Shown piece after piece: positions 1-64,000 of a DNA stretch of 64,000 nt. How positions within the stretch are numbered: position 1 is the stretch's first letter; each line of letters starts with the position of its first letter. The notes under the pieces are model-generated. The model saw only the letters and a list, made by a program, of their open reading frames with translations, ran no database searches and was not told the DNA's origin. Made by a program: the position numbers and the translations under genes. Source of the DNA: Halomicrobium urmianum (GTDB taxonomy: Archaea > Halobacteriota > Halobacteria > Halobacteriales > Haloarculaceae); contig NZ_CP084090.1 in assembly GCF_020217425.1 (NCBI RefSeq), positions 930,001-994,000 on the forward strand. The letters are read 5' to 3'.

Positions 1-649
1 CCATCGAGGGCTTGGTGGGGTCTGTGGCGGTTGTAGTAATGCATAAATCGTTAAAGCCACTCGCGGACGCTCGCCCGTCTGACCACCCACGAGGTGTGAA
101 AGCGGTCGATCCGCATTTTGAGGGTGTGAAACCATCTTTCGACGAGGTTTCGCTTGGTATAGTTGACTTGGCCGCTTAATCCTAATCGAGCAAGGGCAGT
201 CCGGTAGCCGAATTGATCGACGAGAAACTCAGCCACTGAGAGATCGTGTTTCTCACGGAGTCCAGCGAGGAACGCCGCCGCCGGATATCAGTGCCGTGTC
301 GACCAAATAACGCGACGTCGAGGAGCAGCTTTGTCTCAGTATCTATTGCAGCGTATAACCAAGGCCACTCGCCGTTTATCTTGACAGCGGTTTCGTCGAC
401 GACGACCCGCGACAACTGCGCCGTCGACAGGTCGCAATCGCTGTCAGCCAGCCGATGCACCCAGTTCCACACCGCTCCATGCAACCGTTCAATGCCTAAT
501 TCCGCGAGAATCGTTGTTGTATCTCTAAGTGAACAACCGGTTTCGTGGAGGCGGACAGCGTACGCCCTGACGGGCGTCGCCGTCCACTCGTTCTCCCAAG
601 ATTCTTCTAAATCCGCCTCACAGCTCTCGCTGAGCAGGTCTGCGAGCAT
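1..649 (-). pseudogene. IS6-family DDE transposase pseudogene (frameshift plus stop codon)
   Basis: The first part (649 down to about 285) has the N-terminal helix-turn-helix region (GCSLRDTTTILAELG) and the first catalytic Asp in VVDETAVKING. Near base 285 the frame breaks after GRHGTD. Reading resumes in another frame as PAAAFLAGLREKHDLSVAEF and then VDQFGYRTALARLG, which carries the second Asp. A TAA replaces what looks like a CAA codon at bases 51-53 (EWL*RFMHYYNRHRPHQ). Two independent lesions make an active enzyme unlikely. The C-terminus continues off the window. Confidence 0.88.
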
Positions 650-686
650 CTAACCAATTCACTCAACGACCTGCTCGTTCCTCAAA

Positions 687-707
687 CTGACTCAACTAGA
701 CAGTGCC
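687..707 (-). repeat. Terminal inverted repeat of the IS6 element
   Basis: Bases 687-707 read on the minus strand begin GGCACTGTCTAG. The position, 38 bases upstream of the transposase start, fits the 5' terminal repeat of an IS6-family element. The partner repeat is outside the window, so pairing cannot be tested here. Confidence 0.6.
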
Positions 708-747
708 TCCAAGACATTTTCTCCAAACAACCAAAATACAAAACCCT

Positions 748-756
748 CTTCTTATA
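748..756 (+). promoter_or_regulatory. TATA element for the FkbM gene
   Basis: The AT-rich string CTTCTTATA lies about 27 bases before the ATG at 782. That is the distance expected for a leaderless haloarchaeal transcript. It supports 782 rather than the upstream in-frame ATG at 758 as the start. Confidence 0.45.
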
Positions 757-781
757 CATGTGTCTGTCAGTACTCTCAAGC

Positions 782-1639
782 ATGGAATCAATCCCGACAA
801 TTAGCCATCTACTCCAGCAGGCTCGTAATCAACTATATAGAGGCTGGGTTCAGCGGGCGGTTCGATGGCTAGGACTCAATGAGTATTTATCTGACTCATA
901 CTGGTGGCTGGTATTCTTTCTTGCAGACGATGCCCAAACACACTCCATAGCAGAGGAGACTGTGACATTTCGCACGGAGACGTTTCCCGAGTTCATGAGG
1001 TTTCGAGATCTGGCAGGTGAGGAGACGGTTCTTGAAGACCTATTAAATAAGCTGGAACCTATGGATGTGTTTTACGATATCGGTGCTAATGTTGGAACGT
1101 ACATGTGCTTCGTATCGTCTAAATTGAAGACGGGCAACGTGGTCGGTTTTGAGCCTGAACCCGAAAACGCAGTACGGCTTCGGGAAAATCTCGCTCAAAA
1201 TGAGCTTGAGGCCCAGGTCTTCGAAGTCGCACTCTCGGATACAGACGGCACAATTGAGTTAGCGCTGACTGGCGAGAATGCAGGTGAAGGTGAACACGCC
1301 ATAGCAACAGAGGAGCACCAAGAAACGAGAGAAGTGCAAACGGCAAAAGGAGATACATTTGTCCAAAGCCACGAGATACCAGTACCGAGTGTTGTCAAGA
1401 TTGACGTTGAAGGTGCTGAACTTTCGGTTCTTGAAGGAATGCAGCAGACACTGCAGAATCACTGTCGCCTCGTGTATCTAGAAATACACCCAGACAAGAT
1501 TGAGGATTACGGTGGGACACCGGCGGATGCATGTACACTACTTGAAGACATCGGATTCGAGATAGAAAAGTTAGAACAACGGGGTAGACAGTATTTTATA
1601 CTGGCAGAGAATAACATAGATAGGCAGCATCCTATATAG
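782..1639 (+). CDS. FkbM-family SAM-dependent methyltransferase
   Basis: A class I methyltransferase of 285 residues, probably O-methylating a sugar in a surface glycan. Motif I is VFYDIGANVGTY (about residues 97-108), followed by VVGFEPEPENAVRLREN, the acidic SAM-ribose loop. The FkbM hallmark VVKIDVEGAELSVLEG is near residue 205. The start at 782 is chosen because a TATA-like CTTATA lies about 27 bases upstream; an alternative ATG at 758 would overlap that element. The gene is AT-rich relative to the core of this genome and is followed 40 bases later by a flippase. FkbM enzymes are common in S-layer N-glycan clusters (for example AglP), but the acceptor here is not predictable. Confidence 0.88.
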   Translation: MESIPTISHLLQQARNQLYRGWVQRAVRWLGLNEYLSDSYWWLVFFLADDAQTHSIAEETVTFRTETFPEFMRFRDLAGEETVLEDLLNKLEPMDVFYDIGANVGTYMCFVSSKLKTGNVVGFEPEPENAVRLRENLAQNELEAQVFEVALSDTDGTIELALTGENAGEGEHAIATEEHQETREVQTAKGDTFVQSHEIPVPSVVKIDVEGAELSVLEGMQQTLQNHCRLVYLEIHPDKIEDYGGTPADACTLLEDIGFEIEKLEQRGRQYFILAENNIDRQHPI

Positions 1640-1679
1640 AGAATGAAATCTCTAGTGAACCAAAGGAATTACAGTACTC

Positions 1680-3188
1680 ATGTCTAGTATACTCCGGGGA
1701 TTTCTATCTATTCTTGGCGCCAAAATCACCTCTCTTCTACTAAGTTTGTTAATAACTCCGATACTCGTTAGAATACTTGGTAGTAGTCGCTATGGAGACT
1801 ATGCCTTCATCCTTTCAGTTCTCGGGATAACAATGATTCTTGTCAATACGGGTATCTTTGATGGGGTGCGGAAGTACATGGCAGAAGATCGGGGTGAAAA
1901 AGACTGGAAAGAACGCGTATTCGGCTTTTACTCCCGGATAGCAGTCATTTTAGCAGCCATAGCTTCAATTGGATACGGTCTACTTTCTCAGTCACCTTTG
2001 ATCTCAACTATCTTCGGAGATGAGTTCAGAGTCTACCTGTACCTGCTTGCGGGATTAATTATCGCACGTCAGATGTACTCATTGGCGCGCGGAGGGTTGA
2101 TGGGAATAGGACTAGAAAGCCGAAGCGAACCACTTGCAATTTTGAAAAAAGTATTATTTGGAGTATTTGGAATATCTTTAGCGTATCTCGGTTACGGCGT
2201 TACTGCCGTTCTTCTGGGACATATCATTGCGAGTTCCATAGTTGCATTTGTAGCTCTATTAATTCTATCAAAAAGATTAGATCTTAGTAAAGCATTCACC
2301 CACATTCCCTCAACATTTCCTCGAAGAGAGCTATTCGAATACAACGGGATGAGCGTCGTTTTGATTCTTCTAACTGCATCATTGTACCATACAGATATTC
2401 TCTTACTCCGGTCATTATCCGGCAGTCAACAGACCGGATACTACAAAGCGGCGCTTGTTGTTGCTGAATTTCTATGGTTCGCACCGAACGCACTTCAAAC
2501 TGTGCTTCTCCACTCCTCTTCTGAACTGTGGTCTGCTGGCAGGACCGATCGGATATCAAAACTCGTATCCAGAACGGTGAGGTACAACTTTTCACTCTCA
2601 CTGTTGCTCGGACTCGGACTTGCAGCACTTGCCCACGATTTTATTCCGATCTATTTCGGTTCAGAGTTTGAATCTGCAATCAAACCACTTCTAATCCTAT
2701 TACCTGGGGCTTTTGGATTCGCCCTCTCTCGACCTATCTTTGCTGTTGGCCAAGGAAAAGGTGACCTTGGCCGCTTGATTGCCGCAACTGGGACAGCGGC
2801 GGTACTGAATTTGATATTGAATCTATTTTTGATCCCCCGCTATGGGATGATTGGAGCCGCAGCTGCTACCAGTACGAGTTATGGTTCGATGTTATTTTTA
2901 CACATATTTGTAGCACGAAGAATAGGATTCAATCCAGTAAAAGATATTAGAATAATAAAGAGTATTGCTGTTGGCATTCTTGCTATGCCAGTCATCTTTG
3001 GAGCGGCCACAGTAATCGATTCAGCATTACTTTCGCTGTTGATCGTTCCGCCAATGGGATTTGCAATCTACGCTATGTTTACAGTTAAACTCGGCGTGGT
3101 TCCACCAGACGAGCTAATTCCTATAGTTAATCAATTACCGGATCCTATTTCATCGCGCGTGCATAAGATAATAGTGTATCTAGAATGA
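1680..3188 (+). CDS. Wzx/PST-type flippase for lipid-linked oligosaccharide
   Basis: A 502-residue polytopic membrane protein of the MOP superfamily with roughly 12-14 hydrophobic segments. The N-terminus GFLSILGAKITSLLLSLLITPILVRILGSSRYGDYAF is the typical first two helices of O-antigen/teichoic-acid-type flippases. The C-terminal half has the usual GAAAATSTSYG loop before helix 11. Such proteins translocate lipid-linked glycans across the membrane; AglR is the functional analogue in Haloferax volcanii, although I cannot assign orthology. It shares direction with the FkbM gene upstream and converges on the GT4 gene downstream. Composition is AT-rich. Confidence 0.88.
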   Translation: MSSILRGFLSILGAKITSLLLSLLITPILVRILGSSRYGDYAFILSVLGITMILVNTGIFDGVRKYMAEDRGEKDWKERVFGFYSRIAVILAAIASIGYGLLSQSPLISTIFGDEFRVYLYLLAGLIIARQMYSLARGGLMGIGLESRSEPLAILKKVLFGVFGISLAYLGYGVTAVLLGHIIASSIVAFVALLILSKRLDLSKAFTHIPSTFPRRELFEYNGMSVVLILLTASLYHTDILLLRSLSGSQQTGYYKAALVVAEFLWFAPNALQTVLLHSSSELWSAGRTDRISKLVSRTVRYNFSLSLLLGLGLAALAHDFIPIYFGSEFESAIKPLLILLPGAFGFALSRPIFAVGQGKGDLGRLIAATGTAAVLNLILNLFLIPRYGMIGAAAATSTSYGSMLFLHIFVARRIGFNPVKDIRIIKSIAVGILAMPVIFGAATVIDSALLSLLIVPPMGFAIYAMFTVKLGVVPPDELIPIVNQLPDPISSRVHKIIVYLE

Positions 3189-3307
3189 TTTTGCGACCTA
3201 CTCTGCTGTATTCCGTATAAATGAAGAATAATATGACTAAAATATTGCTAATGAATTTGGAAATCCATTCAATATTGGTTTTGGGTCAATTATCGGAGCT
3301 TGAGCGG

Positions 3308-4519
3308 CTACAAGAGATTATGATATAATTCATCAAACTGTCTAAGTATACTATCTGATGAGTAAACCTGTACTTGGTCACCGGTATTCTTACTAAGCTT
3401 GGGGAGTATATTTTTAGAAACAGCCGAATGCACCGCACTTGCGATCTCATTAGAATCTGGTTCTACTATAATGCCAGCTCCACCTACAATTTCTTTCGTT
3501 GCACCTACGTCTGTTGTAACTATGGGCGTCCCCGTCCCGAGTGCTTCCAGAAAAACCCTACCGAAAGGCTCGTCCCAAATGCCTGGGTAAATGAATAGAT
3601 CATGGTTTGCATAGATTTCAGGAAGACATTCATTTAACACATCGCCCTCAAATGTTACATATGAGCTTAAGTTCTGTTTATTTAGATTCTTCTTAAGTGT
3701 TCCTTTGTAATCTCCGCTACCAATGATTGTGAGTTCAAAATCATACTCTCCCCATTCCTGAAGGCGTGAAATAATCCCTGGGAATTGATGAACGCCCTTA
3801 TGTCTATCCAAATTCCCAACATAAATAAATTTATATGGTTCTGAGAAGTCACTTTCGTGGTCTATGCAAAATCTTTCATCAAGTATATTAGGTATTACTT
3901 GGACTCTTTCTTGAGGGAATCCAAAATCTGTATATTTCTCTTTGACGTGACTAGTTAGGGCATGGTATTTACCGATTTTATCAATGTAATCCTGCCCATT
4001 ATTGATAATATTTAGTGAGAATAGCTGGCTGATTGTCTTATAAAGATATCTATGTTTGCTATTTGAGGTACCAGTGCGTGAGATGCAGTGTAAACATTTT
4101 GGATTAGATCTCTTCTTGCATTCGTTTTCCCCCATATAGAGTAAATCATTCTTTGGACATATACCACCGTATGCGTTTAGAGTTACAACTGTATTGACAC
4201 CTAGTTTCTCACCAATCCGGCCAATCGATGGAATAAATGACATCGGATAGCTATGGACAATATCATATTCACGGAAATCATCAATTCGTGCGATCAATTC
4301 CCTATTTAGTTGCGTTTCTGTATGAGGATGGGAACTATATCCAGATAAATACTCTAATTTGACACCTTCTTGACTATAGCTTTCCTGTGGTTTCTCTTGA
4401 CAATAGACATCAATATCGTACCCCATGCTGGCGAGACCCTGAACAATCTGTGTCGCAGAATACGCTGCCCCAGTTCCTTCACCTGACGGATACTGTGGGT
4501 GAATGAAAGCAAGTCGCAT
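3308..4519 (-). CDS. GT4-family glycosyltransferase with a four-cysteine insert
   Basis: A 403-residue GT-B fold enzyme predicted to use an NDP-sugar at the cytoplasmic membrane face. The N-terminal acceptor domain begins MRLAFIHPQYPSGEGTGAAYSATQ. The C-terminal donor domain shows FIYVGNLDRHKGVHQFP and the E-x7-E-type motif EPFGRVFLEALGTGTPIVTTDVG. Between them is a cysteine-rich stretch (CPKNDLLYMGENEC, then CLHC, about residues 138-160) that resembles a small metal-binding insert seen in some GT4 proteins. It is AT-rich, converges on the flippase and diverges from the sulfatase-fold gene at 4706. Confidence 0.87.
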   Translation of the reverse strand: MRLAFIHPQYPSGEGTGAAYSATQIVQGLASMGYDIDVYCQEKPQESYSQEGVKLEYLSGYSSHPHTETQLNRELIARIDDFREYDIVHSYPMSFIPSIGRIGEKLGVNTVVTLNAYGGICPKNDLLYMGENECKKRSNPKCLHCISRTGTSNSKHRYLYKTISQLFSLNIINNGQDYIDKIGKYHALTSHVKEKYTDFGFPQERVQVIPNILDERFCIDHESDFSEPYKFIYVGNLDRHKGVHQFPGIISRLQEWGEYDFELTIIGSGDYKGTLKKNLNKQNLSSYVTFEGDVLNECLPEIYANHDLFIYPGIWDEPFGRVFLEALGTGTPIVTTDVGATKEIVGGAGIIVEPDSNEIASAVHSAVSKNILPKLSKNTGDQVQVYSSDSILRQFDELYHNLL

Positions 4520-4705
4520 TGAGTACCCTCAATTGGGTACCTTTCTGTATGAGGCTTTCTGTCTGCTGTGCCCCTCTATAGTTGAGAATGTTATGCCCTA
4601 ACCAACCCACGTCTTAGGTTTTGATATAACTCTCTACTAATCATAGATAATTCGCTTCTGTCCTTATCACGATATTCATATTACTGAAGCCTCGAATACC
4701 AATCC

Positions 4706-6145
4706 ATGACCGATACGAATGTATTGCTTATAGTACTGGATGCTGTCCGCGCGGACCACCTATCTTGTTACGGCTATGAACATGAGACAACCCCGGCGAT
4801 AGACCGCCTCGCGGCTAATGGCGTACGATTTGAGCATGCATTTTCAACGTCCAACTGGACTGGAGCTGCACATGGTTCATTATTCACTGGTTATCTACCA
4901 TCCAAATCTGGAATCTATGGAGATTCTCAAAAATTACCAGAGGATATACCAACGCTCGCTGAATTACTTTCCGAGGCAGGATATCGTACCTTCGCAACGA
5001 GTGCAGGCGCCCACATTCGGAGCGACCGCGGCTATGACAGAGGATTCGATAAATTCCATGAAACATTCCGAATTCGCCCAAATCACCACTATCTCCGGCA
5101 GTTCATCAAGAATTCAGCGCTTCGTAAACAGACCTGGCAGACTCTCGTTCATGGACATGACAACTACACAACATTTAAGTTTGAAAATCTGAAAGAATGG
5201 ATAAAGAGTAGTGAAGATCCATTTTTTGCTTTCATCAACTGCAAAACAGCACACCATCGGTATAATCCGCCCCGGCCATACAAATCAATGTTCGGCCCTG
5301 ATGTTAATCGTCCCCGCTGGGAGTTTGCAGAGTTACTTCAAAGGCGGTTAGGGAAGGAACCGCAGTCGGTTGACGGATTCGACATGGATCGGCTTACAGC
5401 AATGTCACGCCAGTATCCAGTTATAGCTGATGAATTCAATCCAAGTGACAATGAATGGGAAATCATCAAGACTTGGTATGACGGTGCGATTCGGTACATG
5501 GACGATCAACTTGCCGACCTATTGTCGTTCTTACGTTCGGCAGGTAAAATGGACGATACACTCGTCATTGTCACGGCGGACCATGGCGACTTATTCGGTG
5601 AACACGATTTAGAAAAACACCAGTATTCCTTACTTGATAAACTCCTCCACATTCCCCTAGTCATGAGCCCCCCTAGTGATAGAAGGGAAACTATCTCAAA
5701 TATGGTTTCATTCGTCGATCTCTTTCCGACAATTCTTGACATAACAAATGCGGAAGTACCCGACCGTCCCAATGCAACGACACTCACGCCGCTTACTGAT
5801 CGGGTCTTTCATGACTATCTCTTCGCTGAAGTTGGTCGGAAGTCGCCAGAGCCGGTTCAGCGAGCTTATCCAAGCTTTACTGAGTCTGAGTATAACGGGC
5901 CAGTTCAATCTATTCGGGATAAACGGTATAAACTCGTTCGTAGCCCTAATAGTATTAGACGTCTCTGTGACTGGAGGCAGGATCCAAAAGAGACGTCTGA
6001 TCTTTCTGACGAACTATCAACAGTCCGCGAGCGGCTCGAGCAAGAACTTGAAGAGTCGGTTAAATCTATGGATGATTCTATCCTTAATGATGACATAGAT
6101 GATGATAGGCTCAAACAACATCTGAAAGATCTTGGGTACCGTTAA
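4706..6145 (+). CDS. Sulfatase-fold (alkaline phosphatase superfamily) protein, non-formylglycine type
   Basis: A 479-residue protein with a sulfatase-like N-terminal domain: VLLIVLDAVRADHLSCYGY (first metal ligand Asp12) and later VIVTADHGDLFGEH and LLDKLLHIPLVM. The nucleophile position carries Thr52 in the sequence NWTGAAHGSLFTG. Classical sulfatases have Cys or Ser in a C/S-x-P-x-R motif that becomes formylglycine, so a classical hydrolytic sulfatase is unlikely. Thr at this position is known in phosphoethanolamine/phosphoglycerol transferases and phosphodiesterases of the superfamily. No transmembrane helices or signal peptide are visible, so it probably acts in the cytoplasm. Context suggests a role in glycan tailoring (inference). 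Confidence 0.82.
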   Translation: MTDTNVLLIVLDAVRADHLSCYGYEHETTPAIDRLAANGVRFEHAFSTSNWTGAAHGSLFTGYLPSKSGIYGDSQKLPEDIPTLAELLSEAGYRTFATSAGAHIRSDRGYDRGFDKFHETFRIRPNHHYLRQFIKNSALRKQTWQTLVHGHDNYTTFKFENLKEWIKSSEDPFFAFINCKTAHHRYNPPRPYKSMFGPDVNRPRWEFAELLQRRLGKEPQSVDGFDMDRLTAMSRQYPVIADEFNPSDNEWEIIKTWYDGAIRYMDDQLADLLSFLRSAGKMDDTLVIVTADHGDLFGEHDLEKHQYSLLDKLLHIPLVMSPPSDRRETISNMVSFVDLFPTILDITNAEVPDRPNATTLTPLTDRVFHDYLFAEVGRKSPEPVQRAYPSFTESEYNGPVQSIRDKRYKLVRSPNSIRRLCDWRQDPKETSDLSDELSTVRERLEQELEESVKSMDDSILNDDIDDDRLKQHLKDLGYR

Positions 6146-6332
6146 GAAACTGAATCATTTTTGTGGGTCCATAATACTCCCTGTCCTTAAAGTGACATTA
6201 CAGCATAACTTCTTATTCGGTGACAAGTATGGAGATTATAACGCTGCTGAAGGGGAAACCATTGGATTCTACAAGGCTATAGTTATTTGCTCTTGTTTAC
6301 ACCTTATGTCATGATAGTAGAAATAAATCGCC

Positions 6333-7547
6333 CTATTTCTCATCTGGATAGAGCTGAGCGTACCCGAGTATTATCGCAGGAACAACGGAAGTAATGGCCA
6401 AACCAAAAATGCTAATGCCACTAAATGTGTGGATAACCATCCCTGCTATAACTAGGGCGTATTCAGTTGCATCTGAATTGTCTTTTATATTCGGAACTAT
6501 ACACGATATGGACCTAAGATGAATGTATAAATAAAGGACACCTCCAATGATTCCAGTAGCAGCGAACATTCGGATATAGCTGGTATGTGGCCCCATTCCT
6601 TTCAAAAATGAGGGGGCAAGATAAGGTCTCATGGCATCGGGTACGTTTCCGATTCCCCATCCGATAAGGGGTCGATCCAGAAACGCGTGATATGCTGCAG
6701 TCCAAAGTTCAACACGATTGTTGAAGTCAATACTCTGGATCAATTCTGGGCCAGGGATAATGCCGAATTTGATAAGGACAATAGTTGGCGCAGACACTAG
6801 GCCAAGGTAGGTTGTGATGTGCAAGGTCTCTTGACCCGCTATACAATAAATCCCTACGACTGTAACACCGGCTATTAGAGCAAGTATGGCTGCGCGACTC
6901 TGAGAAAAATAGACTCCTGAAGAATTTATAATAAAAAGCAACAAGGATAAGATGGATCTGTCGAAAAAGTACTCCCACATTGCTGCTAGTGCACCGAAGA
7001 CAGCTATAGCTCCCATGGCATTCGGGTTGTCAAAAATTGACATGAGTCCGTAAAGCGGGATGGGAAAACCTGGGGGTTTTGAGTGGTGATATGCGTGAAT
7101 TGGGCCAAACGGTCCGAGGACTATTGCTGGAAGTCCAATGAGAGTGGAAACTGCAGTTAGACGTGACAGAACCCCATAATAATTATACTTAGGTACTACT
7201 ACAGGTATTAAAAATAAATTAATTACTGATATTGGTATAAAGACAAGAAGTCGAAGGATAGATGCAGTTGATGGTAACAAGAGAACTCCAAGTATAAAAA
7301 TAAAACACAACGTAATTAGTGTAATCACGGCCAACCGATCGCCCTTGATTTCCGGTCTATTAAACAGAATGAAAGAAAGAGTGAGTACGACATATCCGAT
7401 TATTGCCAGAATATAACTTGTCCATCGTCCAATACCTGATTCTGTGAGTAGTAGAAGTAAGACAAATGTCCAGAGCGCGAATTGATCAAAAGACCAGTGA
7501 CCTAAAATATTGATCCGATTGAGATTGGGTTGACTATTTGTACTCAA
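6333..7547 (-). CDS. O-antigen ligase/polymerase-like (Wzy/WaaL type) membrane protein
   Basis: A 404-residue membrane protein with about 11 hydrophobic helices. The Wzy_C-type signature is present: SQSRAAILALIAG, then NNRVELWTAAYHAFLDRPLIGWGIGNVPDAM (about residues 280-310), followed by a loop with PHTSYIRMFAATGIIGG. Members of this family join lipid-linked glycans to an acceptor or polymerise them outside the membrane. In archaea the exact reaction is usually unknown. The gene is AT-rich, converges with the sulfatase-fold gene and diverges from the GT4 gene at 7688. Confidence 0.83.
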   Translation of the reverse strand: MSTNSQPNLNRINILGHWSFDQFALWTFVLLLLLTESGIGRWTSYILAIIGYVVLTLSFILFNRPEIKGDRLAVITLITLCFIFILGVLLLPSTASILRLLVFIPISVINLFLIPVVVPKYNYYGVLSRLTAVSTLIGLPAIVLGPFGPIHAYHHSKPPGFPIPLYGLMSIFDNPNAMGAIAVFGALAAMWEYFFDRSILSLLLFIINSSGVYFSQSRAAILALIAGVTVVGIYCIAGQETLHITTYLGLVSAPTIVLIKFGIIPGPELIQSIDFNNRVELWTAAYHAFLDRPLIGWGIGNVPDAMRPYLAPSFLKGMGPHTSYIRMFAATGIIGGVLYLYIHLRSISCIVPNIKDNSDATEYALVIAGMVIHTFSGISIFGLAITSVVPAIILGYAQLYPDEK

Positions 7548-7687
7548 GTCAGTCTGAATCGGGTATTATAGGGGCATAGTCTTTTCGGGTTCTGTACCTG
7601 TGGCAGATTCCCTTTAAGATGGTTTTATATACCCGGTAGCAAGCGCTACCGAAGTCGTTATATCATGTGTTTTGGTTATGACCAGTC

Positions 7688-8788
7688 GTGACTCGTGCAG
7701 CGATATTAGTGAATGAAATCACGTCTACTTCAATTCCAGTTGAGATAGCAACTAAAGTCCACTTAGACACCAGTATAGATGTTGTGCTAGTTTCATACTA
7801 TGATAATTCAATTGATGACTTAGATCCCGATGTTAGGCAATTGGATGTGCCTATGGTGAAACTGGGCGCCAAATCACGTCTTGATTTTAAATCCTATTGG
7901 GATCTTCGCCAGCTCTGTTCAAAGAATGTGGATATATTACATACTCACCACAACTCAACTGGATCTCTTGGAAGGATGGCAATACTTGGCACTGGTACCA
8001 AAATAATCAACACCGAGCATAATGATCATAGATTCTTCTCCCATTTACAAAAGGCAACTAATTCAATTAGCTATCCCATTGTAGACACTATGGTTTATAA
8101 CTCGCAAAATACAAAGACATCAACAGGACTATACGAAAAGATATTATCGGTGCAATCAAAGAGTGAAGTCATATACAACGGCATTGATATTGGTCGAATA
8201 GATGATGCTAGAAAATCGCCAGTTGAGGTCCCCGATGGTCCAGTAATAACTACCGTTGGAAGACTAGTTGAGCAAAAAAATCACAAAACGCTACTACAGG
8301 CTTTTAAACTGATTGTAAATCAATATCCTGAAACTACACTCCTCATTGTTGGAGATGGTCCCTTATATGACGAACTCCGATCGTTGTCAAACGAACTTGG
8401 AATACAGGACTCAGTAGTTTTCACGGGTTATCTCCCACGCCGTGAAGATGTCTATAATGTATTAAAGAATTCTACTATCGGAGTTTTTCCGTCTTGGTAT
8501 GAAGGATTTTGTGTTGCAGCAGTTGAAGCGATGGCAACTGGTCTTCCCGTGGTAGTCAGCGATCTCGATGTACTCCATGAAGTCGTCGGAGATCCAGCTA
8601 TATTTGCCGATCCAAGCGATCCAGTCTCTTTTGAAATAGCGATCAAAGATCTACTACAGAGTCCCGAAAGAAGAGAAAGATTAGGTAGAAAAGCTAAGGA
8701 CAGAGCTCGCTCTACTTTCTCACTCGAGGACACCGTCCGTGAATATTATAGTGTCTATAGAGAGATGGCTGAAACGTCGAACCAATGA
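7688..8788 (+). CDS. GT4-family glycosyltransferase
   Basis: A 366-residue GT-B enzyme. The donor domain is clear: ITTVGRLVEQKNHKTLLQAFKLI, LLIVGDGPLYDELRSL, VVFTGYLPRREDVYNVL and SWYEGFCVAAVEAMATGLPVVVSDL. It starts at a GTG; the ATG ten bases upstream is out of frame. A short hairpin (CGGTAGC/GCTACCG, 7634-7651) follows the TATA-like string TTTTATAT and may lie in the leader. The stop codon overlaps the next start (ATGA at 8785), so it is translationally coupled to the downstream phosphatase-superfamily gene. It is AT-rich, unlike the gene it is coupled to. Confidence 0.87.
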   Translation: MTRAAILVNEITSTSIPVEIATKVHLDTSIDVVLVSYYDNSIDDLDPDVRQLDVPMVKLGAKSRLDFKSYWDLRQLCSKNVDILHTHHNSTGSLGRMAILGTGTKIINTEHNDHRFFSHLQKATNSISYPIVDTMVYNSQNTKTSTGLYEKILSVQSKSEVIYNGIDIGRIDDARKSPVEVPDGPVITTVGRLVEQKNHKTLLQAFKLIVNQYPETTLLIVGDGPLYDELRSLSNELGIQDSVVFTGYLPRREDVYNVLKNSTIGVFPSWYEGFCVAAVEAMATGLPVVVSDLDVLHEVVGDPAIFADPSDPVSFEIAIKDLLQSPERRERLGRKAKDRARSTFSLEDTVREYYSVYREMAETSNQ

Positions 8789-10401
8789 CTAGCACTATTA
8801 TCCTCGGACTCGACGGTGCTACATGGTCTATTCTTACTCCTCTTCTAAATAGTGGGGATTTACCAGAACTCCAATCACTCATCGATGACGGACAGGCGGA
8901 TAGTCTCAAAAGTACGTTCCCACCGATAACAGCCCCAGCCTGGCTGTCAATGGCGACCGGACAGAATCCCGGGAAGACGGGGGTCTTCTATTTCCTCAAC
9001 CGTGACGATCCGGATTCATTCGACTTCGAGTCGCTCGGTTCGGACTCGTTTCACGGACAGAGCTTCTGGGATGTCCTCACCGCCCGCAATCATAGCGTTG
9101 GTGTGTTCAACTTTCCGATGCTGTATCCGCCATACGACCTCGGTGAGGAAGGATTCATGGTGAGCGGGCTCGGATCACCCGGCGATGACACGATTTCCGA
9201 TCCGGACGGTCTCAAACGCGAACTCGATGAGGTGACCGGCGGATACGAAGTAAAGGTGCCGTACGCCGACCCGAAGTACCAGAATAGGCCCGGCCAGCTG
9301 GCGTCCGACCTCCACGAGATGCTCGAAAAGCGAGAAGCAGCCATGACGTACCTTCTGGAAGAGAAACGTCCCGATGTGTTCTTCGGCGTCGTGAGCGTCA
9401 CCGACTGGGCCCAGCACTACTTCTGGCGATACCATGACTCCGACCACGAGCTGCACGACCCCAGCGCCGACGAGGAACACAAAAAAGCACTCACACGCCT
9501 GTGGGAGCGCGTTGACGATACCGTTGGAGCAATCGCAGACTTCGCCGAACGAGAGGACGCTAACTTGCTGATCGTCTCCGATCACGGATTCGGTCCGGTC
9601 AATCAGACATTCTACTCCAATAGCTGGCTTGAACAGAAGGGCTTCCGGACACCCGCTGAAACGTCGTCCGTCCAAGCGCTTCGAACACGCTACTTCCCGT
9701 ACCTCCGTCGGATCGCAGAGCCGATCGTCTCCGCAGTACCGCAACTCAACAACCTAGCAAAGTCAGTCGGGAAGTCTATTAGGGGGTCTCCGGGCGACGA
9801 CATCGACTGGGATCGCAGTACCGTCTTCGCTCCGCGCCAGAATCTCACCTGCGGGATGCTCTACATGCTCTCGGAGGATCCGGACGATAGGGAAGCCGTA
9901 ATCGACGCCCTCGAAGGCCTTACTGACGACGATGGACAGCCCCTCGAAGTAGATGTCTTCCGGCCTGAAGATCGCTATCACGGGCCGAAGACTGATCTAG
10001 CACCGGATATCCTGTTCACAGTCGAGGACTTCGAGTGTGCCGTCGATCCGCGTCACACCACCGACGACGGACATCTCGTTAGTGGCCCCCCATCGGCGGC
10101 CCGGAGCGGTGGCCACCGAATGGAAGGAATCTACGTCGCTGCCGGTCCCGATATCGAGTCAGGTGACGGTATACCGGCCAGCATATTCGACATCGCCCCG
10201 ACGCTGCTATACGCTGCCGACGAGCCGATTCCCAATGTGATGGACGGTGAACCGCTGACCGACCTGTTCACCTCGAACTTCCGGGACGAGCGGTCGATCA
10301 GAAGGCAATCCCTCTCTCGCTTAGTGGGAAGCGGAGAGACGAGCGCTGAACGGGATACCGATGCAGTACAGGATCGGTTGGAAGACCTCGGATACATATG
10401 A
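8785..10401 (+). CDS. Type I phosphodiesterase/nucleotide pyrophosphatase-like protein (alkaline phosphatase superfamily)
   Basis: A 538-residue soluble protein. The metal and nucleophile region is ILGLDGATWSIL (Asp10) and PPITAPAWLSMATGQ, where Thr49 is the expected nucleophile of the NPP/AlkP-like family. LLIVSDHGFGPVNQTFYSN supplies further metal ligands near residue 265, and VDPRHTTDDGHLVSG and GGHRMEGIYVAAGP complete the fold. The family hydrolyses or transfers phosphodiesters; the substrate here is unknown. It overlaps the GT4 gene before it and the sulfatase-fold gene after it by 4 bases each. The first 50 or so codons are AT-rich and the rest GC-rich, suggesting a recombination junction inside the gene. 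Confidence 0.85.
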   Translation: MTSTIILGLDGATWSILTPLLNSGDLPELQSLIDDGQADSLKSTFPPITAPAWLSMATGQNPGKTGVFYFLNRDDPDSFDFESLGSDSFHGQSFWDVLTARNHSVGVFNFPMLYPPYDLGEEGFMVSGLGSPGDDTISDPDGLKRELDEVTGGYEVKVPYADPKYQNRPGQLASDLHEMLEKREAAMTYLLEEKRPDVFFGVVSVTDWAQHYFWRYHDSDHELHDPSADEEHKKALTRLWERVDDTVGAIADFAEREDANLLIVSDHGFGPVNQTFYSNSWLEQKGFRTPAETSSVQALRTRYFPYLRRIAEPIVSAVPQLNNLAKSVGKSIRGSPGDDIDWDRSTVFAPRQNLTCGMLYMLSEDPDDREAVIDALEGLTDDDGQPLEVDVFRPEDRYHGPKTDLAPDILFTVEDFECAVDPRHTTDDGHLVSGPPSAARSGGHRMEGIYVAAGPDIESGDGIPASIFDIAPTLLYAADEPIPNVMDGEPLTDLFTSNFRDERSIRRQSLSRLVGSGETSAERDTDAVQDRLEDLGYI

Positions 10402-11846
10402 ACGTCGTCCTCGTCGTCATGGACACCGCACGAGCGGACGTCCTGGAATCCGTACTGTCGTCTCCTGCTACCTTCACCGGGACACAGACGAAGGGTGGCA
10501 CTTACTTCAACCAGTCCTTCGCGTCTGCGCCGTGGACGCTCCCATCTCACGCTTCTCTGTTCACCGGAACGACACCTTCGAAACACGGTGCCCACGCAGG
10601 CCACAAACACCTCAGTAACCACCACGCAACGCTGGCGGAAATCCTCGCAAACGAGGGGTACGAGACCGTCGCCGTCTCGAACAACACCTGGATCAGCGAG
10701 GAGTTCGGCTTCGACCAGGGATTCAAGACGTTCTACAAGACGTGGCAGTACGTCCAGTCCGAGACTGACCTCGGGCGGGTCGCCCGCCAAGAAGAGGGGA
10801 TCGACAAACTCAGGAAAGGGCTCAGAGCGCTGTTCGACGGCAATCCGGTTACGAACTTCGCGAACGCGGTTTACGGACAGTTCTTCAGGAAAACAGAAGA
10901 CGACGGTGCCGCCCGTACGAACGAGTGGATCGAAGACTGGCTGGCGAGCAGGGACGATATGCGTCCGTTCTTCCTGTTCGTCAACTATCTCGAACCACAC
11001 CTCGAGTACCGGCCCCCGAGGGACCGCGCGATCGAACACCTCCCCGACGATGTCACTTACGAGGAAGCGATGGACGTTCCACAGGACGCATGGGACTACA
11101 TCGCCGGGACAGTCGAGATGACGGGGAAAGATTTCGAGATCCTCCGTTCACTCTACCGGGCAGAGATTTCGTACGTCCATGAGCGGGTTGAGGGCGTCGT
11201 CGAGATGCTCAAAGGCGCTGACGAATGGGAGGACACCCTGCTCGTCGTCACTGGAGATCATGGAGAGAACATCGGCGAGCACGGTCTAATGGATCACCAG
11301 TACGCTCTCTATGACACCCTCCTTCACGTTCCGTTGTTCGTCCACGGCGGCCCCTTCGGAGGCGGGGAAATCGACGACATCGTGCAACTCATCGACATCC
11401 CACCGACGATCCTCGACGTCCTCGACGTCGACGCGCCGGACGCTCGCGAGCAGTTTCAGGGGATTTCTTTCCACCCCGATGCCGGAGAGACACGTGAACA
11501 CGCAATATCGGAGTATCTGGCCCCACAGCCGTCGATGGACGCGATCGAAGAACGGGTCGGGGAACTCCCAAACGACGTTCGCGAGTACGACCGTTCGCTC
11601 AGAGCGATCCGCACGGGGGAGTACAAGTACATCCGCGGGTCCGACGGTTCGGAGGAACTCTACGACGTCCGGAACGATCCGGACGAAACGGACGACGTCG
11701 CGGATACGCATGACGACATCGTCGACGAACTAGCCGCTCAACTAGATGAGTGGCTCACCTCATTCAATCACGCGGATACTGCCGACAATGTATCGATGAA
11801 CGAGGATACGAAGGCTCGGCTCGAGGACCTCGGCTATCTACAGTAA
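10398..11846 (+). CDS. Sulfatase-fold (alkaline phosphatase superfamily) protein with Thr nucleophile
   Basis: A 482-residue protein with VVLVVMDTARADVLESV (Asp9) and the active-site sequence APWTLPSHASLFTG. Thr47 occupies the position where sulfatases have the Cys/Ser converted to formylglycine. Later motifs LLVVTGDHGENIGEHGLMDHQYALYD and IQLIDIPPTILDVL belong to the same fold. The C-terminus GEYKYIRGSDGSEELYDVRNDPDETDDVAD is typical of sulfatase-like proteins. It is coupled by ATGA overlap to the gene before it. Its last 9 bases overlap the convergent GT4 gene. A phospho-transfer or hydrolase role on a glycan is inferred from context only. Confidence 0.83.
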   Translation: MNVVLVVMDTARADVLESVLSSPATFTGTQTKGGTYFNQSFASAPWTLPSHASLFTGTTPSKHGAHAGHKHLSNHHATLAEILANEGYETVAVSNNTWISEEFGFDQGFKTFYKTWQYVQSETDLGRVARQEEGIDKLRKGLRALFDGNPVTNFANAVYGQFFRKTEDDGAARTNEWIEDWLASRDDMRPFFLFVNYLEPHLEYRPPRDRAIEHLPDDVTYEEAMDVPQDAWDYIAGTVEMTGKDFEILRSLYRAEISYVHERVEGVVEMLKGADEWEDTLLVVTGDHGENIGEHGLMDHQYALYDTLLHVPLFVHGGPFGGGEIDDIVQLIDIPPTILDVLDVDAPDAREQFQGISFHPDAGETREHAISEYLAPQPSMDAIEERVGELPNDVREYDRSLRAIRTGEYKYIRGSDGSEELYDVRNDPDETDDVADTHDDIVDELAAQLDEWLTSFNHADTADNVSMNEDTKARLEDLGYLQ

Positions 11847-12926
11847 TTCCCGTAGGATTTCCGTCGTCTCTTCCGCTGTCTCTCGCCATTGGAATCGCTC
11901 CACGACCGTCCTACATCCGTTCTCCCCGAGGGTATCGGCCTCGTCGAGGACTCGCCGCAGTGCAGCCGCATATCTGTTGATGTCGCCGACCGGTACCGTC
12001 TCCCCGCCTTTCTGCACAATCGGCGCCGTATGTTTTAAGTAACTCGACACCACTGGAACCCCGGACGCGAACGCCTCCAGCACGGTCCGCGGTAACCCTT
12101 CAGCCCGACTGGGCAACACCAACGCATTGCCGGAACGATACACTGCGGGCATTTCGTCGTAGGGGACCTGTCCCAGAAACGTCACAGTGCTCTCGTCGGC
12201 CATCGATTCAAGTTCGCCTCGCAATGGACCGTCCCCGACGACGTAGAGGTGGACATCCATCTCCTCGGACAACTGCGACACTGCCTGTATCGCGTCCTGT
12301 GGTCGCTTTCCGTCCACCAACCGTCCTACGAACAGCACCACCGGCCCATCGTGCTTAATCAAGTCACTTTCCTCACCGTCGGGTGTGAACCGCTCCGTAT
12401 CGACCCCATTCGGGACGACTTCGATGCGCGAGTTCACACCGAACTCCTGGACGCGTTCCCGGTCCTCGTCGGTATAACAGAACATTACGTCTGCTTGATT
12501 AAACGTCCACCGCCCTAGACTCCGAAGGTACAGATCAAACAACCATTCGGGGGCGTTTTGCGAGTACAACCCGTGGTTCGTAATTGCCAGTGGAACGTCG
12601 CCTAGCCGCCGCTTCAGTGCAGCCAGGTTCGTCGAGAAGTATAGGTGCGAGTGGGCGTGGATCATGTCGAACCCGGAGGCATCCCGGAGATGCCGCGCCA
12701 CGCCGGCCGATATCTCGTTCCCAAGCAACTTGACTGTCGGCGACCGACGCACCACGGTGTATCCGTCCCGCTCCTCACGTCGGGGTAAGCTCTCGTCATC
12801 GGATACGGTCAGTACGGTCACGTCGTGGCCCATCGCAGCCTGGTCCCGGCTCATCGCGTGGACGTGATAGGTCCCGCCGCCGGGAACTTCGGGATAGAGG
12901 TTCTGTGCGACACGGAGAATGCGCAT
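11838..12926 (-). CDS. GT4-family glycosyltransferase
   Basis: A 362-residue enzyme with the complete GT4 layout. The N-terminal domain contains RVAQNLYPEVPGGGTYHVHAMSRDQAAMGHDVTVLT and MIHAHSHLYFSTNLAALK. The C-terminal donor domain contains EVVPNGVDTERF, VVLFVGRLVDGKRPQDAIQAV, LYVVGDGPLRGELES, FLGQVPYDEMPAVYR and PSRAEGLPRTVLEAFASGVPVV. It is GC-rich like the two phosphatase-superfamily genes it converges with. Upstream of its ATG there is no confidently recognisable gene. Donor and acceptor sugars cannot be predicted. Confidence 0.89.
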   Translation of the reverse strand: MRILRVAQNLYPEVPGGGTYHVHAMSRDQAAMGHDVTVLTVSDDESLPRREERDGYTVVRRSPTVKLLGNEISAGVARHLRDASGFDMIHAHSHLYFSTNLAALKRRLGDVPLAITNHGLYSQNAPEWLFDLYLRSLGRWTFNQADVMFCYTDEDRERVQEFGVNSRIEVVPNGVDTERFTPDGEESDLIKHDGPVVLFVGRLVDGKRPQDAIQAVSQLSEEMDVHLYVVGDGPLRGELESMADESTVTFLGQVPYDEMPAVYRSGNALVLPSRAEGLPRTVLEAFASGVPVVSSYLKHTAPIVQKGGETVPVGDINRYAAALRRVLDEADTLGENGCRTVVERFQWRETAEETTEILRELL

Positions 12927-13272
12927 TCTTAGCGCTCCAGAGTCGAGGATATCGTCCGACTACGCTCGTGTCTCGACAATGCCCGGCCCTCGTTGGCGAG
13001 TACTCGCATCACGGAGTCCGAGTTTAGCGTCCGTAAAAAGTCTCCCGCGTTCGATCGGCTTTCAGACTTCCAGTTCGGCCAAACAACTTCTTCCTGGCGG
13101 ACTGGAAAGGCGAGGTCAGTTTCAGTCCTGCGGCTCGCTGTGCACTTCCCCCGCTCTGCTCGGTCCAGTGCTTGTATCACTGGGGTTCCCGGAACTGGCT
13201 GATGCCTTTCATCACCTAAGTTCCCGTCAGTACCCCCTCTTAGACGGAGTCTTGATGTCGGAACATCTCACC
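12927..13272. other. Gap without a convincing gene
   Basis: On the minus strand an 83-codon frame (13180 down to 12929) ends 3 bases before the GT4 start, so it could be a tiny upstream gene or the remnant of one. Its residues (ending SRHERSRTISSTLER) match no family I recognise and the composition is not clearly coding. I see no repeats here before the origin-type repeats that begin at 13273. Confidence 0.4.
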
Positions 13273-13294
13273 CACACCACCGCCGCGTATGTAA
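13273..13294 (-). repeat. ORB-like repeat, copy 1 (inverted)
   Basis: The minus-strand reading contains CATACGCGGCGGTGGTGTG, differing from the core by one base. It is the only full copy on the upstream side of orc1/cdc6 and it points away from the gene. Confidence 0.7.
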
Positions 13295-13338
13295 TAGAGT
13301 AAGAGAAAGCCGGTTGGTTGTAATCTTACCACCCCCGA

Positions 13339-13350
13339 TTACATACGCGA
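13339..13350 (+). repeat. Half ORB-like repeat
   Basis: TTACATACGCGA matches the left half of the ORB-like motif; the right half does not match. It may be a weak initiator site or chance. Confidence 0.4.
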
Positions 13351-13418
13351 TGTAGGATTATCTATCGATAGAGGGAGTAACGGCGGTATCTGCATTCTAA
13401 CTCTTGATACTGACCTAT

Positions 13419-13430
13419 TTACATACGGGG
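13419..13430 (+). repeat. Half ORB-like repeat next to the orc1/cdc6 promoter
   Basis: TTACATACGGGG resembles the left half of the motif and lies about 10 bases upstream of the TATA-like ATATTTTATT of orc1/cdc6. Binding here could autoregulate the gene (inference). Confidence 0.4.
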
Positions 13431-13441
13431 CAATGGCCCGG

Positions 13442-13452
13442 ATATTTTATTG
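13442..13452 (+). promoter_or_regulatory. TATA element of orc1/cdc6
   Basis: The string ATATTTTATT lies about 25-30 bases before the ATG at 13476, so the transcript is probably leaderless or nearly so. This agrees with the chosen start. Confidence 0.5.
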
Positions 13453-13475
13453 CGTAGTAGAATGAGTTCGATATA

Positions 13476-14699
13476 ATGCCAAGTGACGACAATCGCGATC
13501 CTCTCTTTCGGTACGACGATCCGATCTTCGTCGACGAGGACATGCTGAAGATATCACATATCCCGCAACCGGATCGCATCGTCGGTCGTGACGAGCAGAT
13601 GCAAAAAGTAGTGCGTGCCCTCAACCCGGCGATTATGGGCAGCGAGCCGACGAATCTACTCATCTTCGGAAAGACTGGAACGGGGAAGTCACTCATCTCC
13701 AGAGCCGTCACCGAACGGATGCAAGCGGAGGCCGAGCGCAACGATACCACGGTCGAATCAGTCTTCATCGACTGCGGAGAGCACACAACCGAGGTGTCCG
13801 TCGTCAAGCAAATCGCAAGCGCCCTCAACAAACCTATCTCGGGCGTCTCCGTTCCCAAATCCGGCATCTCCCAATCGGACTACTACGAGCGGCTCTGGCG
13901 CATCCTCAACACGTGCTGTGACGTCGCGGTGATCATCCTCGACGAGATCGACATGCTGGCCGACGACGAGGTCCTCAGAAAGCTCTCGCGGGCCGGCGAA
14001 AACAAGCACGTCTCGACGCCGATCGGCATCATCGGCGTCTCAAACAAGATCGACTACCCCGACGAGCTCTCTGAGCGGGTGCAGTCGAGTTTCAACCGCG
14101 ACGAACTCGTCTTTCCAGCCTACGACGCCGACCAGCTCATCGAGATTCTCGAACACCGCCGCGACGCCTTCAAGGAGGGCGTCCTCGACGACGGTGCGAT
14201 ACCACTCACCGCTGCGCTCGCCGCGCAAGATCACGGCGACGCCAGGAAGGCGATCGACATTCTCCGGAACGCCGGTCGAATCGCTCGCGACGAGGAGTCC
14301 ACAACAGTCACGGAGGAACACGTCCGTGCGGCCCAGTCGAAGACGGAGGCGGATCGCTTCGACGAACTGGTGAATGGCGCCCCGCTCCAGGCGAAGTTGA
14401 TCATCCTCACGCTCGCCCGGTTGCACCGCGAGAGCGAACAGAACGAGTTCGTTACGGAAACAATCTACAAGACGTATCGACAACTGGCCGAACAGATCGA
14501 CGTGGAACCCCGATCCGAACGCCGGGTTCAGGAGATTCTTCAGGAACAGGACTTCCTGAACGTGATTCAATCCGATCGTCGCGGTAGAGGACGCGGCAAG
14601 GGCGTCGCCTCCTATCACCGCCTCCTCGAGGACGTGAATATCGTCGAGCACGTGCTAAATCGCGATGGTCGGCTTCGGGAGCTCGTCGATACGGAGTGA
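13476..14699 (+). CDS. orc1/cdc6: Orc1/Cdc6-family replication initiator
   Basis: A 407-residue AAA+ ATPase that binds origin DNA and starts replication. Walker A is GKTGTGKS (65-72). Walker B is VIILDEIDML (Asp156, Glu157). The sensor region is IGIIGVSNKIDYPDELSERVQSSF. The C-terminal winged helix includes ETIYKTYRQLAEQIDVEPRSERRVQEILQEQDFL and a basic loop RRGRGRGKG. Haloarchaea carry many paralogues; this one sits in an accessory region and is surrounded by its own repeat family, so it may drive a secondary origin or derive from an integrated replicon. The start at 13476 fits a TATA-like ATATTTTATT at 13442. Confidence 0.93.
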   Translation: MPSDDNRDPLFRYDDPIFVDEDMLKISHIPQPDRIVGRDEQMQKVVRALNPAIMGSEPTNLLIFGKTGTGKSLISRAVTERMQAEAERNDTTVESVFIDCGEHTTEVSVVKQIASALNKPISGVSVPKSGISQSDYYERLWRILNTCCDVAVIILDEIDMLADDEVLRKLSRAGENKHVSTPIGIIGVSNKIDYPDELSERVQSSFNRDELVFPAYDADQLIEILEHRRDAFKEGVLDDGAIPLTAALAAQDHGDARKAIDILRNAGRIARDEESTTVTEEHVRAAQSKTEADRFDELVNGAPLQAKLIILTLARLHRESEQNEFVTETIYKTYRQLAEQIDVEPRSERRVQEILQEQDFLNVIQSDRRGRGRGKGVASYHRLLEDVNIVEHVLNRDGRLRELVDTE

Positions 14700-14796
14700 C
14701 CGCCTTTTTGAAGAGGTGAGGAAAAAGCTCTATGCTGTACTGTAGCCTAAAAGAGAATCTATGGCAGTCACTTTGTGACCCCGCTTTAGCCCCCCG

Positions 14797-14820
14797 TTAC
14801 ATCCGCGACGGTGGTGTGTG
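14797..14820 (+). repeat. ORB-like repeat, copy 2
   Basis: It contains CATCCGCGACGGTGGTGTG, a full match to the core, about 100 bases downstream of the orc1/cdc6 stop. It lies opposite in orientation to copy 1, bracketing the gene. Confidence 0.72.
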
Positions 14821-14939
14821 GTCCGGATTTTCCAGTAACGAATACACGCTAGTGATCGCGGGTACACCTCTACTACAGAGTACATACGGGTTCACCAGTT
14901 TCTCTGTGTTCTCACAACGATGAAACTGATCTCGTTCAA

Positions 14940-14962
14940 TTACATTCGCGACGGCAGTGTGT
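14940..14962 (+). repeat. ORB-like repeat, copy 3
   Basis: It contains CATTCGCGACGGCAGTGTG, one base from the core. It forms an inverted pair with copy 4, about 35 bases away. Confidence 0.7.
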
Positions 14963-14997
14963 CTATCCCGAACCGTCCTAGAAGCATGCTGACAATA

Positions 14998-15021
14998 CCA
15001 TACCGCCGTCGCGAATGAAAC
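14998..15021 (-). repeat. ORB-like repeat, copy 4 (inverted)
   Basis: The minus-strand reading contains CATTCGCGACGGCGGTATG, one base from the core. Copies 3 and 4 face each other across a short AT-richer spacer, the arrangement typical of archaeal origin recognition boxes. Confidence 0.7.
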
Positions 15022-15111
15022 TGACCGTTCCGAAGTTCGTCTGTGACTGCGGCGTTCCACGGTCATAGATTTCAGATCCCGAAGCTACTGACACGGGATT
15101 TCGCCTCGCTA

Positions 15112-15135
15112 GTTAGATACGCGACAGTGGTATGT
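15112..15135 (+). repeat. ORB-like repeat, copy 5 (degenerate)
   Basis: It contains GATACGCGACAGTGGTATG, three bases from the core. It marks the outer edge of the repeat cluster. Confidence 0.55.
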
Positions 15136-16141
15136 ACCTGCGCAACTCTTGATTCTAGTTTCTGGACAATCAATGGAGAGGCGCGCCAGAGCCAGGTAAA
15201 TCGTGAACCGTTGCTCACAGACCGATTTCAGCTGCTGCGGGGACGTGGGGGTATTTCCCATTTAGTTGTACCGTCACTCTCTGGTCAATCTAGCCAAGTT
15301 AGGTAACGGGCCGATGGTTTTTTCGTCGGAGTTCGACAGCTACTAGGCAGCCATCGACGCGACTGGTGGTGGCACGGTCATTATCGACCACACCAAAGTG
15401 GAGAGTCTGATAACAATCGGCCAGAATGCCGATAATGCCGGCCTGACGGTCTGGCAGCCTGATTCAAGCAACTACATCGACCAGGACGGCGACAACGACA
15501 TGTTCCGCGTGGTCAAGGACGGGAGCGAACCAGCAGAAATCCCCGGCGTGGCTTTCATCAACATCCACATCACGAACACCGACTACGCCGAGGCCGACAT
15601 TCTCGACAACTCGGCCATCGGATTCGGGCCGGGACGAACGTCGCCAGCGAACGCCTGGCGCCTAAATCGCGACGGAGGCACGGCTTGGCTTCGAGGTTGG
15701 CGGTTCATCAACTGTGAAGCGTGGAACCTCCAGGGTGGCGGCATCCAGTTCCGAGGCCGTGAGAGCGGTACCATCGTCCGAGGCTTCTCCTCGATGAAGG
15801 GTCGACTGGCGTTCGACGGCATCAATATCAGCGACGGCCTCGGGGCTGCAGACGAGGATAACGCTGGCAAGGAATCACTGGTTGCCGACTGCACGCTCGG
15901 ATGGAACGGACGACACAACTACTGTGTTGCTGGAGATGGGTACCAGGATGTTCGTTTCCAGAACGTCTACGGCGAGGGCGCATACCGCGGTGGCATCGAC
16001 ATCGAACCTGGCGGAGATGTGTATGTCGATGCGACCCTCGTGAACCCTGGCCGAGCAGCGAGCGGGAACATCGACGCGGGCCTCTCGGTCAGTTCCCGCT
16101 CGCAGGGCAACGTCAGCGGGCGGGTCGAGGTACGCAATCCC

Positions 16142-17079
16142 TGCTCTATTGAATCCGGAGACGGCGAGCGGATAGCGTCGCTGTGAAGGTCGAAGCGAAG
16201 CGGAGAGAGGAAATGTGCCTAAACTCCTCTTCCGCTTCGTTAAGCAAGCGGCGTCGCTAGCTCAAAAGCGCTGTGCTGCCAGCCCCACGGCGGTGGTGAG
16301 CGACCCGGCTGGCAACGGATTTGCTGGCTGGAAGCATCTCACGCTGCATTTTCTGCGGGTTCATATGAGCGCGAGCTACGCGGAAATCGTCGATTGGGCC
16401 AGTGAGATGGATCGGGTGCGCGCAGTCTTGCAGTTGGCCCGCTTCGAGTTCCCGGCACCCTCGACGCTGTGGCGGTCATTCGAGCGGGTGCCGACACGCA
16501 TTTGGCGCCAACTGCTCGGCCGGTCGGCAACCCGCTGCGATCCAGGCGATCACGGCGCGCTGGATGCCACGTTTATCGACCGCCAGGCGGCATCCAGCCA
16601 CTACGTTGCACGGTCGGATCGCGACATACAGACGCTGAAAACGACGGCGCTGGTCGATACAGAATCGTGTGCCGTCCTCGACGTCCACTGCTCGGCACAC
16701 TGGCCCCACGATACCCAGGTGGGCCGTCAGGTAGCGCTACGCAACACTGAGAAAATCGAGAGTCTCGCCGGTGACAAAGGCTACGACGATCAGTCGCTGC
16801 GGGACGCACTCCGTTCAGATGGCGTCCGGCCAGTGATCAAACACCGGTTGTTCGCCCACTACGACCACGCACATAACGCACGGTTGGACAGCGACCTCTA
16901 CGGGCAGCGTTGGATGGCCGAGAGTGCATTCTCGGCCATCAAGCGTCGATACGGCTCCGCTGTCAGGCCGGGCATCTGGTACAGAGAGTTTCGTGAACTC
17001 GTGCTCACCGCCGCAGTCTATAATCTCGAACAAGCAATCAAGGAGTGATCCCTACGCCGTCTGTGGATTCAATAGAGCA
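16142..17079 (+). mobile_element. IS5-family insertion sequence (938 bp) with inverted repeats and 7-bp target duplication
   Basis: Both ends begin TGCTCTATTGAATCC (left at 16142, right inverted ending at 17079) and the match extends imperfectly to about 25 bases. The flanks carry the direct repeat CAATCCC (16135-16141 and 17080-17086). Removing the element and one repeat restores the host frame as NP-SYHAVN. The single gene is an intact transposase, so the element could be active. Confidence 0.92.
16215..17048 (+). CDS. IS5-family (ISH1-like) DDE transposase
   Basis: A 277-residue transposase of normal length for haloarchaeal IS5/ISH1-type elements. The catalytic residues are visible in GALDATFIDRQAASSHY (first Asp), SLAGDKGYDDQSLRDAL (second Asp) and ESAFSAIKRRYGSAVR (Glu with the R/K spacing of the family). 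It starts at GTG 16215 within the element and stops 31 bases before its right end. It is intact while the gene it interrupts is degraded. Confidence 0.9.
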   Translation: MPKLLFRFVKQAASLAQKRCAASPTAVVSDPAGNGFAGWKHLTLHFLRVHMSASYAEIVDWASEMDRVRAVLQLARFEFPAPSTLWRSFERVPTRIWRQLLGRSATRCDPGDHGALDATFIDRQAASSHYVARSDRDIQTLKTTALVDTESCAVLDVHCSAHWPHDTQVGRQVALRNTEKIESLAGDKGYDDQSLRDALRSDGVRPVIKHRLFAHYDHAHNARLDSDLYGQRWMAESAFSAIKRRYGSAVRPGIWYREFRELVLTAAVYNLEQAIKE

Positions 17080-17674
17080 CAATCCCAGTTACCACGCCGT
17101 GAATATCTCTACCGGGCACAACGATCTGACAGTGGTTTACTCTGCGCCCGTAGGAACTCAATCGGCCGCACACCCTGTGAACCTCAACGGGTCCGCATCC
17201 AATCATATCACATAGTGTCGGACGGTGGCGGTGCTACCAGCGGCGTTATCGATCTGGACTCTGTGGACGGGGTACAACTCACTGGAACCATCAAGGAGCC
17301 GGGACCCGGTGTGCGGGTGTTCTGCGGCGGGAACCACACTGTCGACGTGACAGTGGTTGACCCCGTCCAAGGTGGCACAGGCCTCTCGGACGAATTCCGT
17401 TCTTACATCTATATGAACGCTCAGACTGGTCCTGATTCGCTTGATGATATGCACATTAAGTTAACGGGAGCGACAGTCTGGGAACATCTACGACGGCGTG
17501 CAGTCCGTCTCCGGCGGGTACAGCAACATCCGAGTTGAGGGTAATTACTACTGGTCGAATAGCGCCTATTACGTTGCTCAAAGTGGCGAGCCGGTCGTGG
17601 CCGATGTGGCTGGGACCAGTCGAGTCATGAATGGATACACATAAGTAACCAACTTAGAAAACGCTCTCTGCCAG

Positions 17675-19117
17675 ATGAAATTCAAACGGATCGTGACTAT
17701 TCTCGGGCCTTCTTTTGCACTATTACCTTTGTTGGCTGCGCCAATGCCGACGATGAACAGCCATCCCGCCGTAGAGATTGCCGGATACTACCAATCACTC
17801 AGCTTGGTTCGTGACGGATTTGTTTCGTACACTTACCTGACGCCACTTGAAAGCTATAGTGCGCTCCACCTCCACAGCATTTTGAGTTCTCCACTTCTTG
17901 CCCTGGGATATACAGCAGCGGGCCGAGTGGTTAGCTTGGTTGCAGCTGTCATTGCTGCATTTCTGGTCTACCAGCTGGCTACTCGATTCATTGGAGAACA
18001 AATGGCTCTCCTCGCACCCGCATTCCTCTGGCTCAACCCGGTATATGTCCGGCTTTCAGGGCGTTGGTGGCCCGAAACTCTAGGAATTGCACTCACAGTG
18101 GGCGTTCTCTATACTGGATTACGATACCTCGAAACAAATGATAAGCAATGGTATGTGTGTTCTCTCATCCTACTTGTACTCGGTGTCACAAACCACATGT
18201 GGGAAGCATCGATTGCTCTCCCACTGTTTATCGCATTCCTCTGGAGCAACGAGTATATGGAAGCAACTGGAGTAGGGATAACGACACTTGTTGCTGTGGG
18301 TTTGACCTGGTGGATCACCCACTTACAACCCTCCGGGGCCAGTACACTGACGCATTTTGGTGTTCATAACGATCCCAGCATACTCCTGTCACTGGACTGG
18401 TGGAACTATATTACTAAATTCCCGATCCACCCGCTACCCATCGCCCGCACTTTCTTACTTCCGATAGCAATTTTACTACTGATCTACTGTGTCTGGCGTC
18501 TCACAACGGACCGTAATCTAGAGATGGCAATTCTTGTGGCATGGCTTTTCAGTGGTATTCTAATTCCAATTGGCCTTCCTCTTGGGGCTGATAACCATCT
18601 ATACTATCTTTGGGCTATTCTCGCACCGTTCTCTATTGGGATCAGTCTCATCATCTCAGAGATCATGCCTGCGGACCACCCTGATCTCATCCCTACCTTT
18701 TCAATAACATTGGCCTCTATTTGTACTATCGCTGCCATGTATATCCTCGTTTTTGAGGCTGCAATGCTCGGCGGCACATCAGTTCCAATCGCTGGTTCCG
18801 TAGACAGTCCCCTAACTGGTTCAATCGACGGCATTGAGCAGGGAGAAGCAAAAACTGCTGGCATCGAACTGCGAGAATACGATATCGAACATGCTCAAGA
18901 TATCGTCTTCGTGGGTGATTGGGGGCAGGAACAGGCTACGCAGTATCACCATACTCCTGCGGTGAGCCGGGTCTTGATATATAGTAACGTCCTCATCAGA
19001 GACCGAGGGTTGACAGAGAATCAAGGGCCACAGTTTGCAGAAAACGAGAATGGTCTTGTTGGATGTGAAGTGATGGTAATTCGGGACGGTACCAGAATTA
19101 CTACCAAAGCCTGCTGA
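17675..19117 (+). CDS. Multi-spanning GT-C-type glycosyltransferase-like membrane protein
   Basis: A 480-residue membrane protein with about 10 hydrophobic helices and a C-terminal extramembrane domain (about 390-480). The layout resembles GT-C enzymes (PMT/ArnT/GT39-like) that use lipid-linked sugars: an early acidic loop (HPAVEIAGYYQSLSLVRDGFVSYTYLTPLESYSALH) and LNPVYVRLSGRWWPETLGIALTVG. No motif assigns a substrate. The gene is AT-rich like the 0.8-8.8 kb cluster, unlike the genes that follow. A polymerase-like or unknown membrane protein is an alternative. Confidence 0.6.
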   Translation: MKFKRIVTILGPSFALLPLLAAPMPTMNSHPAVEIAGYYQSLSLVRDGFVSYTYLTPLESYSALHLHSILSSPLLALGYTAAGRVVSLVAAVIAAFLVYQLATRFIGEQMALLAPAFLWLNPVYVRLSGRWWPETLGIALTVGVLYTGLRYLETNDKQWYVCSLILLVLGVTNHMWEASIALPLFIAFLWSNEYMEATGVGITTLVAVGLTWWITHLQPSGASTLTHFGVHNDPSILLSLDWWNYITKFPIHPLPIARTFLLPIAILLLIYCVWRLTTDRNLEMAILVAWLFSGILIPIGLPLGADNHLYYLWAILAPFSIGISLIISEIMPADHPDLIPTFSITLASICTIAAMYILVFEAAMLGGTSVPIAGSVDSPLTGSIDGIEQGEAKTAGIELREYDIEHAQDIVFVGDWGQEQATQYHHTPAVSRVLIYSNVLIRDRGLTENQGPQFAENENGLVGCEVMVIRDGTRITTKAC

Positions 19118-19143
19118 AATCTTCTGAACAGATAGCGTTCGCC

Positions 19144-19581
19144 CTACACGCCGTGTTCGTGGAAGCGGTGCAGGTCGAGTTCGACAGGCAGGTCGTCGAA
19201 GTCGTCGTCAGCTCCGGCGACGAGCGTCGCATCGCGTTCGCTGGCGAGCGCAACGGCGTACGCGTCCGCGAGCGAGATGGTCCCATCAGCCTTCACTTCG
19301 GCTGCCAGTCGCCAGTCGGCCGGCTCGATGCGCAGTCCTCGCCGTTCGAGCGCGCGGGTGTCCCGGTCAGCGACCCGCAGAGAGGATTCGGTCGGAGTGT
19401 CGTCGACGCCTTCGAACCGGGCGACGAGGTAGAACACTTCGCTGGCGTTCGTCTCAGCGAGGAATCCAGCAGACTCGCCCGCAAAGACCTCGTCGAGAAG
19501 CGTCGCGACGGTCTCGTGACCGGGTTCGTTGTAGAGGAAGGCGATGATGGCCTCAGTGTCGAAGACGTACCCGCTGCTCAT
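19144..19581 (-). CDS. PIN-domain ribonuclease toxin (VapC type)
   Basis: A 145-residue PIN protein. Acidic metal-binding residues are visible in YVFDTEAIIAFL (Asp8), ETNASEVFYLVARFEG (Glu), ISLADAYAVALA (Asp) and LVAGADDDFDDL. VapC toxins cleave RNA, often tRNA, when the antitoxin is lost. Its start overlaps the antitoxin stop by 4 bases (19578-19581), the usual vapBC order. Confidence 0.88.
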   Translation of the reverse strand: MSSGYVFDTEAIIAFLYNEPGHETVATLLDEVFAGESAGFLAETNASEVFYLVARFEGVDDTPTESSLRVADRDTRALERRGLRIEPADWRLAAEVKADGTISLADAYAVALASERDATLVAGADDDFDDLPVELDLHRFHEHGV

Positions 19582-19874
19582 TCGTCTTCTGACGGACGGA
19601 ACCGTTCAGCTCGCTCCGCTTCCCGACGCCTCTCTTCGTCTTTCAGCTCACGAACCCGCTCCAACACCTCGCCGCGTTCGTGTTCTCCGGCGTGGATCCC
19701 GTGAAGGTCGTCCGGCGACGGAACCGGCTCGATGACGATGCGGCCCTGCTCTTCGTAGACGAACACCTCGCCCGGCGTCTCGATCCCGAACTTCTCCCGG
19801 AGCCCCTTCGGAATCGTGGCCTGCCCCCTCTGGGACACGCGTACCACTTTTGGTTCGTCTGTACTACTTGTCAC
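19578..19874 (-). CDS. AbrB/MazE-type antitoxin (swapped-hairpin DNA-binding)
   Basis: A 98-residue protein whose N-terminus VVRVSQRGQATIPKGLREKFGIETPGEVFVYEEQGRIVIEPV is a canonical AbrB/SpoVT fold. The charged C-terminal tail would wrap and inhibit the PIN toxin encoded downstream. The start is a GTG lying inside the palindrome ACTACTAGTAGT, so the complex probably represses its own promoter there. Confidence 0.88.
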   Translation of the reverse strand: MTSSTDEPKVVRVSQRGQATIPKGLREKFGIETPGEVFVYEEQGRIVIEPVPSPDDLHGIHAGEHERGEVLERVRELKDEERRREAERAERFRPSEDE

Positions 19875-19886
19875 TACTAGTAGTAC
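19861..19886. promoter_or_regulatory. Palindromic operator candidate over the antitoxin start
   Basis: GTACTAC and GTAGTAC form an inverted repeat (19861-19886) containing the perfect palindrome ACTACTAGTAGT (19873-19884). It overlaps the GTG start and the likely transcription start, since a TATA-like sequence lies about 30 bases upstream on the minus strand. AbrB-type antitoxins commonly bind such sites. Confidence 0.5.
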
Positions 19887-20020
19887 CTGTTGATCTCTGT
19901 ATTACTAAAGCTATTGCAGTCAACCGATTTGCGACATATACTGATCCACGATGGCACCATGTATTGGTGAATCGAAATCAAGTACACATCGAGGAGTACC
20001 CCGGCGTTCCTCGAACGCCG

Positions 20021-20044
20021 TTTCATTCGCGACGGCGGTGTGTC
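20021..20044 (+). repeat. ORB-like repeat, distant copy 6
   Basis: It contains CATTCGCGACGGCGGTGTG, a full match to the core of the repeats around orc1/cdc6, but lies about 5 kb away and 90 bases upstream of a winged-helix gene. No other copy is seen next to it. Confidence 0.65.
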
Positions 20045-20133
20045 TCTGGGCGGCTCGAGACTCCGACCAGTGTATCGTGACGACACCGGCTCGACAAGTC
20101 TTATTGCATATCGCATACAACTCGCTACTAGAG

Positions 20134-20649
20134 ATGGCGACGAAAGAAGCGAACTGGGCGACCCCGCTCGACACCGGCGGCGAGGCGTTCGAGCTGCTGG
20201 GGAACGCCCGCAAAGCGTGGATCTATACCTATCTTCGGCATCATCCGGGGGCGACGATTCAGGAGATCGTCGAGACGCTCGATCAGCCCGAACGAACGGT
20301 CTACGACTACGTCGAGGACCTCGAAGACGCGAGGTTCGTCGAGCAGTCGAACGACGGACGACCTGCGGAGTACGTCGCTCACGAGATCGAACTGCAACTA
20401 GTCGAAGGCGACGCCGAGCGACGGATCACGCCGGAGTTGATCGAGGCGATTGCGCGTCGGATCCGGGACGACGACGTGGACGCGTACATCGACCGTCACG
20501 GGCTTGACGGGCTCGCCGTCGCACTCGACTACGCTCGCGAATACGTCGACGGATCGGTGACGCATCAGATCATGGCGCGTGAGCGAGATATCTCGTCCGT
20601 GGAAGCGGGCGTCATTCTCGATGCGCTTCGGCCCGTCGTCGAGGGCTGA
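20134..20649 (+). CDS. Winged-helix DNA-binding protein paired with a PIN protein
   Basis: A 171-residue protein. The first 90 residues form a winged helix (ELLGNARKAWIYTYLRHHPGATIQEIVETLDQPERTVYDYVEDLEDARFVEQSNDGRPAEYVAHEIEL). The rest is helical and acidic. The start at 20134 is preferred over the upstream in-frame start at 19951 because 19951-20133 contains the ORB-like repeat and looks non-coding. The stop is 6 bases before the PIN gene, so they form a two-gene operon in which this protein likely acts as antitoxin and repressor (inference). Confidence 0.8.
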   Translation: MATKEANWATPLDTGGEAFELLGNARKAWIYTYLRHHPGATIQEIVETLDQPERTVYDYVEDLEDARFVEQSNDGRPAEYVAHEIELQLVEGDAERRITPELIEAIARRIRDDDVDAYIDRHGLDGLAVALDYAREYVDGSVTHQIMARERDISSVEAGVILDALRPVVEG

Positions 20650-20655
20650 TCCGGT

Positions 20656-21201
20656 ATGGGGGGTGACAGAGACGTCATCTTCGTCGATTCTTCGGTACTC
20701 ATCAGTTGTGGACGACGTGAGAGCACGCGATTTCAGGCGTTAGCCCGGGAAGCCCGACAGCGCGATGTCGTCTTCCGCCTCTCACCACAGGTGTACGCCG
20801 AGGTGAGTGGCGATCCTCTACCCGCGGAGTATTCGTCCGGCAGTTCCGCCGTCGACGAGGCTCTCCAGGAGGGCTGGATGAAGGTCACTGAAAGTCCATC
20901 GTATTCGCAGTCGGAGGTCTCGAGGGTGATGGACCAGGCACGCAGTTTCATTGCGACGACCAGCGATCGGTCGGAGGACGTCGTCGAGAAAACGGACACG
21001 GAGATCGTTGGTCTGGCTCTCGAAACGCTCGCCAATGGCACCGCTGACCGAGTCACAGTTGTGACAAACGACATCCCCCTCGGGAAAGCAGCGGCGTCAT
21101 TAATTCCGCAGTACGGATTCGACGACGAGCAAATCACCTGGCTTACCGGTGGTGAACTCGCCGACGAACTCGCTTCGGATTTCGTTCCCGAATTCGATTG
21201 A
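20656..21201 (+). CDS. PIN-domain nuclease, probable toxin of a wHTH-PIN pair
   Basis: A 181-residue PIN-like protein. VIFVDSSVLISCGRRES supplies the first acidic residue, followed by FRLSPQVYAEVSG, KTDTEIVGLALETLANGTADRVTVVTNDIPLGKAAASLIPQYG and WLTGGELADEL. It is longer than standard VapC. It follows a winged-helix gene by 6 bases. Toxin function is inferred from this arrangement. Confidence 0.75.
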   Translation: MGGDRDVIFVDSSVLISCGRRESTRFQALAREARQRDVVFRLSPQVYAEVSGDPLPAEYSSGSSAVDEALQEGWMKVTESPSYSQSEVSRVMDQARSFIATTSDRSEDVVEKTDTEIVGLALETLANGTADRVTVVTNDIPLGKAAASLIPQYGFDDEQITWLTGGELADELASDFVPEFD

Positions 21202-21240
21202 TACGGGAACACACCGGTAGAATATAGCTCCAGACCGGGA

Positions 21241-21326
21241 CTATAGTAGACATTGAAACTATTTACACATCGAGAGGCACCCCGGGTGCCCCTCGAGTGT
21301 GTCAGTGCCTTCAATGTCTACTATAG
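21241..21326. repeat. 86-bp near-complete palindrome (MITE-like)
   Basis: Perfect 17-bp inverted ends CTATAGTAGACATTGAA (21241-21257 and 21310-21326) enclose a further palindromic core (GGCACCC/GGGTGCC with CGAG/CTCG flanks). The whole element can fold into one long hairpin. It has no coding capacity and sits between the PIN gene and the SDR operon. It looks like a small non-autonomous transposable element or a strong terminator-like structure. Confidence 0.7.
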
Positions 21327-21546
21327 GACGAATCGTTCCGGTCCACTCGAAATAGGATCTGCTCCTTCAGTCGGATTCATCCAGCGTTCACGGGCCACTG
21401 AAACGCCCGTCGACTCTCTGGAGAGAGCGCTCTCTGATCAACGATACGTTTCCAGGGAGAGACTGTCAGTGTTCTCGAAGTGTCGGACGCTACTTGCCCG
21501 TTTAGCCGCCAAGATTCAGACGGCTACCCAGCCGACCCCTGGCGGA

Positions 21547-21641
21547 TGAAAGGGCGAGTGCAGTTGCGGGAACCCGGACCCCGCAAGCACCCACTGGAGC
21601 GCAGCGCGGGTCCCGGGACCGCAACTGCACGAGGGCTTTCA
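21547..21641. repeat. Long imperfect hairpin element in the intergenic gap
   Basis: GTGCAGTTGCGG (21558-21569) pairs with CCGCAACTGCAC (21619-21630), with nearly complementary inner arms (CCCGGACCCCGC/GCGGGTCCCGGG) and outer TGAAAG/CTTTCA. The rest of 21,327-21,744 shows no gene; TTTACTCAG-type AT-richer sequence precedes the ATG at 21745. The TGAAAG...GGGAACCC arrangement resembles part of the larger palindromic element at 53.5 kb. Confidence 0.6.
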
Positions 21642-21744
21642 GTGCAACCGATCCTGATCGTGCAGTCGCTTTGCTGACCACTACCAGCCGATCCCCACGA
21701 CAAGATATTTACCGCAGCCCGTTTACTCAGAAAGTGAGTAACCA

Positions 21745-22929
21745 ATGACGATCCTCATCACGGGAGCAGACGGCTACATCGGCTGGCCGACCACGCTCCG
21801 CATCGCGAACCGCACGGACGACCGAGTGATCGCAGTCGACAACTTCGCCCGACGGGACTGGGTCGAGGAGGTCGGCTCCACGAGTGCCACGCCCATAGCA
21901 GACCCACAAGAACGCCTCGAAGCCGCCAAAGAGGTCCACGACGTCCACAACGTCTCCTTCGTCGAGGGCGACCTCGTCGAGAAGGACGTCGTCGAGGAGC
22001 TCCTCGACGTCCACGAACCGGACGCCGTCGTCCACGCCGCCGCCCAACCCTCCGCACCGTACTCCCAGATCAACGGCGAGCGCGCTAACTACACCCAGCA
22101 CAACAACCTTCAGGCCACGCGGAACCTCCTGTGGGGCCTCGAAGAGAACGACCTCACGGACACGCACTTCATAGAAACCACGACGACGGGCGTCTACGGC
22201 GCGCCGGAGTTCCCCATTCCGGAAGGTGGCGCGACGATGGAGAACCAGGGTGAACAGGATAGTGTGCCATTCCCTGCCATGGCAGGGTCATGGTATCATC
22301 TGACGAAATCGCACGACGCGGCCAACATGCGCCTGGCCCATCAGCAGTTCGACGTCCCGGTCTCGGACGTCCGAACGGCGATCACCTACGGGACTGAAAC
22401 CGAAGAAACCAGAGCGGACGACCGCCTCAAGACCCGCTTCGACTTCGACTACTACTTCGGTACGGTCGCGCACCGCTTCTGCGCGCAGGCCGTCGCGGGC
22501 TACCCGGTCACGGTCTACGGCAAGGGCGAACAGCGCAAGCCCTTCATCTCCCTCGAGGACGCCGTCGAGGGTCTCGCACAGCTCGCACTCACTGACCCCG
22601 ACGAGCGCCCGGACGACCTGACCGTCTACAACCAGGTCACGCGGGCCATCTCCATCGTCGAGGCCGCGGAGACCATCGCCGACGTGGGCTCGGAGTTCGA
22701 CCTCGACGTCGCGGTCGAGCACTTCGAGAACCCCCGCGACGAGGACGAGACCCACAAGATGGAGATCGAGAACGACCGCTACGACGACCTCATCGGCGGC
22801 CAGGACCAGTCCTTCGAGGCGGGCGTCCGGGACGTCTTCGAGACGCTGACGCGCTACGACGACACCATCGCGGCCCACGAGGACCGCTTCCTGCCGGGCG
22901 TGCTCGACGACTGGGAGGCCGAGGAGTAG
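21745..22929 (+). CDS. UDP-sulfoquinovose synthase-like SDR (SQD1/Agl3 type)
   Basis: A 394-residue extended SDR enzyme. SQD1-type enzymes convert UDP-glucose plus sulfite to UDP-sulfoquinovose. The NAD site is ITGADGYIGWP (6-15). The catalytic set is ETTTTGVYG (Thr near 146), with Tyr184 and Lys188 in SWYHLTKSHD. Family-specific stretches are PVTVYGKGEQRKPFISLEDAVEG and NQVTRAISIVEAAETI. It leads an operon with two further SDR genes. Products could enter a sulfolipid or the S-layer glycan. A generic sugar 4,6-dehydratase is a less likely alternative. Confidence 0.82.
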   Translation: MTILITGADGYIGWPTTLRIANRTDDRVIAVDNFARRDWVEEVGSTSATPIADPQERLEAAKEVHDVHNVSFVEGDLVEKDVVEELLDVHEPDAVVHAAAQPSAPYSQINGERANYTQHNNLQATRNLLWGLEENDLTDTHFIETTTTGVYGAPEFPIPEGGATMENQGEQDSVPFPAMAGSWYHLTKSHDAANMRLAHQQFDVPVSDVRTAITYGTETEETRADDRLKTRFDFDYYFGTVAHRFCAQAVAGYPVTVYGKGEQRKPFISLEDAVEGLAQLALTDPDERPDDLTVYNQVTRAISIVEAAETIADVGSEFDLDVAVEHFENPRDEDETHKMEIENDRYDDLIGGQDQSFEAGVRDVFETLTRYDDTIAAHEDRFLPGVLDDWEAEE

Positions 22930-22935
22930 CACCCG

Positions 22936-23904
22936 ATGACCAAGGACGTCCTGGTCACGGGCGCCTGCGGGTACATCGGGAGCGCGCTGCTCCCCCGGCT
23001 GCGCGACGACGACCGCGTCGACCGCGTGGTCGTCCTCGACAGCCTCGACTCCGGGTCCCCGCGAGCCCTCCTCGGGACGCTCGGCGACGCCCTGGCGTTC
23101 CGGAACGGCGACGTCCGCGAGTACGGCGACGTCGAGAGCGCCGCGCGGGACGTCGACGCGGTGATCCACCTCGCGGCTATCACGGGCGCGGCCAGCACGC
23201 ACGACCGCCGCGAGGAGACCTTCGCGGTCAACCTGGACGGCACGGAGAATGTCCTGAAGGCCGCGGGCAAGTTCGGCGTCGACGACGTCGTGCTGGCCTC
23301 CTCGTGCAACGTCTACGGCCGCGCCACGAGCCGGGACATCGACGAGACCGTCGAGCCGGACCCGATCAACCCCTACGCGGAGACCAAGCTACGGGCCGAG
23401 TCCCTGCTGGCGGAGTACTGCGAGGACCACGACATGCGCGGGACGGCCCTGCGGATGAGCACCAACTACGGCTTCTCGCCGGGCGTCCGGTTCAACCTCG
23501 TGGTGAACTACTTCGTCTTCCGCGCACTCACCGGCCGCGCGCTGACCGTCTATGGCGACGGCTCGAACTGGCGGCCGTTCGTCCACGTCGAGGACGCCGC
23601 CCGCGCCTACCAGCAGGCCGCCCTCGCGCCCGAGGACTGGCCGCAGCTGGTCTACAACGTCGGCAGCAACGACGCCAACTACCGCATCGAGGAGATCGCA
23701 AATATCGTCCGCGAGGAGGTCGGCCCCGTCGACCTCACCTACCTGGAGGACGAACACCCCGGCCCCTCCTACCACGTCAACTTCGACCGCCTGGACGACA
23801 CCGGCTTCGAGACCGAGTGGACGCTCGAGGAGGGCGTCCGCGACCTCGCGGAGCAGTTCACCGACCCGCAGCGACACCGGAGACAGCGGGAGGTTCACGA
23901 ATGA
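22936..23904 (+). CDS. NAD-dependent epimerase/dehydratase (extended SDR)
   Basis: A 322-residue enzyme with the Rossmann motif VTGACGYIGSAL, the SDR active site ASSCNVYG...INPYAETKLRAE (YxxxK) and the extended-SDR signature ALTVYGDGSNWRPFVHVEDAARAY. These enzymes epimerise or dehydrate nucleotide sugars; the substrate is not evident. It starts 7 bases after the SQD1-like gene and overlaps the next SDR gene by 4 bases, so it is part of the same transcript. Confidence 0.85.
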   Translation: MTKDVLVTGACGYIGSALLPRLRDDDRVDRVVVLDSLDSGSPRALLGTLGDALAFRNGDVREYGDVESAARDVDAVIHLAAITGAASTHDRREETFAVNLDGTENVLKAAGKFGVDDVVLASSCNVYGRATSRDIDETVEPDPINPYAETKLRAESLLAEYCEDHDMRGTALRMSTNYGFSPGVRFNLVVNYFVFRALTGRALTVYGDGSNWRPFVHVEDAARAYQQAALAPEDWPQLVYNVGSNDANYRIEEIANIVREEVGPVDLTYLEDEHPGPSYHVNFDRLDDTGFETEWTLEEGVRDLAEQFTDPQRHRRQREVHE

Positions 23905-24884
23905 CAGCAACGACAGACACCACGAACGCGCGCGTCGCCGTCACCGGCGCAGCAGGCTACATCGGGAGTCGCGTCGTGCGCGAACTGCAGGAGGCCCATC
24001 CCGACTGGGAGATCACGGCTCTGGACAACTTCTACCGGGGCAAGGTCCGGTCGATCGGGGACCTCGACATCGACCACGTCGACATCCGCAACCGCGACCG
24101 GCTCGAAGAGGCCCTCGACGGCGCGGATGTCGTCATGCACCTGGCCGCGATCAGCGGCGTCGACGACTGCGAGGAGAACTCGGACCTCGCCTACGAGGTC
24201 AACGTCGAGGGGACGAACAACGTCGCCTGGTTCTGTCGGAAGACCGGTGCCGCCCTCGTCTTCCCCTTCTCGATGGCCGTCCTCGGCGACCCGCAGGAGT
24301 TCCCCATCACGGTCGACCAGCCGCGCGACCCCATGAACTGGTACGGCCGGACGAAGCTCCTCTCCGAGCGAGCCATCGAGGACTTCGCCGACGGGGCCTT
24401 CCCCGCGCACCTCTACATGATCTCCAACCTCTACGGCTCCCACGCGGTCGACGGCACCGCGGTCTCGAAGGGGACGGTCATCAACTTCTTCGTCGACCGG
24501 GCCCGCGCCGGCGAGGACCTGACCGTCTACGAGCCCGGCACGCAGTCGCGCAACTTCGTCCACGTGATCGACGTGGCCCGGGCCTACGTCCGTAGCGCCG
24601 AACGGCTCGTCGAGCAACTCGAGGCCGGCGAGACCGGCGTCGAGAAGTACGAGGTCGCCAGCGACGAAGACCCGAGCGTCCACACGGTCGCCGAACTCGT
24701 GCGCGACGTCGCGGCCGAACAGACTGGCGTCGACGTGGACGTCACCCTGGTCGAGAACCCCCGCGGCGACGACGAGACGCTCGTCGAGTCCTTCACGGTG
24801 GACACGACCGAGGCGCGGGAGAAACTGGGCTGGCAACCGGAGCGGAGCGTCGAGGAAACCGTGCGACGGCTACTGTCAGAGTGA
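23901..24884 (+). CDS. NAD-dependent epimerase/dehydratase (extended SDR)
   Basis: A 327-residue SDR with VTGAAGYIGSRVV, the active site PFSMAVLGD...PMNWYGRTKLLSE (Ser and YxxxK) and the signature LTVYEPGTQSRNFVHVIDVARAY. The start is set at 23901 by the ATGA overlap with the previous stop. The stop is immediately followed by the end of a tnpB-less IS605 derivative. It is the third tandem SDR, probably completing a nucleotide-sugar pathway with its two neighbours; the exact reaction is unknown. Confidence 0.85.
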   Translation: MTATTDTTNARVAVTGAAGYIGSRVVRELQEAHPDWEITALDNFYRGKVRSIGDLDIDHVDIRNRDRLEEALDGADVVMHLAAISGVDDCEENSDLAYEVNVEGTNNVAWFCRKTGAALVFPFSMAVLGDPQEFPITVDQPRDPMNWYGRTKLLSERAIEDFADGAFPAHLYMISNLYGSHAVDGTAVSKGTVINFFVDRARAGEDLTVYEPGTQSRNFVHVIDVARAYVRSAERLVEQLEAGETGVEKYEVASDEDPSVHTVAELVRDVAAEQTGVDVDVTLVENPRGDDETLVESFTVDTTEAREKLGWQPERSVEETVRRLLSE

Positions 24885-25355
24885 CATCCTCCGCGCCGTA
24901 AACGGCGCGGCTTCCCTTCACAGAGGGAACCCGGCCTGCAACCGGTCGGTTTCAGGACTGACTCTCCTGAGGTCGGCGGGGCGGGTTTCGACCCTCGCTC
25001 GGGAGCGTCCTGTGGCCCTGTCACGGGGGCACCCATCCGCCACCGAGTCATTGCCCCGCGGTTTCTCGACAGGGCTCTCTCCGTGGCGGTCGTGCCTTGC
25101 GGCACATCCACCGGCCCTGGTCACACCTTCTCGGGGGCAACCCATCACCCGGGCTTGCAGGGCACCGCAGACATGGGTGGAATGCGACCCGGTTCCCGCC
25201 GCGTGCCGACGGCGGGAACCGGCGGAACCCGTGTGTGAACTGACGTCGGGGGAAATACTAAACGGTGGGGTTCCAGCCGGCCATAGTCCGGTGGTTTGCG
25301 GCATCGAGTGTACGCGATGCACGCCCGCCGTGAACGGCGGGATTCTCTCGCTGTG
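24885..25355 (-). mobile_element. Non-autonomous IS605-type element lacking tnpB (PATE-like)
   Basis: On the minus strand the left end reads GAGAATCCCGCCGTTCACGG with its hairpin at 25324-25341. It is nearly identical to the left end of the TnpB element at 57.4 kb and close to that at 30.2 kb. The right end has the hairpin CCGCGCCGTAAACGGCGCGG (24891-24910) and then GGATGTCAC, matching the right end of the 57.4-kb element in layout. Between them there is no transposase, only a strong hairpin (25191-25220). Palindrome-associated elements of this sort are known from haloarchaea. Confidence 0.72.
25191..25220. repeat. 30-bp hairpin inside the non-autonomous IS605 element
   Basis: GGTTCCCGCCG pairs with CGGCGGGAACC across a short loop. 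In an IS605 derivative such a structure could be part of a retained guide-RNA-like transcript or a subterminal fold; this is inference. Confidence 0.6.
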
Positions 25356-25441
25356 TCAAGATAGACCGACTGCGCCGGGACGCCTTTCCAATCCGGAACC
25401 GTTAAAACTCACCCTCCCATTCGACTATTTGCTACCGCCGC

Positions 25442-25514
25442 GGGCCGGTGGGGTAGCTTGGTATCCTTCGGCCTTCGGGTGGCCGTAACCGCAGTTCGAA
25501 TCTGCGCCGGCCCA
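25442..25514 (+). tRNA. tRNA-Pro (anticodon CGG)
   Basis: The acceptor stem is GGGCCGG/CCGGCCC with discriminator A. The D-arm contains AGCTTGGTA. The anticodon stem CGGCC/GGCCG encloses the 7-base loop TTCGGGT, giving anticodon CGG after U33. The T-arm is CGCAG-TTCGAAT-CTGCG. No intron or encoded CCA is seen. TTAAAA about 35 bases upstream may be its TATA element. The neighbouring IS605 derivative fits the tendency of mobile DNA to cluster near tRNA genes. Confidence 0.95.
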
Positions 25515-25778
25515 CTTTTCCACACCTTCTGACGACGAGCCGTTGCTGTGCGTCGTAGCACAGCGACGGTCTGAACCGATCTACATAAAAAGCAGGCCGA
25601 GGCGGTTCACAGCCGGGGTCAGCGGTTGCAGGGATCGTAATTACAGAATCGAGCAGGAGCACTCCCTGAAGAACTGACCACCGGCCACGATTTCCCCAGT
25701 CAATCTAGCGGCGGATCAGCAGTAGAAACCCTAATTCAGTTTCGTACTCTACTCGCAAGCACGGCCACTGCCGTCAAG

Positions 25779-26036
25779 ATGGACGAGGAGACGAAGTCCC
25801 ACCTCGAAGAGCTACAAGCGGAAATCCGGCTTCGGACCGGTACGAACGTCACTCAGCAGGAGATACTCGAACGACTGGTCGAGGACGCCTACGAGTCCAA
25901 ATCGGGGTTCGTCGATTCGTTCCGTTCGTCGACCGTTCCGCTGACCGAGGAGGAGAAGGCGGCCATGCGGGACGGCCAGTTCAAGTCAGGCGTCGAGACG
26001 GAAGAAGACGACGTGGACGGCGTCCTGTACGGATGA
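25779..26036 (+). CDS. VapB-type antitoxin
   Basis: An 85-residue acidic protein. The N-terminal half (MDEETKSHLEELQAEIRLRTGTNVTQQEILERLVEDAY) looks like a ribbon-helix-helix-type DNA-binding region and the C-terminal tail is extended and acidic. The stop overlaps the start of a PIN toxin (ATGA, 26033). Assignment rests mainly on this pairing. Confidence 0.8.
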   Translation: MDEETKSHLEELQAEIRLRTGTNVTQQEILERLVEDAYESKSGFVDSFRSSTVPLTEEEKAAMRDGQFKSGVETEEDDVDGVLYG

Positions 26037-26464
26037 CCGTTCTCGTGGACACCGGCGTGCTGTACGCGTATCACGACGAAGATGCGAACCGCCACGAGAC
26101 GGCCGACGCGGCGCTCGACATCGTATTTGATCGCGAACTCGGACAGCCGTTTATCAGCGACTACGTCTACGACGAGACGGTGACACGAACGCTCAAGCGG
26201 ACGGGATCGACGACGAACGCTCTCGACGTCGGTCGACGGTTACGGGGTGCCGGATCGTTGCCGGACGTGTACGAGACGCTGTTCGTGACTCCGTCCGTCT
26301 TCGATGACACAGTGGATGCCTTCGAGACGTACGACGACCAGCAAATTAGCTTCACTGACGCGACGACAGTCGTCCTCGCTGAGCGTCACGACGTCGATAC
26401 CGTCCTGAGCTTCGACGACGATTTCGATGGCGTCGTCGATAGGACGGACCCGAAATCGCTCTAG
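26033..26464 (+). CDS. PIN-domain ribonuclease toxin (VapC type)
   Basis: A 143-residue PIN protein: VLVDTGVLYAYHDEDANRHE (Asp6), ISDYVYDETVTRTL (Glu), ISFTDATTVVLAERHDVDTVLSFDDDFDGV (C-terminal acidic cluster). It forms a coupled operon with the preceding antitoxin gene. It is the third PIN gene within 7 kb. Confidence 0.9.
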   Translation: MTVLVDTGVLYAYHDEDANRHETADAALDIVFDRELGQPFISDYVYDETVTRTLKRTGSTTNALDVGRRLRGAGSLPDVYETLFVTPSVFDDTVDAFETYDDQQISFTDATTVVLAERHDVDTVLSFDDDFDGVVDRTDPKSL

Positions 26465-26497
26465 ACTGTCGTCCGTACGTCACGGTTTCCTCTCCGA

Positions 26498-27455
26498 TCA
26501 CGGCTGCTCGACGAACGCCTCGACGACGTCGCCGGGCACGTGGGTCGCGTAGCTCGCGTCGGCGAAGGAGGTCCGGATGTCGGCGGGGCCGACCGACGGG
26601 GCCTCGCCGCGGTCGTGGGACTGCTCGCGCGGGGCCTCGCCCGTCGTCAGGCCGACGGCGGTCCCGTCCAGCGTCACCAGCGGGGAGCCGCTGTTCCCCG
26701 AGAGGGTCGGGACGGTCGAACGCAGGCCGTAGAAGTCGTGGGTGTCGACGAAGCGCCCGAGCGAGGGGATCCAGTTGCCGACGAAGTTGGGGTGTCCGAC
26801 CTGCAACAGCGGCTGGTCGCGGGACAGCGACGAGGCGGATCCGGTCGGGAGCGGCCGGCCGTCGGCGTCGGCCGCGAGGACGCTCAGGTCGACGTGCGGG
26901 TGTCCGTGGAACTCGCCGTGGATCGAGTCGACGGGGCGGGCCTCGAAGGAGGTGCCGTCGGGACGCCAGCAGGTGAGCCGGTCGGCCTCGCTTGCGCCGT
27001 GACCGGTGCTCACTAGCGTCCGGTCGTCGACGAACCACGCCGTCCCGGTCGAGCGGCCGCGGTCGCGGTCGACGACGCTCACCACGACGCTCTTCCTGAC
27101 CCGGTCGACCAGTCCCTCGGCCCGCTCCAGCGTCGACGCGTCGAATCCAGCGGCGCCGGCGTCGCCTCCCCCTCCGTCCGCTTCTTCCCCCTCCCCGTCC
27201 TCCAGTCGCGACTCCAGTTCGTCGATCCTGGTCGCGCGCTCGTCGAGGCGCGCCTCGAGGGCCGCGATGCGCTCGCGCTGCTGCTGAATCTTCTCTCGGA
27301 GTTCCTCCCGCGACGCCTCGGCGTCCGGCGTCGCGTCAGTCTCGGCGTCCGACATCGCCTCTCCAGCGTCGTCCAGCGCGGTACACCCGGCGACGCTGAC
27401 GAGGAGCCCCCGACGAACCGACCGAGAGCACGTCCCGTCTGGTGGGTCTGTCCAT
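26498..27455 (-). CDS. Trypsin-like serine protease, Tat lipoprotein; signal peptide out of frame
   Basis: The protease domain is complete: His in LVSTGHGASE, Asp in HPHVDLSVL and the nucleophile in LSGNSGSPLV. A coiled coil (about residues 50-95, REKIQQQRERIAALEARLDE) precedes it. From ATG 27455 the sequence reads MDRPTRRDVLSVGSSG, a Tat motif. One base less in the run of five C (27407-27411) would join it to LLVSVAGCTALDD, a perfect lipobox. As written, the signal and the mature protein are in different frames; the continuous frame instead starts MPLPWTDPPDG at 27466. This is either a real frameshift or a homopolymer sequencing error. Confidence 0.82.
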
Positions 27456-27595
27456 GGGAGCGGCAAAACGCGTCCCCCGATAAATAGCTGCGGGCGCGAC
27501 TATCAGGAACTGAAGCGGGAGAACGGATCGCCACCGCGGGAACGGGAGAGCGACGGTGTGCGTCGATCGGGACGGCAGCGTCGTCCCCGGGTGGC

Positions 27596-29218
27596 CTACG
27601 TCCGGTCGTCGGTGTGGGCCTCGTCGAGTTCCTCGTGGCCCTTCAGCCGGATCCGGTCGTCGTCGACGTCCTCGACCTGGCTGGCGTAGATGGCGTAGTC
27701 CTCGTCGTCCTGGCTGCCCCAGTTGAGCGCGGACTTGATGCGGTCGCCGATGCCGTGGTGGGCGTCGACGAACATCTCGTTGCCGTCGGCGGTGACCCGC
27801 GTCACCTCGCCGACGGTCGCGCCGGTGGCGTCCACGACTTCCTTTCCGACGTCGCCCTCCGAGAGGGTCATGGCGCCGGCCGTCCGGCCGGTCGACTCCG
27901 TGCCCATCGACTCGACGTCGCTGTCGGCCGTGTCGTCCATCTCGACGTCGTCCGGGTCGGAGCCGACCTCGTCGACGGATTCCGTCTCCGTCTCCGTCTC
28001 GGTCGTCATGGCAGTGTCCTCCGTGGTGTCGGTCACGCGCTCCTCCTCGAAGGCGACGTCCATGGCCTGAAGGTCGGCGGCCGTCGCGTCGGCGTAGACG
28101 CGCATCTCGTCGGCGACCTCGTCCTCGACGAGCCGCGTGCGCTCGAACTGCGTGTGGACCGTGTCGCCCTCGCGGTACTCCGACCGGATCTGGCACTGCG
28201 AGAGGATCTCGTCGGGGTCGCGCTCCTCGGCCTGGCCGATGAGGCCCTGCTCGACGATGGAGCGCTGGAGCCCCTCGATGTCGATGTCGTGGTCCTCGAT
28301 GGTGTCGGCCTCGGAGACGTGCGTGTCCGCGATGCGGCTCTCGACGGTGTAGCGCTCGGTGATCTCCCGCTGGACCGCCCAGGACTCCTGCACGTCCAGC
28401 TCGACGTCGTAGGGGAACTCGCGCTCGACCCGGGACTCCTCCAGGTCGGTCGCGGTGGTCCCGGTCGTGGTGGTCTCGTCGGTCTCCACCACGTCGTCGT
28501 CCGTCGTTTCGTCGGTCGCCATCGCCTCGTCGTCCATTGTATCGGACGTCCGCATCGTGTCGTCGTCCATCGTACCGGACGTCCCCATCGCCTCGTCGTC
28601 CGTCGTACCGGACGTCCGCATCGTGTCGTCGTCCACGAGAGTCCGGGACTCGTAGTCGCGCGAGTCGCGGAGCGACGTGAGGAACCGGTCTCGATCGAAC
28701 CAGTCCTCGTTCTCCATCCGGCCGGATTCGACCACGTCACAGCCGGTGCAGGTACGTTCGAGCAGTTCGACGTCGGCGATCTGGTCGTCGACGATCTCCG
28801 TGTCGATCAGTTCGCTCTCGAGGCTGGCCTCCTCGACGACGACCGTCTCGACGACGGTGGTCTCCTCGATCTGCGTCGTCACGACCTCGCCCTCGAGAAG
28901 CCGATTCTGGAGCTCCTCGCGCTCGATCCCGACCTGGTCGGCCGCCGTGGTGTGGTCCGTCACTTCGAGCGGCTCGTCGGCCGCCTCGTCGTGGGTGACG
29001 ACGCGCTCCTCCTCGTCGAGGTGACTGTGGAAGTCGTCCCAGTCGAGGCGCTCGTGGTCCTCCTCCATCCTGTCTTCGGAGACGAGTGTGACGTCGTCCC
29101 GGTCTCGGTGTCGCACCGGTACGTAACCGTGTTGGTCGGACCAGTCCCTGATCGTGTTCCTGTCCCGCGAGATACGCCGCTCTTCCGCGTAATCGTCGTC
29201 AGCCATAGGCGTTGACAT
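27596..29218 (-). CDS. Large acidic repeat protein with PRC-barrel-like C-terminal domain
   Basis: A 540-residue protein of unknown function. Residues 1-190 are acidic and helix-rich (EEELQNRLLEGEVVTTQIEE-type segments) with a CTGC motif. A low-complexity block near 195-245 repeats DDDTMRTSGT/DDEAMGTSGT-like units. Residues about 450-525 (GDVGKEVVDATGATVGEVTRV, then MFVDAHHGIGDRIK) resemble a PRC-barrel. There is no signal peptide or membrane helix. The start could also be the Met at codon 5 (29206), which begins MADDDYAEERR. It is transcribed divergently from trmY. Confidence 0.7.
   Translation of the reverse strand: MSTPMADDDYAEERRISRDRNTIRDWSDQHGYVPVRHRDRDDVTLVSEDRMEEDHERLDWDDFHSHLDEEERVVTHDEAADEPLEVTDHTTAADQVGIEREELQNRLLEGEVVTTQIEETTVVETVVVEEASLESELIDTEIVDDQIADVELLERTCTGCDVVESGRMENEDWFDRDRFLTSLRDSRDYESRTLVDDDTMRTSGTTDDEAMGTSGTMDDDTMRTSDTMDDEAMATDETTDDDVVETDETTTTGTTATDLEESRVEREFPYDVELDVQESWAVQREITERYTVESRIADTHVSEADTIEDHDIDIEGLQRSIVEQGLIGQAEERDPDEILSQCQIRSEYREGDTVHTQFERTRLVEDEVADEMRVYADATAADLQAMDVAFEEERVTDTTEDTAMTTETETETESVDEVGSDPDDVEMDDTADSDVESMGTESTGRTAGAMTLSEGDVGKEVVDATGATVGEVTRVTADGNEMFVDAHHGIGDRIKSALNWGSQDDEDYAIYASQVEDVDDDRIRLKGHEELDEAHTDDRT
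28535..28640 (-). repeat. Tandem coding repeats in the acidic protein
   Basis: Units of roughly 30 bases encoding T-M-D-D-[DE]-[TA]-M-x-T-[SD] recur about four to five times. Such tandem arrays can change copy number by slippage. Confidence 0.6.
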
Positions 29219-29519
29219 TTACGGCCGTCTATCGCATAAACACGGCCATCGTTTTGCCGGTAATCTGGCGTTTCGAGGCCTGAGACTTCGTTAGCCGGGG
29301 GCTGTGTTCGCGTAAGGTCACCGAACTGCGCCGGAGGACCTCGCTCGGGGACGCTCCAGCGCGTTCCCGGCGTCCGGGGGGATGTCCCTCGGCGGGAAGG
29401 TGTGACACCGGGGCCGGCGTCGGGAGCGACGAAGCGCCGGCAGAGGGCGCGCGTCACGCGGGACGAGTCGCTCGGTGGAGACGACATTCGCTTAAGTGCC
29501 CCCGCCCGTAGTCGGTGGC
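29219..29519. promoter_or_regulatory. Divergent intergenic region with trmY promoter
   Basis: The string TTCGCTTAAGTG (29487-29498) ends about 22-25 bases before the trmY ATG and is its likely TATA element, giving a leaderless transcript. On the other side ATCGCATAAACAC (29231-29243) is a possible promoter for the acidic protein. I see no gene or repeat in the rest. Confidence 0.4.
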
Positions 29520-30107
29520 ATGCGACAGTTCGTCGTCGTCGGGCACGACGTCCCGACGACCCCGGAGTTCTCGCTGGGCGACCTGACCGGTGCCGGTCGA
29601 CTGGACCTGCTCGCCCGCTGCGTCACCGCGGGGTTCGTCCTCTCGCACGGCATCCGGGAGGACGTCCGCGTCCACCTCGTGCTCGACGGCGAGTACGCGG
29701 TCCACTTCGAGGGGAGCGAGCTCCAGGGGCTGAACCCGGACGAGCGCTCGACGGCGGCGCTGGTCCGGACCGCCCTGGAGGACCGCGAGGAGGCCATCGG
29801 ACACGTCGCGGCGGAGACGACGCCGGGCGTGTCTATCTCCCGGCGCGACCTCGCGGCCGTCCTCGACGACGCCGGCGGGACCGTCTTGCGTCTCCACGAG
29901 AACGGCGACGGCGTCGCCGGGATCGACCCGCCCGACGACCCCGTCTTCGTGCTCTCTGACGAACGCGACCTGACCGACGAGGAGGCCGCCCTCGTCGACG
30001 AGCGCGCCGATCGGTGCGTCTCGCTGGGGCCGCGGGCCATCCACGCCGACCACGCGATCACGGTCGCGCACAACTACCTCGACACGGACGGGTTCTCCGA
30101 GTACTGA
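29520..30107 (+). CDS. trmY: tRNA pseudouridine(54) N1-methyltransferase TrmY
   Basis: A 195-residue SPOUT methyltransferase that makes m1-pseudouridine at position 54 of archaeal tRNAs. Recognisable family stretches are MRQFVVVGHDVPTTPEFSL at the N-terminus, VLSHGIREDVRVHLVLDGEYAVHFEG and, near the SAM-binding knot, CVSLGPRAIHADHAITVAHNYLD. The length is normal. The start at 29520 follows a TATA-like element and opens with the conserved MRQF. Confidence 0.93.
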   Translation: MRQFVVVGHDVPTTPEFSLGDLTGAGRLDLLARCVTAGFVLSHGIREDVRVHLVLDGEYAVHFEGSELQGLNPDERSTAALVRTALEDREEAIGHVAAETTPGVSISRRDLAAVLDDAGGTVLRLHENGDGVAGIDPPDDPVFVLSDERDLTDEEAALVDERADRCVSLGPRAIHADHAITVAHNYLDTDGFSEY

Positions 30108-30285
30108 CAGCACAGCCGCTCGCCCCGCTCGGCTCGCGCTCCGCACCGGGACACCACCTAATTCAGCGAGGGAGTCCCGCGGTTCACGGCGGGCGGGAAT
30201 CGCGTAAGACTGTCTCCGCAAGCAATCAATTTCATTCGACTAACCTCTGAATATTTATATAGATAGCTCCACACGTGGCATATAG

Positions 30286-31500
30286 ATGGAGTTGCGACGT
30301 ACCGCCGTCGTGAAACTTGCCGTTCCCGAAGACCGTAGTGACGACCTAAAACGGACCATGAACACGTTTCGGGACGCCGCACAGCGGTTCGTGGACCGAG
30401 GGTGGGACGGTGACGACGACGACTACGTGATTACGTCGCGCTCCCATCTTCAACCCCTCGTCTACGACGAGATACGCGCTGACACCGACTTACATTCGGA
30501 CCTGTGCGTGGGTGCGGTCAACCACGCCGCAGATGCCCTCTCGACGTGCGTCGAGAAGATGAAAGACGGCGAGCGAACGTCCAAACCCGTCTTCACATCG
30601 AACACCACCGTTTACAACACCAACGCCATCAGTTACTTCGACGGGTACTGTTCGCTGGCCGCCTATGGGGGGCGCGTCCACGCTGAGTACGTCTACCCTG
30701 AGGACTCGATTCAGGCGGAGTACATGGACGGCGACGAGTGGGAGAAGAAAGGCGCGAAACTCCGCTACGACCACCCCGAGGATACCTACTACCTCCACGT
30801 CACCGTCGTTCAAGAGCGTGATGACCCGCAGGGAGAGGCCGAGAACCGAACAGTTCTCGGCGTCGATACGAACGTGGATGGGTATCTTGCAGTCACGAGT
30901 ACCGGTGCATTCATCGGCAACACCGACTGGCTCAACCACGAGCGCCGTGAGTACGAGCGCCGCCGCGCCCACCTCCAACAGCGGGGCACGCGAAGCGCCC
31001 ATCTCACCATCCAGTCCATTGGAGATAGGTTCGCCCGGTGGTCTGAAGACTTCTTACACCGGGCGTCAAAGCGACTGGTTCGAGAGGCCGTCGCACACGG
31101 TTGTACGACCATCGTGTTTGAGGACTTAGCTGGCATCCGCGACCGGATTTCGGACGCTTCAAAGTTCCAGCAATGGGCGTTCCGCGAGTTGCGACGCCAG
31201 ACTAACTACAAAGCCCGAGCCGAGGGAATCACCGTCGAAACGGTGAATCCAGCGTACACGAGTCAGCGGTGTAGTCACTCGGCGTGCGGGTTCACTCACG
31301 GGGACAACCGCAACGGCGATGCGTTTTGCTGTCAGAAGTGCGGCAAAGAACTCCACGCAGACTACAACGCGGCACGCAACATCGCATACAAGTATCTCCA
31401 GAACCGGCGTAAGTCTGGTTCTGGAGGGGCGACCCATCACCTCGCCCTGAAGTCGGGAACGCTGAGCGGGAACGGCGACTACTCGCCTTCCACGGTATAG
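30286..31500 (+). CDS. tnpB: TnpB, RNA-guided RuvC nuclease of IS605
   Basis: A 404-residue TnpB. The RuvC residues are Asp194 (VLGVDTNVDGY), Glu279 (IVFEDLAGI) and Asp359 (HADYNAARNIA). A zinc ribbon (Cys329, Cys334, Cys349, Cys352) lies between the last two. All catalytic positions are intact. TnpB proteins use a guide RNA from the element's right end to cut DNA and so favour retention of the element. The ATG lies 24 bases after a TATATAGATAG-type AT-rich segment. Confidence 0.93.
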   Translation: MELRRTAVVKLAVPEDRSDDLKRTMNTFRDAAQRFVDRGWDGDDDDYVITSRSHLQPLVYDEIRADTDLHSDLCVGAVNHAADALSTCVEKMKDGERTSKPVFTSNTTVYNTNAISYFDGYCSLAAYGGRVHAEYVYPEDSIQAEYMDGDEWEKKGAKLRYDHPEDTYYLHVTVVQERDDPQGEAENRTVLGVDTNVDGYLAVTSTGAFIGNTDWLNHERREYERRRAHLQQRGTRSAHLTIQSIGDRFARWSEDFLHRASKRLVREAVAHGCTTIVFEDLAGIRDRISDASKFQQWAFRELRRQTNYKARAEGITVETVNPAYTSQRCSHSACGFTHGDNRNGDAFCCQKCGKELHADYNAARNIAYKYLQNRRKSGSGGATHHLALKSGTLSGNGDYSPSTV

Positions 31501-31526
31501 TGGATAGACCGGGAGTTCACTGACAA

Positions 31527-31548
31527 ACCCCGGCGTGAACGCCGGGGT
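31527..31548. repeat. Right-end hairpin of the TnpB element
   Basis: ACCCCGGCG/CGCCGGGGT with loop TGAA. In TnpB elements this end is the boundary of the guide-RNA scaffold and the following bases act as the guide. Confidence 0.7.
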
Positions 31549-31583
31549 AGGTGATTGAAGTGCCGCCGGGGCGTGCGGCCCGC

Positions 31584-32828
31584 ATGGACCAGACGCGACG
31601 CGGGTTTCTGGGGGCCATGGGCGTGGCCGCGACACCCTCGCTGACCGGCTGCGTCGGCGACCTCCGGACGCTCGGTGGAGCGCCGGACGACCCGCCGGCG
31701 GAGACGGCCGACTGGCAGTTCCGGGGGAGCCCGAAGCGGCGGGGCGTGTACGTCGACCGGAGCGCGCCGGACGCCGTGGCGGTCGACTGGCGGCTCGCGG
31801 ACGTCAACACGGGCGAGCACACGGCGGCGAAGGCCAGTCCCGTCCCGACGCCCGACGGTGACGTGATCGTTCCCGGCGACGACGGCGCAGTGACTCGCGT
31901 GACGCCTGCGGGCGAGGAGGTCTGGACGGCGTCGACGGAGGCCAGGGACGGCCGCGGGATCCACGGCACGCCAGCGATCGCCAACGGCGCGGTGTACGTC
32001 GGCGCCTACGACGGCGCGACGTACGCCTTCGACCTGGCGAGCGGCGACCGCTACTGGCGCACGCAGGTCGGCGACGCCATCGGCTCCAGCCCGGGCTACC
32101 TCGACGGGACGGTGTACGTCGCGGTCGAGTACTACGACCCCAGCGGCGCGATGTTCGCGCTGGACGCGGTCACCGGCGAGGTCGAGTGGGACGACCAGCG
32201 GGTCACCGACCATCCCCACTCGACGGCCGCTATCGATCCCGAGGCCGACCGGATCGTCGTGGGGGCCAACGACGGCGACCTCTACGCGTGGTCGCGCTCC
32301 GACCGCGCGTTCCAGTGGCGCTTCGAGACCGCTGACCCGATCAAGGGGCCCGTGGCGACGTACGACGGCGGCGCCTTCTTCGGCTCGTGGGACGACCGGA
32401 TCTACCGGGTCGCCCTCGACGACGGCAGCGAGGAGTGGTCGTTCGAGGCCGACCGCTCGGTGATGTCCGGTCCGAGCGTCGACCCGGACTCGGGGACCGT
32501 CTACGTCGGCGCCCACGACTCGCGCCTGTACGCGCTGGACGCCGACAGCGGCGAGGAGCAGTGGTCGTTCGGCACCGGCGGGTCGATCATCGGGTGTCCC
32601 ACGGTCACTGCGGACCACGTCCTCGTCGGGTCCTACGACGAGCACCTCTACGCGATCGACCGCGAGAGGGGCGCAGAGGCGTGGTCCGTCGCGGCCGACG
32701 GCATCGTCACGAGCACGCCCCTCGTCACCGACGACGCCGTCTACTTCGCCACGCGGGCGACGGAGGACTACCTCGAGGACGGTTCCGGCCCCAGCGGCGG
32801 GCTCTACCGCGTCGTCGCCGACGAGTGA
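31584..32828 (+). CDS. Tat-exported lipoprotein with PQQ-type beta-propeller repeats
   Basis: A 414-residue protein. The start at 31584 opens with the Tat lipoprotein signal MDQTRRGFLGAMGVAATPSLTGC. The rest is a series of blades with the W-x-x-x-T/G motif: AVYVGAYDGATYAFDLASGDRYWRT, VYVAVEYYDPSGAMFALDAVTGEVEWDD, VYVGAHDSRLYALDADSGEEQWSF and others, about seven. Such propellers are often scaffolds like BamB rather than quinoprotein enzymes. The upstream TnpB element ends within the expected promoter, so expression may have been altered. Confidence 0.88.
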   Translation: MDQTRRGFLGAMGVAATPSLTGCVGDLRTLGGAPDDPPAETADWQFRGSPKRRGVYVDRSAPDAVAVDWRLADVNTGEHTAAKASPVPTPDGDVIVPGDDGAVTRVTPAGEEVWTASTEARDGRGIHGTPAIANGAVYVGAYDGATYAFDLASGDRYWRTQVGDAIGSSPGYLDGTVYVAVEYYDPSGAMFALDAVTGEVEWDDQRVTDHPHSTAAIDPEADRIVVGANDGDLYAWSRSDRAFQWRFETADPIKGPVATYDGGAFFGSWDDRIYRVALDDGSEEWSFEADRSVMSGPSVDPDSGTVYVGAHDSRLYALDADSGEEQWSFGTGGSIIGCPTVTADHVLVGSYDEHLYAIDRERGAEAWSVAADGIVTSTPLVTDDAVYFATRATEDYLEDGSGPSGGLYRVVADE

Positions 32829-32992
32829 GCCGCGCCGCGGCGGCCCGGCTCCGGTGCCGGGGCGTCGGCGCGTGCCAGAAGAGATATCCCCCGTGATCGG
32901 TTGGAGCGGGACGTGACCGACGACGGACCCGACCGACGGTCGACCCCAGCAGACGCGCCGGTACGCCGGCGGCCGCGCAGAGGTGTCTGCGC

Positions 32993-35134
32993 GTGAGCGG
33001 ATCGGATCCCGCTACGCTCGGACGGCGCGCGCTCCTGAGCGCTGTCGCCGGCGCGGGCGCCGGGCTGGCCGGCTGTTCGGTCCCCGGCGGCGACGCCGCG
33101 GCCGGCGACGCGACGACCGGCGACCTCGACGACGAGTGGGCGCGGGACCTGGCGGAGCGATTCGCGCCCGTGCTGTACTTCGACGCGGACGAGCGGTGGT
33201 TTCCGACTGATCCCCGCCCCTTCGAGCACGACCGGGACGGGGAGACGGTCGTCGACGGGTTCGCTGCCCTGAACGACTACGCCGCGGCGTTCGACCCCGA
33301 GTCGCCGCCGGAGCCCACGGCGTTCTACAACGCCGTCCGCTACGAGGACTCGCCGCTCGCCGTCGTCCAGTACTGGTTCTACTCCGCGTTCGACCAGTTC
33401 ACGGCCAACTTCCACTGGCACGACTGGGAGGTGCTGCACGTCTTCGTCGACCTCGAGAGCGACGCGCCCCGGCTGTTCGTCGCCAGCTCGCACTCGCGGT
33501 CGGTACCGAACAACGAGTACCTCGACCCGGAGCGGTCGGTCCCGCGGGTCCTCCCGGAACTGGGCTCGCACTCCAGTGCGCTGTCGCTGAACGAGCAGCC
33601 GGACCGCTTCCGGCGACTTCCCGGCGAGGACGTGCTGGCGGACATCACCAACAGCGCCCTCGAGGGCGTCCCCTCCGTCGAGGACTTCCCGGCCGCCTAC
33701 GGGCTCCCCCGAGACGAAGGGGCGCACCTCCCCTACGTCGTGCCCGAGCTCGACGGCGCGCCGCTGTACGAGCACGACCGGCTCCCCGACGTCGACCGCA
33801 GCGACCTGGTCCCCTCGGCGCTGACCGTCCGGTCGTTCGACGCGCTCTCTCGACCGCCGACCGACCTCCCCCGGCGTTCCACGGGGCTGGTCTTCGGCCG
33901 CGCCGACCGCGACGACGGCGCCGACGTCGCCTACGACCTCGTCCCGACGGCCGAACTGGAGCACCTCTCGGCCTTCACCGGGCCGCAGCTGAGCTTCGAG
34001 TTCGCCGTGCCGGAGTTCGTCGAGGACGCGGTCGCCGGCCACATCACGACCGCCGGGGAGCCCTGGAACCAGGCCCGCTACGAGAACCCCGCCGCCGATA
34101 TCACCGACCCGCTCCACCGCCGGGAGCTCGCCGACCGCTACGACGCGATCGCGGACGTCGGCGGCGGCAGCGCCGTCGTCGCGTCGATCAGGCAGGCCGT
34201 CGAGAGCGACGACGCCCCGGACGGCGAGGGGCTGACGACGCAGTCGACGCCCGTCGAGACCGTCGCGCTCCTGGAGAGCGACCCGGAGGCGATCCCGACG
34301 TTCCGCGGCGTGGCCCTCGCGCAGGGCGTCTCCGAGGGCGAGCACCGACTGACGATCAACGGTGCGGGCCTGGCACCCCACAGCGAGTCGGTGACCGTCG
34401 CCGACGGCGCCACCGCGGCCGGCGTCGACGGCGAAGTCCCGCTGGTCGCCCGCGAGGCGGCCATGAAACTGGAGGTCGACGCCGACGGCGCCGAGGCCGA
34501 CCTCGACCGCCTGGCCGTCGAGGACGACTTCGCCGGGCGGCTGTACGACGCGCCGATCGACGGCCCCGACGCGGTGTACGTCCACCGCGGCGGCGCCTAC
34601 ACCGCCGAGGTGCGCGACGCCGACGACGAGGTGGGCGCGTTCCGGGTCACACCCGACGCGTCCGGCCCCGGCGACGGCGGCGACGGCGAGGACGACGACG
34701 CGGGAGAGAGCGACGGCGGCGACCAGCGCGGGGTCGAGCGAGCGGAGACCGTTCGGATCGACCGCCCCGAGACGGGGACGGCCTCGCTGTCCTCGTACGT
34801 CGCGGCCGTCAGCGCAGAGACCCGCGACGAAATCGAGGCGCTGCTGGACGACGCCGACGTCGAGGGCCGCGGGAACGCGGTGCGTGGACTGGTCCGCGCG
34901 CTCGACGCCGTCGGGCAGCGGGCCGACCGGGCCACACAGCGCGCACGGGACGGCGACCGCGCCGGTGCCGAAGCGTCCCTGGAGCGGGCCCGCGAAGGGC
35001 TCGACCGGGTCGCGGAGAACCTGGAGCGGGCCGCCACGGCCCTCCCGGACCCCATTGCGGCTGCGGTCGACCGGCGGTTGCAGCAGGTCGACCGGCGGAC
35101 CGAGCAGGCGACCGCCGCCGAGAAGCTGTCGTAA
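32993..35134 (+). CDS. Tat lipoprotein with Vps62-like domain and helical C-terminus
   Basis: A 713-residue protein starting at GTG. The signal is GRRALLSAVAGAGAGLAGC (Tat lipobox, Cys about 28). Residues about 48-370 resemble the Vps62/DUF946 fold: LAERFAPVLYFDADERWFPTDPRPFE and WFYSAFDQFTANFHWHDWEVLHVFVDLE. The C-terminal third has an acidic linker (GDGGDGEDDDAGESDGG) and then a coiled helical region (620-710). It is exported and membrane anchored; function unknown. No partner is evident. Confidence 0.75.
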   Translation: MSGSDPATLGRRALLSAVAGAGAGLAGCSVPGGDAAAGDATTGDLDDEWARDLAERFAPVLYFDADERWFPTDPRPFEHDRDGETVVDGFAALNDYAAAFDPESPPEPTAFYNAVRYEDSPLAVVQYWFYSAFDQFTANFHWHDWEVLHVFVDLESDAPRLFVASSHSRSVPNNEYLDPERSVPRVLPELGSHSSALSLNEQPDRFRRLPGEDVLADITNSALEGVPSVEDFPAAYGLPRDEGAHLPYVVPELDGAPLYEHDRLPDVDRSDLVPSALTVRSFDALSRPPTDLPRRSTGLVFGRADRDDGADVAYDLVPTAELEHLSAFTGPQLSFEFAVPEFVEDAVAGHITTAGEPWNQARYENPAADITDPLHRRELADRYDAIADVGGGSAVVASIRQAVESDDAPDGEGLTTQSTPVETVALLESDPEAIPTFRGVALAQGVSEGEHRLTINGAGLAPHSESVTVADGATAAGVDGEVPLVAREAAMKLEVDADGAEADLDRLAVEDDFAGRLYDAPIDGPDAVYVHRGGAYTAEVRDADDEVGAFRVTPDASGPGDGGDGEDDDAGESDGGDQRGVERAETVRIDRPETGTASLSSYVAAVSAETRDEIEALLDDADVEGRGNAVRGLVRALDAVGQRADRATQRARDGDRAGAEASLERAREGLDRVAENLERAATALPDPIAAAVDRRLQQVDRRTEQATAAEKLS

Positions 35135-35172
35135 TCGCTCGCTTTTTTCCGCTACCGCGACTCCTCTCGCGC

Positions 35173-35721
35173 ATGACCGACGACTTGGCCTGGGAGACGC
35201 TGGCGGCGCGGACGGCCTACACCTGCGAGGGATTCGACATCGTCAACCAGGACGTCCGGCTGCCCGACGGCACCGAGGCGGCGTTCGACTACCTCGCCGA
35301 GGGCGAGAGCGTCGTAATCTTGCCGCTGACGCCCGACGACGACGTGGTGGTCATCGAGGAGTGGCGGCAAGCCGTCGAGCGGGTCAACCGCGCCCTGCCC
35401 GCCGGGAGCATCGAGGGCGAGGAGGACCCCGAGGCGGCGGCTCACCGCGAGCTCGCCGAGGAGACGGGCTACGAGGCCGACGCGGTCGAGCACCTCACCA
35501 CGATCGAGCCGGCCAACGGGTTCGCCGACGCCGTCTTCCACTACTACGTCGCCCGCGGCTGCGCGCCCACGGCCGAGCAGGACCTCGACGACGACGAGTC
35601 GATCCGGACCGACGAGACGACGCTGGACGAGCTACTGGCCGCCGCCCGCGACGGCGACCTCCGCGACGGCCGGACGATGATCGGGGTGCTGTACTACGAG
35701 CTGTTCGGACGCCGGGAGTAG
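35173..35721 (+). CDS. NUDIX hydrolase (ADP-ribose pyrophosphatase-like)
   Basis: A 182-residue protein with a full Nudix box (G-x5-E-x7-REUxEExGU) at about residues 77-99, ending RELAEETGYEA. The N-terminal part (DYLAEGESVVILPLTPDDDVVVIEEWRQAVERVNRALPAG) is the arrangement of ADP-sugar pyrophosphatases, which hydrolyse ADP-ribose-type compounds with Mg2+. It begins 38 bases after the lipoprotein gene but follows a stretch with TTTTTT that may end that transcript. Confidence 0.88.
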   Translation: MTDDLAWETLAARTAYTCEGFDIVNQDVRLPDGTEAAFDYLAEGESVVILPLTPDDDVVVIEEWRQAVERVNRALPAGSIEGEEDPEAAAHRELAEETGYEADAVEHLTTIEPANGFADAVFHYYVARGCAPTAEQDLDDDESIRTDETTLDELLAAARDGDLRDGRTMIGVLYYELFGRRE

Positions 35722-35857
35722 CGGGAACCGGCCGCCAGTCCGCCGGAAAGCACTTGCCGTGCGGCCCGGGTGCGCTTCGGAGCTGCCTGACCGGCACGGA
35801 GCGGAACGGGAGACCTCGGTCCGCTGACCCGAAACCAGCTTAACGGATCGCTTCGTC

Positions 35858-36658
35858 GTGAGGGGCGTGACCTACGATCTGTTCGACACGGAGTCCGGTA
35901 ACGCCGTCGTCGTGGCGCTGGACCACGGCCTCGGGATGGGCGCGGTCGAGGGGTTCGAGGACCCCGACGAGACGCTCGACGCGGTGCTCGCGGGCGAGCC
36001 CGACGGGGTGCTCGTGGGACCCCACTTCGCGCGCCACTACGAGGAGCGCCTGAGCGACGTGGACGTGCTGGTGACGGGCGACGTCGTGTCCTTCTCGACG
36101 CGGCCGGGCCACGACGAGGGGATGGACGTCTGGACCCAGTCGTTCGATGTCGACGAACTGCTGGCGGTGGACCCGGTCGGCGTGAAGGTCGTGCTCGTGT
36201 TCGGCCGGGAGGACGAGCGCCTGTTCGAGCGCAACCTCGAGGCGGTCGCCCGGCTGTCACGCGAACTGCGCGGCACGGGCGTCCCGCTGATCGTCGAGCC
36301 CGTCCAGTGGGGCAGTCGGGTCCCGGACGAGCTGGCGACCGACCACGACTACGCCGCGAACGCGTGCCGGATCGCCTGGGAGTCCGGCGCCGACGTGCTG
36401 AAAGCGCCCTACACGGGCGAGCCGGACGCGTTCGCCGACCTCGTCGACAATTCGCCGGTGCCGGTGACCGTCCTCGGCGGCCCGGCCTCGGGATCGACGC
36501 GGGCGATGCTCGAGGACGTGAGCGAGGCCGTCGCCGCCGGCGCCCGCGGACCGATCATCGGCCGCTCCGTCTGGCAGTCCGACGACCCCGCTGCGACGAC
36601 CGCCGCGCTCCGGGAGGTCGTCCACGAGGGCGCCAACGTCGACGCGGCCTGGGACTGA
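35858..36658 (+). CDS. Class I fructose-bisphosphate aldolase-like (DhnA family) protein
   Basis: A 266-residue TIM-barrel protein of the DhnA/archaeal class I aldolase family. VVVALDHGLGMGAVEGF begins the barrel, the Schiff-base Lys182 is in VLKAPYTGEP and the phosphate-binding end is VLGGPASGSTRAML. It may act in glycolysis or in the related 2-amino-3,7-dideoxy-heptulosonate route; the closest archaeal sub-family cannot be decided by eye. The start is GTG 35858; a second GTG at 35867 (VTYDLF) is 20-odd bases after a TTAACG element and is equally plausible. Confidence 0.85.
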   Translation: MRGVTYDLFDTESGNAVVVALDHGLGMGAVEGFEDPDETLDAVLAGEPDGVLVGPHFARHYEERLSDVDVLVTGDVVSFSTRPGHDEGMDVWTQSFDVDELLAVDPVGVKVVLVFGREDERLFERNLEAVARLSRELRGTGVPLIVEPVQWGSRVPDELATDHDYAANACRIAWESGADVLKAPYTGEPDAFADLVDNSPVPVTVLGGPASGSTRAMLEDVSEAVAAGARGPIIGRSVWQSDDPAATTAALREVVHEGANVDAAWD

Positions 36659-36826
36659 CGGCGCTTTCGTCCCGGCGGAAATCCCTGGTTATAACGAAAA
36701 ATGATAAGGTAATCGGCGTGGGAGCATCTCACGTGGAGGGCTGCCGCTCACCGTGGGCCTCGGCGAACTGGCCGCCCTCCGCCCGCCGTTTTCCGGTGCG
36801 ACGCGACCCGGGGAGCGACAGCGCCG

Positions 36827-37396
36827 TCAGTCGCCGGACTCCGGCTCCTCGGCGGCGCGGCCGTCCACGCCGAGGACCGACTCGACGAGGTCGAGGCCGG
36901 GGCGACCGTCCCGCAGCCACAGGGCGGCCGCGAGGGCGACCAGCACCAGCTCGAGCGCGAAGTGCCAGTTGAACTCCAGCAGCACGACGTGGGCGAGGAA
37001 GCTCTTTTCGACCTCGGAGACGGGCGCCGGCAGGACCGGCCACGCGAGGTAGGAGAGGTCGGCGTACTGGCCGGTGACGGTAGCGTAGAGCCCGTCCGCA
37101 AAGGTGTGCGAGACGGCGCCGACGCCGAAGGCGACGCCGAGTTCGGGCCGCCCGTACCGGCGAGCGAGCCCGACGGCGACGGCGCTGACTGCGAGGAGGG
37201 CGAACAGCGAGTGCGCGAGCGATCGGCCCGCGGGGAGGAGGCCGAACGTCCAGCCCAGCGGTTTGTCGATCAGGTCCGGGAACTGCGTGCCCAGCGCGAG
37301 CGCGACGACCGACGCAGACGACGGAACGCGCCCGCTAGACCGGGCCAGCAGCGAGTACAGCAGGTACCCGACGGCGGCGTGTCCCCACGGCCACAT
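36827..37396 (-). CDS. Membrane-bound metal-dependent hydrolase (DUF457/YdjM-like)
   Basis: A 189-residue membrane protein with about four hydrophobic helices. The family features are MWPWGHAAVGYLLYSLLARS at the N-terminus, TQFPDLIDKPLGWTFGLLPAGRSLAHSLF (His/Asp metal-site residues) and VSHTFADGLYATV. The start at 37396 is chosen because MWPWGH is the usual opening; an upstream in-frame Met at 37417 also exists. Substrate unknown. Confidence 0.85.
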   Translation of the reverse strand: MWPWGHAAVGYLLYSLLARSSGRVPSSASVVALALGTQFPDLIDKPLGWTFGLLPAGRSLAHSLFALLAVSAVAVGLARRYGRPELGVAFGVGAVSHTFADGLYATVTGQYADLSYLAWPVLPAPVSEVEKSFLAHVVLLEFNWHFALELVLVALAAALWLRDGRPGLDLVESVLGVDGRAAEEPESGD

Positions 37397-37467
37397 ACCC
37401 GTTGCGGGGCGGGGCACGGCCTTGACCCTTTCGCGTCGGTGATACTACCTCGACGGTCGGCTCGGCG

Positions 37468-38088
37468 TCACTCGGCGAGGTGCAGCCCGTCGACGGCCGG
37501 GAGTTCGGGGTGGCCGCGGTAGACGGCGGTTCCCTCGTCCGGGTCGTAGTCGATCAGGCCGGCGTCGTCGAGCTTCGGGAGGTGGACGTGGTGGAGCTGC
37601 AGGGCCAGGTCGTCCTGGTCGCGCGCGGCGAGCACCTCGGCGAGGCGGTCGCGGGAGAGCTCCTCCTCGGACGCCAGGACGACGAGGGCGTCGCGGCGGC
37701 GCTGGTCCGCGAGGCCGGCGACGACGTCGTCCCAGCCGTCGACGTCCGTCTCGACGATGCTGCGGAACTGCGGATCCGACAGCAGCGGGTGATCGGTGGC
37801 CGCGACGGTGCCGTCGTCCGCGTCCCAGTCGACCAGCCCGGCGTCGTCGAGCTTCGGGAGGTGGACGTGGCGCAGGCTCGTGCGGACGGTCGTGATGGCA
37901 TCGTCGTCGACGGACTGGGGCGTCGTGTCCCGCTCGGCGGCGGCCAGGCGGCGCGCCAGCGCCCGCTCGCTGGTGACGCCGACCTCGTCGAGGAGGACGG
38001 TGAGCGCTCCACGGCGGCGACCGTCGGTAAGGCAGTCGAAATATCCGGTATCGAACTCTTTCTCGCGGCTGGGTCGGAGTGTGCTCAT
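37468..38088 (-). CDS. Transcription regulator with two tandem winged-helix domains
   Basis: A 206-residue soluble protein containing the same winged-helix domain twice. Copy 1 (15-100) contains CLTDGRRRGALTVLLDE and LRHVHLPKLDDAGLVDWDADDGTV. Copy 2 (115-195) contains LADQRRRDALVVLASEEE and LHHVHLPKLDDAGLIDYDPDEGTAVY. The domain corresponds to a haloarchaea-specific HTH family (DUF7344-like). The near-identical HVHLPKLDDAGL in both copies shows internal duplication. No ligand domain is present. Confidence 0.85.
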   Translation of the reverse strand: MSTLRPSREKEFDTGYFDCLTDGRRRGALTVLLDEVGVTSERALARRLAAAERDTTPQSVDDDAITTVRTSLRHVHLPKLDDAGLVDWDADDGTVAATDHPLLSDPQFRSIVETDVDGWDDVVAGLADQRRRDALVVLASEEELSRDRLAEVLAARDQDDLALQLHHVHLPKLDDAGLIDYDPDEGTAVYRGHPELPAVDGLHLAE

Positions 38089-38432
38089 CTAATTCTTCCT
38101 TAGATACCCCGGGGGAAGTGCCCATCTCCAAAAATGTTAGATCGGCTCTGAAACGTAGACAAACTGTCCGAGCCTGGTAAACAGGTGGCCACCACGACGC
38201 AACTATTCGCCGGGGGCCGCGCCGACCGGGCGCCCGTGATCACCCGGGCTAACGCGGTCCGCGGCGCGCGTAACGTTCTGCTACGCGGGGCGTGCGGCGG
38301 CGACGAGCCGATCGAGCGACGCCGCGCGCGCCCGGGGCACGACGCGGTCGCCGCGGGGGAGCGCGTCGCCGTGAGGGCCGTAGTGTCGGATTTCACGGGC
38401 GCTATAGTCGGCCTACGGACCGTATCCGAGGG
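38089..38432. other. Intergenic region, no gene seen
   Basis: It separates the double winged-helix gene from the tail of the response-regulator gene. It is GC-rich with AT-richer patches near 38,090-38,160, where the winged-helix promoter should lie on the minus strand. No frame resembles a protein. Confidence 0.4.
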
Positions 38433-40103
38433 TTAGACCGGGTTCGGTTCGTCGTCCTCGCTGTCCTCGAAGACGGCGTCGAAGAACTTCTGTTCGGCCG
38501 CCCGGAGGTGCTGGGTGAACGTCGGCGCCGTGACCCCGAGGCGGTCGGCGACCTCCTGACCGGTGGACTTGCGCGGCCAGTCGAACAGGCCGGCGAAGTA
38601 GGCGGCCTCCAGAGCGGTGCGCTGCTTCTCGGTGAGCCGCTCCTCGAGGACGGCGTTGGACCCGACCACGTCGCGGTCGGGCTGTTCGACGGTCTGCTGG
38701 GCGGTGTTCGTCGCCGCGGGGCAGTGCTCCTCGACGAGCTCGATCAGCTGGCGCTTGTCCCGGCCCGGCGGGAACTGGACGATGAAGCTGAGCTCGCCGT
38801 CGTCGATGGACGCGGTCGTGAGCCGGCCGCCGTGCGTACTGACCGCCTGTACCAGCGACCCGGCGACGTCAGTGAGTATCTCGATCTCGTAGGCCTCCCC
38901 TTCGGGGGTGAGGATCCGGAGGTCGTCGACCATGTCGGCCCGCTCGGCGGCGTCCTGTAGCGCCTCTCTGTCGACGTCCTCGACCCGGCCGTAGGCGATG
39001 AGCGCGTCGTCGCTGCGGATCAGGTTGTCGAACGCGATCGACCCGGTGCCGTCCGCGGTGAGCGAGACCAGTTCCCGGCCCAGCCCCTCGGCCTGGAACG
39101 TCAGTTCGAGGACGGTGTCGCTCACCAGGGCGTCCTTGCGCTCGATGGCGGTGATGGCGTGGCCGATGACGTCGCCGAGCCGCGAGAGGGTCTCCGTCTC
39201 CGGTTCGGTGAACGCGGCGGGCGACTCCGCGTAGATGTTCAACACGCCGTAGCGGATGTCCTCGTAGACGATCGGGACCGCAGCGGACGACCGGTAGCCC
39301 CGCTCGATCGCCTGCTCGCGCCAGGGCTCGTACTCGGGGTCGGCCTGGACGTTCTGCATGACCTGCACCTCGTCGGTCTGGATCGCCCTGGCCGTCGGCC
39401 CCGTGGCGATCCCGCCGTCGAGAGAGATCGTGACGTCCTCGAGGTACCCTGCGTCGACGCCGGCGGCGACGCGGGGCTCGACGCGGTCGCTCGTCCGGTC
39501 GACCTCGCCGATCCAGGCGAAGCGGTAGGCGTCGGACTCGACGAGGCGATCGCAGACGGCCTGCTCTAACTCCTCCCGGGTGGAGGTCGTGATGACTGCG
39601 TGGGCGACGTCCTGCGCGATCCGGTTGAGGCGGTTCAGCGCCTCGAGCTGCTCGCGGCGGCGGGCCCGCTCGCGCTCCTGTCGGTTCCGGACGATGGCGT
39701 GGTACACCGACCGGACCAGCAGGTCGCTGGTGACCTCGTCCTTCACGAGATAGTCCTGCGCGCCGCGCTGGACCGCCTCGACGCCGACCTGCTCGTCGCG
39801 CAGGCCCGTCAGCACGACGGTCGGCATCCACTCTGTCGCCTCGACCACGGACGCCAGCGTCTCGAGACCGGCGCTGTCTGGCAGGTTCAGGTCGAGCAGG
39901 ATCACGTCGATGCCGGTCTCGTCCAGCCGATCCAGGCCGTCCGAGAGTCGGTCCTCGTGGTGGATCCGCGCGCCGTCGGCGGTCGAGGCCCCGACGTCGA
40001 CCCCCTCGAGGAACGCCTCGGCCTCACGGAACATCTCTTCGATCAACCGCGCGTCGCCGGGGTTGTCCTCGATCAGGAGGACGTCGAGTTCCTCACTCGT
40101 CAT
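38433..40103 (-). CDS. Response regulator with REC, GAF and bacterio-opsin-activator output domains
   Basis: A 556-residue protein. REC occupies 1-135 (phospho-acceptor Asp71 in VILLDLNLP, Lys in YLVKDE). A GAF domain follows at about 160-320 (AIQTDEVQVMQNVQADPEYEPWREQAIERGYRSSAAVPI). Then comes a bacterio-opsin-activator-type domain and a C-terminal HTH (LTEKQRTALEAAYFAGLFDWPRKSTGQEVADRLGVTAPTFTQHLRAAEQKFFDAVF). It overlaps the single-domain REC gene by 11 bases, so it is co-transcribed with it. It is likely the transcriptional output of the sensor kinases upstream. Confidence 0.88.
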   Translation of the reverse strand: MTSEELDVLLIEDNPGDARLIEEMFREAEAFLEGVDVGASTADGARIHHEDRLSDGLDRLDETGIDVILLDLNLPDSAGLETLASVVEATEWMPTVVLTGLRDEQVGVEAVQRGAQDYLVKDEVTSDLLVRSVYHAIVRNRQERERARRREQLEALNRLNRIAQDVAHAVITTSTREELEQAVCDRLVESDAYRFAWIGEVDRTSDRVEPRVAAGVDAGYLEDVTISLDGGIATGPTARAIQTDEVQVMQNVQADPEYEPWREQAIERGYRSSAAVPIVYEDIRYGVLNIYAESPAAFTEPETETLSRLGDVIGHAITAIERKDALVSDTVLELTFQAEGLGRELVSLTADGTGSIAFDNLIRSDDALIAYGRVEDVDREALQDAAERADMVDDLRILTPEGEAYEIEILTDVAGSLVQAVSTHGGRLTTASIDDGELSFIVQFPPGRDKRQLIELVEEHCPAATNTAQQTVEQPDRDVVGSNAVLEERLTEKQRTALEAAYFAGLFDWPRKSTGQEVADRLGVTAPTFTQHLRAAEQKFFDAVFEDSEDDEPNPV

Positions 40104-40563
40104 CGCGATCCTCGCAGGGCGGCAGTCGGACGACCGAGAGCCAGAACGCCTGGAACGACTGGACGACGTCGATGAACTCGTCGGGGTCGACCGGCTTCGT
40201 GAGGAAGGCGTTGGCCTGCAGTTCGTAGGACTGGACCACGTCCTCCTCGGCCCGCGAACTCGTCAGGACGATCACGGGGATACAGGCCAGGTCCGGGTCG
40301 TCGTTGATCTCCTCGAGGACCTCCTCGCCGTTCTTCCGGGGGAGGTTCAGGTCCAGCAGGATGATGTCGGGTCGCGGGGCGTCCGCGTGGTCGCCCCGCC
40401 GGTAGAGGAAGTCGAGCGCCTCGACCCCGTCGGTGGCGACGTGCAGGGTGTTGGAGATGCCTCCCTCCTCGAAGGCCTCCTGTGTCAGTCGGACGTCGCC
40501 GGGGTTGTCCTCGACCAGGAGGATGTCGGCCGTGGCCGTATCGTCGTTACGCACGGACATCAC
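40093..40563 (-). CDS. Single-domain response regulator (REC only)
   Basis: A 156-residue REC protein: ILLVEDNPGDVRLTQEAFEEG, the phospho-acceptor Asp71 in IILLDLNLPRKNGEEVL and the conserved Lys in NAFLTKPVDPDEF. It has no output domain. The form is that of Rcp1/CheY-like partners of phytochrome-type or PAS kinases. It overlaps both the downstream REC-GAF-HTH gene and the upstream broken kinase, so the broken kinase was probably its original cognate. Confidence 0.9.
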   Translation of the reverse strand: MMSVRNDDTATADILLVEDNPGDVRLTQEAFEEGGISNTLHVATDGVEALDFLYRRGDHADAPRPDIILLDLNLPRKNGEEVLEEINDDPDLACIPVIVLTSSRAEEDVVQSYELQANAFLTKPVDPDEFIDVVQSFQAFWLSVVRLPPCEDRDDE

Positions 40564-41240
40564 CTGCGGTGGGCAGCGTCAAAGTTATCGTGGTCCCTCC
40601 GCCGAGTTCGGAGCCGATACTGCTCTCGCCGCCGCGGCGCTCGCCCCGCGTCTCGACGCGGGCACGCTCGGGCGGGCCCTCGATCCCCTCGCGCATCCGG
40701 CCGGAGCCGTCGACCGCGAATTCGATGCACTCCCTGCCGCTCTCTTCCAGTTCGTCGGTGTATCGCTGTTCGATGAGGCGTAGATAGCTCGATACCATTC
40801 GTAACGGTTCCTGCAGGTCGTGGGAGCCGGCGTACGCGAACTGCGCCAGTCGCTCGTCGGACCACTCGAGTCGCCGCCAGTGCTCCGTGCGTTCGGTGAC
40901 GTCCTGAATCATTATCATGCCTGCGAATATGTTCCCCTCGTCGTCCTCGACCGGGAGCACGTACGCGAGCGGCGGCCGTGAAGGTAGACGTCGGAGCGAT
41001 GCTCCCTGCCGTCGAGGGCCGCACGAAACGTCTCGGCCGTCGTCTCCGCGAGGGTCCCGGTGCGGCCGCGGGGCCGCGACGCCGTCGACGTCCCCCGCCG
41101 AGCGCCCGGTTCCGAAGCGATCTGTCACCGGCGGAGCGCCGACCGGCGTCCGCTCGCGAGGACGAACCCGTCCTCTGTCCGGAAGACGCCGAGTGGGGTA
41201 AGCGTTCTGAATGGTGTTGGTGAGTGACGAGTCCGCCCGG
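40547..41240 (-). pseudogene. PAS histidine kinase pseudogene with most of the ATPase domain deleted
   Basis: Pieces of a kinase are readable in different frames: FRTLTPLGVFRTEDGFVLASG and TLAETTAETFRAALDGREHR (PAS), then LAYVLPVEDDEGNIFAGMIMIQDVTER and the dimerisation/phospho-acceptor segment LAQFAYAGSHDLQEPLRMVS. After about GRMREGIE the frame jumps directly to SELGGGTTITLTLP, the last strand of an HATPase_c domain. The N, G1 and G2 boxes are missing. Frameshifts plus the internal deletion mean it cannot phosphorylate. It precedes the REC gene and overlaps it. Confidence 0.8.
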
Positions 41241-41365
41241 CGCTCGCCGCACCCGAGAGCGACAGTCGACACGAACGTCGCGTCGCTCGCCCACCGAACG
41301 GCCCGCTTCACTCGCCGTTCGAGCCCGCGCTCGCTGACGCTCCCGAGGACGCCGGAAGACTCGCC

Positions 41366-43777
41366 TCACTCGTCTTCCGAGCCTCTGCTCACTGCGTTCG
41401 CAGAGACGCCGGTGAACTCGAAGCGCGCGCCGCCCGCGTCGCTCTCGGTGACGGTCACGTCCCACCCGTGGGCCTCGGCGACGTCGCACACGATGGCCAG
41501 CCCTAAGCCCGTCCCGCCCTCGTTGGTGGTGTATCCGGGTTCGAAGATCCGTTCGCGCTCGTCCGGGTCGATTCCGGGCCCGTCGTCCGCGACGAAGAAG
41601 CCGTCCTCGAGGGCGCCGACGCGGATGGACGCGGACTCGCCGGCGTGTTCAGATGCGTTCCGGAAGAGGTTCTCGAGCAACTGGCGCAGCCGACTCTCGT
41701 TGGCCTCGATCTCCCCGTCGTCGGTGACGTCGACGGTCGCGTCGGGAGCCTCGACGGAGTCCTGGGCGTCCGCGACGGCGTCGGATAGCCGCACCGACCG
41801 CGTCTGGTCGATGCTCTGGCCCTGCCGCGCGAGGGCGAGCAGGTCCTCGATCAGTGTCTCCATCCGCTCGAGCGCCTCGCCGGTCCTGTCCAGGCGCTCG
41901 TCGTCGTGCTCGGCGCGGTAGTGGTCGAGCTGGCCGAGCGCGACCGTCAGCGGGTTCCGGAGGTCGTGGCTGATGACGCTCGCGAACTCCTCGAGTCGCT
42001 CGTTCTTCCGCTTGAGCTCTCGCTCGTACTCCTTCTTTTCCGTGATGAGCCGGGAGACGCCGATCAGCCCCTTGATCTCGCCGTCCTCGCCGTAGTAGGG
42101 GACCTTCGAGGTGAGCGTCCACTCGCCGTTCTCCGGGTTGTACTCCTCCCTGTTGTGGATCCGCTCGCCCTCCTCGATGACCCGCATGTCGTCGGCGTAG
42201 GCCTCCTGCGCGAACTCGGTGTCGCCGTAGATCTCGGGGTCGGTCTTGCCGATCGCGTCCGTCGGATCGGTGTCGTAATCGCTCATCCGGACGTGCCGGC
42301 CCTCGGTGTCCTTGACGTACAGCGCCGTCGGGATCTGGCCGAAGATGTGATCCAGCAGGTTCGCCCGCTCCCGGAGCGCCGCCTCCAGTTCCCTGCGCTC
42401 GGTGACGTCCGTGTACCAGACGTAGGCGCCGTCCCCGTCCCCGTTCGAGACCGGACAGGCCGTCAGCAGGAAGTCCCGCACGTCGTCGGCCGTCCGGCGC
42501 CTGACTTCCCGGACCACGCTCTCGCCGTCGGTCAGCGCCGCGACGACCGCCTCGTGTCCCTCGCGCTCCCCCTCCGGGACCACGTGGTCGACGACCGCGT
42601 CCGCCTCGATGTCGTCCGCGCCGAACCCGAACGTCTCCACGAAGGCGGCGTTGACGTCCGTGATGGCGACGCCGTCCTCGCGGTAGTGCGCCTCCGCGAC
42701 GGGGACCGGCGCGTTCTCGAAGAGCGCGGCCCGCCGGTCCCGCTCCGCGCGGAGCGCCTGCCGCGTCTCGACGGCGCCGAGCGCGTGGGTCACGTCGTCG
42801 GCCAGTTCGGCGAGGAGGTCCCGCTCGGCGGCGGTGACGGTCTGCTGACCCGAGTAGACCGTCAGCAGGCCACGGCACTCGTCGCCGGTCGAGAGCGGTA
42901 CCGTCGCGACGGAGCGCACGTCGCCGTCGGAGCGGCGCTCCGACGTGGATCGGCTCGCTTCGCTCGCCGCACCACCGTCAGAACTCCGTTCTGACGAGGC
43001 TCGGCTCACTTCGTTCGCCTCACCGCCCTCGAACGGGGCCTCGCGGACCGCGACGCGCCCGTCGCCCAGCGCGGCCCCGGCCGTCCCGTCGCCGGTGCGG
43101 TCCGCGATCCACTCTCCGGCCGCGACGAACCGATCGGGGCCGGCGTCGACCCCCGCGGAGCACCGGGGCTCGACCGCGCCCGACTCCGGATCGACCGTCC
43201 CGATCCAGGCGCCCAGATAGACGGTCGAGTCGGCGAGGACGTCGCAGACCGCCCGCTCGATCTCCGGCCCGGTCGAGGCGCGCAGGAGCGCCCGGTTGAC
43301 CTCACGCGCGACGGCGCGGGCCCGCTCGAGCGTTCGCGCCCGGCGGCGAGCCCGGTAGCTCTCGACGGCGTTCTCGATGCGGTTGGCCAGCAGTTCGTAC
43401 TGCTTCGTCTCCGGCCGCTTCCGGAGGTAGTCGGTGGCCCCGGCCGCGATGGCGTCGCTGGCTACCGCCTCGCTTCCCTCGCCGGTGTAGAGGATACAGG
43501 GGAGGTCCGGGTACTCCTCGCGGACGGCCTCGATGAACTCGATGCCGTCCATTCGGGGCATCTGGTAGTCGGTGACGACGCAGTCGACGTCGGTCGACTC
43601 CAGCCGCGAGAGCGCGTCCGGCGCGGTCGACTCGCTGATCGTCGTGATCCGGCCGTTGATACGCTCGAGGAACTCCGCGACCGTCGACGCCAGCGCCTCG
43701 TCGTCGTCCACCTGCAGTACCCGTATTGTCGTCGGTCGCGCCGAGCGATCGCACTCCGCCTCGGCCGTGTCTGCCAT
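41366..43777 (-). CDS. Hybrid sensor histidine kinase (REC-GAF-PAS-PAS-HisKA-HATPase)
   Basis: An 803-residue soluble sensor. REC has Asp70 (CVVTDYQMP). A GAF domain covers about 155-335. Two PAS domains follow (ALFENAPVPVAEAHYREDG and IFGQIPTALYVKDTEGRHVRMSDYD). The kinase core has the H-box VISHDLRNPL (His604), the N-box LLENLFRNASEH, and G-boxes VADDGPGI and GGTGLGLAI. Residues 251-286 are a two-copy Ser/Arg-rich insertion inside the GAF domain. There are no membrane helices, so it senses a cytoplasmic signal. It lies upstream of the broken kinase and the two response regulators on the same strand. Confidence 0.9.
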   Translation of the reverse strand: MADTAEAECDRSARPTTIRVLQVDDDEALASTVAEFLERINGRITTISESTAPDALSRLESTDVDCVVTDYQMPRMDGIEFIEAVREEYPDLPCILYTGEGSEAVASDAIAAGATDYLRKRPETKQYELLANRIENAVESYRARRRARTLERARAVAREVNRALLRASTGPEIERAVCDVLADSTVYLGAWIGTVDPESGAVEPRCSAGVDAGPDRFVAAGEWIADRTGDGTAGAALGDGRVAVREAPFEGGEANEVSRASSERSSDGGAASEASRSTSERRSDGDVRSVATVPLSTGDECRGLLTVYSGQQTVTAAERDLLAELADDVTHALGAVETRQALRAERDRRAALFENAPVPVAEAHYREDGVAITDVNAAFVETFGFGADDIEADAVVDHVVPEGEREGHEAVVAALTDGESVVREVRRRTADDVRDFLLTACPVSNGDGDGAYVWYTDVTERRELEAALRERANLLDHIFGQIPTALYVKDTEGRHVRMSDYDTDPTDAIGKTDPEIYGDTEFAQEAYADDMRVIEEGERIHNREEYNPENGEWTLTSKVPYYGEDGEIKGLIGVSRLITEKKEYERELKRKNERLEEFASVISHDLRNPLTVALGQLDHYRAEHDDERLDRTGEALERMETLIEDLLALARQGQSIDQTRSVRLSDAVADAQDSVEAPDATVDVTDDGEIEANESRLRQLLENLFRNASEHAGESASIRVGALEDGFFVADDGPGIDPDERERIFEPGYTTNEGGTGLGLAIVCDVAEAHGWDVTVTESDAGGARFEFTGVSANAVSRGSEDE

Positions 43778-44038
43778 GTCGTTGTCGGTAGGATGGGGTG
43801 TCAGACTGAAATGGCTGTCTGTCAGACCGCCGCCACGAAGGGACGCCGGGTGGTCAGCGTCGGCCCGCAGCGGTTATCGAGGGACTGTCGGCGGACGTCG
43901 TTGTCGATCCGATCGGTCGAGGCGACGGGCCGCCGTCGACGGGCCGATCCACCCGCGTCCGGGCGGACACGCAGCCGATAGTGTCACACCTAGCGAAAGT
44001 ACTAATCCATTGGCGAACCGACAGGGTGATGAACGCAG

Positions 44039-44674
44039 ATGTCACAGGCCGTCCGCTCCTATGAGCTCCCGTCGCCGCTGCTGGAGGCCCCCCACGTCCT
44101 CGTCGAGTCGCCTCCCATCGGTCCCTACCGATACGACGTCTGTGCGGATCTGTGTCGGGCACACGGCCCGCCCTCCGACGCCCTGATCGTCACCTACCGG
44201 GGACTGCGGCCGGAGCGACTCGTCCCCGCGCGCGACGCGTGCGGCGGGGCCCCGTCCGTAGACGTGATCGCCGTCCGGCCCGACGACCCCTCGGACGCCG
44301 TCCGCGAACGGCTCGCTGACCTCCCTGTCGACGTCTCGGTCGACGCCGTCGATCCGTCGGCGTCGCTCACGAAACTCGGCGTGGTCGTCGACGAGCACCT
44401 CCAGCGGTACGGCGACGACGCCGACCCGGTGGTCTGTTTCGACTCGATCACGCCGCTGATCCTCTACAGCGACGTCGACCGTGCCCATCGCTTCCTGGAC
44501 TCGCTGCGGGACCTCGTCGACGAGGCCGGCGGTCACGCCCACTACCACTTCGACCCCGGCGCTCACGACGAGACCGTCCGGCAGCGGCTCCGGACGCTCT
44601 TCGACGCCGCCGTCACCGTCGACGGCGACGGCGACATCACGTCGGTCGACCGGCGGCCGGACTGGCCTGTCTGA
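44039..44674 (+). CDS. Haloarchaeal protein of the DUF7504-like (RecA-fold-related) type
   Basis: A 211-residue soluble protein that I place only loosely. It has the pattern of a KaiC/RecA-like core without a Walker A loop: HVLVESPPIGPYRYDVCADLC, ALIVTYRGLRPERLV and PVVCFDSITPLILYSDVDRAHRFLDSL (Walker-B-like Asp). Such proteins are frequent beside haloarchaeal signalling genes, as here. No enzymatic role can be assigned. Confidence 0.65.
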   Translation: MSQAVRSYELPSPLLEAPHVLVESPPIGPYRYDVCADLCRAHGPPSDALIVTYRGLRPERLVPARDACGGAPSVDVIAVRPDDPSDAVRERLADLPVDVSVDAVDPSASLTKLGVVVDEHLQRYGDDADPVVCFDSITPLILYSDVDRAHRFLDSLRDLVDEAGGHAHYHFDPGAHDETVRQRLRTLFDAAVTVDGDGDITSVDRRPDWPV

Positions 44675-44709
44675 TCCGGCGCGTCGCTCGACGACCGGCG
44701 CGGACTCGT

Positions 44710-45708
44710 CTACTCGGCGACCAGCAGCAGCTTCCCGAGGACGCCGCCCTCCTCGCCCCGGCGGTGGGCCGCGGCCGCCTCGTCGAACCCAAACCGTTCG
44801 TCGATTCGCGGTTCGACGGCTCCCTCGTCGACGAGCCGCGCGATCTCGGTGAGTTCCTCGCCGATCCGCTCCTCGCCCTCGCCGAGCAGCACCGGCAGGA
44901 TGACCAGGACCACGCCCAGCGACAGCGAGCTGGCGTGCATCGGCGAGAGGTCCTGGGTCGAACTGGACTCCGTGGTCACCACGGACCCGTACGGCCGGAC
45001 CGCCTCGAACGCCGTCTCGAGGTGGTCGTCGCCGACCGGGTCGAAGACGACGTCGAACCCGTCGCCGCCGGCGTGCTCGTCGATGTACGTCGCCACGTCC
45101 GTCTCGGTGTAGTCGACGGTCGCGTTGGCCCCCAGTTCGGCCGCGAGTGACCGCTTTGCCTCGGTCGACCCCGTCGCGGTCACGTCCGCGCCGAAGTGGT
45201 CCGCCATCTGCACGCCGACGTGACCGACGCCACCGGCGGCCCCGTAGACGATCACGTCGTCGCCCTCGTCGACGGTGGTCTTGTCCGCGAGCATCTCCCA
45301 GGCGGTCAGCGCGACGACCGGCAGCGCCGCGGCCTCCTCGAGGGACAGCGACTCCGGCGCCTGCGCGAAGGTCCCGGCGTTGCCCACGACGTACTCCGCC
45401 AGCGCGCCCTGTCGCCCCGCGCCGCCGGGCATCCCGTACACCTCGTCGCCCTCATCGAATCGGTCGACCTCCTCGCCGACGGCGTCGACGACCCCCGACA
45501 CGTCGCAGTGGAGAACGGCGGGGAACTCCGGCGCGAAGTCCGGTATGTCGCCCCGGCGAATCTTGTAGTCGACGGGGTTGAGGCTCGTCGCCGCGACGTC
45601 GACCCGGACCTCCTCGGGCCCCGGATCCGGTACCTCGACGGTCTGGCGCTGGAAAACGTCGGGGTCGCCGTACTCCTCGATGACGTAGGCAGCCATCTCT
45701 TCGGCCAT
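44710..45708 (-). CDS. Zinc-independent MDR oxidoreductase (NADPH:quinone reductase-like)
   Basis: A 332-residue member of the medium-chain dehydrogenase/reductase superfamily. The GroES-like part is SLNPVDYKIRRGDIPDFAPEFPAVLHCDVSGVV. The Rossmann part has VIVYGAAGGVGHVGVQMADHFGADVTATGS. The structural-zinc cysteines are absent, as in quinone oxidoreductases. It converges with the DUF7504-like gene. The substrate is unknown; a second paralogue lies at 53.9 kb. Confidence 0.88.
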   Translation of the reverse strand: MAEEMAAYVIEEYGDPDVFQRQTVEVPDPGPEEVRVDVAATSLNPVDYKIRRGDIPDFAPEFPAVLHCDVSGVVDAVGEEVDRFDEGDEVYGMPGGAGRQGALAEYVVGNAGTFAQAPESLSLEEAAALPVVALTAWEMLADKTTVDEGDDVIVYGAAGGVGHVGVQMADHFGADVTATGSTEAKRSLAAELGANATVDYTETDVATYIDEHAGGDGFDVVFDPVGDDHLETAFEAVRPYGSVVTTESSSTQDLSPMHASSLSLGVVLVILPVLLGEGEERIGEELTEIARLVDEGAVEPRIDERFGFDEAAAAHRRGEEGGVLGKLLLVAE

Positions 45709-45846
45709 AATCGTGTCCGGCTACGGTCGCGCGCCGGGAATACCCGGCGGTGGTCGACGGCGTTGCCGTCAGGGACCGTATCGGCCGGTTAGCCGGCACC
45801 TTCTGTAGAGAAAAGACCGCGTGCTCGGCCACGAGCCTCGCTGGCC

Positions 45847-45931
45847 TAATCGTCCGCCTCTGCGAGACGGACGATCACGGCTCGGACGCGCGCTGCGCGC
45901 AGTCCTGGCTGTTAATCGTCCGCCTCTGTGA
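45847..45931. repeat. Direct repeats copying the 3' end of the formyl-THF deformylase gene
   Basis: TAATCGTCCGCCTCTGCGA (45847) and TAATCGTCCGCCTCTGTGA (45913) repeat at a 66-base interval. They resemble the gene's own 3' end just beyond (CTAGTCATCCGCTTCAGCC at 45973). On the minus strand each reads ...EADD-stop. The rest of 45,709-45,972 holds no gene. Confidence 0.6.
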
Positions 45932-45972
45932 ACCGGCTGACTACGTGTGCGGCCATGAGCGGCCGCACTGGT

Positions 45973-46953
45973 CTAGTCATCCGCTTCAGCCTCCGGCTCG
46001 CTCTCCTGCTCCGCCACGAAGTCCCCGAGCCCGTCGATGGGGCGGTCGGGATTGATATCGTCGAGTTCCCCGGGCGCGCCGAGCTGGACCTCGCTCTCGT
46101 CGACGTCGCGCAGTTCCGTCCGGCCGCGGTGGACGGCGACGTTGTCGTTGAGGTGGAGGTCGATGGCCTCCAGCAGGGCCTCGGCTTCGAGCGGCTGGCC
46201 GATCTGCTGGAGCTCCTCCTCGGTGGCGTCGTCGGGGACGTTGAACGCCCGCTGGGTGATGATCGGACCCTGGTCGAGGTCCGTCGTCACGTAGTGAGCG
46301 GTGACGCCGGCGATGCGGACGCCCTCCTCGATGGCCTGCATGTACGCGGAGGCGCCGGGGAAGGAGGGCAACAGCGATGGGTGGACGTTGATGATCCTGT
46401 TCTCGTAGCGGAAGACGACGTCCGGCGAGAGGATCCGCATGTACCGCGCGAGGACGACCAGGTCGGTGTCGTACTCGGCCAGCACGTCCAGTAGCTCGTC
46501 CTCGTCGGGGGTGCCCTTCTCGTCGCCGATGTCGTGGAAGGGGACGTCGTAGGCCTCCGCCAGCGGCTGGAGGTCCGAGTGGTTGCCGATGACCACCTCG
46601 ACGTCCGCGCCCAGGTCGCCGCTGGCCCAGGCCTCGAAGATGGCCTCCAGGCAGTGGCTCTCCTTGGTCACGAGGACCGCGATGGACTGGGTCTCCCGGT
46701 CGGCCGGGAAGCGCACCTGCACGTCGACGCCCAGTTCCTCGCCCAGTTCCTTGAGGTCCTCCCGGAGCTTCGCCTGCGTGCAGACCATGTCGTCGGTGTC
46801 GACGTGCATGGTCATCCGGAAGACCCCTTCCCGGACGGCCTGATCGAGGTCCTCGATGTTGATACTACGCTCGAACAGCAGCGAGGTGACCTCGGCGATG
46901 AGGCCGGTGTCGTCCTCGCCGACGACTGTTATCTCGGTCAGGTGTCTGGTCAC
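45973..46953 (-). CDS. purU: Formyltetrahydrofolate deformylase (PurU-type)
   Basis: A 326-residue protein. An N-terminal ACT pair (LTEITVVGEDDTGLIAEVTSLLFERSINIEDLDQAV) is followed by a formyltransferase-type hydrolase domain: SIAVLVTKESHCLEAIFEAWASG, RYMRILSPDVVFRYENRIINVHPSLLPSFPGASAY (catalytic Asn/His) and GVTAHYVTTDLDQGPII (Asp). It releases formate from 10-formyl-THF; in haloarchaea such proteins may stand in for PurN in purine synthesis, and purS/purQ lie next door. Several in-frame GTGs are possible starts; 46953 (GTG, VTRHLTEIT) is chosen as closest to the conserved domain. Confidence 0.85.
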   Translation of the reverse strand: MTRHLTEITVVGEDDTGLIAEVTSLLFERSINIEDLDQAVREGVFRMTMHVDTDDMVCTQAKLREDLKELGEELGVDVQVRFPADRETQSIAVLVTKESHCLEAIFEAWASGDLGADVEVVIGNHSDLQPLAEAYDVPFHDIGDEKGTPDEDELLDVLAEYDTDLVVLARYMRILSPDVVFRYENRIINVHPSLLPSFPGASAYMQAIEEGVRIAGVTAHYVTTDLDQGPIITQRAFNVPDDATEEELQQIGQPLEAEALLEAIDLHLNDNVAVHRGRTELRDVDESEVQLGAPGELDDINPDRPIDGLGDFVAEQESEPEAEADD

Positions 46954-47163
46954 GGACACCACCACCGTTCGATCGACGTCGTCATTGTAAGGTAGGAGCT
47001 ACGCCGGTAGCAAAAGCCTTCGTGTCTCCGACCGGGTCGCCGCCGGGTCGGCCCGTCGTCGGGTGACTGGGTCCGCAGTCCGGCGTCGCCTCCGCCCGGC
47101 GACGGCCGCTTCCTGGCAGGCAGAACACAAGCGTTTTCTCCGGCCGTGACCGTCGCTTCACCA

Positions 47164-47421
47164 ATGACCGCGTACACCGCGACCGTGACGGTCCGGCTGA
47201 AGCGGGGCGTGCTGGACCCCGAGGCCGAGACGACCAAGCGCGCGCTCGAACGGCTCGGCTTCGAGCTGGAGGCGCTGCGTTCGGCGGACCGCTTCGAGAT
47301 CGACCTCGAAGCGGCGGACGCCGACGAGGCCGCCGAGCGGGCCGACGAGATGGCCGAGCGGCTCCTTGCCAACCCCACCATCCACGACTACGACGTGGAG
47401 GTCGCCGAAGCCGAGCGATGA
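47164..47421 (+). CDS. purS: Phosphoribosylformylglycinamidine synthase subunit PurS
   Basis: An 85-residue protein of the expected length: YTATVTVRLKRGVLDPEAETTKRALERLGFELEALRSADRFEIDLEA. PurS bridges PurL and PurQ in the ATP-dependent conversion of FGAR to FGAM in purine synthesis. The ATG at 47164 is preferred to the GTG at 47146. The last 4 bases overlap purQ. purL is not in the window. Confidence 0.94.
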   Translation: MTAYTATVTVRLKRGVLDPEAETTKRALERLGFELEALRSADRFEIDLEAADADEAAERADEMAERLLANPTIHDYDVEVAEAER

Positions 47422-48095
47422 CCGTCGCCGTAATCCGCTTCGGCGGTTCCAACTGCGACCGCGACGCCGTCCGCGCCCTGGAGCACCTGGGATTCGACGC
47501 CGAACTCGTCTGGCACGAGGACGGCCTGTCGGACGACGTCGACGGCATCGTGCTCCCCGGCGGGTTCTCCTACGGCGACTACCTCCGGGCCGGCGCGATG
47601 GCCGCTCGGTCGCCCATCATGGCCGAAGTCCGTGAGGCCGCCGAGGACGGGACGCCCGTGCTGGGCGTCTGCAACGGGGCACAGATCGGCTGCGAGGCGT
47701 CGCTCACGCCCGGCGCGTTCACCACCAACGAGAGCGCCCGCTTCCAGTGCGAGCACGTCCACCTTCGCGTCGAGAACGCGGACACCCCCTGGACCAGCGC
47801 CTACGACGAGGGCGACGTGATCGAGGTGCCCATCGCCCACGGCGAGGGCCGCTTCGAGGTCGACGAGGACCGCCTGGCCGAACTCGAAGACGAGGACCGG
47901 ATCCTCTTCAGGTACTGCGACGAGGACGGCGAGGTCACCCCGGAGGCCAACCCCAACGGGTCGAAGCACGCCGTCGCCGGCGTCACCGGCGAGCGCGACA
48001 CCGTGGCCGTCATGATGCCCCACCCCGAGCGCGCGACGCTCCCCGACGTCGGCCCGACCGACGGGCAGGGCGTGCTCGAGGGCTTCGCCGAGTAG
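47418..48095 (+). CDS. purQ: Phosphoribosylformylglycinamidine synthase subunit PurQ (glutamine amidotransferase)
   Basis: A 225-residue class I glutamine amidotransferase supplying ammonia to PurL. The catalytic Cys85 is in VLGVCNGAQIG; the His202-Glu204 pair is in MMPHPERA. The N-terminus TVAVIRFGGSNCDRDA and the oxyanion-region GFSYGDYLRAGA are typical of PurQ. It is translationally coupled to purS. Confidence 0.95.
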   Translation: MTVAVIRFGGSNCDRDAVRALEHLGFDAELVWHEDGLSDDVDGIVLPGGFSYGDYLRAGAMAARSPIMAEVREAAEDGTPVLGVCNGAQIGCEASLTPGAFTTNESARFQCEHVHLRVENADTPWTSAYDEGDVIEVPIAHGEGRFEVDEDRLAELEDEDRILFRYCDEDGEVTPEANPNGSKHAVAGVTGERDTVAVMMPHPERATLPDVGPTDGQGVLEGFAE

Positions 48096-48403
48096 GGCAC
48101 TCAGGTTTTCGTCACTGGAGTCGGATCCGCGAGCGAATCGACGGACGGCGAGCCGGCGGCTCGCGATGTACGGGTACGAGGATGGGAACGAGGGGCCATG
48201 GAGCGTGTGACGGAACCCTGACCCCTATCGTCGCCAACGTACCCGATGAACAAAAACCCACTGCTACCGTGGTGAAAGTGAAATCAGCGCCGAAATTCGG
48301 GAATAATATCAAGTTAGTATTCGGTTAATTTACTGTAGACATGTTGTGTAACAGTCCGCGGCTCGGCGGCTGGCCGCCGGTGCAGCGGGCCCCGGCCGCC
48401 GTG
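48096..48403. other. Convergent intergenic region, no gene seen
   Basis: It lies between the 3' ends of purQ and the radical-SAM gene. There is an AT-rich patch at 48,290-48,350 (AATAATATCAAGTTAGTATTC) and the string TTTACTGTAGAC, loosely like the ends of the 86-bp palindrome at 21.2 kb. No frame looks coding. Confidence 0.4.
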
Positions 48404-49495
48404 TTACCGTGCCAGCGGCAGGGAGTAGCTCTGCTCGCGCTCCATCACGGCCTCCCACGTGGCCTCGCACTCGCAGGAGACCTGGTCGAAGACGGCGGGA
48501 TCCTGCCGGAGGTCGAAGTCCTTGATCGCCCGCTGGGCGCGGTCGTCGCAGTCGCCGCAGTTGTGCGGCCCGCGGTCGCTCCCGTGGCCCACGGGGTCAG
48601 AGACGACGATGACGTCCTCGTCTGCTGTGTCCTCCAGCACCTCGCAGACCGACCAGAGCCACGGCGGCCGGTAGCCGCCGCCGTGGTACAGCTCCTCGAC
48701 CATGGTGTAGTTCTGGACGTTCGTCGGGTTCATCGAGACGGTGTGACAGCCCTCGACGGCGGCGCACTTCCGGACGGACCGCTTCATGTCTTCGACGGCC
48801 TCGGACTCGCTGAGGAAGGGCGGCTTCATCAGGAGGTAGGCCTTGACGCCGGCCTCGGCGTCGTCGGTCGCGGCGGCCATCGCTTCTCTGCAGGCGTCCT
48901 CGAAGTCGGCGAAGTCGAAGTACTTGTTCACGCAGTCGTGGCGCACGCGGTCCGTCGCCGTCTCCAGTCCCACGGCGACGTCCGTCGCCAGCCCCTGCTC
49001 GGTGAAGTCCGCCACCTTCTCGCGGTCGACGAAGTCCGGCAGCGACTCGACGACGATGCGGTCGCGGTCCGCGAACGTCTCGGCGATGGCCTCGCGGGTC
49101 TCGGCCCCCACTTCGCGCTCGTCGAGGAAGCTCCCGGACGTGTAGATCTTGATCAGCCCCGATTTCTCGTCCGCGTTCTCCGCCTCGTGGTCCAGGCAGT
49201 GCTGGATCTGGGCCATCAGGTCCTCGTGGGCGACGCTGCCGCCCTCGACGGACTCGGCGACGTAACCGCACATCGTGCACCCGCCGGCGCGGGCCCACCG
49301 ACACCCGCCGGTGTTGAGGATGATCGTCAGCGACTGGTAGACGCCGTCCGGCGTGTTGTCCTCGTCCAGCCACACCCGCGTGGGTTCGCGCGGGTCGTGG
49401 GAGGCGTCGTTGCGCGACCGCACCTCCCGCATCACCTTGTTGTGGGCGTCCATGCCCTTGCCCTGCTCGTAGACCTCGGGACTGGGCTTGCTCAT
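48404..49495 (-). CDS. raSEA: Archaeosine synthase radical-SAM subunit RaSEA
   Basis: A 363-residue radical-SAM enzyme that works with ArcS to turn preQ0-lysine at tRNA position 15 into archaeosine. The iron-sulfur cysteines are Cys65, Cys73 and Cys76 in NTGGCRWARAGGCTMCGY, the atypical spacing of this family. Other characteristic stretches are LIKIYTSGSFLDEREV, VVESLPDF, VAVGLETATDRVRHDCVNK and VSMNPTNVQNYTMVE. The gene for ArcS lies 6 kb away at 55.6 kb. Confidence 0.88.
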   Translation of the reverse strand: MSKPSPEVYEQGKGMDAHNKVMREVRSRNDASHDPREPTRVWLDEDNTPDGVYQSLTIILNTGGCRWARAGGCTMCGYVAESVEGGSVAHEDLMAQIQHCLDHEAENADEKSGLIKIYTSGSFLDEREVGAETREAIAETFADRDRIVVESLPDFVDREKVADFTEQGLATDVAVGLETATDRVRHDCVNKYFDFADFEDACREAMAAATDDAEAGVKAYLLMKPPFLSESEAVEDMKRSVRKCAAVEGCHTVSMNPTNVQNYTMVEELYHGGGYRPPWLWSVCEVLEDTADEDVIVVSDPVGHGSDRGPHNCGDCDDRAQRAIKDFDLRQDPAVFDQVSCECEATWEAVMEREQSYSLPLAR

Positions 49496-49674
49496 TACCG
49501 TCTGCTGGGCACCGCACGCGTAAAACCGGCGCGGTCGCCGGGCCGTTTCAGGCGGTGAGTCACTCCGTGACGGCGGTGCTGACGGGTCCGAACGCCGGAC
49601 GGCGAACCGGCCGCCTCAGCGGCCGTAACGGCCGGGTCATTTATCATCGGATACCGGATGGTATCGGGGTAGCT

Positions 49675-50121
49675 ATGGACCGGTGCCCGACTCCCGACGT
49701 GGACGAGTACGCTGGCGTGCTGGATCGGCGGCTGGAAGCGCTGTTTCTCGACGGCTTCGTCGTCGGCCTCGCGGTGCTGGCGCTGGGGTACGTCGCGGGG
49801 ATGCTGTTCGCGGACAGCGGTCTCGGCGGAGCGATCCTGGCCTCGTGGTTCGGCGTGCCCCTCGGCCTGTTCGCCTACCAGGTCGGCATGGAGGGCTACT
49901 ACGGACAGACGCTCGGGAAGTACCTCCGCGGCATCGTCGTCGTCTCCAGTGACGGCTCGGACCTGACGTGGGGGAAGGCTCTCATCAGGAACCTACTCCG
50001 CGTCGTCGACGCCTTCCCGGCCTTCTACCTCGTGGGCATCGTCTCGGCGTACCTGACCGACGACCACCAGCGCGTCGGCGACCTCGCCGGCCAGACCGTG
50101 GTCGTCTACACCGCCGATTGA
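49675..50121 (+). CDS. RDD-family membrane protein
   Basis: A 148-residue protein with three hydrophobic segments. The family signature is LDRRLEALFLDGFVVGL near the N-terminus and TLGKYLRGIVVVSSDGSDLTWGKALIRNLLRVVDAFPAFYLVGIVSAYLTDDHQRVGDLAGQTVVV at the C-terminus. RDD proteins are membrane proteins of unclear role, some linked to transport or salt response. The start at 49675 follows a TTTATC element by about 30 bases. Confidence 0.85.
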   Translation: MDRCPTPDVDEYAGVLDRRLEALFLDGFVVGLAVLALGYVAGMLFADSGLGGAILASWFGVPLGLFAYQVGMEGYYGQTLGKYLRGIVVVSSDGSDLTWGKALIRNLLRVVDAFPAFYLVGIVSAYLTDDHQRVGDLAGQTVVVYTAD

Positions 50122-50146
50122 CGGGACGACGCGTTCTCGCTCCCGG

Positions 50147-51454
50147 TTACCAGGTGAGACCTTCGTAGGTGATCCCGTCGCGGCGCTCGATCACGTTCCG
50201 GCCGTCGACGACGACGGGATCGGCCATCTCGTCGAACGCCTCGTCAAGCGCGGCGAACTCGTCCCAGCCGGTGACTGCGACGGCCGCGTGGGCGTCTTTG
50301 AGCGCCGCGGCCGCCGAGCCGGCCGCCTCGAAGTCCAGTTCCGGGGCGTACTCGCGGAACGCCTCGACCGCGACGGGGTCGTAGGCGACGACGTCGGCAC
50401 CCCGGTCGATCAGCCCCTCGACGACCGGCTTCGCGCGCGTGTTGCGGCAGTCGTCGGTCCCGGGCTTGAACGCCAGCCCCAGCACCGCGACGCGCTTCCC
50501 GTCGACGTCGACGCGGTCGTCCAGCAGCGAGAGCAGGCGCTCGGGCTGACGGTCGTTGATATCCAGGGCCGCCTGGAGGACCGCCGGCTCGTAGCCCTCC
50601 TCGCGGGCGGCGGCGACGATGGCCGAGACGTCTTTCGGTAGACAACTACCCCCGAAACCCACCCCGGAGCGGAGGAAGCGCTCGGAGATGCGGTGGTCGA
50701 GCCCGACGGCGTCGGCCACCTCGTAGGCGTCGACGCCGAACTCCTTGCAGACGTTGCCGAGGTCGTTGATCGCCGATATCTTCGACGCGAGGAAGGCGTT
50801 GTTGGCGTACTTGATCATCTCCGCCTCGGCGATCCCGGTCTCGACGACGGGGACGTCGCCGTCGGCGGCCTCACGGAGCGGTTCGTAGAGCGCGTGGAGC
50901 AACTCCAGTGCCCGCTCGTCGTCGGTCCCGAACACGAGCTTGTCCGGGTTCAGGAAGTCCTCGACGGCCGTCCCCTCGCGCTGGAACTCGGGGTTCGAGG
51001 CGACCAGAAAGTCCTCGCCGCGCTCCGGGCCCGCCTCGGCGATGCGCTCGGCCAGGACGTCCTCGGTGGTGGTCGGGACGACCGTCGACTTGGTCACGAC
51101 GAGGTGGGGCTCGTCGGCGTCTGCGCCGGCCAGCGCCTCGCCGACGGAACTCGCGCCGGCCTCCATGTACTGGAGGTCGATGCTCCCGTCGTCCCGGGAG
51201 GGCGTCGGCAGGGCCAGCATCGTCAGGTCCGTCTCGCGGACGGCGTCGTAGTCGGTCGTCGCCCGCAGGCGGTCCCCGCCGTGCTCGGCGACCAGTTCGT
51301 CCAGTCCCGGCTCGTGGATCGGTGCCTCGCCGGCGTTGACCGCGTCGACGACGTCCTGATCGACGTCGATGGTCGTCACCTCGTGCCCCAGGTCCGCGAG
51401 ACAGGCCGCTACCGTCGTGCCCACGTACCCGCTCCCCACGATGCTGACGTTCAT
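50147..51454 (-). CDS. aglM: UDP-glucose 6-dehydrogenase (AglM-like)
   Basis: A 435-residue UDP-sugar dehydrogenase. The NAD site is [24 protein letters not shown]. The catalytic Cys271 is in [12 protein letters not shown], with Lys in [20 protein letters not shown] and Glu in [14 protein letters not shown]. It oxidises UDP-glucose to UDP-glucuronate; in Haloferax volcanii AglM does this for S-layer N-glycosylation. It is divergent from the aglF-like gene, so one shared 120-base region may control both. Confidence 0.88.
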
Positions 51455-51576
51455 GAGGAGCCGTAGCCCCGCATGGAATTTCAGCGTTCTGGTAGGACGC
51501 CGGCGAGACGGTCGGAACCGCCGCTCCCGCCCGCGGTCCCGAAAGGTTTTGTCGGGGGACGCAAAACGTGTCGCTT

Positions 51577-52356
51577 ATGCAAGCTGTCGTCCTCGCCGCC
51601 GGCGAAGGCACGCGGCTCCGCCCCCTGACGGAGGACAAGCCCAAGGGGATGGTGGAAGTCGACGGGAAGCCGATCCTGACGCACTGCTTCGAGCAACTGG
51701 TCGAGCTCGGCGCCGACGAACTGCTCGTCGTCGTGGGCTACAAGAAGCAGGTGATCATCAACCACTACGAGGACGAGTTCGAGGGCGTCCCGATCACCTA
51801 CGCCCATCAGCGCGAGCAGAAGGGCCTGGCCGACGCCCTGCTGACCGTCGAGGAACACATCGACGACGACTTCATGCTGATGCTGGGGGACAACGTCTTC
51901 GACGCCAACCTGCAGGACGTCGTCAACCGCCAGCGGGAGCAGCGCGCCGACGCCGCCTTCCTCGTCGAGGAGGTCCCCTGGGAGGAGGCCTCCCGCTACG
52001 GCGTCTGTGACACCAACAAGTACGGCGAGATCGTCGACGTCGTCGAGAAGCCCGACGATCCGCCGTCGAACCTCGTGATGACCGGCTTCTACACGTTCAC
52101 GCCGGCGATCCTCCACGCCTGTCACCTCACCCAGCCCTCCGATCGCGGCGAGTACGAGATCTCCGACGCCGTCGACCTGCTGATCAAGAGCGGCCGCACC
52201 ATCGACGCCATCCGGATGGACGGCTGGCGCGTCGACGTCGGCTACCCCGAGGACCGGGACAAGGCCGAGCGCCTGCTCTCGGAGGGCGTCGAGGTCGAGG
52301 TCGAGGACGAGGAGAACGGCGACGCCGAGGCAGAGACCGCCGAGACGTCCGAGTGA
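51577..52356 (+). CDS. aglF: UTP-glucose-1-phosphate uridylyltransferase (AglF-like)
   Basis: A 259-residue sugar-nucleotidyltransferase: MQAVVLAAGEGTRLRPLTEDKPKGMVEVDGKPIL (nucleotide-binding loop and Lys), FMLMLGDNVFDANL (metal Asp), VVEKPDDPPSNLVMTGFYTFTP. The start at 51577 is chosen because MQAVVLAAG is the canonical opening. With the divergent dehydrogenase it would make UDP-glucose and UDP-glucuronate for the surface glycan. The C-terminal 25 residues are a highly acidic tail. Confidence 0.87.
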   Translation: MQAVVLAAGEGTRLRPLTEDKPKGMVEVDGKPILTHCFEQLVELGADELLVVVGYKKQVIINHYEDEFEGVPITYAHQREQKGLADALLTVEEHIDDDFMLMLGDNVFDANLQDVVNRQREQRADAAFLVEEVPWEEASRYGVCDTNKYGEIVDVVEKPDDPPSNLVMTGFYTFTPAILHACHLTQPSDRGEYEISDAVDLLIKSGRTIDAIRMDGWRVDVGYPEDRDKAERLLSEGVEVEVEDEENGDAEAETAETSE

Positions 52357-52430
52357 CGTCGTCGCCGGCGTGCGGTCCACGACTCACCGCCTCCGGTGCG
52401 CTTTTATTCCGTGCCGACGCCGTGCCGATA

Positions 52431-53417
52431 ATGACGGTACTTGTCACCGGCGGTGCCGGGTTCATCGGCGGCCACCTCGCCGAGCGGTTCGTCGCCGACG
52501 GCCACGACGTGATCGTCCTGGACAACCTCGATCCCTTCTACCACCTCGACATCAAGCGCCACACGATCGATGTCCACCGCGAGACGGCCGCGGACGGCGG
52601 CGGCTCCTACGAGTTCGTCGAGGGCGACGTCCGCGACGCCGACCTCGTCGACGACCTCGTCGGGCGAGCGGACTACATCTACCACCAGGCCGCGCAGGCG
52701 GGCGTCCGCCCCAGCGTCGAGGACCCGCGCAAGTACGACGAGGTCAACGTCGACGGCACGCTGAACCTGCTGGACGCCGCCCGCGACACCGGCGTCGAAC
52801 GGTTCGTGATGGCCTCCTCCTCGTCGGTCTACGGCAAGCCCCGGTACCTCCCCTACGACGAGGAGCATCCGACGACCCCCGTCTCGCCCTACGGCGCTTC
52901 CAAGCTGGCCGCCGAGCGCTACGCCTGCGCCTACAGCGAGGTGTACGACCTCCCCGCCGTCGCGCTGCGGTACTTTACCGTCTACGGCCCGCGGATGCGC
53001 CCGAACATGGCCATCTCCAACTTCGTCTCGCGGTGCATGAACGACGAGCCCCCGGTCATCTACGGCGACGGCACCCAGACCCGGGACTTCACCTTCATCG
53101 ACGACGTCGTCGAGGCCAACGTGGAGCTGCTGACCAACGACGCGGCCGACGGCGAGGCCATGAACGTCGGCTCCACGGACAACATCGAGATCAAGACCCT
53201 CGCCGAGGAGATCCGCGACCAGCTGGCCCCCGACCTCGAGCTGGTCTACGAGGAGCGCCACGACGCCGACGCCGAGCACACCCACGCCGGCACGGACAAG
53301 GCCGAGGAGCTGATCGGCTACGAACCCACCCACACCATCCGGGAGGGCGTCTCCGAGTTCATCGACTGGTATCGCGACAACCGCGAGTGGTACGAGCCGC
53401 TCGTCCGCGAGTCGTAG
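52431..53417 (+). CDS. UDP-glucose 4-epimerase-like SDR (GalE type)
   Basis: A 328-residue extended SDR. The NAD motif is VTGGAGFIGGHLAERF, the active site is ASSSSVYGKPRYLPYDEEHPTTPVSPYGASKLAAERY (Ser and YxxxK), followed by YFTVYGPRMRPNMAISNFV and VIYGDGTQTRDFTFIDDVVEAN. The sequence also fits UDP-glucuronate or GlcNAc 4-epimerases, so the exact sugar is open. It starts at 52431, about 25 bases after CTTTTATTC, as a leaderless gene. It belongs to the aglM/aglF sugar cluster. Confidence 0.85.
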   Translation: MTVLVTGGAGFIGGHLAERFVADGHDVIVLDNLDPFYHLDIKRHTIDVHRETAADGGGSYEFVEGDVRDADLVDDLVGRADYIYHQAAQAGVRPSVEDPRKYDEVNVDGTLNLLDAARDTGVERFVMASSSSVYGKPRYLPYDEEHPTTPVSPYGASKLAAERYACAYSEVYDLPAVALRYFTVYGPRMRPNMAISNFVSRCMNDEPPVIYGDGTQTRDFTFIDDVVEANVELLTNDAADGEAMNVGSTDNIEIKTLAEEIRDQLAPDLELVYEERHDADAEHTHAGTDKAEELIGYEPTHTIREGVSEFIDWYRDNREWYEPLVRES

Positions 53418-53463
53418 GACGCACCGTCTTTTCTACCGCGGCCTGAACGACTGTCGCAGGTGT

Positions 53464-53836
53464 GAACAGCCAGAAAGCCCCGGTCGTCTGAACTCCCGCG
53501 GCTCGCTGCGCGCGCTCGCTTCGCTCGCGTGCTTACGTCGCCGGGGTTCGTTCAGACGACCGCCCCTTTCAGTCCCGCCCAGCGCTGATTGGTCAACCGG
53601 CATTGGGCGGGACTGAAAGGAGCGGCGAGCTACGGGAACCCCGGCGTTCGCGGCGCTTCGCGCCGCGTGCTCGGGAGACCTTCGGTCTCCCGGTGAAGGA
53701 AGCACCGCAGTCGAACGCAGTGAGACGCGGAGCGCAACGAGCCGCGGGAGTCTCGTGAGCGGAGCGAACGAGACCTCGGAAGACGAGCGAAGCGAATCTT
53801 CCGGTGGCGTAGCTAGCCGGGGCTTTCTGGCTGTTC
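53464..53836. repeat. 373-bp element of nested inverted repeats
   Basis: Its ends are the perfect 20-bp inverted repeat GAACAGCCAGAAAGCCCCGG (53464-53483; inverted at 53817-53836). Inside are further pairs: GGTCGTCTGAAC (53482)/GTTCAGACGACC (53550), ACTCCCGCGGCTCG (53492)/CGAGCCGCGGGAGT (53738), CCTTTCAGTCCCGCCCA (53565)/TGGGCGGGACTGAAAGG (53604) and GGGAGACC/GGTCTCCC (53673). It has no coding frame. It sits between the epimerase and quinone reductase genes. A folded non-coding RNA or a non-autonomous mobile element are both possible. Confidence 0.75.
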
Positions 53837-53923
53837 TCAACTGAGGCAGCACACGTCGTACCTATTCAGTCGTCGTCTGCTAGGACCCATTCTTAAGCGC
53901 CCACGCAGTCACGTCACAACGAC

Positions 53924-54889
53924 ATGAGAGCCGTACGACTCCAGGAACACGGCGGAACGGAGGTACTGCAGGTCGAGGAGGTCGACCGGCCCGAACCCGG
54001 CGCGGACGAACTGCTCGTCGAGGTCGCCGCGGCGGGCGTGAACCCGGTGGACACGTACTTCCGGGACGGATCCTACGAGCCCGTCGACGTGCCGTTCACG
54101 CCGGGCGTGGACGTCGCGGGCACCGTCGCCGCCGTCGGTGACGCGGTCGAGGGCTTCGACGAGGGCGACCGCGTGTTCGGCACCGGCATCGGCAACGGCG
54201 GCCACCAGGGCGCCTACGCCGAGTACGCGACGATCCCGGACGACCGCGTGGTCCACCTGTCCGACGAGGCCGACCTGACCGAGGCGGGCGCGGCGGGCGT
54301 CGTCGCGGGCACGGCCTGGCGGTCGCTGATCGACCACGCCGACCTCGACCCGGCGGAGTACTGCCTCGTCCACGGCGGCTCCGGCGGCGTCGGCCACGCG
54401 GCCGTCCAGATCGCGGACGCCGTCAGCGCGCGGACGGTCACGACGGCGAGCGAGCAGTACCGGGACGAGGTGGCCGATCTCGGCGCCAAGACGGTGCTAG
54501 ACTACGCTCGCGACGACCTCGCCGACGCCGTCGTCGAGGCCTCCGAAGGCGGCGTCGACGCGATCCTGGACCACCGGCTGGACGACTACCTCCAGTTCGA
54601 CGCCGACGTCGCCGCGCAGGGGGCGACCGTCGTGGGGATCGGCGAGAACAGCCCCGACCCCGGGTTCACGAACGACGGCGCGGCGCGCTCGAAGGACGTG
54701 GAGTACCAGTTCATGAGCATGTTCAACACGCCCGACCTGCGCGTCCCGCTGCGGGGCGTGGCCTACCTCATGGAGCGCGGCGACCTCTCGATCGAGATCG
54801 CCCGGAGCTACGACCTCGCGGAGGCCGGCGAAGCCCAGCGCGCGGTGATGGAGGACAGCTTCCTCGGGAAGCTCGTCGTCGAGCCCTGA
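53924..54889 (+). CDS. Zinc-independent MDR oxidoreductase (NADPH:quinone reductase-like)
   Basis: A 321-residue MDR enzyme: AAAGVNPVDTYFRDGSYEPVDVPFTPGVDVAGTVAAVG (GroES-like part), then CLVHGGSGGVGHAAVQIADAVSARTVTTAS (nucleotide site). The zinc-binding cysteines are absent. It ends VVEP as in qor-type proteins. It is a paralogue of the gene at 44.7 kb. A TTCTTAAG element about 30 bases upstream of 53924 supports the start. Confidence 0.88.
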   Translation: MRAVRLQEHGGTEVLQVEEVDRPEPGADELLVEVAAAGVNPVDTYFRDGSYEPVDVPFTPGVDVAGTVAAVGDAVEGFDEGDRVFGTGIGNGGHQGAYAEYATIPDDRVVHLSDEADLTEAGAAGVVAGTAWRSLIDHADLDPAEYCLVHGGSGGVGHAAVQIADAVSARTVTTASEQYRDEVADLGAKTVLDYARDDLADAVVEASEGGVDAILDHRLDDYLQFDADVAAQGATVVGIGENSPDPGFTNDGAARSKDVEYQFMSMFNTPDLRVPLRGVAYLMERGDLSIEIARSYDLAEAGEAQRAVMEDSFLGKLVVEP

Positions 54890-54951
54890 GGGACGGGATC
54901 GGATCGGGCCGATCCGGAGTGGTCTGATGGCTTGCGGGCTTCACGGCGGGG

Positions 54952-55440
54952 TCAAGGGACCCGATCGCCCACCTGGAAGGTTCGATGTTCGGCCAGCGAG
55001 TCGTAGCCCCCGCCGAGGACGAAGCCGTACACGAGGTACGCGACCATCGTCGCGATCAGCAGCGGGAGGCGATCGGCGAAGGCGCCGCCCTCGAGGCCGG
55101 CGCTCCCGAGCGCGACGACGAGGTGGCCGGACCACAGCACGAGCGCGAACACCATCCCGTGGACCGTGCCCGAGTCGCCCGGCAGTGCCCAGGTGACCGC
55201 GCCGAACACGAGCGGCCACGCCACGGCGAACAGGAGGCCGAACCAGACGTACGTCAGCAGCGTCGCCGTGGTCGACTCCAGTTCGCAGTACGGCGGTCCA
55301 CCGACTGCACAGAGGCTCCTGAAGGTCGCGAACAGGAGGAGGTCGGTCCCGGCCAGCAAGACGTCGGCGACGAGCAGGAAGAGCAACAGGACGACCGTGG
55401 CCGCGATACCCCCGCCGAGACTGCTCCTGACTGGATCCAT
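54952..55440 (-). CDS. Haloarchaeal four-helix membrane protein of unknown function
   Basis: A 162-residue protein with about four hydrophobic helices (AATVVLLLFLLVADVLLAGTDLLLFATF, LLTYVWFGLLFAVAWPLVFGAVTW, VHGMVFALVLWSGHLVVALG, LLIATMVAYLVYGFVLGGG). I do not recognise a named family with certainty. The start at 55440 (MDPVRSSLGGG) is chosen just before the first helix; upstream in-frame Mets at 55482 and 55536 are possible. It converges with the quinone reductase. Confidence 0.72.
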   Translation of the reverse strand: MDPVRSSLGGGIAATVVLLLFLLVADVLLAGTDLLLFATFRSLCAVGGPPYCELESTTATLLTYVWFGLLFAVAWPLVFGAVTWALPGDSGTVHGMVFALVLWSGHLVVALGSAGLEGGAFADRLPLLIATMVAYLVYGFVLGGGYDSLAEHRTFQVGDRVP

Positions 55441-55576
55441 GAGGCCCCGTGCGCACGGATCGAGAAAAATGTCATGATCCATACAATGGCGAACTAGCAC
55501 CGGAATCCTGCCGGATGATCGGTGACTACTTGCCACTCGGCGCGACGCCGGAGCGCCCCGACAACGTGGGCCGCGC

Positions 55577-57337
55577 CTACCTCTCCGCGACGTGGCGCAC
55601 CTTGCAGGCGACGCCCCGCGTCGACTCGGCCATCTCCGGGCCGGACATCTGCGCGCGGCCGACGCCGAACGCGGCGGGGCCCTCGATCACGACCTCGTCG
55701 CCGACCCGAATGTCGTCGCTGGCGTCGACGACGCCGGGGGCGAGGACGGAGCCGTGGGGAACGAAGGGGTCGATTTCCACGGTCCGCGTGGGCACGTCCG
55801 CGTCGACCCAGCGGCGAGCACCGTCCAGGGTGAGGCCGAGCAGGCCGTACTCCTGGGTGAGCGCGGCCAGTTGCTCGCCGTCCGCATCGTGGGCCCGCAG
55901 CTGGGGGTAGAGGCCCTCCGCGGTCAGGTCGCCCTCGGGGAACAGCGCGTCGCCGGCGCCGTCGCCGAACTGGTAATCCGCGACCGCCCGGAGCGTGTTG
56001 TGCTGGCGCTCGCGCTTGCGGTACTTCGGATAGCCCTCAAGCGCGCCGGCGAGGTTCGCCAGCGAGTCGCCCGTCGTCGGGTGGTCCTCGACGGTGAACG
56101 TGAACTCGAGGTCGAGGGCCTCGGCGGCGCGCTCGCAGATGTCGCGGTAGCCCTCGTCCGGGACGTGGGCGATCACCTCGGGGTAGTCGGTCCGTTCGAG
56201 GTACCGCCGGAGGACGTCGCTGACGAACTCGACCTCGTTGGCCGTCCAGCGGCCGGTCACGACCGAGTCGTAGTGCTGGGCGGGGTACGTGAGTTCGAGT
56301 TCCTGCGGGACGACGCCGATGGGCGAGGTCATCGACAGCATGTGCCCGCGGAACTGGACGGCGCTGTGGTACTGCTCGTGGCTCTGGGAGTCGCTGTAGG
56401 GCTTGCGGGCGGAGCAGGGGACGATCACCAGCGGCTGGTCGTCGAAGCGCTTGCGATACCGTTCCGTCACGCGCTGGGCGAACCGCTGGATCTCGACGCG
56501 GCGCATGGTGTCCTCCGTCGCGGCGGTGATCTCCGCGCGGCGGTGGACCGGCGTGCGCTGTTCCAGATACGCGTACTGCTGGTCCAGGCGGCGCATCGTC
56601 GCCGTGAGCCACTGGTCCTGGCGGGCCTGACCCTCGACGTAGTCCCGGAGGCGGCCGTCGCGGATGCGCCGGCGGACGCGACGGAGTTCCGCTTCCAGCG
56701 CGTTGACGTTGTGTTCGACGCAGTCCTCGCGGTCGAACTCCTCGCGCGGGACCTGGCAGGCCGGACACGAGCAGGGCAGTTCGTCGAGGTCCTCGAGGAA
56801 GTACGCCTCGTCGGTGGTGAGATAGCGGCCCTCGGTCCCGCGGACGACGGCCTTGTCCGCGTCCACGAGGTCGACGCCGGCGTAGACCAGCGTGGCGACG
56901 TTGCGCGGCGTGGCGACGCCCGGGAGATAGAGGGCGGCGTCGGCCGGGATCGCCTCGCGCGTCCGGAGCACGGCGTCGACGAACGCCTCGGCGTGGCCGG
57001 CGATGCCGGGGCCGCCTGCGAGGACGTAGGCGTCGGCGCCGTGGTCCTCGGCGGTGTCGGGCGAGACGACCGCCGCGCTGGGGTAGTCGACGTCGGGGTA
57101 GTCGACGGCGAAGGCCTCCTCGACCTCGTCGGGCGTCCCGCCGGGGAACCCGCGGTGGGGGAGGACGGTGAGCGCGCTCTCGTCGCCCTCGGGGACCTCG
57201 CGGTCCTCGGGCCAGAGGCTGCCGGCGTCCTCCAGAACGTCGTCCACGAGCGCGGGCGTGGTGACGGGGTCGGCCAGCCGGAGCTCGGCCAGCCTGGCCG
57301 CGCCGTCGCGCTCGTGGACCTCGAAGTAGTCGGTCAT
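55577..57337 (-). CDS. arcS: Archaeosine synthase subunit alpha ArcS (TgtA2-type)
   Basis: A 586-residue protein of the archaeosine pathway. The N-terminal half is TGT-related but degenerate (YLPGVATPRNVATLVYAGVDLVDADKAVVRGTEGRYLT, then Cys-rich LPCSCPACQ). The central PCSARKPYSDSQSHEQYHSAV is the ArcS hallmark. A C-terminal PUA domain (RRWVDADVPTRTVEIDPFVPHGSVLAPGVV, later IEGPAAFGVGRAQMSG) binds tRNA. ArcS adds lysine to preQ0 at G15 and RaSEA (48.4 kb) then releases archaeosine. Start 57337 (MTDYFEVHERDG) is preferred. Confidence 0.9.
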   Translation of the reverse strand: MTDYFEVHERDGAARLAELRLADPVTTPALVDDVLEDAGSLWPEDREVPEGDESALTVLPHRGFPGGTPDEVEEAFAVDYPDVDYPSAAVVSPDTAEDHGADAYVLAGGPGIAGHAEAFVDAVLRTREAIPADAALYLPGVATPRNVATLVYAGVDLVDADKAVVRGTEGRYLTTDEAYFLEDLDELPCSCPACQVPREEFDREDCVEHNVNALEAELRRVRRRIRDGRLRDYVEGQARQDQWLTATMRRLDQQYAYLEQRTPVHRRAEITAATEDTMRRVEIQRFAQRVTERYRKRFDDQPLVIVPCSARKPYSDSQSHEQYHSAVQFRGHMLSMTSPIGVVPQELELTYPAQHYDSVVTGRWTANEVEFVSDVLRRYLERTDYPEVIAHVPDEGYRDICERAAEALDLEFTFTVEDHPTTGDSLANLAGALEGYPKYRKRERQHNTLRAVADYQFGDGAGDALFPEGDLTAEGLYPQLRAHDADGEQLAALTQEYGLLGLTLDGARRWVDADVPTRTVEIDPFVPHGSVLAPGVVDASDDIRVGDEVVIEGPAAFGVGRAQMSGPEMAESTRGVACKVRHVAER

Positions 57338-57511
57338 GACGACGATTCGGCGGCGGGCGACCAACTATCTTACTAAAGCAAGAGAATCCCGCCGTTGACG
57401 GCAGGCGTGAATCGTGTCACCTCTCTACACAACAGATGTGGTGGGTGCTACTTGGATATTCGATATCGAATCGCGGCCATTAAGTCATCGCACTGTCATA
57501 GGCTATGTATA

Positions 57512-58765
57512 GTGAACCTGGTCACAACACGCACCATCACGGCATCACTCACCAACGACCGTGAGGGTGTCGTGCGTGACCTCAATTCACTCGCTCGTTC
57601 TGGTAGCAAAATCTGGAACGTTGCTCGGTGGACCATCAGCCGCATCTGGGACCACACTGGTGAAATTCCCGACGAAGGGCCGCTCAAGTCCTACATGAAA
57701 ACCCAAGAATGCTGGAAAGATTTGAACTCGCAGTCAAGTCAGGCAATCGTCGAAGAATTGTCTGGCGCTTTCCAGTCGTGGTTCGAACAAGACAACCCAG
57801 ACGCAAACCCACCGGGCTACCGCAAAGATGGAGATGAACGGCCACGCAGTACAATCACGTTCAAAGAAGACGGCTTCAAACTGGATACGAAACACCAGCA
57901 GGTCCGTCTGTCCAAAGGTGCAAACCTGAAAGACAGGTGGGCCGACTTCATCCTCTGTGAATACGAAACCGGGCCGGACGTGGACCTCACCGACGTAGAA
58001 GATGTGCAACAGGTCCGTACCGTCTGGACCGGTGAGCAGTGGGAACTGCACTTCGTCTGTAAGGTTGCCGTTGATGCGGACGACTCATCCGGTGAGAAGA
58101 CGGCAGGTGTTGACCTTGGTATCTGCAATACGGCGGCTGTCTCTGTCGGTGACGAGACGCTGCTGTATCCGGGTAATGCCCTGAAAGAAGACGCCCACTA
58201 CTTCCGGCAGGTAGAATACGACACGGAGGGTGAAGATGGCCCCAGCAATCACGCTGCGTGGGCACGACAGAAGAAATCACGCCGACAAACGCACTTCCTG
58301 CACGCCGTGTCGAAAGATATTGTCGAGCAGTGTGCCGAACGAGGTGTTGGCACGATAGCGGTCGGCTACCCGAATACCATTCGTGACGAGACAGACTGGG
58401 GTCGGCATGGCAACAAACGCCTCCACAACTGGGCGTTTGAAACACTCATTCAGCATATCGAGTACAAGGCTGAAGAACGTGGGATTGACGTCGAGCGGGT
58501 CGACGAGTATTCGCTGGCGACATCGATCACCTGCTGTGAGTGCGGGATGCAAGCCGACTCGAACCGTATCGAACGTGGCCTGTACGTCTGCGAACACTGT
58601 GAGTTGGTCGCGAACAGCGACCTGAACGCGGCTGAGAACATGCGTGCGACGGTAACTCCGAATCCTGCACAGGATAGGAGTAACGGCTGTCTGGCCCAGC
58701 CTTCGGTCCGCCTGTTCGACAAGCAAACGGGGCGAGTAGCCCCACAAGGACAGGTCCGGCCGTAA
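57512..58765 (+). CDS. tnpB: TnpB-family protein with altered RuvC-II site
   Basis: A 417-residue TnpB of a common haloarchaeal subgroup. The first RuvC Asp201 is in AGVDLGICNTA and the last Asp370 in NSDLNAAENM; the zinc ribbon (CCECGM, CEHC) is intact. The second site reads TIAVGYPNTIRDETDWG, with Gly285 where other TnpBs have Glu; Glu293 eight residues later could substitute. A GTG start at 57512 is chosen because homologous N-termini begin near VTTRTITASL; the frame is open upstream to 57395 but that part looks non-coding. Confidence 0.85.
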   Translation: MNLVTTRTITASLTNDREGVVRDLNSLARSGSKIWNVARWTISRIWDHTGEIPDEGPLKSYMKTQECWKDLNSQSSQAIVEELSGAFQSWFEQDNPDANPPGYRKDGDERPRSTITFKEDGFKLDTKHQQVRLSKGANLKDRWADFILCEYETGPDVDLTDVEDVQQVRTVWTGEQWELHFVCKVAVDADDSSGEKTAGVDLGICNTAAVSVGDETLLYPGNALKEDAHYFRQVEYDTEGEDGPSNHAAWARQKKSRRQTHFLHAVSKDIVEQCAERGVGTIAVGYPNTIRDETDWGRHGNKRLHNWAFETLIQHIEYKAEERGIDVERVDEYSLATSITCCECGMQADSNRIERGLYVCEHCELVANSDLNAAENMRATVTPNPAQDRSNGCLAQPSVRLFDKQTGRVAPQGQVRP

Positions 58766-58804
58766 ACCAGTAAATATCCCAACGCTGTGGTGCGGTTTGG
58801 GACG

Positions 58805-58824
58805 CCCCGTCATTTACGACGGGG
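58805..58824. repeat. Right-end hairpin of the second TnpB element
   Basis: CCCCGTC/GACGGGG with a short ATTTAC loop, 40 bases after the tnpB stop. It marks the end of the element and of the expected guide-RNA scaffold. Confidence 0.7.
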
Positions 58825-58882
58825 AGGTGGTCACCTTGCGTGTTCAGGCCGGCTCGGCGGCTGCCGACAGTTCTTGCGGCGG

Positions 58883-59956
58883 TCACAGCGAGACGTCCAT
58901 CTCGACGGGCGACATGTCCAGGAACGCCGTCTCGTAGCCCTCGTGGCGGGAGACGCCCGGCGGCGAGTCGGCGGTGATCGTCAGCCGGTCGCCGTCCTCG
59001 ACGCCGTCGACGGCGGCCCCGTAGTGGTACTTCAGGTCCGGATCGAGTGTCGACGTGAGGTTGCCCTCGAAGGCAGTACCGCCGTCGTGCTCCAGCGTCG
59101 CCGACAGCGCCATCATGGGAATCGGGAAGCGGTTGTACGGCGTCCGCGGCGAGACGGCGAGGTACGGGCCGTCGCCGTCGATCCCTTCGGGGCGCTCGTC
59201 GAGCAGCGTCGCGACGAACTTCGCGTCGCCGCTCGTGCCCTCGCCCAGGACGGTCCCGGGCAGCTCCGCTGCGGGCGGCAGCTGCGGCGTCGGCACCCGA
59301 TCCATCGACATCGGCTCGACGGCGTCGCGCTCGCCCTGGCGATCCGGGAGGCGCTCGAAGGAGACCTGTCCCTCCAGGGTGTCCTGACGGAACTCGAAGC
59401 GGAACATGGGGGACAGCTGCTCCTGGAACGCGCCGGCGAACTCGCCCGTCGTTCGCACGCTGACCGGCCCGAAGTTGACGGTGGTCTCGTAGACGCCGTC
59501 GCCGGAGAGGGGCACGTTGTCCCCGTAGTGAAAGCCCATGTTCTGCGAGAGCATCGGCCACATGCGACGGTCGGCGACCACGTCGCCGCTGTCGTTGTCC
59601 GCGACGACCATCCGGGCGTTGGAACTGGGGATCGTCGTCTCCGTCTCCGCGTCCCAGACGCTGGCCATCAGGTGCAGCGAGTCGTCGGACTGGATCTCGA
59701 CCTTGTTCGTCCGGTCGCCGTCCATCGTCCAGAAGCGGTGGGGGAAGCTGTAGAACAGCGCCAGGCTGTACCGCCCGCTCGACTCGACGCCGACCATCTC
59801 CATCCCCTCGACGTGGGTGGGAACGTACACCGCGCCGGGGCGGTCCTCGACCAGCGGCGGCGCCCGCGTCGACTGCCGCTGGAGGAGGTCCGTGCACCCA
59901 GCGAGCGTCCCGAGCGTCCCCGCGGCTGTACCGGCGAGAAACTGCCGTCTCTTCAT
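58883..59956 (-). CDS. Tat lipoprotein with P19-like iron-transport domain
   Basis: A 357-residue exported lipoprotein: signal MKRRQFLAGTAAGTLGTLAGC (Tat motif and lipobox). The segment VYVPTHVEGMEMVGVESSGRYSLALFYSFPHRFWTMDG and FHYGDNVPLSGDGVYETTVNFGPV, with His and Met residues, resembles the P19/Tp34 Fe2+-transport fold. The C-terminal domain (about 205-357) is haloarchaeal and unassigned. A role in periplasmic iron or copper binding is likely but not proved. It lies near a DyP-like secreted protein, as in Efe-type iron systems. Confidence 0.7.
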   Translation of the reverse strand: MKRRQFLAGTAAGTLGTLAGCTDLLQRQSTRAPPLVEDRPGAVYVPTHVEGMEMVGVESSGRYSLALFYSFPHRFWTMDGDRTNKVEIQSDDSLHLMASVWDAETETTIPSSNARMVVADNDSGDVVADRRMWPMLSQNMGFHYGDNVPLSGDGVYETTVNFGPVSVRTTGEFAGAFQEQLSPMFRFEFRQDTLEGQVSFERLPDRQGERDAVEPMSMDRVPTPQLPPAAELPGTVLGEGTSGDAKFVATLLDERPEGIDGDGPYLAVSPRTPYNRFPIPMMALSATLEHDGGTAFEGNLTSTLDPDLKYHYGAAVDGVEDGDRLTITADSPPGVSRHEGYETAFLDMSPVEMDVSL

Positions 59957-60041
59957 CGGCCGAGGGTCGGTGCCTCACCGGAAAAGGGGTTCTGGTGCGA
60001 TTCTCGAACGAGGTACGGTCGGATGTCGGACGGCGGCCGAT

Positions 60042-60188
60042 CTATAGTAGACCGAACCCCTCCCGCCAGTCAGCCGTCGATTCGTCGACCAGCCGATCGA
60101 GGAGTTCGGCAAAGCTCTCGTCGTCCCGTTTGCGGGCCTTGAGCTTCTCGTACACCTCTTCGGTGATGCCGATCGTCTTCGTTCCCAT
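60042..60188 (-). CDS. Orphan VapB-type antitoxin (48 residues)
   Basis: A small protein starting MGTKTIGITEEVYEKLKARK, followed by RDDESFAELLDRLVDE. This is the N-terminal form of haloarchaeal VapB-family (DUF217-like) antitoxins. No PIN toxin gene follows; the next gene downstream is the iron lipoprotein. The frame ends in CTATAGTAGAC read on the plus strand, the same 11 bases as the end of the 86-bp palindrome at 21.2 kb, so a toxin gene may have been lost by rearrangement. Confidence 0.7.
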   Translation of the reverse strand: MGTKTIGITEEVYEKLKARKRDDESFAELLDRLVDESTADWREGFGLL

Positions 60189-60275
60189 CTACTTTGTGTT
60201 TATGGACACAAGCACAAGAAATGTCGAGTGCAGGTCTCAGGAGACCCTTATCGAGGGCGCGACGCCTATGAAATC

Positions 60276-61460
60276 TCACGCGGGCAGTTCGACCGTGAAC
60301 GTCGACCCCTCGCCGGGCTCGGAGTCGACCAGAATCTCGCCGCCATGTCCGTCGACGATGCGCTCGCACAGCGCCAGCCCGATCCCCGACCCGTCCGGGT
60401 TCTCGGTCCCGTCCAGCCGCTCGAAGACGCCGAAGACGCGCTCGGCGTCGTCGGGGCCGATGCCGACGCCTTCGTCGCTGACCGAGATCGACCATCGGTC
60501 CGCGTCGCGGTCCACTGACACGTGGATCCGCGGCGGGGCGTCGCCGCTGTACTCGACGGCGTTGGCCAGGAGGTTCTGGAACACCTGCCGGAGCTGGCGC
60601 TCGTCGCCCTCGACGGCCGGCAGCGGCTCCCGCGTGATCTCGGCGTCGCTCTCCTCGATCCGCATCTGGAGGTCCGTGAGCACGTCGTCGAGGACGCCGT
60701 CGAGGTCCACTCGGTCGGACTGATCGCTCTCCGCGTCGACGCGCGCGTACTCCAGCAGGCCGCCCATCGTCTCGTCCATCCGCTCGGCGCCGTCGAGGGC
60801 GAATGCGAGGAACTCCCGGCCGTCCTCGTCCAAGTCGTCGGCGTACCGCCCCTCGACGAGTTCGAGGTACTTCCGCACCATCCGAAGGGGCTCCTGGAGG
60901 TCGTGGGAGGCCGCGTAGGCGAACTGCTCTAGCTGTTCGTTCGACGCCTCTAGCTCCGTCACCGCCTCCTCGAGCTTCCGCTCGGTCCGCTTGAGCTCGT
61001 CGTTCTGCTCCTCGAGGCGTCTCGCCTGGTCGAGCGCCCGGGCCTCGTGGACGCCGATGCCGAGACCGGAGAGCGAGCCGATGGCCAGGAACACCGCCTG
61101 CGTCCCGAACGCGAACTGGACAGTGACTCCCGGATGGAGGACCCGCAGCGCGAGGACGACCGCCATCACGGTGACGCCGCCGGCGACCCACAGCACGATC
61201 CGCGGGTAGTACGCTGGTCGGACCTCGGTGGTCGGGAGCCGGAGGCCGATGTACAGCATCACGGCCCCCAGCGTCCCGACCAGCAGCAGGTCGAGCACCG
61301 CCTCGAGCAGGATCCCGCTGTCGGCCAGCGTGACCGCCGACCTGGCGACCGCCGTGATCAGGACCAGCACCCCGAGCGCGGGAACGACCTGGCGCCAGTG
61401 GCTCGCAAGCTGCGTATCGCCGCCGGGGGGACCGTCGGTTCCGAGAAGACGACTGCTCAT
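60276..61460 (-). CDS. Membrane-bound sensor histidine kinase
   Basis: A 394-residue kinase. Four hydrophobic helices fill residues 25-140, then a coiled coil (ARRLEEQNDELKRTERKLEEAVTELEASNEQLEQF), HisKA with His186 in ASHDLQEPLRMVRKYLELVEGRYADDLDEDG and a full ATPase domain (FQNLLANAVEYSG, VSDEGVGIG, GSGIGLALCERIVDGHGG). No REC domain is attached. Its HisKA is closely similar to that of the broken kinase at 40.5-41.2 kb. It is co-directional with the regulator at 61.5 kb. Confidence 0.9.
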   Translation of the reverse strand: MSSRLLGTDGPPGGDTQLASHWRQVVPALGVLVLITAVARSAVTLADSGILLEAVLDLLLVGTLGAVMLYIGLRLPTTEVRPAYYPRIVLWVAGGVTVMAVVLALRVLHPGVTVQFAFGTQAVFLAIGSLSGLGIGVHEARALDQARRLEEQNDELKRTERKLEEAVTELEASNEQLEQFAYAASHDLQEPLRMVRKYLELVEGRYADDLDEDGREFLAFALDGAERMDETMGGLLEYARVDAESDQSDRVDLDGVLDDVLTDLQMRIEESDAEITREPLPAVEGDERQLRQVFQNLLANAVEYSGDAPPRIHVSVDRDADRWSISVSDEGVGIGPDDAERVFGVFERLDGTENPDGSGIGLALCERIVDGHGGEILVDSEPGEGSTFTVELPA

Positions 61461-61516
61461 ACCCGACCCTATCGCCGGTCCCCCGGTTCAGGTCGGCTTT
61501 TGGCTATCCAACTCGT

Positions 61517-62185
61517 TTAAGTACCCTCCTCTGCCGCCACCGGTAGCTCGGAGACAGTGCTCCCCAGGACCCGATCGATGCCGCGCCGGAGCCGCGACGC
61601 GACGGCCTGCTGGGAGATGCCGAGCTCCTCGCCCAGCTCCGTCATCGTCACGTCCCGCGGCGAGTTGAAGTACCCCTGGTCGTAGGCGAGCACCAGCGCC
61701 TCTCGCTGGGCGTCGGTCAGCGCCGTCTCGGCCGCCGTCTCGATGGGCGTGAGCGCGTGGAGCTTCGTGAGCGTGACCGGGATGTCCAGTTCACGGCAGC
61801 GCTGCTGGAAGGCCGCGATGTCGCTCCGGTCGTCCCCGCGGACGTCGAAGGTCCACTGCTTGCTCGTCCCGACGGCCTTGACCAGCGGGACCTGTGTCTC
61901 GGTCAGCGCGCTCAGCACGCCGGCGTACTCGAGCGTCCACTCTACGCGCAGCAGGTACTCGTCCGAGACGGAGTCGACGAGGCGGATGTCCACCACGCCA
62001 GGGTGGTCGGCGAAGGCCCCCTCGATGTCGTCGACGACCGCTCCGCGGACCCAGAAGTACGGCACCACCACGTCCTGCGCCGGGATGATGCGCTCCAGTT
62101 CGACCGTCACGTCCGGCAGTCGGTCGAAGACGGTCCCTAGCGGGAACTCGTCCGACGGAATCGTGAACGTCGCCTCGGTAGCCAT
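61517..62185 (-). CDS. Bacterio-opsin-activator-type transcription regulator
   Basis: A 222-residue protein. The N-terminal domain (EATFTIPSDEFPLGTVFDRLPDVTVELERIIPAQDVVVPYFWVRGA) is the BAT-associated sensor-like fold. The C-terminal HTH is LTDAQREALVLAYDQGYFNSPRDVTMTELGEELGISQQAVASRLRRGIDRVLGSTV. It lies between the kinase and the DyP-like gene on the same strand, so it may regulate this set. Confidence 0.88.
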   Translation of the reverse strand: MATEATFTIPSDEFPLGTVFDRLPDVTVELERIIPAQDVVVPYFWVRGAVVDDIEGAFADHPGVVDIRLVDSVSDEYLLRVEWTLEYAGVLSALTETQVPLVKAVGTSKQWTFDVRGDDRSDIAAFQQRCRELDIPVTLTKLHALTPIETAAETALTDAQREALVLAYDQGYFNSPRDVTMTELGEELGISQQAVASRLRRGIDRVLGSTVSELPVAAEEGT

Positions 62186-62245
62186 TGGACAAGCCTGGGT
62201 CTCGAGCCGTAAAGGCTCGTCACACGAGGCGGTGACGACGGCGCC

Positions 62246-63523
62246 TCACGCCGGCCGCGCCGGCGGCAGCGCCCGCAGCGAGCGCGGCGGCAGGAGGTAG
62301 TTGCCGCGGCGCTCGACCGTCATGTACTGGAGGATGCCGTTGTTCGTCCGCTGGCCGACGCCGCTCTCGCCGGCGACGTCGGTGCCGTTCATCGCCTCGC
62401 GCGTCTCGGCGAAGTCGCCGATGGTCTCCTGCAGCGAGACGAAGTGCAGCGACGCGCGGCCGTCGTCGGTGGCGTCGAAGTCCCGGCGGATCATCAGGGG
62501 GGACCCGTCCTCGCGTGCGCGGGCGGACTTCTGGGAGTGGCCGACCTTGCCGTACTCTCGGGCGTGCTCCTCCGTGTGGGCGGGGCAACTGTGCTCCTCC
62601 ATCCCCGTCGAGTCGCCCATGTTCTCGCCGGTGCCCTCCACGAGGCCCTCCTCGGCGTGGACGGGGCAGAACATCGTCGCCTCGCGGTGGTAGCGGCTGT
62701 CCTGCTCGTACCACTGGTCGAGGTGCAGGCGGATCTTCGAGACGTGCTGGGTGGTGCCGCCGGCGAAGGGGCCCTCGCCGATAGTGACGAAGTCCTCGCT
62801 GGCCTGGCTCTTCGAGAAGTCCGACTTGAAGCCCATGTACAGCGGTGCGTCCTCGGACACCTCGCCCTCGGGGACGCCGGCCGCGTCGTCGTTCTCGGCG
62901 GGGAGGCCCTCGCCGACGAAGCCGGTCCGCCGGTCGGCCACGGAGAAGACGCCGGAAAGCGAGGCCGGCATCTCGACGCCGTTGAGCGTCGACACCTCGC
63001 CTTTCAGCGCCTCCTCGGCGGCCACGACGACCTGCCCGTGGTCGCTGGCCAGGTGGACGGCGGCGTCGGGCGTGTCGAACTCGGGCTCCTCGAAGGGAGC
63101 CATCGCTTCGGGTTCGGGCAGGTCGACGCTCCCGGGCAGGTCGGCCTCGAATCGGTCGAAGTAGGACGGCGTGTACCCGACGGTGAAGAGGAGGCCGTCG
63201 TTCGAGCGGCGGTAGGCCCGTTCCAGTCCGCGGAAGGACTGCTCGACCTGCTCGCGGTCGGCCTCGGTCGGCGCGCCGTCGCCCTCGTAGTCGAGCAGCA
63301 GGAGGGCGTGGTGGCGGGCCGCGGTCACGTTGCCGTGGTCGTCGGTCGAGAGAGACCCGTCCCAGGCGTGCTGGCGGTCCGGCAGCGTCGAGAGGTCTTC
63401 GGGCCCCTGCTCGACGTCCGGCTCGCCGAACCGGTCCACGCACGCCGAGAGGGCGGCGGTCCCCCCGATGGCGACCGCGGACTTCAGGAAGCTACGGCGC
63501 GGAATGCCACGCTGATCGCTCAT
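62246..63523 (-). CDS. Tat-exported DyP-like (EfeB-related) protein
   Basis: A 425-residue protein with a Tat signal RRSFLKSAVAIGGTAALSAC and a probable lipobox. The body matches a haloarchaeal family (DUF7405-like) that resembles dye-decolourising peroxidases: HALLLLDYEGDG near the start, HLASDHGQVVVAAEEAL, FVGEGLPAEN, GGTTQHVSKIRLHLDQWYEQD, VGHSQKSARAREDGSPLMIRRDFD and LHFVSLQETIGDFAETREAMNG. Haem-binding His is likely in one of these but I cannot fix it. Next to a P19-like lipoprotein it suggests iron or haem handling outside the membrane. Confidence 0.75.
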   Translation of the reverse strand: MSDQRGIPRRSFLKSAVAIGGTAALSACVDRFGEPDVEQGPEDLSTLPDRQHAWDGSLSTDDHGNVTAARHHALLLLDYEGDGAPTEADREQVEQSFRGLERAYRRSNDGLLFTVGYTPSYFDRFEADLPGSVDLPEPEAMAPFEEPEFDTPDAAVHLASDHGQVVVAAEEALKGEVSTLNGVEMPASLSGVFSVADRRTGFVGEGLPAENDDAAGVPEGEVSEDAPLYMGFKSDFSKSQASEDFVTIGEGPFAGGTTQHVSKIRLHLDQWYEQDSRYHREATMFCPVHAEEGLVEGTGENMGDSTGMEEHSCPAHTEEHAREYGKVGHSQKSARAREDGSPLMIRRDFDATDDGRASLHFVSLQETIGDFAETREAMNGTDVAGESGVGQRTNNGILQYMTVERRGNYLLPPRSLRALPPARPA

Positions 63524-63559
63524 CGGGCGTGGTTAGGACCTGACTCGAAAAGCCGTTCT

Positions 63560-63668
63560 GGTACGGGCGTCGAAAGGGAGGCGCGCCCGGAGGGCGGGCC
63601 TCCGAGCGAGCGGGAGTGAGTGGAGCGAACGACACGCGAGCCGCGTGGATTGAGCGGAGCGAGCCGGT
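63560..63668. repeat. GAGCGA-type repetitive intergenic tract
   Basis: The tract GAGCGAGCGGGAGTGAGTGG and similar GAGCGAACGA/GCGGAGCGAG strings recur here in the promoter interval between the DyP-like gene and the next gene. Similar strings occur in the 53.5-kb element and inside the histidine kinase at 42.9 kb. Such tracts are frequent in haloarchaeal intergenic DNA. Confidence 0.5.
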
Positions 63669-63733
63669 TCGAACCCGGTCGGTGCCACCGGTCACCGACG
63701 CGTTCAGGTGGCCCGAACCCGTTCGGTCGATGT

Positions 63734-64000
63734 ATGCACGGTGGACAGGCGCCCGCGGTGTACGAGCCGGGGTCGCTCGCGATGGTGGGCGTGATCACGC
63801 TCGCGGGACTCGGGGCGGCGGTTCTCCTGGGGCTGGCGCTGGCCGCGTTCGTCCGTCGGCGTTCCCAGCCGTACGTGCTGATCGTCGGCGCCATCGCCGC
63901 GCTCCTCGGGCGGTCGGCCGTCGCCGGCCTGTCGCTGGCCGGCCTCCTGCGGCCGGGCCCGCACCACTTCCTCGAACACGGGCTGGACGTCGTCATGGTC
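63734..64000 (+). CDS. Membrane protein, 5' part only (runs off the window)
   Basis: The frame from ATG 63734 is open to the window end (89 codons). It begins MHGGQAPAVYEPGSLAMVGV and has two hydrophobic helices in view (ITLAGLGAAVLLGLALAAFV and YVLIVGAIAALLGRSAVAGL), followed by GPHHFLEHGLDVVMV with three His. Short His-containing membrane proteins of this kind occur beside the DyP-like gene in haloarchaea. It diverges from that gene. Function unknown; metal binding is conceivable. Confidence 0.65.
   Translation, partial: MHGGQAPAVYEPGSLAMVGVITLAGLGAAVLLGLALAAFVRRRSQPYVLIVGAIAALLGRSAVAGLSLAGLLRPGPHHFLEHGLDVVMV

What the first reader, a model, noticed from the sequence alone, without database searches (positions are those of the whole stretch)
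53464..53836. 373-bp element built of nested inverted repeats
Perfect 20-bp terminal inverted repeats enclose at least four further inverted pairs, two of which are nested and two local hairpins. No protein is encoded. This degree of order exceeds a simple terminator and suggests a non-autonomous mobile element or a large structured RNA, possibly undescribed.
Basis: seen in the sequence. Interest (0 to 1): 0.7.

Follow-up and report, generated by a model that had tools for sequence, protein, structure and literature searches.

The report
Cloverleaf-shaped haloarchaeal transposon relic
The 373-bp element is one of about 20 scattered, highly palindromic DNA repeats in this salt-loving archaeon, belonging to a family whose younger relatives carry clear marks of transposition, and its unusual feature is hairpin arms that change sequence from copy to copy yet keep pairing with themselves.

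Summary
In detail: perfect 20-bp inverted ends at 53464-53483/53817-53836 and nested inverted pairs (folding z about -13 on both strands). It is one of at least 20 paired, diverged copies in this genome, with relatives across Halobacteriales.

Shared anatomy: T (GAACAGCCAGAAAGCCCC), a 12-bp arm X..X', box C (GCCCCTTTCAGTCCCGCCC), loop, then the mirror image with a different arm Y..Y': a cloverleaf. T and C are conserved. X differs in nearly every copy, yet pairs with its own X' (29 own half-units: 89% of cells paired, 38 extra pair types, versus 30-45% when slid).

In Haloarcula-type genomes, copies carry IS6-type insertion-sequence ends (GGTAGTGTTTAGTT) exactly 31 bp outside T. Of 20 such elements, 11 have perfect 8-bp target duplications; one insertion is absent from its site in a relative. 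The matching 697-bp IS, with an IS6-family transposase, is in this genome. So the family is a transposase-less mobile element (MITE).

The window copy has no recognisable IS ends or duplication: probably an old, immobile relic, loaded with two double-hairpin modules. What preserves T, C and X·X' pairing is open. No Rfam match; an RNA role is untested.

The parts
53464..53836 (.). whole preserved element (T to T'), one copy of the cloverleaf repeat family
53464..53481 (+). box T, left copy (GAACAGCCAGAAAGCCCC); with the next two bases the 20-bp inverted end
   Evidence: conserved in own half-units
53482..53493 (+). arm X, copy-specific 12-mer GGTCGTCTGAAC
53494..53549 (+). M region, GC-rich interior of left arm
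53550..53561 (+). arm X', exact reverse complement of X
53562..53580 (+). box C (GCCCCTTTCAGTCCCGCCC), left copy
53581..53604 (.). loop of the central hairpin; similar loop sequence (TTGGTCAACCGG) is seen in other copies
53605..53623 (-). box C', right copy (18 of 19 pairs with C)
53624..53636 (+). arm Y (GGCGAGCTACGGG), different from X
53646..53698 (.). nested double-hairpin module 1 inside the right arm (approximate limits)
   Evidence: read against copies; the same kind of module is gained or lost in an orthologous copy pair
53750..53809 (.). nested double-hairpin module 2; recurs in whole or part at about 20 other places in the genome, mostly outside T/C elements
53806..53818 (+). arm Y' (10 of 13 pairs with Y)
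53819..53836 (-). box T', right copy
53880..53883 (.). CTAG about 48 bp outside the right end; CTAG is strongly enriched 25-75 bp outside the ends in this genome (meaning unknown)

Best explanation
The element is an old, probably immobile copy of a haloarchaeal transposase-less mobile element. SHOWN for relatives: the mobile form is [IS6-type end GGTAGTGTTTAGTT + 17 bp] - T - X..M..X' - C - loop - C' - Y..M'..Y' - T' - [17 bp + IS6-type end], flanked by 8-bp target duplications like archaeal IS6-type (ISH14/ISH29-size) elements. INFERRED: it is moved in trans by that IS's 211-aa transposase, which 697-bp elements in this genome encode. SHOWN: T, C and the paired arms can form a cloverleaf whose stems follow each other without spare bases; X pairs with X' in almost every copy while the X sequence turns over. 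INFERRED: the window copy descends from such an insertion, lost its outer IS ends and target duplication by mutation, and gained two hairpin modules. WHY the T-C frame and arm pairing outlast the IS ends is not settled: selection on a hairpin or four-way-junction DNA structure, selection during mobility, or arm-correcting replication.
For: Own-genome copies: over 100 local matches; 34 T sites with at most 1 mismatch against 0 for the reversed pattern; 20 paired elements. IS ends exactly 31 bp outside T at about 50 ends. TSD: 11 of 20 elements with 8/8, 12 of 20 with at least 7/8, against 0.5% in mismatched pairs; offset scan peaks at 31/31 and its neighbours. Autonomous IS in the own genome with the same ends at 691-697 bp spacing, transposase IS6 family by NCBIfam NF033587, E 6e-53. 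Same insertion filled in two species and no element in a third. Arm covariation: 29 own half-units, 89.4% paired, 38 extra pair types, 110 double-change cells, against 30-45% paired when slid; 0 of 10000 permutations. Degenerate IS end in register at a few own copies (L020 and L176 ends score above every control offset).
Against: The window copy has no recognisable IS end and no TSD, and the 49 element pairs without IS ends show no clear TSD signal at any offset. That class could have spread by another route. T is conserved between own copies (14.3 of 17 on average, found with up to 4 mismatches allowed) while the IS ends are essentially gone, which simple neutral decay does not explain. Orthologues of the downstream gene in other genera lack the element, but the neighbourhood differs, so this is not a clean empty site.
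Confidence: 0.72

Rival explanations
1. The T-X-C hairpin is a host- or element-encoded functional nucleic-acid structure (structured DNA bound by a junction- or hairpin-binding protein, or a structured RNA) that is kept by selection at many loci. The IS6 ends are only one vehicle that spreads it.
For: Conserved boxes with diverse but compensated stems are the signature of a selected structure. T·T' and X·X' are element-specific, whereas M·M' and X·Y are not, which argues against blind arm correction. In Halorussus single half-units without a mirror partner are seen. Pairing stops exactly at T in own-genome copies. Elements persist at the same gene junction in three species.
Against: No transcript data; no Rfam match; wobble pairs do not favour the T-to-C strand as RNA (17 G·T against 34 A·C); no fixed gene context among 20 copies by crude gene calls; the minimum-energy fold of the window copy is a rod, 12 kcal/mol better than the cloverleaf.
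Confidence: 0.2
2. Arm pairing is kept mechanically: template switching or gene conversion between short inverted repeats copies one arm onto the other, so arms drift together with no function.
For: Arms of other imperfect palindromes are known to be corrected this way (general knowledge); copies that share an X lineage show both one-sided and two-sided changes.
Against: The longer, equally GC-rich M and M' segments of the same elements are not corrected to each other (own score 22.3, other 24.7; 8 elements), and X and Y are not homogenised. T and C stay conserved in sequence, which correction alone does not explain.
Confidence: 0.2
3. E-less copies such as the window's are PATE-like: moved as single-stranded hairpins by an IS200/IS605-type enzyme, leaving no target duplication.
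For: No clear TSD in E-less copies; hairpin-bearing half-units; PATEs exist in the haloarchaeon Haloquadratum (PMC3119063).
Against: PATEs lack terminal inverted repeats, but this copy has perfect ones. The only T boxes in the window are those of the element itself, none near the TnpB gene at 57395-58765.
Confidence: 0.07
4. A simple transcription terminator or ordinary intergenic hairpin.
For: Lies 47 bp after one gene and 88 bp before the next, same strand.
Against: Size, nested order, z of -13, multicopy family and conserved T/C boxes; no common orientation to genes.
Confidence: 0.01

Closest known systems
MITEs of archaeal IS6-type insertion sequences (ISH14/ISH29 group; ISfinder entry MITEHarch3 is named as an IS6-family MITE in PMC6807381)
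   Same: Short, no transposase gene, IS6-type ends, 8-bp target duplication, autonomous partner of the right size in this genome; ends and duplication shown for the E-bearing relatives.
   Different: Cloverleaf interior with conserved T/C boxes, copy-specific covarying arms, nested hairpin modules, and an E-less class (including the window copy) that keeps the interior but not the IS ends. I could not see the MITEHarch3 sequence, so identity with it is not excluded.
PATEs and SMRs of Haloquadratum walsbyi (PMC3119063)
   Same: Small transposase-free haloarchaeal repeats; PATEs carry palindromes.
   Different: PATEs lack terminal inverted repeats and are IS605-related; SMRs lack target duplication and transposon-like ends. 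The mobile members here have both TIR and TSD.
REP/BIME palindromic repeats of bacteria
   Same: The 55-60 bp double-hairpin modules resemble REP doublets in size and scatter (from general knowledge).
   Different: No REP-associated tyrosine transposase was looked for; no sequence comparison was made.

Membership tests
T-X-C cloverleaf repeat family (defined here) | T box, X..X' 12-bp arm, C box, mirrored half | tested here: met
   window X 12/12 paired, Y 10/13, C 18/19, T 18/18
T-X-C cloverleaf repeat family (defined here) | dispersed copies in the same genome and relatives | tested here: met
MITE of archaeal IS6-type element | short and without transposase gene | tested here: met
MITE of archaeal IS6-type element | terminal inverted repeats shared with an autonomous IS (window copy) | tested here: not met
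   no recognisable IS end at -31 of either T in the window copy; met for about 50 ends of relatives
MITE of archaeal IS6-type element | 8-bp target duplication (window copy) | tested here: not met
   met in 11 of 20 E-bearing relatives
MITE of archaeal IS6-type element | empty site for the family | tested here: met
   one E-bearing insertion present in G007 and G053, absent in G039; the G039 site differs by small indels
MITE of archaeal IS6-type element | mobilisation in trans by the transposase | not testable with these tools
   needs a transposition assay
PATE (IS605-derived) | no terminal inverted repeats | tested here: not met
   perfect 20-bp inverted ends
Known structured RNA family | match to an Rfam model | tested here: not met
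   no match in the element at gathering score; only hits far below threshold, E 0.003, to a microRNA model
Structured RNA (any) | discrete transcript | not testable with these tools
   no expression data
Structured RNA (any) | G·U-biased pair substitutions on one strand | tested here: inconclusive
   17 G·T/T·G against 34 A·C/C·A on the T-to-C strand, p 0.02, slight bias to the opposite strand

The most novel reading that the evidence does not exclude
The T-X-C hairpin, single or mirrored into a perfect four-way junction, is a selected nucleic-acid module of Halobacteria that works as a structure rather than a sequence, with two conserved boxes and freely turning-over arms. It is spread by IS6-type transposition in some lineages and retained without it in others, like the window's.
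Probability: 0.22. Interest if true: 0.75.

Novelty: new variant of a known kind. Interest (0 to 1): 0.48.

Why it matters
MITEs are usually seen as decaying passengers. Here a MITE family keeps conserved boxes and arm pairing through near-complete sequence turnover of the arms, and keeps them in copies whose transposon ends are gone. That makes a general question testable in culturable archaea: whether long inverted repeats in genomes are held by selection on DNA or RNA structure or by an arm-copying mutation process. It also explains a class of unannotated palindromic intergenic DNA in haloarchaeal genomes, and shows palindromes nesting inside palindromes (MITE, arms, double-hairpin modules).

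Tried and rejected
Rfam, at gathering score and permissively: nothing credible. Phage records: no match. Plasmids: only partial matches, in haloarchaeal plasmids. A transposase between two T boxes: the one long pair (L102, 1.6 kb) encloses an ordinary enzyme gene, an oxidoreductase by my reading. Literature for the T box letters: none; no paper found on this family or on haloarchaeal IS6 MITEs beyond the mention of MITEHarch3. Nucleotide search of the window's downstream flank in the genus: no orthologue, so no empty site for this copy; protein orthologues in other genera have no T box nearby, but the context differs. TSDs in E-less copies: none convincing. Rod structure as the maintained fold: disfavoured, because M·M' is not element-specific. 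My first forced-cloverleaf energy run had conflicting constraints and was repeated correctly.

Full report
OBSERVATION. The element at 53464-53836 is as described. Perfect 20-bp inverted ends enclose several further inverted pairs, and the single strand folds far better than shuffled sequence on both strands (z -13.0 and -13.2). It lies 47 bp behind an NAD-dependent epimerase gene (52353-53417) and 88 bp before a zinc-type alcohol dehydrogenase/quinone reductase-like gene (53924-54889), same strand.

COPIES. The window lies in a 4.25-Mb haloarchaeal genome (G000, C1:930001-994000). A search with the element finds over 100 local matches. The 14-mer AACAGCCAGAAAGC with at most one mismatch occurs 34 times, against 0 for the reversed control. 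I resolved 20 paired elements of 113 to 488 bp. Relatives occur in two other species of the genus, in other genera of the family and across Halobacteriales, with up to about 80 matches of an 11-base part of T per genome.

ANATOMY. Reading copies side by side gives one plan. A half-unit is T (AACAGCCAGAAAGCCCC), X (12 bp), M (GC-rich, variable length), X' (reverse complement of X), C (GCCCCTTTCAGTCCCGCCC). A full element is one half-unit, a loop, and a second half-unit in inverted orientation with its own arm Y. T pairs T', C pairs C', X pairs X', Y pairs Y', with no spare bases between the stems: a cloverleaf. In the window copy: T 18/18, X 12/12, C 18/19, Y 10/13.

COVARIATION. In 29 own-genome half-units all twelve X pairs vary and mostly stay paired: 89.4% of cells are standard pairs, with 38 extra pair types and 110 cells changed on both sides. 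Sliding the partner by 1-3 bases gives 30-45% paired and 20-26 double-change cells. X matches its own X' at 10.5 of 13 positions but other copies' X' at 5.8; 0 of 10000 permutations reach this. Over all genomes 109 distinct arm pairs hold 101 different X sequences, 84 of them pairing at 11 or 12 of 12 (arms under 7/12 were left out). T and C are 90-100% conserved at most positions, with the caveat that copies were found by similarity to T and C. The T arms are also weakly element-specific (51 of 20000 permutations). By contrast M with M' and X with Y are not element-specific (only 8 elements). So what is preserved is the local arm and the outer stem, not the long rod, although the rod is the calculated optimum of the window copy (-246.6 against -234.2 kcal/mol). 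Several other own copies have the X arm in their optimum fold.

MOBILITY. In copies from Haloarcula-type genomes the sequence GGTAGTGTTTAGTT stands exactly 31 bp outside T (about 50 ends). Among 20 elements with both such ends, 11 have perfect 8-bp flanking duplications and 12 have at least 7 of 8, against 0.5% in mismatched pairs; an independent offset scan peaks at and next to 31/31. The same ends, at 691-697 bp spacing, bound an autonomous insertion sequence at six places in the window's own genome. The copy read in full encodes a 211-aa protein of the IS6 transposase family (NF033587, E 6e-53; Pfam DDE_Tnp_IS240, marginal). Size, TSD length and protein length agree with the archaeal IS6-type elements tabulated in PMC6807381. 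One insertion (L239) is present at the same site in G007 and G053, with TSD ATCGAGGA. In G039 the site runs through without an element, though with small local indels. The family is therefore mobile and MITE-like; that this transposase moves it is inferred.

THE WINDOW COPY. It has no recognisable IS end and no TSD. Own-genome flanks immediately outside T are no more alike within an element than between elements, and the 49 E-less pairs as a class show no clear TSD at any offset. Two own ends retain a degenerate IS end in exact register, above every control offset. I read the window copy as an old, probably immobile descendant. I do not file the copy itself as an IS6-type MITE, because two defining features were tested and not met.

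NESTED MODULES. G007 and G053 share one insertion that is otherwise nearly identical, but the G053 copy carries two extra double-hairpin blocks of about 55 bp inside M. The window copy carries two blocks of this kind (about 53646-53698 and 53750-53809). The second recurs in whole or part at about 20 other places in the genome, mostly outside T/C elements, and in Natrinema plasmids.

WHAT KEEPS THE STRUCTURE. T is well conserved between own copies while the neighbouring IS ends are nearly erased, so plain neutral decay is not enough. Arm correction by template switching predicts that M and M' be corrected too, and they are not. Selection on a DNA or RNA structure fits best in pattern but lacks any functional evidence: no Rfam family, no common gene context, and wobble counts that if anything point to the opposite strand (17 G·T against 34 A·C). 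I leave this open.

VERDICT. A real, well-ordered element; a known kind (MITE) with an unusual interior, not described in the literature I could search. ISfinder's MITEHarch3 could not be compared.

Noticed in passing
own-genome copies, 25-75 bp outside T (e.g. window 53880): CTAG, rare elsewhere in these flanks, is strongly enriched 25-75 bp outside the element ends (often CTAGGAA); nearly all distances from T are multiples of 3 (36, 39, 45, 48, 51, 57, 60, 72, 75). Unexplained; the background in ordinary intergenic DNA was not measured.
   Followed up: partly
window 57395-58765 and 58650-58825: TnpB gene (OrfB_IS605, Cas12f1-like TNB) with an Rfam sot0042 match overlapping its 3' end, i.e. 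probably an IS605-type element with its overlapping RNA.
   Followed up: no
window 1-20000: GC falls to 43-57% with many CTAG sites, against 64-73% further on: possibly an integrated foreign region.
   Followed up: no
L277 (G129), L068, L110, L092, L180: Tandem arrays of the outer end (T plus 28-40 bp), 45-bp period in Haloarcula-type and 54-57 bp in Halorussus-type genomes, up to 7 copies, on the outer side of a half-unit.
   Followed up: partly
L110, L092, L277, L278: Single half-units without a mirror partner, followed by tandem GTGTCACCGG..CCCGGTGG repeats, in Halorussus-type genomes.
   Followed up: no
L102:6005-7664: Two inward-facing half-units bracket a single enzyme gene (oxidoreductase by my reading) as if it sat in the loop.
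   Followed up: no
L174, L263, L265, L266, L267: A variant whose central loop is replaced by a conserved, structured block of about 250 bp (..CGCAGCCCTGCCCTTCCCC..GGGGAGG..), at the same gene junction in three species of the genus; no Rfam match.
   Followed up: partly
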